Part shown: piece by piece, positions 1 to 35,482 of the stretch
Position numbering within the stretch: the first letter of the stretch is position 1
How the letters are laid out: the number at the start of each line of letters is the position of its first letter
Source: Bacteroidota bacterium
GTDB taxonomy: Bacteria > Bacteroidota > Bacteroidia > Bacteroidales > PUMT01
Reading direction: 5' to 3'
Assembly: GCA_003554865.1 (NCBI GenBank)
Contig: PWHJ01000238.1
Location: 1-35,482 of the forward strand
DNA: 35,482 nt
Program-made: the position numbers and the translations under genes
The notes under the pieces: model-generated
Seen by the model: the letters and a program-made list of their open reading frames with translations, nothing else
Told to the model about the DNA's origin: nothing
Databases searched by the model: none

Positions 1-180
1 ATGGACAAAGGATACAAAGTATTCAAGGGTGGAGTTAAACCAAATTGGCCACGATTGAGTAGCCTTTGTTCAAAGACCGGGTGAATCCCGGCGCTAAATT
101 TTCAATTTGGATTTTTAAGTGTATTTTTTTTCCTTAATTTGCCTAACCGGTTTTGAGGATCATAACAAAAATGTACACAG

Positions 181-1404
181 ATGACTGAACAAAAAATTCC
201 CCATTCCTGGTCTATGGGAAAAGGAGGATTGCTTCCCAAAGAAGAGATGCTGGAGGTGACCCGCAAAGGCAGGCATCTTGTAATAGGATTGCCCAGGGAA
301 ATGCATGGAGATGAAAGCCGTTTGGGTCTTACACCCGAAGCTGTTGAGCTGCTTGTGAACAACAATCATGAGGTTATTGTTGAAAGCGGTGCGGGAAAGG
401 GGGCTAACTACGAAGATACTGATTACAGCGAATGCGGCGGGTTTATTACAAATAACCATGATGAGGTTTTCAAGCGAAGCGATGTTGTACTGAAAATTGC
501 CCCTCCCCTTGAAGAAGAGCTGCAGGCTATGAAAAGCGGCCAGCTACTGATCTCATCGATGCTTTACAGGCAGCAGGGTGCTGCTTTTTTCAGGTCACTT
601 ATGAAAAACAGGGCTACCTGTATATCCTTTGAGCTTCTCCAAAATAATGACAATACCTTTCCGGTGATACGCTCTATGAGTGAAATAGCCGGAAGTGCTT
701 CTATTTTGATAGCAGCCGAGTATTTGTCCAACCAAAATAAAGGCAAAGGTATTATGGTGGGGGGAATAACAGGGATTACCCCTACCGAAGTTGTTATTCT
801 GGGAGCAGGCACCGCTGCTGAGTTTGCAGTTCGTGCCGCTTTAGGGATGGGAGCCTTTGTAAAGGTTTTCGATCATTCGGTTGATCGCCTCAGGAATCTG
901 CAAAATATTATAGGCCATCGTCTTTACACCTCAGTTTTTCATCCCAGGGTAATGAGAAAGGCTCTGAAGTCTGCCGATGTTCTCATAGATGCAATAGAGG
1001 TGAACAATGAAAGATCGGTATACTATATTACCGAGGAGATGGTAAAAGAAATGAAAAACGGTTCAGTGATTGTGGATCTTAGTATTGATCAGGGTGGATG
1101 TATTGAGACTTCCGAACCCCGGAGCCACAGTTCACCGGTTTTTGTAAAACATGGGGTAATTCATTATGGTGTGCCAAATATACCCTCCAGGGTAGCCAGG
1201 ACAGCTTCAATTGCACTCAGTAATATTTTCGCTCCCCTTTTGCTTGCAATTGGTGAATCGGGAGGGATAAAGCAATTAATTATGGATAATATGGGCCTGC
1301 GGAAAAGCATTTATATTTACAACGGCCTTCTTACCAACTCTTCCATTGGTAATTTTTTTGATATCCCTTCGAGGGATATAGACTTGCTTCTTGCCGCATT
1401 CTGA
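181..1404 (+). CDS. ald: Alanine dehydrogenase-family protein, divergent
   Basis: A 407-residue member of the alanine dehydrogenase / transhydrogenase PntA family (NAD-dependent interconversion of alanine with pyruvate plus ammonia, cytosolic). An N-terminal extension of about 30 residues precedes the family start (VIGLPREMHGDESRLGLTP). The Rossmann glycine motif VILGAGTAAEFAVRAALGMG is clear. By eye, pyruvate-binding Arg (R47) and Lys (K105, LKIAPP) are kept, and the catalytic Asp lies in DLSIDQGGC (D303). The usual catalytic His of the YLHLA motif is not seen: the matching stretch reads ISSMLYR, with Leu near 128. Some family members with this change may not be true alanine dehydrogenases. 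The ATG at 181 is chosen because the nearby ATG at 171 runs straight into a stop. It stands alone ahead of waaA. Confidence 0.8.
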   Translation: MTEQKIPHSWSMGKGGLLPKEEMLEVTRKGRHLVIGLPREMHGDESRLGLTPEAVELLVNNNHEVIVESGAGKGANYEDTDYSECGGFITNNHDEVFKRSDVVLKIAPPLEEELQAMKSGQLLISSMLYRQQGAAFFRSLMKNRATCISFELLQNNDNTFPVIRSMSEIAGSASILIAAEYLSNQNKGKGIMVGGITGITPTEVVILGAGTAAEFAVRAALGMGAFVKVFDHSVDRLRNLQNIIGHRLYTSVFHPRVMRKALKSADVLIDAIEVNNERSVYYITEEMVKEMKNGSVIVDLSIDQGGCIETSEPRSHSSPVFVKHGVIHYGVPNIPSRVARTASIALSNIFAPLLLAIGESGGIKQLIMDNMGLRKSIYIYNGLLTNSSIGNFFDIPSRDIDLLLAAF

Positions 1405-1533
1405 AATTCTCTGCATTATCATGCGAAGTTAAGGTTCTGTTTTTAAAAATGTTACTGCTGCGGGTCCGGCCAAACTGGTCGTTAATTGATCTATTTTTGG
1501 CCGTGAACTTTTATCTTTTAAGATAATTGCTTT

Positions 1534-1541
1534 TACCTTTG
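1534..1541 (+). promoter_or_regulatory. Candidate -7 box upstream of waaA
   Basis: TACCTTTG matches the Bacteroidetes -7 consensus TAnnTTTG exactly, about 30 nt before the waaA start. No clear TTTG -33 element is found at the usual spacing, so it rests on one box. An imperfect 8-bp inverted repeat with a long loop (1467-1474 with 1496-1503) lies just upstream and may end the ald transcript. Confidence 0.4.
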
Positions 1542-1570
1542 CGCTCACTTAATATTATCCTGAAGTAATA

Positions 1571-2812
1571 ATGACATTTTTCTACCGCTTATTTATAGCT
1601 CTTTTTCGTTTTGCTCTCATCGGAGCATCTTTGTTTAACGTCAAAGCGCGTCTATGGGTAAAGGGCAGAAAGCGGCTCATGGAAAGAATAGAGAGCTGCA
1701 GGCTCGGTGATAAAAAAATTATTTGGATTCATTGCTCCTCACTGGGGGAGTTTGAACAGGGCAGACCAGTTATAGAGGATGTAAAAAAAAGAAGGAAAGA
1801 TTATGAAGTTTTGCTGACATTTTTTTCTCCCTCGGGTTACGAGGTAAGGAAAAATTACCCTTTGGCCGATTATGTTTATTATCTTCCCCTTGATTCGGAA
1901 TCTTCCGCCAAAAGGTTCATTGATCATTTCAAACCTGATGTGGCAGTATTTGTTAAATATGAATTCTGGTACTTTTTCATTCGTGAGCTTTATTCGAGAA
2001 ATATTCCGGTTTACCTTGTTTCTGCAGTTTTCAGACCATCCCAGGTTTTTTTCAGGAGCTGGGGAGGTTGGTTTCGCAATATACTGAAGATGTTTACACA
2101 TTTGTTCGTACAAAATACAGCATCTGAAAAGCTGTTAAAAGACAAGGGCATTGAAAGGGTAACCGTTTGCGGCGATACTCGTTTTGACAGGGTTAGTGCC
2201 ATAGCGTCTAAGTCTGAGGAGATCCCCCTTGCCAGGGCTTTTTCAGCCGGCAAAAATGTTCTGGTGGCAGGCAGTACGTGGCGCGCTGACGAGGAGATGC
2301 TTGTCGGGTATATTAATAATTCGGATGATGAAACCGGATTTATTATTGCCCCTCACGAAACGAGTGCTGAAAATATTGAAAGAATTGAAAAAAGGCTAAA
2401 GAAACCTTTTGCAAGGTTTAGCCATGCGCGGAAAGATACAGCAAAGAGCTATAGTGTACTTATAGTTGACAGTGTAGGCATGCTCTCCTTCCTTTATAAG
2501 TATGGCCAGGTTGCCTACGTGGGTGGAGGTTTCGGCATAGGAATCCACAATATTCTTGAAGCTGCCGTTTATGGAATGCCTGTTATATTCGGACCATCCT
2601 ACGGGAAGTTTGCAGAAGCTGTTGAACTTGCCAGGCTGGGAGGAGCTTTCCCGGTAAATAATTCCGCAGAGCTGAAAAGTTTGCTTGATAAATTTTTCAG
2701 TGACAGAACTGCCTTAAATAAGGCTTCTGAAATATCAAGGTCCTTCGTTCAGTCCGGGGAAGGAGCTACAAAAATTATCACAGATACCATATTTCCCGAT
2801 TCCGGCACCTAA
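1571..2812 (+). CDS. waaA: 3-deoxy-D-manno-octulosonic acid (KDO) transferase
   Basis: 413 residues, the usual length for WaaA/KdtA. The enzyme adds KDO from CMP-KDO to lipid A precursor at the inner face of the inner membrane, which implies a Gram-negative envelope. A hydrophobic N-terminal anchor (about residues 1-22) is followed by the GT30 domain. The diagnostic HCSSLGEFEQGRP segment places the acidic catalytic residue at E60, matching Glu60 of the E. coli enzyme. VFVKYEFWYFF and the C-terminal nucleotide-sugar region YVGGGFGIGIHNILEAAVYG are typical of the GT-B fold of the family. It sits alone between ald and nrdJ. Confidence 0.95.
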   Translation: MTFFYRLFIALFRFALIGASLFNVKARLWVKGRKRLMERIESCRLGDKKIIWIHCSSLGEFEQGRPVIEDVKKRRKDYEVLLTFFSPSGYEVRKNYPLADYVYYLPLDSESSAKRFIDHFKPDVAVFVKYEFWYFFIRELYSRNIPVYLVSAVFRPSQVFFRSWGGWFRNILKMFTHLFVQNTASEKLLKDKGIERVTVCGDTRFDRVSAIASKSEEIPLARAFSAGKNVLVAGSTWRADEEMLVGYINNSDDETGFIIAPHETSAENIERIEKRLKKPFARFSHARKDTAKSYSVLIVDSVGMLSFLYKYGQVAYVGGGFGIGIHNILEAAVYGMPVIFGPSYGKFAEAVELARLGGAFPVNNSAELKSLLDKFFSDRTALNKASEISRSFVQSGEGATKIITDTIFPDSGT

Positions 2813-2879
2813 CTTGTTTTTAACAATTTGCTGTTAATAAATAGGGGCGAAAATTGAAGCTTAAATTTATTTCATTATT

Positions 2880-2887
2880 TAACTTTG
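2880..2887 (+). promoter_or_regulatory. Candidate -7 box for nrdJ
   Basis: TAACTTTG fits TAnnTTTG exactly, about 70 nt before the nrdJ start. A possible -33 TTG lies at 2854-2856, with slightly long spacing. No cobalamin riboswitch is recognisable in the 145-bp gap. Confidence 0.45.
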
Positions 2888-2957
2888 ATAACGGAATGCA
2901 ACAAAATACCGCACTTATAATTTTCGTAATTATACCACGTTTTAAAATTCTTAGATA

Positions 2958-5543
2958 ATGCATACAGGGGAAATGACAGTCAATAAAAAGACATCGCAAA
3001 CCGGAGAGAGAAAAAGGCCTCAGGTTGAGCCGAGGTGTTACACCGAAAATGAGGTTTTTGAGAAAACCTGCGCGTATTTCGGCGGGGATGAGCTTGCCGC
3101 AAGGGTTTGGTTGTCAAAATATTCTTTGAAGGATTCAAAGGGGAATATTTACGAACTGACCCCTGATGATATGCATCGCCGTATTGCCTCTGAAATAGCG
3201 CGCATTGAAAGAAAATACCCGAATCCTCTCGATGAGGATGATATTTACGGGCTGCTGAAGGATTTTAAGTATATAATCCCCCAGGGAGGCCCCATGACAG
3301 GGATAGGAAATGAATTTCAGATAGCTTCCCTGTCAAATTGTTTCGTTATAGGAAGTGATAAGCCGGCCGATTCCTACGGTGGTATATTGAAGATCGACGA
3401 GGAGCAGGTTCAGCTTATGAAACGTCGTGGCGGAGTGGGGCACGATTTGTCTCATATAAGACCTTCCGGAAGCCAGGTCCTGAACAGTGCACTTACTTCC
3501 ACGGGTGTGGTCCCTTTTATGGAGCGCTACTCCAACTCTACGCGTGAGGTTGCCCAGGACGGAAGGCGCGGAGCCCTTATGCTGACTATATCTGTAAAAC
3601 ATCCCGATGCAGGAGATTTTATCGATGCCAAAATGAAACCCGGCAAAGTGACCGGAGCAAATGTTTCGGTCAAGATTGATAATGATTTTATGAGGGCGGT
3701 ACGTGAGAACAAAACATATTTACAAAAGTTTCCTGTAGATTCGGATAATCCCAGGGTAACAAAAGAAATTGACGCACGCAAGCTTTGGTCAAAAATTGTT
3801 CATAACGCATGGAAATCTGCCGAACCGGGGATTCTGTTCTGGGATACCGTGATCGGCGAGTCTGTTCCCGATTGTTATGCCGATCTGGGCTACATGACCG
3901 TTTCCACCAACCCGTGCGGGGAAATTCCTCTTTGTCCCTACGACAGTTGCAGGTTGCTGGCAATTAATCTTTACAGCTATGTTGAAGAACCTTTCACTGA
4001 AAATGCAAGATTCAACTTCGAGCTGTTCAGGGAACATGTAGGTTATGCACAAAGAATAATGGATGATATAATTGACCTGGAAATTGAAAAGATAGATGCC
4101 ATACTGGAAAAAGTGACCTCAGATCCTGAGGAACAGGAAATTAAACGTGTCGAGCGGGAGCTTTGGGAAAAAATAAGATCCAAGACCGAAAGGGCGAGGA
4201 GGACCGGTGTGGGAATAACGGGTGAGGGAGATATGCTTGCTGCTCTTAACCTGACCTATGGCACTGAAAATGCTGTTGATTTTTCTGAAGAGATCCATAA
4301 AATTACTGCACTTGAGGCGTACCGCTCTTCTGTGAATATGGCAAGAGAACGCGGCCCCTTCCCCGTTTTTGAAGCCAGCCGTGAAGAAAACAATCCCTTT
4401 ATTTTAAGGCTGAAAGATGAGGATGAGAAGCTTTACAACGATATGATGCGCTACGGGCGCCGCAATATTGCATTGCTTACTGTAGCGCCCACCGGTACTA
4501 CGAGTCTTATGACACAAACAACCTCAGGAATTGAGCCTGTATTTATGCCCGTTTATAAGCGCCGCAGAAAGGTAAACCCCGGTGACAAAAATGCAAATAT
4601 CACTTTTACAGATGAGGTCGGTGATTCATGGGAAGAGTACAATGTGTTTCACCATAAATTTATTGCCTGGCTAGAGGTGAACGGTTACGATGTTGATGAG
4701 GTTAAAACTTACGGTGACGAGGCGATAGGTGAGCTGATAGGCAAGTCGCCCTATCACAAGGCTGCATCAAATGATGTTGACTGGGTGAGCAAGGTGAAAA
4801 TGCAGGGTAGGATACAAAAATGGGTTGACCATTCAATAAGTGTTACGGTTAACCTGCCTTCAAAAGTTAAAGAAGAAGTAGTCGAAGAGCTTTATATTAC
4901 CGCCTGGGAAAGCGGTTGTAAGGGAGTAACGGTCTACCGGGAGGGATCCCGTTCCGGTGTTCTGCTTTCGGCTCAAGAGGGAGCCTCCTCTCTCACACCC
5001 AAAAAACGCCCCAAAATACTTGAAGCCGACGTAGTGCGCTTTATGAATAATGACGAAAAATGGATAGCTTTTGTCGGCAAGCTTGACGGACGGCCATATG
5101 AGATATTCACCGGAAGGGAGGAAGATGATGTTTTGCCGGTGCCCAAAACCATTAAAAAAGGTTTTATTATAAAGAACCATCTGGAAGACGGTTCTAAACG
5201 CTACGATTTTCAATATATTGACAAGCACGGCTACAGAAACACTTTTGAGGGGTTGTCTCGTCTGTTTGATCCTCAGTTCTGGAATTATGCTAAGCTTATT
5301 TCCGGTGTTCTCCGCTATGGAATGCCTATACCCGATGCTGTAAACCTGGTTTCCTCACTTCAGCTTGACAGTGAAAATATAAATACCTGGAAAAAGGGTG
5401 TGGAAAGAACGCTAAAGCAATATATCCCAAACGGCACAAAACCCAAGAAAGGAACAGCCTGTGAAGAGTGCGGCTCGGATTCGCTTATTTATCAGGAGGG
5501 TTGTCTTACATGCCAGAATTGCGGAAATTCCAAGTGCGGGTAG
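2958..5543 (+). CDS. nrdJ: Adenosylcobalamin-dependent (class II) ribonucleotide reductase
   Basis: 861 residues. It makes deoxyribonucleotides using adenosylcobalamin instead of oxygen or a glycyl radical, suiting an anaerobic or oxygen-variable life. The N-terminal domain (ENEVFEKTCAYFGGDELAARVW), the first active-site cysteine region SLSNCFVIG, the radical-site motif NPCGEIPL (N318, C320, E322) and the APTGTTSLM loop are all present. The C-terminus ends in a cysteine-rich zinc-ribbon-like tail (CEECG then CLTCQNCGNSKCG) typical of long NrdJ proteins. ATG 2958 and ATG 2973 are both possible starts; neither has a strong ribosome site. Its need for B12 fits the corrinoid enzymes further along. 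Confidence 0.95.
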   Translation: MHTGEMTVNKKTSQTGERKRPQVEPRCYTENEVFEKTCAYFGGDELAARVWLSKYSLKDSKGNIYELTPDDMHRRIASEIARIERKYPNPLDEDDIYGLLKDFKYIIPQGGPMTGIGNEFQIASLSNCFVIGSDKPADSYGGILKIDEEQVQLMKRRGGVGHDLSHIRPSGSQVLNSALTSTGVVPFMERYSNSTREVAQDGRRGALMLTISVKHPDAGDFIDAKMKPGKVTGANVSVKIDNDFMRAVRENKTYLQKFPVDSDNPRVTKEIDARKLWSKIVHNAWKSAEPGILFWDTVIGESVPDCYADLGYMTVSTNPCGEIPLCPYDSCRLLAINLYSYVEEPFTENARFNFELFREHVGYAQRIMDDIIDLEIEKIDAILEKVTSDPEEQEIKRVERELWEKIRSKTERARRTGVGITGEGDMLAALNLTYGTENAVDFSEEIHKITALEAYRSSVNMARERGPFPVFEASREENNPFILRLKDEDEKLYNDMMRYGRRNIALLTVAPTGTTSLMTQTTSGIEPVFMPVYKRRRKVNPGDKNANITFTDEVGDSWEEYNVFHHKFIAWLEVNGYDVDEVKTYGDEAIGELIGKSPYHKAASNDVDWVSKVKMQGRIQKWVDHSISVTVNLPSKVKEEVVEELYITAWESGCKGVTVYREGSRSGVLLSAQEGASSLTPKKRPKILEADVVRFMNNDEKWIAFVGKLDGRPYEIFTGREEDDVLPVPKTIKKGFIIKNHLEDGSKRYDFQYIDKHGYRNTFEGLSRLFDPQFWNYAKLISGVLRYGMPIPDAVNLVSSLQLDSENINTWKKGVERTLKQYIPNGTKPKKGTACEECGSDSLIYQEGCLTCQNCGNSKCG

Positions 5544-5585
5544 ACCAAACATGTGAACAGGGCTTTGAGGGGAATGCAATTAAAA

Positions 5586-5606
5586 AAGGGGCTGTTTTAG
5601 CCCCTT
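5586..5606 (-). terminator. Intrinsic terminator of kbl
   Basis: Stem AAGGGGCT / AGCCCCTT with a 5-nt loop. Read on the minus strand it is followed at once by a T-run (5581-5587), placing a classical terminator about 35 nt after the kbl stop. It lies between convergent nrdJ and kbl and may also slow nrdJ transcripts, although the plus strand lacks a U-tract after the stem. Confidence 0.75.
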
Positions 5607-5640
5607 ACATTAAATACCCTGAAAAGACAAATCCGGCATT

Positions 5641-6831
5641 TTATTTAATCAGGTACAAGTCTTTTCCCACCTTTATGAATGCATCTATGCATTTGTCAAT
5701 ATGCTCCTTTTCGTGAGCTGCGGAAATCTGCACCCTGATACGGGCTTCTCCCTTGGGAACCACCGGGTAGTAAAATCCTATTACATAGATCCCTTCCTCC
5801 AGCATTCTGGCTGCAAAATCCTGTGAGAGTTTTGCGTCGCAGAGCATAACTGCAATGATAGCCGACTGGGTGGGCTTAATGTCAAAACCGGCATTTTTCA
5901 TTTTGTCCATGAAATACCTGGTGTTGTCGTGAAGCTTATCCTGGAGCTCATGAGTCTCGGCCATCATGTCGAACATTTTTATGCCTGCATTGACAACTGC
6001 CGGAGGCAGAGAATTGGAAAAGAGATAAGGACGGGACCTCTGGCGAAGCAACTCTATAATTTCTTTTTTTCCGGTGGTAAAACCGCCTATGGCTCCGCCG
6101 AAGGATTTGCCAAGTGTACCTGTTATGATCTCAACTTTTCCCCTGATGTCAAAGAGTTCAGTAATTCCGCGCCCTGTTTTACCTACAACACCTGCAGAGT
6201 GAGCCTCGTCGATCATGACCAGCGCGTCGTATTTTTCGGCAAGCTCCAGTATCTTGTCCATGGGAGCCACATTTCCGTCCATTGAGAAAACCGCATCGGT
6301 TACTATTACCCGGAAACGCTGATCCTGCGCTATTTTCAGTTTTTCTTCCAGGTCTGCCATATCCGCATTTTTGTAGCGGTACCTTTGGGCTTTGCAAAGC
6401 CTTACCCCGTCAATTATGGAAGCATGATTGAGCGAATCGGAAATTATGGCGTCTTCACTGGTAAGAAGGGGCTCAAACACACCTCCGTTGGCATCGAAGC
6501 AGGCGGCATAGAGTATCGAGTCTTCAGTTCCGAAAAATTCAGCTATCTTTTTTTCGAGTTTTTTGTGCAAATCCTGTGTGCCGCATATAAAGCGTACTGA
6601 AGACAATCCGTAACCGCGTGTATCAAGCCCTTCTTTTGCAGCCTCTATCAGGCTGGGATGGTTTGAAAGACCCAGGTAATTGTTGGCACAAAAATTTAAT
6701 ACTTTTTCGCCGGTGTCCAGCTCAATTTCAGCACCCTGAGGAGAGGTAATTATACGTTCCTCCTTGAACAGTCCTGCTTCCTTGATGCTTTCAAGTTCCT
6801 TCTGAAGATGTTTCTGTATTTTTCCGTACAT
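5641..6831 (-). CDS. kbl: Glycine C-acetyltransferase (2-amino-3-ketobutyrate CoA ligase)
   Basis: 396 residues, matching E. coli Kbl in length. PLP-dependent; it splits 2-amino-3-ketobutyrate with CoA into glycine and acetyl-CoA, the second step of threonine breakdown. Seen: LNFCANNYLGLSNHP near the N-terminus, the DEAHS motif (D208-S212) and the PLP lysine in ITGTLGKSFGG (K242). It is divergent from tdh, the first enzyme of the same pathway, with 348 bp between. Paralogous alpha-oxoamine synthases exist (8-amino-7-oxononanoate synthase, serine palmitoyltransferase), but similarity and the tdh neighbour favour Kbl. Confidence 0.93.
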   Translation of the reverse strand: MYGKIQKHLQKELESIKEAGLFKEERIITSPQGAEIELDTGEKVLNFCANNYLGLSNHPSLIEAAKEGLDTRGYGLSSVRFICGTQDLHKKLEKKIAEFFGTEDSILYAACFDANGGVFEPLLTSEDAIISDSLNHASIIDGVRLCKAQRYRYKNADMADLEEKLKIAQDQRFRVIVTDAVFSMDGNVAPMDKILELAEKYDALVMIDEAHSAGVVGKTGRGITELFDIRGKVEIITGTLGKSFGGAIGGFTTGKKEIIELLRQRSRPYLFSNSLPPAVVNAGIKMFDMMAETHELQDKLHDNTRYFMDKMKNAGFDIKPTQSAIIAVMLCDAKLSQDFAARMLEEGIYVIGFYYPVVPKGEARIRVQISAAHEKEHIDKCIDAFIKVGKDLYLIK

Positions 6832-6915
6832 AGGTTTTGATGATTTTTAGGTTATCGGTATGAATTTTTGTAATTTATTTTCTCGTGGAGTTACAATAAT
6901 TTTTCAAGGAATTTA

Positions 6916-6923
6916 CAAATATA
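6916..6923 (-). promoter_or_regulatory. Candidate -7 box for kbl
   Basis: On the minus strand this reads TATATTTG, an exact TAnnTTTG match, about 85 nt before the kbl ATG. No convincing -33 box was found. Confidence 0.4.
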
Positions 6924-7116
6924 ATATTTTTGTCTGCTAATCCATACTTTTTAACTGTAAGCAAGTTTGTTACTGTAATTCATTTTTGAGATATTGCGAA
7001 AAATTGCTGAAACACTATCCACAGGTGAGCCGGAATATTGCTTTTAGAATAGTTCCTGAATTTTGTCCTGACCGAAAATCAGGATTTTTCTCATAATTTA
7101 GCCGCAATTTTTTATA

Positions 7117-7124
7117 TATTTTTG
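7117..7124 (+). promoter_or_regulatory. Candidate -7 box for tdh
   Basis: TATTTTTG matches TAnnTTTG exactly and lies about 56 nt before the tdh ATG. A weak TTTAG near 7097 could serve as the -33 element. Confidence 0.4.
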
Positions 7125-7179
7125 AGAGCTAAAAAAATAAAATCGCTTTTTAACATAAATCCAAAAATTCCACTTTAAA

Positions 7180-8142
7180 ATGAAGAAAATCTTAGTAATC
7201 GGTTCAGCTGGTCAGATAGGTTCGGAGCTGACCCTTTCCCTTCGCGAAATTTATGGCGGGGAAAATGTTATTGCCGGAATAAGAAAAACCAAACCTTCCG
7301 AAAAACTTGCAGAAACGGGCCCGGTTGAAGTCGTTGACGCCCTTGAGAGAGAAAATTTCGTTTCAGTTGTGAAAAAACATAATGTGGATGCTATTGTAAA
7401 TATGGCTGCAATTCTCTCGGCAACAGGTGAAAAAAACCCAATGCTGGCATGGGATGTGAATATGAACGGTTTGATAAATGTGCTTGAAGTAGCAAGGGAG
7501 TTCAATATGAAGCAGGTGTTGGTGCCAAGTTCAATTGCCGTGTTCGGTCCATCCACTCCGGCTGACAATACTCCCCAGGAAACAGTTCTCAAACCAACAA
7601 CCATGTACGGTGTTACAAAGGTTGCCGGCGAACTGCTGGGAGATTATTACGTTAAGCGATACGGTCTTGATGTTCGGGGATTGCGTTATCCCGGCATTAT
7701 CAGTAATGAGACACTTCCCGGCGGGGGAACAACAGATTATGCTGTTGCCATTTACTATGAAGCAGTCAAGAATAAAAAATACACTTGTTTTGTCAGGGAA
7801 GACACACGCCTGCCCATGATGTACATGCCCGATTGCCTTAAGGCCACAATTGATCTGATGCAGGCAGATTTTTCACAACTTAAGCATCACAGTGATTTCA
7901 ATGTGGGTGCTTTGAGTTTCAGTGTTGGCGAACTTGCAGAGTCGATAAAAAAACATATTCCTGAATTTGAAATCTCCTATGAGCCGGATTATCGTCAGGA
8001 AATTGCCGATTCATGGCCAAATTCAATAGACGATAGCGCAGCGCGTGAAGAGTGGGGGTGGAAGCACGAATATGACCTGGATGCAATGACAAGCGATATG
8101 CTCAAGGTGATCGGTGAAAAGCATGAAAAAGGATTGATATAA
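7180..8142 (+). CDS. tdh: L-threonine 3-dehydrogenase, SDR type
   Basis: 320 residues. It oxidises L-threonine to 2-amino-3-ketobutyrate with NAD, feeding Kbl. It belongs to the extended short-chain dehydrogenase (epimerase-like) threonine dehydrogenases, not the zinc MDR type. The NAD motif GSAGQIG (G8, G11, G14) and the catalytic YGVTK (Y143, K147) with Ser117/118 are present. Also seen are LRYPGIIS and the GGGTTDYAV stretch typical of this subfamily. Divergent from kbl; gltX follows after 13 bp and probably shares the transcript. Confidence 0.93.
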   Translation: MKKILVIGSAGQIGSELTLSLREIYGGENVIAGIRKTKPSEKLAETGPVEVVDALERENFVSVVKKHNVDAIVNMAAILSATGEKNPMLAWDVNMNGLINVLEVAREFNMKQVLVPSSIAVFGPSTPADNTPQETVLKPTTMYGVTKVAGELLGDYYVKRYGLDVRGLRYPGIISNETLPGGGTTDYAVAIYYEAVKNKKYTCFVREDTRLPMMYMPDCLKATIDLMQADFSQLKHHSDFNVGALSFSVGELAESIKKHIPEFEISYEPDYRQEIADSWPNSIDDSAAREEWGWKHEYDLDAMTSDMLKVIGEKHEKGLI

Positions 8143-8155
8143 AAATTTTTCTCAC

Positions 8156-9685
8156 ATGGCTAATAAAAAGGTGAGGGGGCGTTTTGCACCCAGTCCCACA
8201 GGCCCCCTGCACATGGGAGGTGTCCGCACAGCTTTGTTTAATTACTTGTTTGCACGAAAAAACAATGGCATCTTTATTTTACGAGTTGAAGATACCGACA
8301 GGGATCGTTGTGTGCAGGGAGCAGAGGAATATATTACCGAGTCTTTAAAATGGTGCGGTATAGAAATAGATGAGGGAGTGCCTGTGGGAGGCCCCTTTGA
8401 GCCATACCGCCAGTCGGAAAGGGGAGAGATCTACAGGGAATATGCTATGCAACTGATCGAAAGTGGTCATGCCTATTACGCTTTTGACACCTCTGAAGAG
8501 CTTGAGCAACTGCGAAATGAATACGAGAGGGACAAAAAAGGAGCATTTCAGTATGATGCCGCCACCAGGAAAAACCTCTCAAATTCTTTGACTCTTTCCG
8601 AAGGGGAGGTCAAATGCAGACTTACAAGCGGAGAACCTTTTGTTATAAGGTTTAAAATGCCGGAAAATGAAAATGTTGTTTTCACCGATAAGATCCGCGG
8701 AAAAATGGAGGTTAATACCTCTACCCTTGATGACAAGGTATTGTTCAAATCCGATGGTATGCCCACTTACCATCTGGCAAATGTTGTGGATGACCATCTT
8801 ATGAAGATCTCCCATGTTATCAGGGGTGAGGAGTGGTTGCCCTCTCTGCCTCTTCACATATTGCTTTACCGCAGTTTGGGGTGGGGATCACAGATGCCCG
8901 AATTTGCACATCTTTCCCTTCTGTTAAAACCCGAAGGTCAGGGAAAATTAAGCAAGCGTGACGGCGAAAGGCTTGGTTTCCCTGTATTTCCTCTTGAATG
9001 GAAGGATCCCGATACCGGGGAGTTATACGCTGGCTACCGTGAGGAGGGATTTTTTCCCGAAGCTTTTGTCAATATATTGGCAATGCTGGGATGGAATCCC
9101 GGTACCGACAGGGAAATATTTTCAATGCAGGAGCTTATAGAAGAGTTCTCTCTTGAAAGGGTTATTAAATCGGGAGCACGTTTTGACCCTGAAAAAGCCC
9201 GGTGGTATAACCACAAGCATCTTATGATGAAGCCTGATCGGGAGCTGGCAGAGCTTTATATGGATGTGCTTAAGGAAAAAAGGATAGAAGTTTCCCTTGA
9301 GAAGGCCCAAAATATAGTGAAGCTGATAAAGGAAAGGGTCAGCTTTGTTCATGAGTTGTGGGTTGAGTCTTATTTCTTTTTTGTGCGTCCCGAAAATTAT
9401 GACCCGAAGGTTGTGAAAAAAAAGTGGAAGGAGGATACTCCATCTCTTCTTCGCCAGGTAGCTGATGTTTTGAGCGGCGTTGAGCCTTTTGAGGCTTCCG
9501 TGGCCGAAACGGCTGTCAAATCATATATTGAACAAAACGATGTGGGTAAGGGAAGGGTTATGATCCCCCTGCGGCTTGCACTTGTGGGTGAAAGCAAGGG
9601 CCCCGACCTGTTTACTATAGCAGAGCTTCTGGGAAAACAGGAAACTCTGGCAAGAATAGAAGAGGCGGTAAAAAAACTGGGGTGA
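8156..9685 (+). CDS. gltX: Glutamyl-tRNA synthetase
   Basis: 509 residues, class I aminoacyl-tRNA synthetase charging tRNA-Glu in the cytosol. The HIGH-type signature is APSPTGPLHMGG (H19-G22) and the KMSKS-type signature is KLSKR (K264-R268). The WKDPDTGELYAGYREEGFFPEAF stretch after KLSKR looks like the insertion common in Bacteroidetes GltX. Because glnS is also present at 16204-17907, this enzyme probably charges only tRNA-Glu. It lies 13 bp behind tdh and converges on the racemase gene with an 8-bp gap, so no separate terminator is visible. Confidence 0.95.
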   Translation: MANKKVRGRFAPSPTGPLHMGGVRTALFNYLFARKNNGIFILRVEDTDRDRCVQGAEEYITESLKWCGIEIDEGVPVGGPFEPYRQSERGEIYREYAMQLIESGHAYYAFDTSEELEQLRNEYERDKKGAFQYDAATRKNLSNSLTLSEGEVKCRLTSGEPFVIRFKMPENENVVFTDKIRGKMEVNTSTLDDKVLFKSDGMPTYHLANVVDDHLMKISHVIRGEEWLPSLPLHILLYRSLGWGSQMPEFAHLSLLLKPEGQGKLSKRDGERLGFPVFPLEWKDPDTGELYAGYREEGFFPEAFVNILAMLGWNPGTDREIFSMQELIEEFSLERVIKSGARFDPEKARWYNHKHLMMKPDRELAELYMDVLKEKRIEVSLEKAQNIVKLIKERVSFVHELWVESYFFFVRPENYDPKVVKKKWKEDTPSLLRQVADVLSGVEPFEASVAETAVKSYIEQNDVGKGRVMIPLRLALVGESKGPDLFTIAELLGKQETLARIEEAVKKLG

Positions 9686-9693
9686 TATCAGGG

Positions 9694-10464
9694 TTACTCT
9701 TTCCAGGGCTTGAGTTTGCCGGGGGAATGTGCATGGATAAGTGCTCTGGCCAGTACAAGTGAGGCGTCAATCAGGGGCATCCCCTTGTAAGATTTGTCAC
9801 TGAAGGCGAGGGGCAGCTCTGTGCAGCCCAGCACAATTGCCCCGGCCCCTTTTTCTTTGAGCCAGCCGGCTGCATCGGTAAGCAAATGCCTTGATTTTTC
9901 AGATACCGTACCGCCCAGTGTTTTAATTCCGTATTCGGGATGATAGATCGAATTGTGTACTTTTGTTTGCTCCTCGGGAGAAACATTAACGGTTTCAAGG
10001 CCAAAACCTTCTATTCTGGAGTATTGATTAGTTTTGTAAGTTCCGCTTGTGCCCAGTATTCCCACTTTTTCTACCGCCGGGTAATGATGTTTTATGAATT
10101 TGCCCACCTCATCTATAATATGCAGCAGCCATATTGATGAGTTGTTTTTTGAAAGCTCCCCTGTAATTACGTCGAATATTTGCGGAGCATGTGCTGAATT
10201 GCACGCCAAACAGGCTATGCCGGCACCGGCCGATTCCAGTTTCAACAAAATTTTTGCAATGTTGTAGGCAGGGTTTTCACTGATTCTGCCCATAATGTAT
10301 TCCGTGCGGTCGCCTATTATCTCTGGTTCGGAATATAGGATCTGTGGCAGGTGTTCCTGGTCTTTCGATGCAATTGTCTGATCCACTATTTTGTAGGAAA
10401 TGTCAATTCCGGCACTCGGGCCCATACCTCCAACAATTCCTATCAATTTTTTTTCAGAGGCCAT
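9694..10464 (-). CDS. Aspartate/glutamate racemase-family protein
   Basis: 256 residues from the ATG at 10464. Members interconvert L- and D-aspartate or glutamate without PLP, using two cysteines. Both catalytic regions are visible: CLACNSAHAP (C88) and VLGCTELPLA (C214), with the family start IGIVGGMGPSAGIDISYKI at residues 8-26. The frame is open back to 10530, but the extra 22 residues lack family similarity, so the internal ATG is preferred; neither start has a ribosome site. It follows the GH3 gene by about 100 bp on the same strand. The true amino-acid substrate is not evident. Confidence 0.85.
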   Translation of the reverse strand: MASEKKLIGIVGGMGPSAGIDISYKIVDQTIASKDQEHLPQILYSEPEIIGDRTEYIMGRISENPAYNIAKILLKLESAGAGIACLACNSAHAPQIFDVITGELSKNNSSIWLLHIIDEVGKFIKHHYPAVEKVGILGTSGTYKTNQYSRIEGFGLETVNVSPEEQTKVHNSIYHPEYGIKTLGGTVSEKSRHLLTDAAGWLKEKGAGAIVLGCTELPLAFSDKSYKGMPLIDASLVLARALIHAHSPGKLKPWKE

Positions 10465-10567
10465 TTCAATTATTTTTGGTGAATAAATTTTTGAGGCCGG
10501 TAAACTACAAAGAAAAAATAAAAGAGACAAAAACGGCCGGTATAATTCCCGTTTGTGTCATGTTTGA

Positions 10568-12106
10568 TCAGGCAGAGAGATAACGGTTGTTGTTTACAAA
10601 ATCTTCCCACTGCCTGAAAAGATTTTCCATCATAACCCTTGGAACTTTTGTTTGCCCCCCTTTCTTATTAAGAACTTCCGCCCAGTCGTAAAATATCTTG
10701 ACGGGAATGATTTTAACTTCCACATCTTTGAGTGCCTTGGTGCGGGCAACCTTGTAATTTTTGTTCATCTCCTGCAGCATTTTGTCCAGTTGGCTTGCCA
10801 CCTCTTTTTCCTCAATATTCAAAACATCTTTGCATCCAAGGTACCAGCGGTGGATATATCCCTCATTACATCTTACGGCGCTGACTGTGAATTCCTGTAT
10901 ATTTGTTCCGTAGTTGGACTCCAGTTTTTCCAATGCTTTGACCATTTGAATTTCTGAAAGCTGTGACCCCACGATGTTCAAAAAATATTTTGTCCTGCCT
11001 GTCAGCTTTATTTCAGCCTTTTCCTTGTCGGTGAATTTTACCGTGTCGCCTATCATGTAACGCCATGCCCCCGATACGGTACTTATGATAAGAACATAGT
11101 CAACTTCTTCTTCAACTTCCTCGATTGTAACTGATTTTGCCCCGGGGGAAACGTTCCCGTCCTCGGTTATATTTTCAGGGATAAGCCTGACAAATTCAAA
11201 ATATATTCCGTTGTCAACAAGGAGGGTCATTGCGTCTGTTTCCTTTCTCAGTTGCGTGGCAATATACCCTTCCGAGGCAAGGTATGTATCAAGAACAGTT
11301 ATCGGTCTGCCCGTTATCTGACTGAAACTTTTTTTGTAAGGTTCAAAAGCTACTCCCCCCGAGGTATAAACTTCCAGATTGGGCCATATTTCATGAATAT
11401 TATTTAAGTTGTGATAATCTATTATTCTTTTAAGCATAAGCTCAATCCATGAGGGTATGCCCGATAATCCGCCTATATCCCATTCAGGGGCTTTAATGGC
11501 TATCTGCCTTACTCTTTCATCCCAGTCATTTATTGAGGAAATTTCAGGCCCCGGCTTGCAGTAGCGCCTGAACCAGAACGGTATATTATATGCACCGATA
11601 CCGCTTATCTCCCCCTCGAGGTGTCCGTTAACTTCTTTTAAGTCTGTGCTGCTTCCCAGCATAAGGACCTCTTTTTCAAAAAAAGAGGGAGGGAGGTTAA
11701 ATTCGGCCAGGCTTAATACCTTACGGATGCCTGCATTTCTTATGGAGGTGAGCATTTCATCTGTGACCGGGATATATTTTGTGTTGCTCGTGGTGCCGCT
11801 GCTGAGTGCAAAAAATCCCGGCTTACCGGGCCATGTTATGTTCTCTTCTCCGTGGAACACATTTTCCCACCACCGGCTGTAAATTTTATCATAATCGTAA
11901 TAGGGAACCGATGATGCAAAAGCTGCTTGCTTATTTTCATCCGAGAGTATTTCCTTAAAATTGTGTGCTTTGCCAAATGAAGTGTTTTTGGCCTTGTTCA
12001 GCAGATCGGCAAGCACCTGCCGTTGTGCCTCTGCAGGGTTGGGATTGGTTTTTATATTATTTGACAGCTCAAGTGTTTTTTTAATTATTTCTCCAAGGAT
12101 AGTCAT
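10568..12106 (-). CDS. GH3-family acyl-acid amido synthetase-like protein
   Basis: 512 residues, GH3 family (named for plant auxin/jasmonate amino-acid conjugating enzymes). The family adenylates a carboxylic acid with ATP and couples it to an amine. The ATP-binding motif FFALSSGTTSNTKYIPVT, the YTSGGVAFEPYK and ASEGYIA stretches, and the later WRYMIGDTVKFTD and GRTKYFLNIVGSQLSE segments are all typical of the ANL-type fold. Bacterial members are widespread in Bacteroidetes and their substrates are mostly unknown. No specific substrate can be assigned from neighbours here. Confidence 0.88.
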   Translation of the reverse strand: MTILGEIIKKTLELSNNIKTNPNPAEAQRQVLADLLNKAKNTSFGKAHNFKEILSDENKQAAFASSVPYYDYDKIYSRWWENVFHGEENITWPGKPGFFALSSGTTSNTKYIPVTDEMLTSIRNAGIRKVLSLAEFNLPPSFFEKEVLMLGSSTDLKEVNGHLEGEISGIGAYNIPFWFRRYCKPGPEISSINDWDERVRQIAIKAPEWDIGGLSGIPSWIELMLKRIIDYHNLNNIHEIWPNLEVYTSGGVAFEPYKKSFSQITGRPITVLDTYLASEGYIATQLRKETDAMTLLVDNGIYFEFVRLIPENITEDGNVSPGAKSVTIEEVEEEVDYVLIISTVSGAWRYMIGDTVKFTDKEKAEIKLTGRTKYFLNIVGSQLSEIQMVKALEKLESNYGTNIQEFTVSAVRCNEGYIHRWYLGCKDVLNIEEKEVASQLDKMLQEMNKNYKVARTKALKDVEVKIIPVKIFYDWAEVLNKKGGQTKVPRVMMENLFRQWEDFVNNNRYLSA

Positions 12107-12225
12107 AACTCTCTGCCGGTTATTCTGTGAAATATTACTATTAAGTCAAACGCAAATTTCAGAAAATTATTTAATTGCGGGGATCATTAATTTTGTTGCT
12201 GCTTGATACCCCCACCGTTTGGAAC

Positions 12226-12274
12226 CCCATGTTTGTTCATCATATTTTTTCTGCCAAAGGCTGATGGGGGTTCA
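12226..12274 (-). repeat. 49-bp dispersed intergenic repeat, copy A
   Basis: On the minus strand this 49-bp block matches 35337-35385 at 47 of 49 positions by hand alignment. It lies in the gap after thiD and before GH3. It begins TGAACCCCCATCAGCCTTTG, contains the small palindrome GCCTTTGGC and ends in ATGAACAAACATGGG. No reading frame is evident. Confidence 0.85.
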
Positions 12275-12282
12275 AACAGGAG

Positions 12283-13098
12283 TCAATCCCAGAATTTATG
12301 GAAATGGTGAACGGGTCCGCTGCCACGACCCGTTTTGTACCCGGCTCCTTTTTCAATTGCCCTGTGGGTATATTCAATTGCAGTTTTTACCGCTTTTACT
12401 ATTGTATCGCCGTGGGCAAGGCAGGCTGCAATTGCAGAAGAAAGGGTGCATCCGGTACCGTGTGTATTTGTAGTATTTATCCGTTTGTTGGATATTTCTG
12501 TATATTCATTTGTTTCGGGGATAAACAGTATATCGCTGAGATCTTTGTTCTCGTCAAAATGACCGGATTTGAGAAGAATTGCGCTGGCACCGGTAGTGGA
12601 AAGTTCTACGGCAGCTTTTATGAATTCTTCTTTGCTTTGAATTTTCCTGTCAAGTATTATTTCAGCTTCAAAAATATTTGGTGTAATAACAGTGGCTGCA
12701 GGCAAAAGTTTTTGGGTGAGTGTAGAAATTGCTTCATCGCGTAAAAGTTTGTCACCTGAAGCGGCTGTCATTACAGGATCTACAACTATATTTTTCAGCT
12801 TGTATTTTTTAACCATTGCAACCACAGTTTTAATGGTTTCACAGTTGTGCAGCATCCCGATCTTTAACGCGTCTGTTCCAATATCCTCAATTACTGCACT
12901 GATCTGTTTTTCAATTATACTAGAAGGCACAGGGTGGATCTCTTCCACGCCTTTTGTGTTTTGGGCTGTTATCGCGGTAATGGCCGTCATTCCGTATACC
13001 CCGTTAGCTGAAAAAGTTTTAAGATCGGCCTGTATACCTGCACCCCCACCGCTGTCGGATCCGGCAACGGTCAATGCTTTCTTAAAGTGCCTGTACAT
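12283..13098 (-). CDS. thiD: Hydroxymethylpyrimidine/phosphomethylpyrimidine kinase
   Basis: 271 residues from ATG 13098; a TTG 6 nt upstream is also possible. It phosphorylates HMP and HMP-phosphate to HMP-PP for thiamine synthesis. Ribokinase-fold motifs are clear: [20 protein letters not shown] at the N-terminus and the C-terminal anion-hole motif [14 protein letters not shown]. It is the last gene of the minus-strand thiM-thiE-thiD set, 11 bp after thiE. thiC and thiG are not in the window, so this set looks like precursor salvage. Confidence 0.93.
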
Positions 13099-13109
13099 GA
13101 TCAATTTTT

Positions 13110-13748
13110 TTATTTCAATTTTACCTGCTCAATTAATTTTTGTGCTTCTTTTTCAGGATCCTCAGCCGAGCAAAGAGCTGAGACAACCGCTATACCACTT
13201 GCTCCGGCTTTAATAACAGCTGCAGCATTGTGCTCTTTTATACTGCCGATTCCAACGACAGGGTGACGGGATATTTCGCTTATCCTTCTTACCCCTTCAA
13301 GTCCCAATCCGCTTGTCAGCTCCCGTTTTGTTGAAGTTGTAAAAACCGGGCTTACTGCAATATAATTTATGTCAAGGTTGTTGGCCTCTTCTGTTTGGTC
13401 AAAATTTTCAACGGATAATCCGATTATCTTATCAGGTCCGAGAATATTGCGTGCCATTTGGCAAGGCATGTCGTTCTGCCCGAGATGCACACCGTCGGCT
13501 TGAGAAGCCAGTGCCACATCTGTTCTGTCGTTTATTAAAAGCGGCACTTTATATTTAAGCAGCACCTTTTTCAATTCCTTGGCCCTTTTAATATAATCTG
13601 CAGTGGTGAGATTCTTTTCCCTCAGCTGAACGATGGTTGCTCCCCCCCTGACCGCTTTTTCAACAATTTCAACAAGCGGTCTGCCCATGGTCAGTCCACT
13701 GTCAGTTACAAGATAAAGACCCAGATTTAATTTTGGTGTTTTATCCAC
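13110..13748 (-). CDS. thiE: Thiamine-phosphate synthase
   Basis: 212 residues. It joins HMP-PP and hydroxyethylthiazole phosphate to thiamine phosphate. TIM-barrel signatures are all present: [53 protein letters not shown] and [10 protein letters not shown]. The start is a GTG at 13748, only 2 bp after the thiM stop, suggesting translational coupling; the next in-frame ATG is inside the domain. Confidence 0.93.
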
Positions 13749-13750
13749 TT

Positions 13751-14518
13751 TTAAAGGTCTAATTTGTAAAGAGCATCTATAAATTTAATCTGGAATGTTC
13801 CGGGTGCATCGGCTTCTCTTGCCGCTGCCTCACCTGCGGCACCCATTGCCATCATTGCCTTTGTGGCAGCCATGAAGTAGTTTTTGTTGACCGAAGCGAA
13901 AGCGGCGGTCAAAACGCTTGCCGCACACCCCGTTCCTGTTATCCTTCCCATAAGAGGATCTCCCCCTTCAACCGTTTCAATATTTTCTCCGTCGGTTATG
14001 AAGTCCGTTTTACCGCTTATACTAATTACCGATCCTGTTTTTGCTGCAAGCTCTTTTGCAATTTCTACAGCTTCTTCAGCATCCAGTGTGCTTTCCACAC
14101 CTTTAGTGGATACTCTCGATTTTGCAACCGCTAATATCTCTGATGCATTGCCGCGTATTATTTCAGGTTTTATCTCATCCAGTAATTCGTGGGCTGATCT
14201 GGTTCTCATTGAAGTGGCTCCGGCACCGACAGGATCCAGAACAACCGGTTTGCCCTGTTTTTTTGCCGTTTTACCTGCAATATGCATTGATTCGATCCAT
14301 TTGTTGCTCAGTGTGCCGATATTGAGAACCAGCGCCGAGGAGATCGATACCATCTCCTCCATCTCTTCAGGCGCATGTGCCATTACAGGAGAGGCTCCTA
14401 TGGCCAGAAGTGTATTTGCGGTGAAGTTCATTACCACATAATTGGTGATGCTGTGCACAAGGGGCGATTTTTCCCTTATTTTATCAAGATCCTCTGAGAA
14501 TGATTTGTTGTTTGCCAT
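13751..14518 (-). CDS. thiM: Hydroxyethylthiazole kinase
   Basis: 255 residues from ATG 14518; an in-frame GTG at 14536 would add six residues. It phosphorylates salvaged 4-methyl-5-hydroxyethylthiazole. Family motifs: REKSPLVHSITNYVVMNFTANTLLAIGASP, VLDPVGAGAT, RGNASEI, and the GTGCAASVLTAAFASV anion hole with its catalytic Cys. It begins 88 bp after the MttB-family gene on the same strand. An AT-rich weak inverted repeat with T-run in that gap could be partial termination. No TPP riboswitch is visible upstream. Confidence 0.93.
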   Translation of the reverse strand: MANNKSFSEDLDKIREKSPLVHSITNYVVMNFTANTLLAIGASPVMAHAPEEMEEMVSISSALVLNIGTLSNKWIESMHIAGKTAKKQGKPVVLDPVGAGATSMRTRSAHELLDEIKPEIIRGNASEILAVAKSRVSTKGVESTLDAEEAVEIAKELAAKTGSVISISGKTDFITDGENIETVEGGDPLMGRITGTGCAASVLTAAFASVNKNYFMAATKAMMAMGAAGEAAAREADAPGTFQIKFIDALYKLDL

Positions 14519-14606
14519 AACAGTGATTTTTTCCACCCGTGTCTTGCGGAGCCCTATAAAAAATTCTACTTTTAGGATGAATTTTCCGGTTACGGGGAAT
14601 TATTTG

Positions 14607-16058
14607 TCAATTTTTGCCTATAAATTTTTCGGCTTCAGCGAGCGATTTTTCCAGCTCTTTGTCTGCATTTTGCGGGAGTCTTACAGGTTCTGAGGAGGCC
14701 AGAATTTCACTGACTTTCTCATTGGCAACATCAAGTATACTTTTCTTACCCTCCTTTTCCCAAGCTGATATAGATTGCCTTTTGAAATTCTCAGGAATAA
14801 AAAACTCTTTTCTGAAATTTTCGGCAGTATGGTCTTCTTCAAGGTAGTTACCCTGAAACCCTACTTTCCTGATAACGTCAAGTGCGAGGGTTTCGTTATT
14901 GACTGTAACCCCCTTTAATACTTCCTTTACCATATGCGCTATCTCGTCGCATATTACCAGCATCTCCTTTGATCCGTACATGCCACTTGCAAGTGTTCCC
15001 ATTACCTTTGTCAAAGTTATTCCTGAAAGAGCATTCATTAGCATGCCCATCATGGCCTGCGCACCCGCTTCAGCATCGGGCATTTTTGACTCTGCCGCGC
15101 CGCCCAGATTATAGGTTGGCAGCTTGTAGAATTTGCCAAGTTGTGCAACAACGGTACGTGCTGCGGTTTGTTCGGGACTTGCGTAGGTGTATTCCGATAT
15201 TGACATGTCGAATGTTCCCGTTCCCGGTCCATATATCACAGGTGCCCCGCTTTTTACAAGTTGTGCAAGAACAACCCCGAATAAAGCTTCCGCATTGCCC
15301 TGCACAAGTGTGCCTGCTTTTGTTGCCGGACTGGTGGCACCCATCATCGGGGCCAGGGCCACGATCACCGGAATTCCCGCCTGAGCCGCATCGATTGTTC
15401 CGTCACTGTATTTGGCTACCTTCATCGGTGAGACGGTTTCGGTAAAAATACCGATGGACGGCCTTTTGCGTAATTCTTCTTCGCCCCCGCTGGCTATTGC
15501 CGCCATTTCCATGAACTTTTGAACATGGTAACGGCTGGGGGCACTGTACAATAATGGCTTTGATGTGTTACGCAACAGAGCGTCATATTCGTGAAACAGC
15601 TGCTTTCCTTCAGGTTTGTCGCCGGCGGAACAAATGGCTCCCACGAAATCTATGTTGGACAAAGCCTCACCAAGTTTTGTGCACTCTTCCATGTCCTTTT
15701 TCGTGGGGGTACGCTTTTGACCTTCGTTATAATCCCATATAAAAGGCTCGGGAGAGCCTCCCATTCCAAAATAAATCCTCTCCGGCTCAAGAAGAATATC
15801 CATGCCGGGATCCCTTCCGTGGAGGACAAATGAAGATGGTGCTGATTTTATCGACTCCTCCACCATATTTCGGGGTATTTTTATAACCCTGGCAGAAGTG
15901 TCAACATTTGCCCCCCCCTTTTTAAAAACATCCATGATTAGATCCGATTCACTGTAAATGCCCTCTTTCTCAAGCAGCAATAAAGATCCCTGATGTATCT
16001 TTTCCAGTTCCGAATCCGATAACATGTTGAATAATCTGCTTTTGGCACCTTTCTTCAT
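14607..16058 (-). CDS. MttB-family (trimethylamine methyltransferase-like) protein, thiamine-linked copy
   Basis: 483 residues from ATG 16058, preceded by a good ribosome site (AAGGA, 7-nt spacing); the open frame to a TTG at 16100 is therefore not used. MttB-superfamily proteins move a methyl group from a quaternary or tertiary amine to a corrinoid protein. Recognisable: LSDSELEKIHQGSLLLLEKEGIY at the start, GMGGSPEPFIWD, ALAPMMGATSPATKAGTLVQ, ISEYTYASPEQ and LGGAAESKMPDAEAG. No in-frame stop interrupts it, so it is a non-pyrrolysine member. It differs clearly from the tandem pair at 22813-25764. It lies between glnS and thiM on one strand, far from any corrinoid protein gene except the cluster at 22 kb. 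Substrate unknown. Confidence 0.9.
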   Translation of the reverse strand: MKKGAKSRLFNMLSDSELEKIHQGSLLLLEKEGIYSESDLIMDVFKKGGANVDTSARVIKIPRNMVEESIKSAPSSFVLHGRDPGMDILLEPERIYFGMGGSPEPFIWDYNEGQKRTPTKKDMEECTKLGEALSNIDFVGAICSAGDKPEGKQLFHEYDALLRNTSKPLLYSAPSRYHVQKFMEMAAIASGGEEELRKRPSIGIFTETVSPMKVAKYSDGTIDAAQAGIPVIVALAPMMGATSPATKAGTLVQGNAEALFGVVLAQLVKSGAPVIYGPGTGTFDMSISEYTYASPEQTAARTVVAQLGKFYKLPTYNLGGAAESKMPDAEAGAQAMMGMLMNALSGITLTKVMGTLASGMYGSKEMLVICDEIAHMVKEVLKGVTVNNETLALDVIRKVGFQGNYLEEDHTAENFRKEFFIPENFKRQSISAWEKEGKKSILDVANEKVSEILASSEPVRLPQNADKELEKSLAEAEKFIGKN

Positions 16059-16097
16059 AATTATTCCTTCTTTTGGGTAATTTTTAAAGTTGCTGGA

Positions 16098-16105
16098 CAA
16101 AAATA
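16098..16105 (-). promoter_or_regulatory. Candidate -7 box for the MttB-family gene and thi genes
   Basis: On the minus strand it reads TATTTTTG, an exact TAnnTTTG match, about 40 nt before ATG 16058. A T-run just upstream (minus strand of 16119-16128), following a weak GC-rich fold, may end glnS transcripts. This would make the MttB gene the head of a separate unit. Confidence 0.45.
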
Positions 16106-16203
16106 TAATTTATTTAATGAAAAAAAAGCCGCACCACTTTGGCGATGGACTGATAAACAAATGAGCCACGTATAAATATTTCTTTATTTTGCAGCCTCAG
16201 CCG

Positions 16204-17907
16204 TCAGCCTTTGTTTTTGATTTTTGCCCATGTATCTTTCAGCGTAGCTGTGCGGTTGAAAACCGGTTTCTCCCTTGTTGAGTCAGGGTCTGCGCAAAAA
16301 TATCCGAGCCTTTCAAACTGGATCTTTTCAAGAGGTTTAAAGGGGCCGGTACCTGAAGGAATATAGCCTTCCATCACTTTAAGTGACTCCGGATTGATAT
16401 TGCTTTTAAAATCTTTACCTTCTTCGGTATCATCCGGGTCTTCCTTGTTGAAGAGCCTGTCAAAAAGCCTGATTTCAACAGGCTTTGCATGATCAACAGA
16501 GACCCAGTGAATGGCACTTTTGACTTTTCTGTTGCTTTTGGAACTTCCGCTGCGGGTTTCAGGGTCATAAACACACCTGATTTCGGTTATTTCACCGTAT
16601 TCATTCTTAACAACTTCTTCGCATTTTATTATATATGCATATTTTAATCTAACCTCCCTGCCGGGTGCAAGCCGGAAAAATTTCCCGGGGGGTTCTTCCA
16701 TAAAATCCTCTCTTTCTATGTATACTTCCCTTGAAAAATTGTATTTGCGTTCTCCGGCTTCCGGCATTTCAGGATTAAGCGGCGCCTCAACCTCTTCGGT
16801 CTCCCCTTCCGGATAGTTGGTAATTACAAGCTTCACGGGGTTGATGACCGTCATCATGCGGGGCGCCCTTTTATTGAGATCTTCCCGGATGCTGTGCTCC
16901 AGCAGGGCAACATCAATTATGTTATCCCGTTTTGCCACGCCAACCTTTTCGGAAAAAGTTCTTATAGACTCAGGGGTAAAGCCGCGCCTGCGAAGGCCGC
17001 ATATGGTAGGCATTCTCGGATCGTCCCAGCCCATAACATAACCTTCCTCTACAAGCTGAAGCAATTTTCTCTTGCTCATAATTGTGTAGCTAAGCTCAAG
17101 GCGCGCAAATTCAATTTGCCTGCTTGGAAATATTTCCAGTTCTTTTATGAACCAGTCGTAAAGAGGGCGATGGACTTCAAACTCAAGGGTGCATAACGAG
17201 TGGGTTATTTTTTCAATTGAATCACTTTGCCCGTGTGCAAAGTCATAGGTGGGATATATACACCATTTGTTCCCCGTTCTGTGGTGGTCGGTGTGTATTA
17301 TCCTGTACATTACCGGGTCCCGCATATGCATGTTGGGGGAAGCCATATCTATTTTTGCCCTCAGCACTTTCTCCCCGTTTCCATACATACCTTCCCGCAT
17401 TTGAGAGAAAAGGCGAAGGTTCTCTTCCACACTGCGGTTGCGGTAAGGACTTTCCCTGCCCGGACGTGTGGGAGTGCCCCGGCCTTCGGCAATCTGCCCG
17501 GGGGTGAGGTCACATACATAGGCTTTACCTTTTTTGATAAGAAAAACAGCGAATTCATAAAACCGCTCAAAGTAATCTGATGCAAAATAAAGCCTGTCTC
17601 CCCAGTCGTAACCCAACCAGCGGACATCCTCCTTTATTGAATCCACAAATTCGACATTTTCGGTCAGGGGATTGGTGTCGTCAAACCTCAGGTTGCAAAG
17701 CCCGTTATATTTTTCTGCAATACCGAAATTAAGGCAAATAGACTTTGCATGACCGATATGAAGATAACCGTTAGGCTCGGGGGGGAATCTGGTGTGAACA
17801 CGGCCTTCATTTTTATTGTTTCTGATGTCCTCCTCAATAATTTGTTCAATAAAATTTAAGGAGCGGGAGTTCCCTTTAGTTTTTTCGTTTTCCGCCGGTT
17901 TTTCCAT
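16204..17907 (-). CDS. glnS: Glutaminyl-tRNA synthetase
   Basis: 567 residues, class I synthetase charging tRNA-Gln. [16 protein letters not shown] carries the HIGH motif and [20 protein letters not shown] carries the KMSKS motif. DDTNP and [14 protein letters not shown] are typical of GlnRS as against GluRS. The C-terminal two-barrel anticodon-binding region ([20 protein letters not shown]) is complete. Divergent from folB; first of the minus-strand run that continues into the MttB-family and thi genes. Confidence 0.96.
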
Positions 17908-17939
17908 TATACAGTTATATTAGGAGTTTTGCAAACCTT

Positions 17940-17947
17940 CAAAATTA
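17940..17947 (-). promoter_or_regulatory. Candidate -7 box for glnS
   Basis: Minus strand TAATTTTG, an exact TAnnTTTG match about 33 nt ahead of the glnS ATG in the 126-bp gap shared with folB. Confidence 0.35.
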
Positions 17948-18033
17948 AAACGATTTGTCTAAAGAGCGAATATTTTACAGCGATATTTTATATTTTGGTT
18001 CTTTGTTTATTTTAACCCGGGTCAAATTAAAAT

Positions 18034-18390
18034 ATGGTTATGGGACTTATACAGATGGAAAACATGGAGTTTTATTCCTATCACGGATGTTACAGGGAAG
18101 AAAATATTGTGGGCAACAGATTCCTGGTTGATATGGAAATTGAGACTGACCTTCAAAGAGCTTCTCAAACCGATATGATCGAAGATACTCTCAATTACCA
18201 GTATGTTTATGATATAGTCAGCCGGCAGATGGCAGTGAAATCAAATTTGCTGGAACATGTTGCCAAGCGGATACTTGATGCTCTTTTTGCCGCTTTACCT
18301 GGAATTGCAAATGCAAAGGTAAAGATTTCCAAAATGACCCCTCCCGTGAGGGGCCGCATGGAAAAAGTCAGTGTCACATTGCAGCGCTGA
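18034..18390 (+). CDS. folB: Dihydroneopterin aldolase
   Basis: 118 residues, the usual size. It cleaves 7,8-dihydroneopterin to 6-hydroxymethyl-dihydropterin in folate synthesis. The N-terminal MEFYSYHGCYREEN, the central DTLNYQYVYDIV and LLEHVAKRILD (catalytic Glu/Lys region), and the C-terminal VKISKMTPPV match the family. ATG 18034 is used; ATG 18040 is equally possible. It lies upstream of tRNA-Cys and the methyl-transfer cluster, which depends on folate, but the two are separated by promoters so a shared operon is unlikely. Confidence 0.93.
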   Translation: MVMGLIQMENMEFYSYHGCYREENIVGNRFLVDMEIETDLQRASQTDMIEDTLNYQYVYDIVSRQMAVKSNLLEHVAKRILDALFAALPGIANAKVKISKMTPPVRGRMEKVSVTLQR

Positions 18391-18455
18391 ACAGATTGAA
18401 TTCCCTGTTTTTGAGGCAAAAAAAACCCGGAATTGCCAGTGCGCAATTTTTTTTC

Positions 18456-18463
18456 TATATTTG
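18456..18463 (+). promoter_or_regulatory. Promoter of tRNA-Cys
   Basis: TATATTTG is an exact -7 box, with TTG at 18433-18435 at 20-bp spacing as the -33 element. Transcription would begin just before the tRNA at 18476. Confidence 0.6.
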
Positions 18464-18475
18464 CAGACTGCAAAG

Positions 18476-18546
18476 GGTCGCGTGGCCGAGTGGCTAGGCA
18501 GGGGTCTGCAAAACCTCGTACGGCGGTTCGAATCCGCCCGCGACCT
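18476..18546 (+). tRNA. tRNA-Cys (anticodon GCA)
   Basis: A 71-nt cloverleaf. Acceptor stem GGTCGCG pairs with CGCGACC, followed by discriminator T as is usual for tRNA-Cys. The anticodon loop is CTGCAAA with GCA as anticodon. The T-arm is GGCGG-TTCGAAT-CCGCC. The anticodon stem holds one G-T wobble. CCA is not encoded. Confidence 0.95.
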
Positions 18547-18966
18547 CGAAAAGAATGTAAATCTTTTGTTACCTGCAGTAATAAGGGATTTTCTTTAAAG
18601 GGGGATCCTGTCATGATGTAGTTATTTTTTTAATGGTCAATATTTCTTATCTTTGCGGTTGCCGAAAAAAGATAACGAAAAAAAATTGAAAGCTAAAAAG
18701 TTACACAACTTATAAAGTTGTTCGAGCGTTTTTAAAAAACACTCATGTGATGATATGCCGTTTAAAAATATCGGGTTTTTTTAGGTAGTTCTTTGACAGC
18801 TTGCAGAGTCAATGCAAGCAGGCGGTAAATCTTTTTCTTTGTTATTACATGAAAAACGCAAGTATTTTTTTAACAAATTGTTGTGTAGCGTTAAAAAATG
18901 AAAAAATTGTGTCTGATACCCTTAATGGCGGTAAAAGAGAAGAAGGGACACAATTAAAAAGAAGAT
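18547..18966 (+). promoter_or_regulatory. Long structured leader of the methyl-transfer cluster
   Basis: A 420-bp gene-free stretch between tRNA-Cys and the MetH-like gene. It holds a -7 box (18648-18655) and then about 300 nt of likely leader RNA. Perfect hairpins are visible at about 18704-18720 (ACAACTT / AAGTTGT) and 18799-18819 (GCTTGCA / TGCAAGC). A third pairs 18905-18913 with 18947-18955 (AATTGTGTC / GACACAATT). The 9-mer GGCGGTAAA occurs twice (18821-18829 and 18927-18935), the second inside the last hairpin loop. The last structure ends about 11 nt before the start codon. It does not match the SAM-I, cobalamin or THF riboswitch cores I can recall. Confidence 0.45.
18648..18655 (+). 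promoter_or_regulatory. Candidate -7 box of the methyl-transfer cluster
   Basis: TATCTTTG fits TAnnTTTG exactly. No clear TTTG -33 partner is seen. Transcription from here gives the ~300-nt leader before the MetH-like gene. Confidence 0.45.
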
Positions 18967-21069
18967 ATGCATTTAAAAACATATATTAAAAAAAAGATTT
19001 TGGTTTTGGATGGTGCCACTGACACCATGTTGGAAGAATTAAACTTAAAAGAAGAAAACTCCGAAGAGGGCAGTCTCAGCCAACTTCACTGCGGGCTAAA
19101 AGGGGAAAATGACCTTCTTGCCCTGAGCCATCCCCAAGTAATTGAAACAATTCATTCCCGTTATCTGGATGCCGGCGCTGATATTATCAGGACAAATACG
19201 GTAAATTCCAATTCCCTTTCCAATTGTGTTTCCATGAGGGACTCAGTCTATGAGATCAATAACCGCTCCGCCCTGTTGGCAAAACAAAAAGCCCGTGAAT
19301 ATTCAACCGTTTCCAAACCAAGGTTTGTGGCCGGGGTTGTCGGCCCATCCCGAAAAGTATCAGCTGATTCAAATGGAACCCGGGAGCAGGGAAAAGAACC
19401 CGATTTTGAATCTTTGTGTCATAGTTATGAAATGCAGGTCAGGGGACTTGCAGATGGAGGCGTTGATATGTTCCTTGTCGACAAGATTGACGATCCTTAT
19501 GCTATAAAAGCCGTAATATGCGCAATTGAAAAGTACGTTTCGGCTATTTCAAAAGATATACCGGTAATGATTTCCGTACCCCTCAACAAAAAAGGGGAGC
19601 TTCCTTCAGGTCTGTCTTTCGAAGATTTTCTCAATTTCATATCAGAATATTCCATTTTTAGTATTGGTATTAAATCCCATTTTGGTGAAAAAAATCTGAA
19701 ATCTTTTCTTCAGATGATTTCAGATAAAACCCCGTTTTATGCCGGTTATCACCCTGGTACAGTTAATCCCGGGAGAGCTTTGGTGAACGGGCTGTCTGCC
19801 GGTGCTGTGGCAGATGAAATAGCAGAATATTCCCGCATGGGGCTTTTAAATATATCAGGTGGTTGCTGCGGACTACGCCCTGATCATATAAAGGCTATTT
19901 CAGATACGGTAGAATCATATAAGCCTGCAAAGGTAAAGCCAAATGCGAATATTGCACCGGAAGCAATACCTAAAGGTATAAGCATTGCATGTTCAACTAT
20001 AGGGAAAATAAAAAAACAAGATATGCCGGAGAGCAGAAAAAAAGAGAGTGGTGCCCGCCGGAAGCGAAAGAGAATTCCCACTTTTGCCTTAACCGAGGCG
20101 AGGGTTAAAAGGTACAAGCCCGATTGGGAAAAGGAGAAGCCTGAAAAGCCTGAATTTACCGGTGTAAAGGTGTTTGATAATTATCCCCTTGAGGAGATAA
20201 GAAGATATATCGACTGGACTTCTTTTTTCAATGGCTGGGGAATGAAAGGTAAGTATCCCCAAATTCTCCGCACGGAAGATAAAGGTGAGGAAGCCAGAAG
20301 ATTGTTGGGCGAGGCAAATGAAATGCTTGATCATATAATTGAGAAATCCCTTGTGAAGGCAAAAGGCGTTGTCGGGTTATTCCCGGCCAATTCAAAAGGT
20401 GATGACATAATAGTCTTTGAAGATGAGGAAAGAGAACAAGTTCTCCGGGTATTGCCGATGCTGAGACAGCAAAAGGCAGTAGGCGGTGAGCCATGGTGTT
20501 ACTGCTTAAGCGATTATGTTGCTCCACTCAGGTCAGGCCTCAGCGATTATATAGGAGCTTTTGCAGCAACTGCCGGCCTGGGGGCTGATAAATGCCTGGA
20601 TTATTTTAATGGCAATGGAGAGCAGTATGAAAGTGTTATGTTTCGCTTTATATGTGACAGGCTTACGGAAGCGTTTGCCGAAATACTTCACTTGAAGGTG
20701 AGAAGGGAGCTCTGGGGATACGAAAAGGGCAATATGCCAACAATTGAAGAAATTCAGAACGGCAGATTTGCAGGTATCCGCCCGGCTCCGGGTTATCCCA
20801 CCTGCCCCGACCATACCCTTAAAAAGCCATTGTTTGAGCTGCTGGGGGGAGAAAAGAAAACCGAAATATCACTTACTTCCAGTTATGCTATGGACCCTGC
20901 AAGTTCAGTTGCGGGATTTTATATTGGCTATCCCAAAGCAAAATATTTTGGTGTCGGTAAAATTTTCAGGGACCAGGTCAAGGATTATGCAGAAAGGCTG
21001 GGCCAAAGCATTGAGGAAACAGAAAGATGGCTTAGGGCTAACACAAATTACAAGGCGGGGGTTAAATAA
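18967..21069 (+). CDS. MetH-like protein: homocysteine-binding domain fused to AdoMet reactivation domain
   Basis: 700 residues. Residues about 8-310 match the homocysteine-binding barrel of MetH (LDGATDTMLEEL with D15; DAGADIIRTNTVNS; GGCCG at 298-302). Residues about 380-695 match the MetH activation domain (FTGVKVFDNYPLEEIRRYID, GVVGLFPANSKGDDI, and the AdoMet-binding RPAPGYPTCPDH at 605-616). The methyl-folate and cobalamin domains normally between them are absent. Of the three zinc cysteines, two (C300, C301) remain, but the first (GINC in known enzymes) is Ser237 followed by His238. Either it is the thiol-methylating, self-reactivating part of a dismantled methionine synthase, or its barrel has changed substrate and it mainly reactivates the corrinoid protein at 22073. 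First gene of the cluster. Confidence 0.85.
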   Translation: MHLKTYIKKKILVLDGATDTMLEELNLKEENSEEGSLSQLHCGLKGENDLLALSHPQVIETIHSRYLDAGADIIRTNTVNSNSLSNCVSMRDSVYEINNRSALLAKQKAREYSTVSKPRFVAGVVGPSRKVSADSNGTREQGKEPDFESLCHSYEMQVRGLADGGVDMFLVDKIDDPYAIKAVICAIEKYVSAISKDIPVMISVPLNKKGELPSGLSFEDFLNFISEYSIFSIGIKSHFGEKNLKSFLQMISDKTPFYAGYHPGTVNPGRALVNGLSAGAVADEIAEYSRMGLLNISGGCCGLRPDHIKAISDTVESYKPAKVKPNANIAPEAIPKGISIACSTIGKIKKQDMPESRKKESGARRKRKRIPTFALTEARVKRYKPDWEKEKPEKPEFTGVKVFDNYPLEEIRRYIDWTSFFNGWGMKGKYPQILRTEDKGEEARRLLGEANEMLDHIIEKSLVKAKGVVGLFPANSKGDDIIVFEDEEREQVLRVLPMLRQQKAVGGEPWCYCLSDYVAPLRSGLSDYIGAFAATAGLGADKCLDYFNGNGEQYESVMFRFICDRLTEAFAEILHLKVRRELWGYEKGNMPTIEEIQNGRFAGIRPAPGYPTCPDHTLKKPLFELLGGEKKTEISLTSSYAMDPASSVAGFYIGYPKAKYFGVGKIFRDQVKDYAERLGQSIEETERWLRANTNYKAGVK

Positions 21070-21102
21070 TCACACTTTTATGAATTTAAAAGAGTTGATA
21101 TT

Positions 21103-22020
21103 ATGAGAATTACAGATATATTTGAAAAAGAAAAACGTACATTTTCCTTCGAGTTTTTTCCCCCGAAAAACACAAAGGCTGCCGTACAATTCGGTATCAA
21201 TGCCGGACAGCTGATGAAGCTCCAACCCTCTTTTGTGACTGAAACATGCGGAGCCGGGGGAACCACAGATGATAAAACTCTCGATATAGTTGACCTTTTT
21301 ACCAATAAGCTGAAATTTACCTGCATGCCACACTATACATGTGTGAACGCAACAAGGGAAAAGGTTGCATATGATATGCGCACCTTTGTTGACAAAAACA
21401 TTGAAAATGTGATGCTGCTCCGGGGAGACCCTCCCGAAGGCGGGCCCTTCCCTGAAAACCCCGATGGGTTGAATTATGCAAGTGATCTGATTAATTTTGT
21501 GAAAAAGCATTATGATCATTTTTGTATAGGGGCTGCTGCTTATCCGGAAAAACATCCCGAAGCCCCCTCAATGAAAAAAGATATCGAGAATTTGAAGAAA
21601 AAGGTAGACGAGGGTGCAGACTTTCTTGTAACACAAATGTTTTTTAAAAACGATTACTATTACAAGTTTATGGATAAAGTCAGAAAGGCAGGGATAAAGT
21701 GCCGTGTGATACCGGGGTTGCTTCCTATAACCGATTTCAGGCAGATAAAAAGGTTTGCCGAAATATCCGGAGCTCATATTCCGGAAATGCTGCAGAAAAA
21801 AATGTCAGATGTTATTGACAAACCAGATGAAGTTTACAATATTGGGCTGGATTATGCGGTGCAGCAAGCGCATGATCTTCTCGACAACGATGCTCCCGGG
21901 TTGCATTTTTTCACCCTGAACAGAAGCCGTTCGGCAGTTGAGATTTATAAGTCACTTGCCGATAATTACAAGGACCTCAGGGAAAGATATCAAGAAAGCT
22001 TTACACCCCATGTGCCATAA
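21103..22020 (+). CDS. metF: 5,10-methylenetetrahydrofolate reductase
   Basis: 305 residues (E. coli MetF is 296). A flavoprotein interconverting methylene- and methyl-tetrahydrofolate. The N-terminal TFSFEFFPPK carries the catalytic Glu (E17); VMLLRGDPPEGG and CRVIPGLLPIT are typical. It can work either way: reduction to supply methyl groups for methionine, or oxidation of methyl-THF from demethylation. It lies 33 bp after the MetH-like gene. A tiny 8-codon frame (21080-21106) overlaps its start as ATGA. Confidence 0.95.
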   Translation: MRITDIFEKEKRTFSFEFFPPKNTKAAVQFGINAGQLMKLQPSFVTETCGAGGTTDDKTLDIVDLFTNKLKFTCMPHYTCVNATREKVAYDMRTFVDKNIENVMLLRGDPPEGGPFPENPDGLNYASDLINFVKKHYDHFCIGAAAYPEKHPEAPSMKKDIENLKKKVDEGADFLVTQMFFKNDYYYKFMDKVRKAGIKCRVIPGLLPITDFRQIKRFAEISGAHIPEMLQKKMSDVIDKPDEVYNIGLDYAVQQAHDLLDNDAPGLHFFTLNRSRSAVEIYKSLADNYKDLRERYQESFTPHVP

Positions 22021-22072
22021 AATATAAATTATAATTATTAATCAATTATTAAAAATTTAAAAACTATTAGTC

Positions 22073-22717
22073 ATGAGTAGTGATTTGGGAAAAATTTCAG
22101 ATGCATTAACAAAAGGTAATGTAGATGAACTTAAAGAAGTAGTGCAGCAGGCACTTGACAACGATGCAGTTCCTGCAGACCTTTTAAATAAAGGGTTGTT
22201 GCCCGGAATGGAGGCAGTAGGGCAGAAATGGAAAAACGGTGAAATGTTTATGCCTGAAGTGCTCAGATGCGCCAAGGCTATGAGCGGTGCCATGGATATA
22301 CTCAGACCCCGCCTGGCTAAAGAGGATCTGGGCAGTGCCGGTAAAATGGTTATCGGAACGGTATCGGGGGATCTTCACGACATTGGAAAGGACCTGGCTG
22401 CAATGATGTTTGAAGGTGCCGGCTATGAGGTTGTAAATATTGGAATAGACCAGCCAAACGAGAAATTTGTTGAAGCTGCTAAAGAACACAAGCCGACCCT
22501 TTTGGGTATGTCAGCTCTTTTGACAACAACCATGCCCCGCATGGGCGAAGTTATCAATTCATTGAAAGAGGCCGGCATACGTGACCAGATGGCAGTGATA
22601 ATTGGTGGTGCACCGGTAACTCAGGAATTTGCCGAGGAGATCGGGGCCGATATATATGCACCAAATGCCGGTTCTGCAGTTGATCTGGCCAGGGAATATT
22701 TTGAAAGTAAAGCCTGA
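22073..22717 (+). CDS. Corrinoid-binding methyl carrier protein (MtbC/MttC/MtgC-like)
   Basis: 214 residues. The N-terminal four-helix cap (about 1-85, KWKNGEMFMPEVLRCAKAM) is followed by a cobalamin-binding Rossmann domain. The signature DLHDIG (100-105) places the lower cobalt ligand at His102; MSALLTTTM and GGAPVT complete the binding site. Such proteins carry the methyl group on cobalt between a substrate-specific methyltransferase (here MttB-like) and a second methyltransferase. It fills the domain missing from the MetH-like protein. It precedes the mttB pair, separated by a hairpin (22749-22787). Confidence 0.95.
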   Translation: MSSDLGKISDALTKGNVDELKEVVQQALDNDAVPADLLNKGLLPGMEAVGQKWKNGEMFMPEVLRCAKAMSGAMDILRPRLAKEDLGSAGKMVIGTVSGDLHDIGKDLAAMMFEGAGYEVVNIGIDQPNEKFVEAAKEHKPTLLGMSALLTTTMPRMGEVINSLKEAGIRDQMAVIIGGAPVTQEFAEEIGADIYAPNAGSAVDLAREYFESKA

Positions 22718-22748
22718 ATCAATCCCTGATGGGAAAAAAATATGTAGT

Positions 22749-22787
22749 AACCCGAGACAGCTTTCGCCAAGAAAGCTGTTGAGGGTT
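22749..22787 (+). other. Intercistronic hairpin between the corrinoid gene and mttB pair
   Basis: Inner stem ACAGCTTTC (22757-22765) pairs perfectly with GAAAGCTGT (22771-22779) around a 5-nt loop. Outer AACCC / GGGTT (22749-22753 with 22783-22787) extends it past a 3-by-3 internal loop. No U-tract follows directly. It could protect the upstream mRNA, attenuate, or mark a processing site. Confidence 0.65.
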
Positions 22788-22812
22788 TAATTAATTAAAA
22801 AAATAAAAGTTT

Positions 22813-24261
22813 ATGAAGATAAATCAGACCATAAACAAGAGTCCGCAATTCAGGGTTCTTTCTGAAGACCAGATAGAGCAAATCTATTTCTCCGCCCTTG
22901 AAGTTATGGAAAGGACAGGAGGGGTGGTATATCATGAAGGGGCTTTGGAGCTATTCAAAAACAGTGATGCCCTCGTTGAAGGAAACAGGGTGAGAATCCC
23001 CATCACAATGGTTGAGGAAGCTCTGAAATCCTACCCCAGGAAGATAACCCTGAAGGGAAGAAATGGTAAGCGCTCTCTTTTTCTTGAAAAAGATATGGTG
23101 TCTTTTGGCACCGGATCAGATCTCCCCTTTACACTGGACATGAACACCGGTGAGAGAAGGAACACCACTTACAAGGATGTGAGTGATGCATCCAAGCTTG
23201 TGGACGCCTTGTCAAATTTCGATTTTCACATGTCTCACGGGATTGTTACTGACGCTCCCAATCCCCAGACTTACGACCGCCATCAGTTTATGGCTATGCT
23301 TGAGAATTGTACAAAGCCAATGGTTGTGACAAGTGTTGACGGGGAAGGCCTAGAAGATCTCTGGAAAATGGGATGTCTTATTCAGGGCGGGGAGCATGAA
23401 TTCAGGCTCAATCCCATGTTTGTTGTATATATTGAACCTATCTCCCCGCTTAAAAATGATTCAACGGCTGTTGAAAAGCTTCTGTTTGCAGCTGAAAAGA
23501 GAATCCCGGCAATGTACACCCCATGTCCGAGTTCGGGAGCGACGGCCCCTGCCACCATTGCAGGCATGCTTGTACAGTCGCTGGCCGAGACTTTGCTGGC
23601 CATAGTTATGTGTCATTTGAAGAATCCCGGAATGCCGCTTATAATGGGTGGTGTAACAACCCTGCTGGATATGAGGAAGTCAACCTACTCATACGGAGCT
23701 CCGGAGCTGTCACTCGCATCTGCTGCAAACACAGATATTTCAAAATGGCTCAATCTGATCATGTTCAGCACCGGGGGATGCACCGATGCAAAAATACTTG
23801 ATGAGCAGGCAGCCTCAGAACAGATGATGAATCTTTTCTACTCGTACCTCTCCGGAGCAAACCTGATACATGATGTGGGATATATTGACCATGGAACGAC
23901 AGCCTCACTTGAGAGCCTGGTGCTTAACCAGGAGATGATAGGTATGGTAAAGCAGTTTGGAAAGGGGATCAATACCGATGATGAGCATCTGGCTTTGGAT
24001 CTTATAGAAAAGCAGGGCCCCGGGGGTGAATATGTTACAACCGATCATACTTTCAAATACTGGAAAGAATGGTTCATGCCCCAGTTGCAGGACCGGAGCG
24101 ATTATGAAACATGGGTCAAGAACGGATCCAAAACTATGGGGCAAAGATTAAAAGAGCGTACCCAGCATCTTCTGGATACATATCAGCCTGAGCCGCTGGA
24201 TGAAAAGCTTCGCAAAGAGCTGAAAAAAATATGTGAAGATGCAGATAAGCGTCACATGTAA
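22813..24261 (+). CDS. MttB-family corrinoid methyltransferase, first of tandem pair
   Basis: 482 residues, full length without an amber codon, so it is a non-pyrrolysine MttB-superfamily member like the glycine betaine methyltransferase MtgB. Expected reaction: quaternary amine plus Co(I) corrinoid protein gives tertiary amine plus methyl-Co(III). Seen: FRVLSEDQIEQIYFSALEVM at the N-terminus, PCPSSGATAPATIAGMLVQS, YSYGAPELSL (Y292-) and GGCTDAK (C323-T324-D325). That last motif lies near the position of pyrrolysine in the archaeal enzymes (about residue 330). It follows its corrinoid protein and is 24 bp before its paralogue. The substrate cannot be fixed by sequence. Confidence 0.93.
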   Translation: MKINQTINKSPQFRVLSEDQIEQIYFSALEVMERTGGVVYHEGALELFKNSDALVEGNRVRIPITMVEEALKSYPRKITLKGRNGKRSLFLEKDMVSFGTGSDLPFTLDMNTGERRNTTYKDVSDASKLVDALSNFDFHMSHGIVTDAPNPQTYDRHQFMAMLENCTKPMVVTSVDGEGLEDLWKMGCLIQGGEHEFRLNPMFVVYIEPISPLKNDSTAVEKLLFAAEKRIPAMYTPCPSSGATAPATIAGMLVQSLAETLLAIVMCHLKNPGMPLIMGGVTTLLDMRKSTYSYGAPELSLASAANTDISKWLNLIMFSTGGCTDAKILDEQAASEQMMNLFYSYLSGANLIHDVGYIDHGTTASLESLVLNQEMIGMVKQFGKGINTDDEHLALDLIEKQGPGGEYVTTDHTFKYWKEWFMPQLQDRSDYETWVKNGSKTMGQRLKERTQHLLDTYQPEPLDEKLRKELKKICEDADKRHM

Positions 24262-24285
24262 ATAATCCAATAAAACATATTACCT

Positions 24286-25764
24286 ATGAGTGTAAGAACT
24301 AACTATACAGTATATGAAAGCCCGCGATTGCAGATACTTTCCGAAGACCAGAAGGAGAAGATCTTAAATGGAATGATGCGTACCCTTCAGTACACAGGTG
24401 CGCATGTTCATCACGAAAAGGCAAGGGAGCTGTTCAAAAAGGCGGGATGCAAGGTTGACGGTGTTACGGTATATTTTCCTCCTGAAGTAATACTTAAAGC
24501 TCTTTCCACAGTGCCGCCGGTGACGGAAGTATTTCCCTGGGACGGGAATAAGGAGAAGAAGGTGGTTGTGGAGAAGAACCGCAGCTACTTTGGTCCGGGG
24601 CCGACTCCTCCCAATTTTATTGATACCGATACAATGGAGAGAAGGAAATACCTGCGCAAAGATGCCAATATCGTAGCACGGGTATGTGATGCGCTCCCTA
24701 ATATTGGTTTCGTGCAGTCTTTGGGCTCGATCAGCGATGTAACCAACGACCTTGCAGATGTTTATGAATTTGCCGATATGGTGCGCAATACCACCACTCC
24801 AATAATGAGCTGGTCTTTTACAAGGGAGGGGTGCAGGGATATTCACCGTATAGCCATTGCTATGGCAGGCGGGGAAGAAGAGTTCCGCCAGCGCCCCAAT
24901 TACATTTTTTACGGGGAGCCTATTTCTCCCCTTGTGAGTGACTTTCATGCAATTGACAAATGTATGTACTGTGCCGAGAATCGTATTCCCCAGGTCTACA
25001 GTCCATGTGCCATAGGAGGAGGAACGGTGCCTGCCACACATGCCGGTCAGCTTGTGGTTGCCCTCTCGGAATCTATGGTAGGGGTCATTGCGGCACAGCT
25101 GATCAATCCCGGGACATGCGTTATTATTGGTGGTGTACAGTCGATCCTGGATATGCGCTATTCAATATATTCCTACGGCGCGCCGGAATTGAGCCTTTTA
25201 AGCTCGGCTTTAACTGAGGTTGTCCAGTATTGCGGACTACCCATGTATTCACAGTCGGGTTGCACCGATACCAAGAAAATGGATATGCAGTCGGCATTGG
25301 AGGCAAGTCTTTCAATCAATGCTGCAATGATGAGCGGTGCTAATTTTGTCCATGATAACGGCTATACCGAAAGCGGTCTTACCGGCGATGTTTTCCAGAC
25401 GGTGATGGATGATGAACTGATATCCATGGCAAGGGTGATTGAAAGAAGCTTTGATGTTAACAAGGAAACCCTCAGTGTGGATGTTATTGACAGTGTAGGT
25501 CCCGGCGGCCATTACCTTTATGAAGACCATACCATGAAATGGTTCCGAACATACTGGATGCCAACGCTGATGGACCGTAACTCCTACGAGGGATGGGTGG
25601 AAGAAGGACGTAAGACGATGAAAGACCGCATAATTGAAAAGACAAGAGATCTAATTGACAATTATGAAGGTCCCCGCGGAAAAGTACCGGCTCAGGCCGA
25701 CAAGGAGATTGAAAGGATTCTTCAGGAAGCCGAAAAAAGAGCAAAAGAGTCAGAAAGCAAGTAA
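24286..25764 (+). CDS. MttB-family corrinoid methyltransferase, second of tandem pair
   Basis: 492 residues, uninterrupted, non-pyrrolysine. It shares with the preceding gene LQILSEDQKEKI, YSYGAPELSL (Y295-), SGCTDTKKMD (C326-T327-D328) and GPGGHYLYEDHT. It differs widely elsewhere, so the pair is an old duplication and may have distinct substrates or form a heteromeric enzyme. The C-terminus is a charged helical tail (IERILQEAEKRAKESESK). Its distance of 24 bp from the first copy indicates cotranscription. A strong stem-loop follows it. Substrate unknown. Confidence 0.93.
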   Translation: MSVRTNYTVYESPRLQILSEDQKEKILNGMMRTLQYTGAHVHHEKARELFKKAGCKVDGVTVYFPPEVILKALSTVPPVTEVFPWDGNKEKKVVVEKNRSYFGPGPTPPNFIDTDTMERRKYLRKDANIVARVCDALPNIGFVQSLGSISDVTNDLADVYEFADMVRNTTTPIMSWSFTREGCRDIHRIAIAMAGGEEEFRQRPNYIFYGEPISPLVSDFHAIDKCMYCAENRIPQVYSPCAIGGGTVPATHAGQLVVALSESMVGVIAAQLINPGTCVIIGGVQSILDMRYSIYSYGAPELSLLSSALTEVVQYCGLPMYSQSGCTDTKKMDMQSALEASLSINAAMMSGANFVHDNGYTESGLTGDVFQTVMDDELISMARVIERSFDVNKETLSVDVIDSVGPGGHYLYEDHTMKWFRTYWMPTLMDRNSYEGWVEEGRKTMKDRIIEKTRDLIDNYEGPRGKVPAQADKEIERILQEAEKRAKESESK

Positions 25765-25789
25765 AACCAACTGCTTTATGCAGTCATTC

Positions 25790-25848
25790 AATACACCGGC
25801 AAACCTTCCGGCCCCGCTTTTTAGCGGGGCCCCGGTGCCCGGTGTATT
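25790..25848 (+). other. Strong branched stem-loop after the mttB pair
   Basis: Outer arm AATACACCGG (25790-25799) pairs perfectly with CCGGTGTATT (25839-25848). An inner arm GGCCCCGC (25810-25817) pairs with GCGGGGCC (25824-25831) around a T-rich loop. The following sequence is AT-rich but has no proper U-run, so it is a poor intrinsic terminator. It more likely stabilises the upstream mRNA or causes partial termination before the accessory genes. Confidence 0.7.
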
Positions 25849-25880
25849 AATATTAAGCAAGATGAAAACAGGAGCCATCT

Positions 25881-27866
25881 ATGAATCGATATGTCATTGG
25901 CATTGATACCGGTGGAACATTTACCGATGGTGTGCTGCTTGACTACTCAACAAGAAAGGTTGTATCTGCTGCAAAAACACTTACCACACGCAGCGATCTG
26001 AAAAAAGGGGTTATCAGGGTTTTGAAAAAACTTGATATTCAAGGTGATTACAACATAAAACTAGTGGGTATCTCAAGCACTCTGGCCACCAATTCGGTTG
26101 CAGAAGGAAAAACCAGGAAGATAGCACTTCTTCTTATAGGATACGACAGCCAACTTATAAAGAATTACGGATTGAGTGATGATCTGGCCTCCCGTGAAAT
26201 AGTCTATTTTAAGGGTGGGCATACGGCCCAGGGTTCGGAGTTGGCGCCCCTTGACAGGAAGGCTGTTGAGAAATGGGTAGTTGAAAATAAGAGCGATTTT
26301 GATGCAATTGCAGTCTCATCATATTTTAGTCCGCTCAATCCTTCCCATGAAAAGGAGGCTTTCGAAATAATCGGCTCCCTCTCGGATCTTCCCGTTGTTA
26401 TGGGCCACCAGTTATCCGGGAAGCTGAATTCGATCAAAAGGGCTGCAACGGCGGCAATAAACGCTTCTCTTGTAGCTGTTATGAAGGATTTTATAAGTTC
26501 CGTGCAGCTCTCACTTGAGGAGCTGGGGATAAAAGCCCCCCTGATGATCGTAAGAGGTGACGGAAGCCTGATGCCATGCCGTGAGGCTGTATCTAAGCCC
26601 GTGGAGACAGTTCTTTCAGGCCCGGCAGCAAGTGCTATCGGGGCACACTTTTTGCTTGGCAAAAACAGCTCGCTTGTGATTGATATGGGCGGTACAACAA
26701 CAGATATGGCGCTTGTGGACAACGGAAAAGTGAAGGTTACGTCAGAAGGTGCAAGGGTTGGAAATGTTTCAACGGCCGTGGAAGCTGCCAATATACGCAC
26801 CGTCAGCCTGGGGTGTGACAGCAGGATATGGTTTGACAAAAAAAGCAGGATATGTGTTGGTCCCGAGCGGGTACGTTCCCTCTCTCAGCTTTCGCAACAC
26901 TACAAAAGTGTCGCTGACGATTTTAAAAAGATCAAAGGCAACCCTTCCAAAATAAAAAATGTTCACGATCTCGAGTACTGGCATCTTTACAGGGAACCGG
27001 ACAATAATGTAATGGAAGCGCTCTCAAAGGACCAGCAAAGGGTGCTTGCAAGACTGAGGGAGCCTTGCAGGCTGAGTGAAATTATGGATGATGAAGGTGT
27101 TTTTCACCCATCACATCTTAATCTCAATGACTTGGTTCAACAGGGGTACATTGAGTGCTCAATGCTGAACCCCTCTGATCTTTTGCATGTTTCAGGCCGC
27201 CTTGATTTGTGGGATTGGGAGGTAGCTGAAATTGCAGCCGAATGTATGTCCGGCTTATACAATATGGAGAAAAAGGATTTTATCGAAGAGGTATTTACCA
27301 GGATAGAAAATACCATTATTGAAGAGATATTTATTTATCTTGCTTCTCACAATACAAGGGAAGCAATGCCGGGGAAAGTGGACGGCAAATGGGGTAAATG
27401 GTTGCTGGGGGAGCTTTTGGATCCTCAAAGTGATTATCTCAATGTTGAGATCAACAGTCTTTTGCCTGTTGCCGGTACAGGTGCGCCTGCCCGCCATTTT
27501 CTGAAAAATGTTTGCCGCAGGCTGAACGCAAGGATGCTGACCCCCGAATATGCCCACGTTGCAAATGCCGTTGGTGCGGTTTCCGGATTTGTAACCGAGG
27601 CAAGGGAAGCAATAGTCTTTATCAGGGAGGAAAACGATAAATTTACCTATATTGTCAAGTGTAACGGAGAGTTCAGTAATTTTGAAACCCACGAGGAGGC
27701 TTGTGAATATGCAAAGCAGATAGCTCAAAGGGTGGCAAAGGAGGCGGCCATATCAGCGGGTTCCTCGGAGCCTTATATTGAGTTGACAAAGAAAGTGGAA
27801 GGCTCTCTGACAAGATTTTTAGCCCGTGCAACCGGCAATCCGAAATTGTCTGAATTAAAACTTTGA
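25881..27866 (+). CDS. Hydantoinase/oxoprolinase A-like ATPase-fold protein
   Basis: 661 residues. Hydantoinase_A N-domain with GIDTGGTFTDGVLLD (residues about 7-21), then the main domain with the second phosphate motif VIDMGGTTTDMALV and PVAGTGAPARHF near residue 535. These are actin/ASKHA-type nucleotide-binding motifs. A middle segment (about 375-425, ending PSDLLHVSGRLDLWD) looks like a small winged-helix-type insert. No HyuB partner is next to it, so it is probably not a hydantoinase. The corrinoid reactivators RACo and RamA also bind nucleotide through ASKHA or related folds, and this gene sits among corrinoid enzymes. A role in corrinoid protein reactivation is therefore plausible but inferred. 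Confidence 0.85.
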   Translation: MNRYVIGIDTGGTFTDGVLLDYSTRKVVSAAKTLTTRSDLKKGVIRVLKKLDIQGDYNIKLVGISSTLATNSVAEGKTRKIALLLIGYDSQLIKNYGLSDDLASREIVYFKGGHTAQGSELAPLDRKAVEKWVVENKSDFDAIAVSSYFSPLNPSHEKEAFEIIGSLSDLPVVMGHQLSGKLNSIKRAATAAINASLVAVMKDFISSVQLSLEELGIKAPLMIVRGDGSLMPCREAVSKPVETVLSGPAASAIGAHFLLGKNSSLVIDMGGTTTDMALVDNGKVKVTSEGARVGNVSTAVEAANIRTVSLGCDSRIWFDKKSRICVGPERVRSLSQLSQHYKSVADDFKKIKGNPSKIKNVHDLEYWHLYREPDNNVMEALSKDQQRVLARLREPCRLSEIMDDEGVFHPSHLNLNDLVQQGYIECSMLNPSDLLHVSGRLDLWDWEVAEIAAECMSGLYNMEKKDFIEEVFTRIENTIIEEIFIYLASHNTREAMPGKVDGKWGKWLLGELLDPQSDYLNVEINSLLPVAGTGAPARHFLKNVCRRLNARMLTPEYAHVANAVGAVSGFVTEAREAIVFIREENDKFTYIVKCNGEFSNFETHEEACEYAKQIAQRVAKEAAISAGSSEPYIELTKKVEGSLTRFLARATGNPKLSELKL

Positions 27867-27872
27867 GTTGGT

Positions 27873-28562
27873 TTGATTGAAAAACCCAAAAATAAAGTTG
27901 TTATTTCATGCGGAAGCCTTAAGGCTGAGTTGGAAAAGCTCGAGCCGAAAGCACACGGCATCCGGGTATGTTACATGCCACATAACCTGCACAGGTTACC
28001 TGACAAAATGAGGGAAATGCTGCAGGAGAAAATTAATGAGTTTGATACTCGCGATAATCAGATTGTACTGGGTTACGGACTTTGCTCAAATGGGGTTGCC
28101 GGACTGAAAGCTCCGGTAAACGGCTTTTATGTTCCAAGGGTTCACGATTGTATAGCACTTTATCTTGGAAGTCTGGAGCGATACCACCGCTTTTTCAGAG
28201 AAAGACCCGGGACTTATTATCTTACAAAAAACTGGATAGAAAATCAAAAAGACCCCCTGGGCCTGCTGGAAAACGAATATACAAGGAGGGTCGGCGTTGA
28301 GATGGCAAGGGAAACAATAGAGAGGGAGCTGAAAAATTACAGCTATATATGTTATATAAACACAGGTGATAAAAATGAGAATAAGCTCAGAGAGAGGGCA
28401 ATTGAAAATGCAAAAGCTCTGGGAAAAGAATTCATAGAGGTTGAAGGTGATAATCTTTATTTCAGGAAGATATTGTTCGGCCCGTATGAGAAAAAAGATT
28501 TCGTTTATATAGAACCTAACCAGATAAGCAATTACAAAAACTTTTTTAAAAAGGAGAATTAA
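27873..28562 (+). CDS. DUF1638 protein
   Basis: 229 residues from a TTG start. It matches the uncharacterised DUF1638 family: ISCGSLKAEL, GYGLCSNGVAGLK, VPRVHDCIALYLGSLERYH. The conserved Cys and His-Asp-Cys suggest metal or cofactor binding, but no activity is known to me. It starts 6 bp after the hyuA-like stop, in the same frame with only one TGA between them. No ATG or GTG is available before the conserved region, so the start is uncertain. The next gene follows after 2 bp. DUF1638 genes are often seen with MttB-type methyltransferases (from memory), which fits here. Confidence 0.85.
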   Translation: MIEKPKNKVVISCGSLKAELEKLEPKAHGIRVCYMPHNLHRLPDKMREMLQEKINEFDTRDNQIVLGYGLCSNGVAGLKAPVNGFYVPRVHDCIALYLGSLERYHRFFRERPGTYYLTKNWIENQKDPLGLLENEYTRRVGVEMARETIERELKNYSYICYINTGDKNENKLRERAIENAKALGKEFIEVEGDNLYFRKILFGPYEKKDFVYIEPNQISNYKNFFKKEN

Positions 28563-28564
28563 TT

Positions 28565-29362
28565 ATGCTAATAGTCGGAGAATTGATAAATGCCAGCAGA
28601 AAAAAGATCAGAGAAGAGATCAGGGAAAAGAACTACGATGCAATTGCTGAAGTTGCTAAAGATCAGCATGAGAACGGAGCCTGCTATATAGATGTAAATG
28701 CGGGTATATTTGTAGGAAAAGAAGCCGATTACATGAAATGGCTCATTCAGACCGTTCAGGAAAATGTCGATGCCCCTTGTTGTATTGACACTCCCGATCC
28801 TCAAGTGATCGAAGAAGCGCTGAAGGTACACAAGGGTACTCCCATGATCAACTCGATCTCGCTTGAAAAAGGCCGCTATGAAAACATGATCCCCGTTCTC
28901 AGGGGCACCGATTTTAAAGTGATCGCCCTTTGCATGAGTGATGAAGGAATGCCCCATACAAAGGACGAGCGGTTAAAGATTGCTGACAATCTTGTCAACA
29001 GTCTGGTAAAAAATGATATCAAAATTGAGAACATATTTGTTGACCCCCTGGTTCAGCCTATCGGATCGGGTGATCACCTCGGACGGGAGTTCCTTGATTC
29101 CATTGAGGCCATACATGAAAGGTATGAAGGGATAAATACCATTTGCGGTATGTCAAATATTTCATTCGGTATTCCAAAACGTGGTGTTGCAAATCGCACT
29201 TTTATGGTTATGGCCATAACTAAGGGTCTTAATTCTGCAATAATGAATCCGTTGGACCAAAAAATGATGGCTTCAGTATTAACTGCTGAAATGCTGCTTG
29301 GCAAAGACCAGTTTTGTGAAAATTATATGAATGCTTACCGCGAGGGGAAACTGGATTTTTAA
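28565..29362 (+). CDS. Pterin-type corrinoid:tetrahydrofolate methyltransferase (MtgA/AcsE-like)
   Basis: 265 residues, a stand-alone TIM-barrel pterin-binding methyltransferase. It is the expected size and type of MtgA (methyl-corrinoid to THF) and AcsE (methyl-THF to the corrinoid iron-sulfur protein). Motifs: GELINASRKKI, YIDVNAG, CIDTPDP, DPLVQPIG, GMSNISFGIPKR and AIMNPLD. A clear ribosome site (AAGGAG, 8-nt spacing) precedes the ATG, one of the few in the window. It supplies the folate-binding function missing from the MetH-like protein and can run either way, linking the corrinoid protein at 22073 with MetF. Confidence 0.93.
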   Translation: MLIVGELINASRKKIREEIREKNYDAIAEVAKDQHENGACYIDVNAGIFVGKEADYMKWLIQTVQENVDAPCCIDTPDPQVIEEALKVHKGTPMINSISLEKGRYENMIPVLRGTDFKVIALCMSDEGMPHTKDERLKIADNLVNSLVKNDIKIENIFVDPLVQPIGSGDHLGREFLDSIEAIHERYEGINTICGMSNISFGIPKRGVANRTFMVMAITKGLNSAIMNPLDQKMMASVLTAEMLLGKDQFCENYMNAYREGKLDF

Positions 29363-29442
29363 ATCACTTGTTTGTTAACCCAAAACGGTTTGACCGACAA
29401 AGCTATCAGAGTGAAATGTGTTAAACAAAAAATATTATATTT

Positions 29443-30288
29443 ATGTGTGACGAAAACAAAAAATATTCAAAAGACGCCGAAACGGCAAGAGAATACTATA
29501 ACAGCAAAGACGCCTATAATTTCTATTATCACGTTTGGGGCGGTGAAGATGAGCATCTGGGCATTTATATAAGTCCCGATGACGATATATTTACTGCCAG
29601 CCGCAGAACCATCAGGGAAATGTCGGCTCTTGCCGATATTGACGAGAATACAAGGATAATAGACCTTGGCGGTGGTTTTGCCGGTAGTGCCCGCTACCTT
29701 GCCAAAAAATTCGGATGTCATGTAACTGTTCTCAATATCAGTGAAGCGGAAAATGAAAGGGGAAGGAAAATGAACAAGGATCAGGGCCTTGATCATCTTA
29801 TAGATATAGTAGACGGTAATTTTGAAAATATCCCCTTTGACAATGAATCCTTTGATATTGTTTGGTCTCAGGATGCCATACTTCACAGCAGTTACAGGGG
29901 GAAGGTCATTGAAGAGGCTGTTCGTGTACTTAAGCCGGGGGGTGATTTAATTTTTACAGATCCCATGCAGACGGGTAATTGTGACGAGAAAGAGCTGGAA
30001 CCGGTATACAGGAGATTGAATCTTTCATCTCTGGGGTCACCCGAATTTTATGAGAAAGCTTGCAGGGAACAGGGACTGCAAAAGTTAAGGTTTATAGATT
30101 TGCAGTATCACCTGGTGAAACATTATTCCACAGTTCTGGAACTGACCAGGGAAAAGGAGGAATCACTCAAAAAAGATGTATCCGGGGAATATCTCTCAAA
30201 TATGAAAACCGGACTTGGCCACTGGATAGATGGGGGCAAGAAAGGTAATCTTACATGGGGGATTTTTCATTTTAATAAGCCGAAATAA
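29443..30288 (+). CDS. Sarcosine/dimethylglycine N-methyltransferase-like SAM enzyme
   Basis: 281 residues, class I SAM-dependent methyltransferase. The N-terminal part (ETAREYYNSKDAYNFYYHVW, ASRRTIREM) and the core (IIDLGGGFAGSARYLAKKFG, VLNISEAENERGR, VWSQDAILHS, LKPGGDLIFTDPMQTG) strongly resemble the sarcosine/dimethylglycine N-methyltransferase that makes glycine betaine from sarcosine. It lies 80 bp after the MtgA-like gene and completes the cluster. If the assignment is right, this operon both makes and takes apart methylated glycines. Related small-molecule methyltransferases (phosphoethanolamine, dimethylglycine, tocopherol type) are alternatives. Confidence 0.85.
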   Translation: MCDENKKYSKDAETAREYYNSKDAYNFYYHVWGGEDEHLGIYISPDDDIFTASRRTIREMSALADIDENTRIIDLGGGFAGSARYLAKKFGCHVTVLNISEAENERGRKMNKDQGLDHLIDIVDGNFENIPFDNESFDIVWSQDAILHSSYRGKVIEEAVRVLKPGGDLIFTDPMQTGNCDEKELEPVYRRLNLSSLGSPEFYEKACREQGLQKLRFIDLQYHLVKHYSTVLELTREKEESLKKDVSGEYLSNMKTGLGHWIDGGKKGNLTWGIFHFNKPK

Positions 30289-30378
30289 ATTATCCACTGA
30301 GGGAATTAGGCTGTTTTGTAAATTACACCGGTTTTTTAATAGCTAACCGAAACCATGGTTATATTTACATATAAGTTA

Positions 30379-30386
30379 TATATTTG
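30379..30386 (+). promoter_or_regulatory. Candidate -7 box for the dms operon
   Basis: TATATTTG, an exact TAnnTTTG match 44 nt before the dmsA ATG. A perfect 10-bp palindrome AACCATGGTT (30351-30360) covers the -33 region and could be a regulator site. Confidence 0.5.
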
Positions 30387-30429
30387 CTTTTTATTTATTA
30401 AGGATTTCTGATATTTAGCTTTAACTCTT

Positions 30430-32856
30430 ATGGATGGTAATAATCCGGATAACGCTGGCAGAAGCCATGTTCCGCCCATTTCGGCGATTGATCGGAGGTG
30501 CTTTTTGAGACTGAGTGCTTTTTTCAGCGGGGGGTTGCTGGCTTCCGGCTCTTTACTGGGTTGCTTGCAGGGCGAAGAAGGTAAAGGTCAGATTGTCAGC
30601 GTAAATGATGATGGCAGCGTAATTATAAGGGCCGGATGTCCCTCCCACAATTGTGGCGGACGCTGTGTGCTGAAGCTGCATGTGAGGGACGGGGAAATTG
30701 TTCGCATTGAGACAGACGACCGTCCAACCGATGATATTTCTGATCCACAATTGCGTGCCTGTATAAGGGGACGTTCATACCGCCGCCGGCAGTATCACCC
30801 GGATCGTCTTAAATATCCGATGAAGCGGGTTGGAGAAAGAGGTGAAGGCAAGTTTGAACGTATTTCATGGGATGAGGCGCTGGAAATACTGGCTTCCCGG
30901 CTTAAAAGGGTAAAGGAAAAATACGGAAATTCAGCCATTCTTGTCCCTTACGGCACCGGAAGCTATAACCAGACAAACGGGAGGCAGACTGCAGCCCGGT
31001 TGATGAACCTTTTCGGTGGCTCGCTTGGTTTTTACAACAGCTATAGCTGGGCATGCATAAGCCGCGCCACCCCTTATGTTTACGGAACAAGTGTGACAGG
31101 TAACCAGCGTCAGGATTGGATAAACTCCCGGTATATTATTATGTGGGGCTGGAACCCTGCTGAGATGCGTGACGGTACCAACAGCGAGTTTTTTATAAAA
31201 AAAGCCCGTGAAAATGGAGCGAGGGTGATTTGTATTGATCCGCGAATGAGTATGAGTGCCGTATCGCTGGCCGATGAGTGGATACCCATCAGACCGGGTA
31301 CAGATACTGCACTGATGAGTGCCATGGCTTATGTTATAATATCTGAGGATCTCCACGATAAGGATTTTATAAATCGATGCTGCATCGGTTTTGATAAGTC
31401 GCAAATGCCCGATGGACTTGAGGAGGAGGAAAGCTACATTGATTATATTTTCGGAACCAAAGACGGGGTGCCCAAAACTCCCGGGTGGGCCGAGGAAATA
31501 ACCGGTATACCAGCCCGCACCATAATAAGGATAGGGCGCGAATATGGCTCAATCAAACCTGCAATGCTTTACCAGGGCTATGGAATGCAAAGGAGGGCAT
31601 ACGGTGAGCAGCCTGTGCTCGGAGGATGTGTTTTAGCTGCCATAACCGGTAATGTTGGAATATCCGGCGGATGGGCAAGTGGTATAGCTTTGCAGGTGGC
31701 TGATGGGGGGCCTTTATGGAATGTTTTTCCAACAGGGAGAAATCCCGTAAGGGAAATGATCCCTGTTTTTTTGTGGACCGAGGCTGTTTTGAGGGGGAAG
31801 GAAATGGGTCCTGAAGATGGAGTTGTAGGGGGCGACAGACTGCAAAACAATATTAAGCTTATTTGGTGTGTTGCCTCAAATATACTTATTAACCAGCATT
31901 CTGATGTAAACAGGTCGGCCGAAATACTTAAGGATGAAAACCTGGTTGAATTTATAGCTTTCCAGGATCAGTTCATGACACCTTCGGGCCGTTTTGCCGA
32001 TCTGGTGCTGCCCGTGTGCACTCAGTTTGAGGTTTGGGGATTGCAGGACGGGTGGAAATATGGTGATGAAGTTATAATAAATCCGAAAATATACGATCCA
32101 CCTAACGAGGCCAAAAGTGATTACAGAATATGTGCCGAGCTATCTGAGAAGCTTGGTCTGAAGGATGAGTTCACCCAGGGCAGGGATGAAAGGGAATGGA
32201 TAGAATGGGCAGTTAACCATTTCCGCAATACAAGATTTCCCGAAATACCTTCCCTTGATCAGCTGCATGAAAAAAACAGGGGTGTTTATTCTGTGCCTGT
32301 TGAGAAACCCAAGGTGGCATTGTCCGATTTTCGTGATGATCCTGAAAATAACCCTCTTAATACTCCAACGGGTAAAATAGAGATCTTTTCAAGGCAGCTG
32401 TATGATATGGACAAGCCCGATGTTATACCTCCCGTTCCCAAATATATTCAGGAATGGGAGAGCCCGTTCGGGGAAGAGAGTAAACGCTTTCCTCTTCAGG
32501 CTGTCGGGCATCATTACATGCCGCGCGTACACTCTATCCATGACCAGATAGACTGGCTTGAGGAGGCTTTCCCCCAAAGGGTTTTTATAAATCCTTTGGA
32601 TGCTTCAGATAGAGGTATAAAAAACGGGGATCAGGTGCGTGTTTACAATGAAAGGGGCGAGATGGTTATCCCCTGCAGGGTAACCGCCAAGATTATGCCG
32701 GGTGTGGTGAACATACCCCAAGGTGCGTGGTGGACTCCCGATGAGGAAGGAGTCGACAGGCGCGGTTGTGTCAATGTGCTGACCAGCCATAAATGGACAC
32801 CCCTTGCCTTCGGGAATGCCCAGCATACAATTATGTGCCAGGTTGAGAAAGCTTAA
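30430..32856 (+). CDS. dmsA: DMSO reductase-type molybdopterin catalytic subunit
   Basis: 808 residues, close to E. coli DmsA. It reduces S- or N-oxides (DMSO, TMAO) outside the cytoplasmic membrane with bis-MGD molybdenum. The N-terminus has a twin-arginine signal (DRRCFLRL, R22-R23), then SLLGC (C45), which resembles a lipobox, so a Tat-exported lipoprotein is possible. The iron-sulfur cluster site is C70, C75, C79 and C111. DmsA-type stretches RACIRGRSYRRRQYHPDRLK and GEGKFERISWDEAL are near identical to the family. By alignment with DmsA, the molybdenum ligand is Ser206 in NSYSWACI. Leads dmsABC after the methyl-transfer cluster; the true oxidant is not known. Confidence 0.9.
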   Translation: MDGNNPDNAGRSHVPPISAIDRRCFLRLSAFFSGGLLASGSLLGCLQGEEGKGQIVSVNDDGSVIIRAGCPSHNCGGRCVLKLHVRDGEIVRIETDDRPTDDISDPQLRACIRGRSYRRRQYHPDRLKYPMKRVGERGEGKFERISWDEALEILASRLKRVKEKYGNSAILVPYGTGSYNQTNGRQTAARLMNLFGGSLGFYNSYSWACISRATPYVYGTSVTGNQRQDWINSRYIIMWGWNPAEMRDGTNSEFFIKKARENGARVICIDPRMSMSAVSLADEWIPIRPGTDTALMSAMAYVIISEDLHDKDFINRCCIGFDKSQMPDGLEEEESYIDYIFGTKDGVPKTPGWAEEITGIPARTIIRIGREYGSIKPAMLYQGYGMQRRAYGEQPVLGGCVLAAITGNVGISGGWASGIALQVADGGPLWNVFPTGRNPVREMIPVFLWTEAVLRGKEMGPEDGVVGGDRLQNNIKLIWCVASNILINQHSDVNRSAEILKDENLVEFIAFQDQFMTPSGRFADLVLPVCTQFEVWGLQDGWKYGDEVIINPKIYDPPNEAKSDYRICAELSEKLGLKDEFTQGRDEREWIEWAVNHFRNTRFPEIPSLDQLHEKNRGVYSVPVEKPKVALSDFRDDPENNPLNTPTGKIEIFSRQLYDMDKPDVIPPVPKYIQEWESPFGEESKRFPLQAVGHHYMPRVHSIHDQIDWLEEAFPQRVFINPLDASDRGIKNGDQVRVYNERGEMVIPCRVTAKIMPGVVNIPQGAWWTPDEEGVDRRGCVNVLTSHKWTPLAFGNAQHTIMCQVEKA

Positions 32857-32885
32857 GGTAACATTTGAGAAATAAACTTACAGAA

Positions 32886-33518
32886 ATGGGCAAAAAACAG
32901 CTTGCTTTTTATTTTGACTCGTCTTCATGCTCGGGCTGCAAAACCTGTCAGGTTGCCTGCAAGGATAAGCATGATAGCGGGGAAGGCATACTGTGGCGAA
33001 GGGTTTACGAGGCTGCCGGCGGTGATTGGGTAAAGGACGGTAATGCCTGGGTACCCAATGTTTACTCCTATTATATTTCTATGGCATGTAATCATTGTGT
33101 AGAGCCACTTTGTCTTTATTCATGTCCGAATAATGCTATAGTAAAGAATGATGACGGTATTGTCCTTATCGAGAAGGATAGGTGTATGGGATGCCGCTAC
33201 TGTGAATGGAATTGTCCCTACGGCGCTCTTCAGTTTGACAAGTCACAGGGGGTAATGACCAAGTGCACGTTTTGCGATGATTACCTGGCAGAGGGCAAAA
33301 AACCCTCCTGTATAACGGCCTGTCCAATGCGGGTACTTGATATTGGTGAGCTTGAGGAGCTGGAGAAGGAACATGGCAAAAGCAACGAGATCTTCCCTAT
33401 GCCCAGGGCTCATTATACTCAGCCTGCAATTGTCGTAAAGCCGCACCGGGATGCAAGAATGGCAGAAAATGTTGAAATGAAAATTGATAATCTGGAGGAG
33501 ATTAAAAATGAACAGTAA
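32886..33518 (+). CDS. dmsB: DMSO reductase-type iron-sulfur subunit
   Basis: 210 residues from ATG 32886; an in-frame TTG at 32865 is less likely. An electron-transfer subunit with four [4Fe-4S] sites. The cysteine groups are CSGCKTCQVAC, CNHCVEPLCLYSCP, CMGCRYCEWNCP and CTFCDDYLAEGKKPSCITACP. It passes electrons from the membrane subunit to the catalytic subunit. It starts 29 bp after dmsA and overlaps dmsC by 11 bp. Confidence 0.95.
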   Translation: MGKKQLAFYFDSSSCSGCKTCQVACKDKHDSGEGILWRRVYEAAGGDWVKDGNAWVPNVYSYYISMACNHCVEPLCLYSCPNNAIVKNDDGIVLIEKDRCMGCRYCEWNCPYGALQFDKSQGVMTKCTFCDDYLAEGKKPSCITACPMRVLDIGELEELEKEHGKSNEIFPMPRAHYTQPAIVVKPHRDARMAENVEMKIDNLEEIKNEQ

Positions 33519-34377
33519 CGAATGGCCGCTGGTCTTTTTTACGCTGCTGTCGCAAATGACCGCCGGCATAATTATAATATCCTTTATTGTCGGGTTGTTT
33601 GTGAGAAATTCCGAGCTGTTATCCGACTTTGAACTGAAAAGGAACTATTTCTTTGTCTCTCTTGTTTTAATGGTTATAGCTCTGGCTATTTCCTTTTTTC
33701 ACCTCTCGGCTCCACTTCAGTCTGTTTTTGCCTTAGCTAACCTACAGACTTCATGGCTTAGCAGGGAGATCTTTTGTATGTCAATGTTCACCTTCCTGAT
33801 TGCAGTTTGCTGTGCTGCTGTAAAGTTTGGAATACCGGGTATTTCGGGCCTGCCCTATTGGCACATTGCTGCTGCATTTACCGGGCTTTTGCTTGTATGG
33901 ATAATGGCTCGCCTTTATATGATTCCTATAGTGCCTGCCTGGAATAATTATGCTACAATGATCGGGTTCTTTACCAGCATTTTTCTGCTGGGAGGAGTTG
34001 CACTTCTTGTTATTTTGGTCGTTACCGGCGGAAAAAGTTTTCCTTTTGATCAGCTTAAGCCGGTTATGTGGGCCCTGATAGTAGTTGTTTCACTTGCCGT
34101 GGTTGCAAAGCTTCTTAATGTATTTTTGTTCCAGTCCGGTATCTCATTCACGGGGGGAAGTTTGCCACCGCCTGAAGCTCCTTTTTCCTGGCATGTTATT
34201 CATGTAATTTTCTTTGTTGCCGGGTTTTTTCTTTTAGCGTACTGGGCTTACTCCCAGATGCAGCATACTGAGCTTTATCGTCCGCAAATGGTTTATCTCT
34301 CTTTTGCATTGCTTTTTGTTTCGGAAATATTCGGAAGGGCTATTTTTTATGCCCTTTATTATCGCCTGGGAATGTGA
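33508..34377 (+). CDS. dmsC: DMSO reductase-type membrane anchor subunit
   Basis: 289 residues from ATG 33508, which has a strong ribosome site (GGAGGAG). The open frame extends to 33484 but that part is not needed. Eight hydrophobic segments can be counted (the first being FFTLLSQMTAGIIIISFIVG), the layout of DmsC (287 residues in E. coli). It oxidises menaquinol and anchors DmsAB. The start lies inside the end of dmsB, so translation is coupled. Confidence 0.92.
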   Translation: MNSNEWPLVFFTLLSQMTAGIIIISFIVGLFVRNSELLSDFELKRNYFFVSLVLMVIALAISFFHLSAPLQSVFALANLQTSWLSREIFCMSMFTFLIAVCCAAVKFGIPGISGLPYWHIAAAFTGLLLVWIMARLYMIPIVPAWNNYATMIGFFTSIFLLGGVALLVILVVTGGKSFPFDQLKPVMWALIVVVSLAVVAKLLNVFLFQSGISFTGGSLPPPEAPFSWHVIHVIFFVAGFFLLAYWAYSQMQHTELYRPQMVYLSFALLFVSEIFGRAIFYALYYRLGM

Positions 34378-34425
34378 GGGTTGCCTCAGCCGCAATTATA
34401 GAGTCAGGGTGAAAAATATTTTTAT

Positions 34426-35181
34426 ATGGAGAATGAAGCCATATTCCGCTTTTATGAAGAGCTGAACGATTTTTTGCCTACCCGTGATCGCAAGCGATCC
34501 AAAGTGTACCATTTCAAAGGAAATCCTTCGGTTAAAGATGCCATTGAGGCTCAGAACGTGCCCCATACTGAAGTTGACCTTATTGTTGTCAACGGTGATC
34601 CGGTTGATTTTAATTATAAGTTGCAGAAGGGCGATAGGGTGGCGGTTTATCCTGTTTTTGAAAGTTTTGATATTAGTCAGCTGAAGGAAGGAGGCTCCAG
34701 GGGGTTGCGCCAGACAAGGTTTATTCTAGATGTTCACCTGGGCAAGCTTGCAAAACTTCTCAGAATGGCCGGGTTTGACACATATTACAGAAATGATCTG
34801 GATGACCGGGAGATAGTTGAAAGGGCGGCGGAGGAAGACCGGATAGTTTTGACAAGGGACAGGGGTATACTCAAGAACAAGTTGGTTAAAAAAGGATATT
34901 ATGTTCGCTCACAAAATTCAGCCCGGCAGCTTGAAGAGGTTCTTGATCGCTTTCAATTACGTCAAAGCATCAATTTTTTCACAAGGTGCATTGTTTGCAA
35001 CGGAATGATCACCAGGGTCGGGAAAAAAATGATTGAAAAGCATCTTAAGCCGGGCACCAGAAAGAGATTCACCGTTTTTTTCAGATGCAGGGGATGCGGG
35101 AAAATATACTGGCGCGGTTCACATTATCAGCGTATGAAAAGTTATTACGGCTCACTGTTAAAAAATGAGAACTCCCGTTAG
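34426..35181 (+). CDS. Mut7-C RNase-domain protein with ubiquitin-like N-terminus
   Basis: 251 residues. The first ~85 residues form a ubiquitin-like (Ub-Mut7C) domain ending in GDRVAVYPVFESF. The rest is a Mut7-C PIN-fold domain (LDVHLGKLAKLLRMAGFDT, DREIVERA, IVLTRDRGILKNKL) and a zinc ribbon (CIVCNGM then CRGCGKIYWRGSHYQRM). Mut7-C proteins are predicted nucleases; the cellular role of this fused form is not established. It follows dmsC by 48 bp, possibly read through from it, but no functional link is evident. Confidence 0.88.
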   Translation: MENEAIFRFYEELNDFLPTRDRKRSKVYHFKGNPSVKDAIEAQNVPHTEVDLIVVNGDPVDFNYKLQKGDRVAVYPVFESFDISQLKEGGSRGLRQTRFILDVHLGKLAKLLRMAGFDTYYRNDLDDREIVERAAEEDRIVLTRDRGILKNKLVKKGYYVRSQNSARQLEEVLDRFQLRQSINFFTRCIVCNGMITRVGKKMIEKHLKPGTRKRFTVFFRCRGCGKIYWRGSHYQRMKSYYGSLLKNENSR

Positions 35182-35210
35182 ACAAATTGCATCACTTTTT
35201 AAAAACTTTA

Positions 35211-35249
35211 ATCAGCCTGTTGTAGACAAAATAAAATGAACAAACATGG
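35211..35249 (+). repeat. Dispersed intergenic repeat, partial copy C
   Basis: 39 bp matching 35346-35384 at 35 positions by hand alignment, in the same orientation and 135 bp upstream of it. It lacks the first nine or so bases of the full element. Confidence 0.75.
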
Positions 35250-35336
35250 AGGTCCATCCAACAAAAACATATATACTTAATTGTTAAGCTGAAATAACTA
35301 GCTGATTATTAATTTAATAAAACACATTTGTACGGA

Positions 35337-35385
35337 TGAACCCCCATCAGCCTTTGGCAGACAAAATAAGATGAACAAACATGGG
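35337..35385 (+). repeat. 49-bp dispersed intergenic repeat, copy B
   Basis: Full-length copy, 47/49 identical to the reverse complement of 12226-12274. Together with copy C it fills much of the gene-free stretch after the Mut7-C gene; the sequence between and after them shows no supportable gene until 35455. Confidence 0.85.
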
Positions 35386-35454
35386 TAGCGCCGAGATAAG
35401 CCTGTGAGGTGGGGATTTAAAGGCGAACTAAATACAAACTTAAAACTCAAATTA

Positions 35455-35482
35455 ATGAAACACCTCTTAACTTCCCTGCAGG
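35455..35482 (+). CDS. Possible start of a gene cut by the window edge
   Basis: An ATG followed by open sequence (MKHLLTSLQ) to the end, after an A-rich Bacteroidetes-like leader. Too short to identify; the start K-H-L-L could open a signal peptide. Confidence 0.25.

Follow-up and report, generated by a model that had tools for sequence, protein, structure and literature searches.

Gene content and conservation of the cluster

The window, the whole 35,482-nucleotide stretch of salt-lake Bacteroidales DNA that was analyzed, carries nine consecutive plus-strand open reading frames separated by gaps of 3–117 bases (Table 1). A preliminary description had placed this run at 18967–30288 and read it as a complete set of corrinoid methyl-transfer genes in a Bacteroidetes-like genome; its coordinates agree exactly with the ORF list, its domains were matched by Pfam and NCBIfam, and the reading is upheld by these domain searches and by a neighborhood survey of relatives. 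The gene inventory overlooked a third MttB gene on the minus strand (MttB3), which has the same location in two congeners and brings the total in the genome to three, all inside the window. The plus-strand run continues past the SDMT-like gene into DmsABC, as in both congeners, and DmsABC directly follows the cluster in this genus alone, in all three of its genomes (synteny in L072 and L073); DmsA was named by family search, and DmsB and DmsC by sequence and position. A chimeric contig was dismissed, as the congener G542 shows the same glnS-to-DmsC neighborhood. An Rfam search found no riboswitch controlling the cluster at the gathering score.

Table 1. Features of the window, with the family matches on which their names rest
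Feature	Position	Strand	Evidence
MttB3	14607..16100	-	PF06253 334 bits; between glnS and thiM-thiE-thiD
Hcy-Act	18967..21069	+	PF02965 355 bits, PF02574 185 bits
MetF, methylene-THF reductase	21103..22020	+	TIGR00676 313 bits, above cut-off 293.7
MtgC-like corrinoid carrier	22073..22717	+	cap and B12-binding domain, PF02607 and PF02310; TIGR02370 at its cut-off
MttB1, non-pyrrolysine MttB-superfamily methyltransferase	22813..24261	+	PF06253 329 bits
MttB2, non-pyrrolysine MttB-superfamily methyltransferase	24286..25764	+	PF06253 279 bits
HyuA-like (hydantoinase/oxoprolinase A family)	25881..27866	+	PF05378, PF01968 over N-terminal half
DUF1638 protein, corrinoid-system accessory	27873..28562	+	PF07796 132 bits
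MtgA/MtgD-like corrinoid:THF methyltransferase	28565..29362	+	Pterin_bind PF00809; NF005719 344.7 bits, above cut-off 259
SDMT-like SAM-dependent N-methyltransferase (sarcosine/dimethylglycine type)	29443..30288	+	best family NF041675, 359.6 bits, below cut-off 550
DmsABC, DMSO/selenate-family reductase	30430..34377	+	DmsA TIGR02166 929 bits, above cut-off 777.7

The corrinoid carrier contains a DLHDIG motif at residue 100, which fits the DxHxxG signature of MttB-type carriers, and it stays below the thresholds of the glycine-betaine-specific NCBIfam models NF047995 and NF047996. The earlier call of an MtgA/AcsE-like THF methyltransferase is borne out by the pterin-binding domain and the NF005719 score. 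The Hydantoinase_A match of the HyuA-like protein is confined to its N-terminal half, Pfam detects no HyuB partner in the cluster, and the protein falls outside the N-methylhydantoinase/oxoprolinase assignment; its predicted fold is nearest to the N-methylhydantoinase/acetone carboxylase family, and since the model is only moderate (mean pLDDT 68), the fold search supports family membership only. The SDMT-like protein does not reach the NF041675 cut-off, which may be too strict here because the GSMT-linked SDMT of the relative G510 is also below it (382.8 bits), and NCBIfam SDMT scores do not separate the cluster enzyme from the GSMT-linked one.

Close copies of the cluster occur in several Bacteroidales families, in at least 12 genomes besides this one, the named ones including soda-lake sediment MAGs, and the gene order, with the SDMT-like gene in its place, is kept at protein identities of 46–92%, so the cluster is not a chance assembly. 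The two MttBs and the corrinoid carrier are the most conserved (73–92%). In most relatives outside the genus, AhcY and MetK are appended after the SDMT-like gene (followed in L133 by a B12/iron-type ABC transporter), which suggests a methyl path reaching SAM and the SDMT-like methyltransferase; AhcY is not adjacent to the cluster in the window's genome or its congeners. Transporters of the BCCT betaine/choline type are encoded in eight of the nine cluster genomes vs. none of three same-family genomes without MttB.

The MttB enzymes and their predicted substrate

All three MttB proteins score above the PF06253 cut-off and are encoded without an in-frame amber codon, the pyrrolysine position being occupied by Cys in MttB1 and MttB2 and by Ala in MttB3, which places them in the non-pyrrolysine MttB superfamily. 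Pyrrolysine in mttB1 was dismissed: the gene has no in-frame stop, and an Rfam PYLIS_3 match within it was taken for part of the mttB coding region. Judged by sequence, the cluster can be classed as a corrinoid methyl-transfer module of the non-pyrrolysine MttB type.

The residues predicted by docking to bind glycine betaine in MtgB are Y94, N199, R309, and H345 (PMC6855144). Their counterparts are S/E/F/H in MttB1, P/E/Y/H in MttB2, and S/E/Y/K in MttB3, so that His alone is retained, in MttB1 and MttB2, and MtgB Y94, N199, and R309, together with F353, are substituted in all three proteins. The full Y, N, R, and H set is retained in the MtgB-like proteins L139_m2, L145_m2, 4yyc, and L151. 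Because the predicted residues are absent from both cluster MttBs, the MtgB label is not supported, and the quaternary-amine substrate proposed in the preliminary description is not borne out. The MttB2 clade adjoins MttB1 in the tree, and the two may define a subfamily of MttB proteins with an active site of its own.

Reactivation domain and proposed methyl route

In most MttB-type systems, the reactivase is the ATP-dependent RamA/RACo. The RACo_C_ter domain of this reactivase (PF14574, RamA/DUF4445) was not found in the window's genome (G000) and is missing, in all, from eight of the nine cluster genomes tested; G510 holds both RACo and a cluster Act domain. Every start-complete cluster bar one contains a Met_synt_B12 reactivation (Act) domain at its start, either as part of a complete MetH, joined to a degenerate homocysteine domain as in the window, or standalone; L132 is a cluster without an adjacent Act or MetF. 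The cluster Act domains form one clade (support 100/99 and 100/100).

The first protein of the cluster, Hcy-Act (700 aa), combines a homocysteine S-methyltransferase-like domain (residues 12–315) with an Act domain (residues 407–677) and has no pterin or B12 domain in Pfam or NCBIfam searches; it falls short of MetH membership (TIGR02082, 533 vs. 1010 bits). The Act domain shares about 50% identity with those of MetHs from the phylum and has RPAPGY at residue 605, matching the reactivation motif R-x-x-x-G-Y. The first of the three zinc cysteines is replaced by Ser237, and zinc ligands are missing in two of the four Hcy-Act fusions, the others (G542 and G771) retaining all three cysteines. In the fusions, the homocysteine domain is 13–23 points less conserved than Act, while the gap is −4 to +4 in full-length MetHs of the clusters and −15 to −1 in housekeeping MetHs. 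The protein is not a MetH, and the real methionine synthase is encoded elsewhere, at C237. The earlier description called it a MetH-like thiol/reactivation protein. It is proposed that Hcy-Act is better read as an AdoMet-dependent corrinoid reactivase, its homocysteine domain in decay, than as an enzyme that methylates a thiol.

The housekeeping MetH is 892–894 aa long and lacks Act in all three genomes of the genus, while the complete MetHs of relatives (1219–1292 aa) retain it. With this loss, the cluster's Act (the single PF02965 match in each of these genomes) is the only copy in the genome. A SAM riboswitch lies upstream of MetH at C237.

From this gene content we infer, as the somewhat favored reading, a demethylation module that depends on B12 and is linked to the one-carbon/SAM network, in which Act would be the reactivase in place of RamA/RACo. 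MttB1 and/or MttB2 would demethylate a methylated amine, probably a betaine/dimethylglycine-type osmolyte, and load the methyl group onto the Co(I) corrinoid of MtgC, from which MtgA would pass it to THF. The methyl-THF would then be oxidized through MetF or serve methionine synthase and SAM, part of which the SDMT-like enzyme would use. The methyl fate given in the preliminary description (THF, then methionine or MetF) stays plausible, and AhcY and MetK in relatives add the SAM cycle and SDMT as an outlet. Slippage to Co(II) would be repaired by the Act domain of Hcy-Act through AdoMet-dependent reductive methylation, and the same protein probably also reactivates the truncated methionine synthase in trans. 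The fuller reading, that a single freed Act in the MttB operon serves in trans both MttB/MtgC demethylation and the Act-less MetH while the two MttBs have a new substrate set (e.g., dimethylglycine or another osmolyte), is held tentatively, at somewhat under even chances. If true, SAM-dependent use of Act would link methionine synthesis to methylated-amine turnover; the cluster would also extend corrinoid demethylation to hypersaline and soda-lake Bacteroidales.

Act could instead be retained for the local methionine synthase only, as the full MetHs in several clusters and the intact zinc cysteines of G542 and G771 would suggest; the Act-less MetH may also simply be functional in an anaerobe. 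A rather unlikely explanation assigns corrinoid reactivation to the HyuA-like protein, an ATPase of the ASKHA type, and makes Hcy-Act a remnant of methionine synthase whose sole target is the truncated MetH. HyuA-like genes are neighbors of MttB in loci from unrelated Bacillota and others (L139, L145, L194, and L206) and in the glycine-betaine-induced DCMF cluster (PMC9768040), and RACo is missing from most Bacteroidales cluster genomes; however, the Desulfobacterales locus L135 has a HyuA-like gene alongside RACo, so HyuA is not simply a RACo substitute, and the nearest solved folds (from the moderate model) are hydantoinase/acetone carboxylase subunits.

That the cluster chiefly supplies methionine and SAM for osmolyte synthesis is put at about one chance in four: MetF and MetH would make methionine, SAM would be spent at the SDMT-like step on making dimethylglycine/betaine, and the part of MttB-MtgC-MtgA would be only to recover methyl groups from unneeded osmolyte. 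This fits the AhcY and MetK genes of most out-of-genus relatives, the GSMT (above cut-off) and second SDMT-like gene in the G510 cluster, and GSMT genes outside the cluster in G434 and G522; against it, no GSMT was found in the window's genome and none above cut-off in its congeners, AhcY is not beside their clusters, and the high conservation of the MttBs and carrier is more in keeping with a core function than with an accessory one. Less likely still is demethylation of glycine betaine to dimethylglycine exactly as by Desulfitobacterium MtgBC, which has in its favor the MttB superfamily, the MtgC-like carrier, MtgA, and a HyuA gene as in the DCMF glycine-betaine cluster, but is countered by the replaced residue set, the identity of 30–33% to MtgB (32% for MttB1), and the 99/96 branch separating MttB1 and MttB2 from MtgB.

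Comparison with known systems

The system type is already known from MtgBC with a THF methyltransferase in acetogens and from MtgBCDE in marine Proteobacteria, and what looks new is the proposed mode of reactivation, by a MetH-type Act instead of RamA/RACo. A search of the openly licensed literature turned up no account of an MttB system reactivated by the activation domain of MetH, and none of glycine betaine methyltransferases in soda-lake Bacteroidales, which is weak evidence of absence. The earlier framing of MttB/MtgB as a trait of methanogens, acetogens, and Desulfitobacterium-type Firmicutes is outdated, given the marine Proteobacteria (PMC12478193) and 4yyc of S. meliloti. Type 1 mlp clusters (PMC10418091) were dismissed, as their methyltransferase family differs.

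The Act domain with its RPAPGY motif resembles that of the E. coli-type MetH, but the fusion lacks the pterin and B12 modules and the MetH of the genus lacks Act. Phaeobacter inhibens has a three-part methionine synthase with DUF1638 and DUF4445, in which DUF1638 is functionally linked (PMC5764234); MetH modules on separate genes and DUF1638 recur here, whereas DUF4445/RACo is absent from the genome, which retains, outside the cluster, a cobalamin-dependent MetH with Hcy, Fol, and Cob modules. In Ruegeria pomeroyi and other marine Proteobacteria, MtgBCDE is a dual methionine synthase and glycine betaine demethylase, with a RamA-like protein as the proposed reactivase and metH usually absent (PMC12478193). 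It shares with the window an MttB-family enzyme, a separate corrinoid carrier, a separate pterin methyltransferase, a nearby MetF paralogue, DUF1638, and a link to methionine synthesis; unlike it, the window has no RamA/DUF4445, an Hcy-fused Act with an Act-less MetH elsewhere, HyuA-like and SDMT-like genes, and MttBs without the MtgB residues. The glycine-betaine-induced MttB-superfamily cluster of 'Ca. Formimonas warabiya' DCMF includes a hydantoinase-like gene (PMC9768040), and clusters of this type have in common with the window several MttBs, a corrinoid protein, MTII, and a HyuA-like gene. MttB1-type proteins (44–45% identity) also lie beside HyuA in the Bacillota loci L139 and L145, but these pair one MtgB-signature enzyme with one of the MttB1 type, whereas both enzymes of the window's cluster are non-MtgB and are accompanied by SAM-cycle genes, SDMT, and Act.

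A MetH reactivation domain at the start of the cluster

The domains that the preliminary description had named in nine consecutive plus-strand genes were confirmed by family searches, within a MAG of 3.2 Mb (243 contigs, 96% complete) of which the window is contig C226. Wherever the cluster start is complete, with the exception of the named record L132, in which no MetH or MetF adjoins the cluster, the first gene carries the MetH reactivation domain (Act). It lies within a full-length MetH, some 1220-1240 residues long (Bacteroidales genomes G434, G445, G644 and G788, record L133, and G552 with a split reading frame), in a fusion of the homocysteine (Hcy) and Act domains without the pterin and B12 modules (the window's genome G000, its congeners G542 and G771, and G522), or alone at 350 aa (G510). 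In the Act-domain tree, every cluster copy falls in one clade apart from housekeeping MetH (support 100/99, or 100/100 with G788 added), and the Hcy-Act fusions form their own group (98/88; 97/92). Since G522 belongs to another family than the window's genus and the sister-genus genome G788 clusters with B1Sed, transfer of the cluster between families is probable, and the fusion would therefore not simply have been inherited from the sister genus. The cluster Act domain retains the motif RPAPGY. A tyrosine of reactivation domains has been described as universally conserved (PMC10567725). We take it to be the tyrosine of this motif.

In every fusion pair, identity in Hcy lies 13-23 points below that in Act, the difference being -4 to +4 points in full cluster MetHs and -15 to -1 points in housekeeping MetHs. 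One zinc cysteine is lost in the G000 fusion (Ser237) and a different one in that of G522 (Tyr), and all three are kept in G542 and G771. In the fusions, therefore, the homocysteine domain is eroding.

Housekeeping MetH in all three genomes of the window's genus is 892-894 aa long and ends after the B12 domain, and PF02965 (Act) occurs once in each of the three, within the cluster; other relatives with a complete MetH (1219-1292 aa) retain Act. The RamA-type domain RACo_C_ter was not found in G000 and is absent from eight of the nine cluster genomes in all, and gaps in MAGs limit such statements of absence but cannot explain the identical MetH ending in three genomes. Most economically, the cluster Act domain would reactivate both the corrinoid carrier MtgC and the short MetH. 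RACo genes are present in two Bacteroidales genomes. Near that on G709:C215 lie matches to a corrinoid carrier and, weakly, to an Act-like domain; on G510:C70, a match to Hcy and a weak one to an Act-like domain are ~14 kb from the RACo gene. These may represent a second, different corrinoid system.

Gene order across Bacteroidales

MttB is rare in the order, with a match in 14 of 393 genomes (13 above the cut-off). A neighbourhood survey recovered the gene order of the cluster in G542, G771, G434, G522, G445 and G644, in G552 (contig edge), G510 (split over two contigs) and records L132, L133 and L134, and in part in G788; the named relatives are Bacteroidales MAGs. Record L144 (CSSed162cmB_490) shares the neighbourhood of G542:C59, and its isolate names indicate soda-lake sediment. 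In most relatives outside the window's genus, the run extends into adenosylhomocysteinase (AhcY) and SAM synthetase (MetK), identified in G522 and assigned by eye in the remaining ones. In L133 it continues with a kinase of the PfkB family and then with the periplasmic-binding, FecCD and ABC components of a B12/iron-type transporter, which may be specific for B12. AhcY sits elsewhere in the window's genus, where DmsABC takes its place after the cluster (3/3 genomes). The third MttB homologue, MttB3, adjoins glnS and thiM-thiE also in two congeners, which may tie it to thiamine-precursor salvage.

Coordinates of the cluster and associated features
Feature	Position	Strand	Remark
B12-dependent (class II) ribonucleotide reductase, candidate	2958-5543		resemblance by eye
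Stretch next to MttB3	12283-14536		MttB3 is flanked by glnS and thiM-thiE-thiD
MttB3	14607-16100	-	missed by the preliminary description
Nine-gene cluster	18967-30288	+	
PYLIS_3 (Rfam) match	23779-23878		inside mttB1; rejected as pyrrolysine-type signal
DmsABC (DMSO/selenate-family reductase)	30430-34377	+	directly 3' of cluster; DmsA by family search
SAM riboswitch RF00162 with 894-aa MetH	L038:8161-11278 (G000 contig C237)		riboswitch 75.6 bits, upstream of the MetH

METHYLTRANSFERASES: MttB proteins and candidate substrate

MttB1 and MttB2 form two separate clades (100/100 each), which group with the HyuA-linked Bacillota proteins L139_m1 and L145_m1 (44-45% identity to MttB1) and are separated from the glycine betaine methyltransferase MtgB by a 99/96 branch, some long branches making the deeper tree unsure. 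For MtgB, docking has predicted a set of glycine-betaine-binding residues (PMC6855144). MtgB-like members keep this set, but it is replaced in MttB1, MttB2 and MttB3, except for a histidine retained in MttB1 and MttB2. The pyrrolysine position is Cys in both; the PYLIS_3 match is accompanied by no in-frame amber codon, and the Rfam model apparently responds to the coding sequence of mttB.

The glycine-betaine-induced cluster of strain DCMF contains three MttBs and a hydantoinase-like gene (PMC9768040). Because its authors suggest that betaine and dimethylglycine each have their own enzyme (PMC9768040), and the Bacillota loci L139 and L145 each hold one MtgB-like and one MttB1-type enzyme beside HyuA, dimethylglycine is by analogy a candidate substrate, and no more, of MttB1 or MttB2. 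BCCT transporters occur in 8/9 cluster genomes versus 0/3 same-family genomes without MttB, which are small numbers.

Proposed route and known systems

The gene content most likely describes a methyl-transfer route from a methylated amine to SAM or oxidation. The methyl group would pass through MttB1 or MttB2, MtgC and MtgA to methyl-THF, and from there through MetH to methionine, SAM, the SDMT-like enzyme and other uses, or alternatively through MetF to oxidation, while Act, SAM and a reductant would rescue Co(II). DUF1638 is an accessory protein, which in Phaeobacter is tied genetically to the corrinoid-dependent synthesis of methionine by its methionine synthase (PMC5764234).

In the Desulfobacterales locus L135 (GSL_CB2_4), the HyuA-like gene is 49% identical to the window's and stands alongside a RACo activase, and MtgA is 63% identical; this suggests that Desulfobacterales and Bacteroidales have exchanged these genes. 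Coriobacteriia and Synergistaceae loci (L206, L194) hold HyuA-like, MtgC-like, MttB and DUF1638 genes together, and HyuA-like genes therefore recur with corrinoid methyltransferases across phyla.

In the literature searched, we found no report of an MttB system served by the Act domain of a MetH, of a matching Act loss from housekeeping MetH, or of the operon in Bacteroidales. MtgBCDE of Ruegeria is known (PMC12478193); together with the Phaeobacter split MetH and the DCMF betaine cluster, which includes HyuA, it covers most parts of the cluster.

Follow-up and report, generated by a model that had tools for sequence, protein, structure and literature searches.

The described gene cluster closest in architecture to the one analysed here is that of Ca. 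Formimonas warabiya, which is induced on glycine betaine (GB) and reads MtgC-MttB-MtgC-MttB-HydA-MtgA. It encodes two corrinoid proteins and two OpuD transporters, and next to the two MttBs that were proposed to serve two substrates there is a third; Sporomusa ovata and Ca. Frackibacter have syntenic clusters (PMC9768040). In Ruegeria pomeroyi the MtgBCDE system brings together an MtgB-type enzyme, MtgC, MtgD, MetF, an MtgE-like domain and DUF1638, and MtgC-MtgD-MetF couples betaine demethylation to methionine synthesis (PMC12478193). For MtgB of Desulfitobacterium hafniense (2QNE, 9YCE), docking gave Y94, N199, R309 and H345 as the GB residues, N199 being a contact of the docked betaine (PMC6855144). 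The pyrrolysine (Pyl) enzyme of Methanosarcina barkeri, Pyl-MttB (7XCL), has M249, Pyl334 and Y364 at pocket positions (PMC9842639). In the opposite direction, halophiles synthesize betaine with GSMT and SDMT, encoded together with SAH hydrolase and SAM synthesis genes (PMC3176816, PMC9062515); in Methanohalophilus gsmt-sdmt and sahh lie in one cluster (PMC3176816).

We analysed a window of 35,482 nucleotides from a Bacteroidota genome of 3.2 Mb and 96% completeness (G000). An operon-like run on one strand, with gaps of 2-141 bp, extends from 18967 through the SDMT gene to the Dms genes:

18967..21069, + strand: Hcy-methyltransferase domain fused to a MetH activation domain (PF02574 + PF02965)
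21103..22020, + strand: MetF, methylene-THF reductase (TIGR00676, 313 bits, above cut-off)
22073..22717, + strand: MtgC-like corrinoid protein, directly upstream of MttB1 (NF047996, TIGR02370)
22813..24261, + strand: MttB1, non-Pyl methyltransferase of the MttB superfamily (482 aa; PF06253, 329.5 bits)
24286..25764, + strand: MttB2, sister paralogue of MttB1 (492 aa; PF06253, 278.7 bits)
25881..27866, + strand: HyuA/hydantoinase-A-like ASKHA protein (PF05378 + PF01968)
27873..28562, + strand: DUF1638 protein, predicted corrinoid re-activation partner (PF07796; PMC12478193)
28565..29362, + strand: MtgA/MtgD-like methyl-THF:corrinoid methyltransferase (NF005719, 344.7 bits, above the cut-off of 259)
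29443..30288, + strand: SDMT-like sarcosine/dimethylglycine N-methyltransferase (NF041675, 359.6 bits, below the cut-off of 550)
30430-35181, downstream of SDMT: DmsAB-type S/N-oxide reductase genes, probably with DmsC

Dms genes downstream of SDMT are confined to the window genus; in relatives AhcY and MetK take that place.

By gene content this cluster has the paired MttBs, MtgC, HyuA/HydA and MtgA (265 aa) of a Formimonas-type GB demethylation cluster, but unlike that cluster it has a single MtgC, an SDMT, a MetF and the Hcy/activation protein, and no transporter was seen in it. With Ruegeria it shares the whole set listed above, yet here the genes form one compact operon with paired MttBs and SDMT, the MtgE-like domain is fused to the MetH activation domain, and the source is a metagenome-assembled genome (MAG) with soda-lake relatives. 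With the halophile pathway it has in common the grouping of SDMT with SAH hydrolase and SAM synthesis genes, whereas GSMT is missing and corrinoid methyltransferases stand in its place. The reading that we prefer, at a probability of roughly 0.4, is that MttB1 and MttB2 are a dedicated N-methylglycine:corrinoid methyltransferase pair sharing MtgC in the glycine-betaine synthesis of anaerobic halophiles.

The two MttB frames lie on a common strand, 24 bp apart, with no internal stop; just as a sequence-only reading of this DNA had described them, they are in tandem and full length, and both carry the motifs YSYGAPELSL and GCTDxK. The PF06253 match spans both proteins end to end, which places them in the MttB superfamily (PF06253/COG5598) with its TIM-barrel fold. 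That they are non-pyrrolysine enzymes, also claimed there, was borne out: their scores against the Pyl-MttB equivalog TIGR02369 are 401.7 (MttB1) and 351.1 (MttB2), both under the cut-off of 525, and at Pyl position 334 both have a TGC codon for Cys (at 23779 and 25261); in each, the motif GCTDxK supplies the Cys that stands in for pyrrolysine. An Rfam PYLIS_3 match at 23779-23878, whose start coincides with the codon for Cys323 in MttB1, was rejected as evidence of Pyl decoding and attributed to coding-sequence similarity; it is a trap for automatic Pyl annotation. A recent tandem duplication was likewise rejected, as the pair is 39% identical (484 aligned columns) compared with 81-91% for orthologues in the genus and family. 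The genome has three PF06253 genes, all inside the window, and a genome-wide PF02607 search found MtgC as its one free-standing corrinoid protein, so the earlier claim of a single corrinoid gene for two enzymes holds for the whole genome; its three B12-binding_2 matches are MtgC, a MetH and a MerR-like regulator.

The third PF06253 gene lies upstream of the run:

14607-16100, - strand: third MttB (MttB3), with Ala at the Pyl position

Its product shows 34 and 31% identity to the two paired enzymes, and the gene is located 70 bp upstream of thiM-thiE-thiD (12283-14536, - strand); the order glnS-MttB3-thiM-thiE-thiD is retained in both congeners (L014/L015, L017). We know of no function for an MttB within a thiamine-salvage cluster. 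At the head of the run, the protein encoded at 18967-21069 amounts to a MetH minus its folate and B12 domains and is the sole PF02965 match in the genome; in G009 and others the same slot holds a full-length MetH. Another contig of the window genome encodes a MetH of 894 aa that lacks the activation domain (L024 2594-5278). The two partial MetH proteins complement each other, and no MetE was found in the genome. In the window copy of the Hcy domain GIKSHFG replaces the GINCF/GLNCC of its congeners, and one predicted zinc Cys is therefore lost in this copy only; judging by this replacement the domain may be dead and the protein an activator only.

A scan of named genomes with both orthologue sets gave 62 related loci in at least six phyla, with hosts in Bacteroidales, Balneolales, Hydrogenedentota, Desulfobacterales, Desulfonatronospira, Opitutales, Phycisphaeraceae and Lentisphaerae, and more distant ones in Chloroflexota, Armatimonadota and others. 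Going by their isolate names, we take most of these hosts to come from soda or hypersaline lakes (Kulunda, El Tobar, Great Salt Lake). Cock Soda Lake, Bitter-1 and Tanatar are Kulunda soda lakes (PMC6146748). The main group keeps the order MtgC-MttB1-MttB2 wherever the contig permits; the distant L071-L073 have MttB2-MtgC-(...)-MttB1, and the exceptions are L075, where only MttB1 was seen, and L076, with two MttB1-like copies.

MttB1 and MttB2 are sister clades, distant members being found in both, and the clade of both excludes MtgB 2QNE (SH-aLRT 99), with 4YYC and Pyl-MttB 7XCL also outside; this tree was quickly built, its outgroups (2QNE, 4YYC and 7XCL) have long branches, and in it neither protein groups with MtgB. 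The result named by the sequence-only reading as speaking against it, a single clade of known identical specificity, did not appear in this tree: both proteins fall outside MtgB and Pyl-MttB. The distances within MttB1 and within MttB2 mirror each other closely, with a Mantel r of 0.936 over 42 paired entries (at least one genome being entered twice) and 0 of 2000 permutations as high. Mirrored trees and shared order together imply an old pair whose members have moved together, which supports the view, already taken from the two sequences, that the split is ancient: it came before the pair spread to its many phyla.

Aligned with 7XCL and MtgB, the two enzymes have in common a set of pocket residues, every one of which is conserved in at least 94 of 95 sequences:

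MttB1: E208, C238, C323, H353, D354, Y357
MttB2: E211, C241, C326, H356, D357, Y360

E208/E211 fall in the column of MtgB N199, C238/C241 in that of MttB M249, C323/C326 in that of Pyl334 and H353/H356 in that of MttB Y364; relative to Pyl-MttB, then, Pyl334 and Met249 have become Cys and Tyr364 has become His. Identity to MtgB is about 30%, and three of its four docked GB residues (Y94, N199 and R309) are replaced in both enzymes, the His (His345) alone being kept. The Cys pair is absent from MtgB, 4YYC and Pyl-MttB. The fold is common to all: the AF2 model of MttB1 (pLDDT 82) matches MttB 7xcl with Z 50.7 and MtgB 9yce with Z 50.6, that of MttB2 (pLDDT 79) matches 7xcn with Z 45.8, and in both models the pocket residues lie at or beside the C-terminal ends of barrel strands. 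Glu/Cys/Cys is the zinc ligand type of the methanol methyltransferase MtaB, and Glu/Cys/Cys/His at the strand ends is suggestive of a bound zinc in the manner of MtaB; MtaB is not among the fold matches listed for MttB1, which is not evidence of absence. Because divergent members without SDMT carry the identical E-C-C-H set, these residues do not prove synthesis.

At other conserved positions the paralogues differ, with FGTGSD in MttB1 (the FGTG loop of Pyl-MttB) versus FGPGPT in MttB2, S240 versus I243 and Y120 versus R124, differences that would fit different substrates. The constant pairing fits two substrates and a mixed complex alike, the two options that the sequence-only reading had offered. 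In the latter case MttB1 and MttB2 would act on MtgC as an obligate heteromer, with one of the chains possibly structural or regulatory, as the fixed gene order and the mirrored divergence might suggest; in the MttB-MttC hetero-dodecamer each MttC touches an MttB dimer pair (PMC9842639). Against this, every conserved pocket residue is kept in both paralogues, so that neither resembles a dead partner, and there are loci with MttB1 only (L075) or with two MttB1-like copies (L076). We consider such a complex improbable; as it concerns assembly, it could go together with synthesis, catabolism or methyl supply. Overall, the interpretation given with the first reading is partly supported.

Among 19 loci with good flanks the neighbours of the pair include SDMT (16), MtgD (16), HyuA (16), DUF1638 (15), MetK (12), AhcY (9) and MetF (8); SerA (phosphoglycerate dehydrogenase) follows MtgD in the Desulfobacterales L047 and L053, GSMT adjoins the cassette in L041, L064 and L085, and RACo/AcsV-type activators are found in several cassettes. 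SDMT, MetK, AhcY and MetF/MetH, sometimes with SerA or GSMT, are parts of betaine synthesis from glycine, and their grouping parallels gsmt-sdmt-sahh of Methanohalophilus (PMC3176816). In Desulfobacterales cassettes small ORFs lie between HyuA and RACo (L047 13782-14788), one of which (14261-14788) has ACT domains and is possibly an amino-acid sensor. The window SDMT has 2o57 as its best PDB match and keeps WSQDAxLH and DPM, the residues assigned to sarcosine/dimethylglycine binding (PMC3176816); the equivalog cut-off of 550 that it misses is also missed by the SDMTs of the control genomes described below.

In the window's family SDMT (359-374 bits) occurs in exactly 5 of 16 genomes, the same five that have the pair (one-sided Fisher 2.3e-4, phylogeny not corrected for), and the other 11 have generic methyltransferases only, or none. 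GSMT scores above cut-off in 0 of these 16 genomes, and in the window genome it has no match at E<=1e-3. Fifty further genomes with the pair include 34 with SDMT and 11 with GSMT, all of the latter SDMT-positive and some with the GSMT gene linked to the cassette; 'TAA inside' flags on two of the 11 were not confirmed as breaks. GSMT is thus missing in 28 of 39 SDMT-bearing pair genomes, and replacement of GSMT by the pair in all genomes is rejected, given the 11 that have both. As a control, all three SDMT genomes of a Bacteroidota sample outside the pair set and the window's family have GSMT adjacent; these are three genomes only, and nearly all genomes compared are MAGs and incomplete. A further order-level search for SDMT without the pair yielded no new SDMT genomes.

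The main rival to synthesis is a stepwise catabolism in which one MttB takes betaine to dimethylglycine and the other dimethylglycine to sarcosine, MtgD yields methyl-THF that is oxidized via MetF or used for methionine, and SDMT, MetK and AhcY are separate osmolyte genes alongside. The match to the GB-induced clusters and the coupling to methionine synthesis in Ruegeria argue for it, and full-length sarcosine reductase GrdB is present in the divergent relatives G057 and G061. Yet GrdB is missing from almost every pair genome, that of the window included (it is full-length in 1 of 30 canonical-cassette genomes), no betaine transporter (BCCT/OpuD) was identified by profile search among the flanking genes examined, the MtgB pocket is not retained, and an SDMT in the same operon would make for a futile cycle that burns SAM. 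On balance we regard stepwise demethylation as rather unlikely. Alternatively, the pair may demethylate an imported compound (choline phosphate, TMA, DMSP or other), the methyl passing to methyl-THF, methionine and SAM for SDMT. MetF, the Hcy/activation protein, MetK and AhcY do adjoin the pair, and the substrates of the superfamily are diverse (PMC8604678, PMC12155760), but the missing step from glycine to sarcosine would stay unexplained and neither a transporter nor a substrate kinase was identified in the cassette; we consider a methyl supply of this kind improbable as well.

The synthesis model starts from that same step, which is left unfilled because GSMT is missing. By a rough estimate, methylating a primary or secondary amine with methyl-THF should be near neutral, and forming a quaternary amine in this way should be uphill. 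The unfilled step, the co-occurrence of the pair, MtgC and MtgD with SDMT, and the near-neutral energetics together lead us to prefer synthesis, and we infer a direction, substrates and a metal as follows. MetF would produce methyl-THF, which MtgD would use to methylate Co(I)-MtgC; from MtgC, MttB1 and MttB2 would transfer the methyl to glycine and sarcosine, giving sarcosine and then dimethylglycine and standing in for GSMT. The final methylation, the thermodynamically hard one, would fall to SDMT, using SAM that is regenerated by MetK and AhcY. The retention of SDMT would then be explained, since making the quaternary amine from methyl-THF should be uphill. In the pocket, a metal, probably Zn, would be bound by the Glu-Cys-Cys-His set and serve as the Lewis acid where Pyl-MttB uses pyrrolysine, which is what non-quaternary amine substrates would call for. 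The broadest form of the proposal, a corrinoid-dependent route in which enzymes of the MttB superfamily use a metal instead of pyrrolysine, work in the reverse direction to methylate glycine and sarcosine from methyl-THF, and take over from the SAM-dependent GSMT in many phyla of hypersaline anaerobes, is more tentative than the assignment of the pair to betaine synthesis.

For synthesis we count the co-occurrence with SDMT, the missing GSMT, the neighbours, the substrate residues kept in the window SDMT, the habitat, the lack of a transporter among the flanking genes examined, the scarcity of GrdB, the changed MtgB residues and the conserved E-C-C-H set. Against it we count that, to our knowledge, the characterized enzymes of the superfamily all demethylate, that the nearest described architecture is induced on GB (PMC9768040), that 11 pair genomes also have GSMT, and that the SDMT score lies under the NCBIfam cut-off; moreover, if the pair was ancestrally used on betaine and dimethylglycine, the glycine to sarcosine step is left unexplained. 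Because distant relatives with sarcosine reductase may demethylate stepwise, there is better support for N-methylglycines as the substrate class than for the direction. No report of corrinoid-dependent betaine synthesis was found in the open literature searched.

If the model is true, a family known only for demethylating amines is here used to add methyls, and this would be the first anabolic use of the MttB superfamily known to us. For energy-limited anaerobes it would provide a cheaper molar osmolyte, with two of three methyls added without SAM. Even if the pathway is catabolic, the fixed pair would be a clean system for asking whether betaine and dimethylglycine have separate enzymes, a question left open for the Formimonas cluster (PMC9768040). 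The Cys that invariably occupies the pyrrolysine position offers a testable alternative chemistry.
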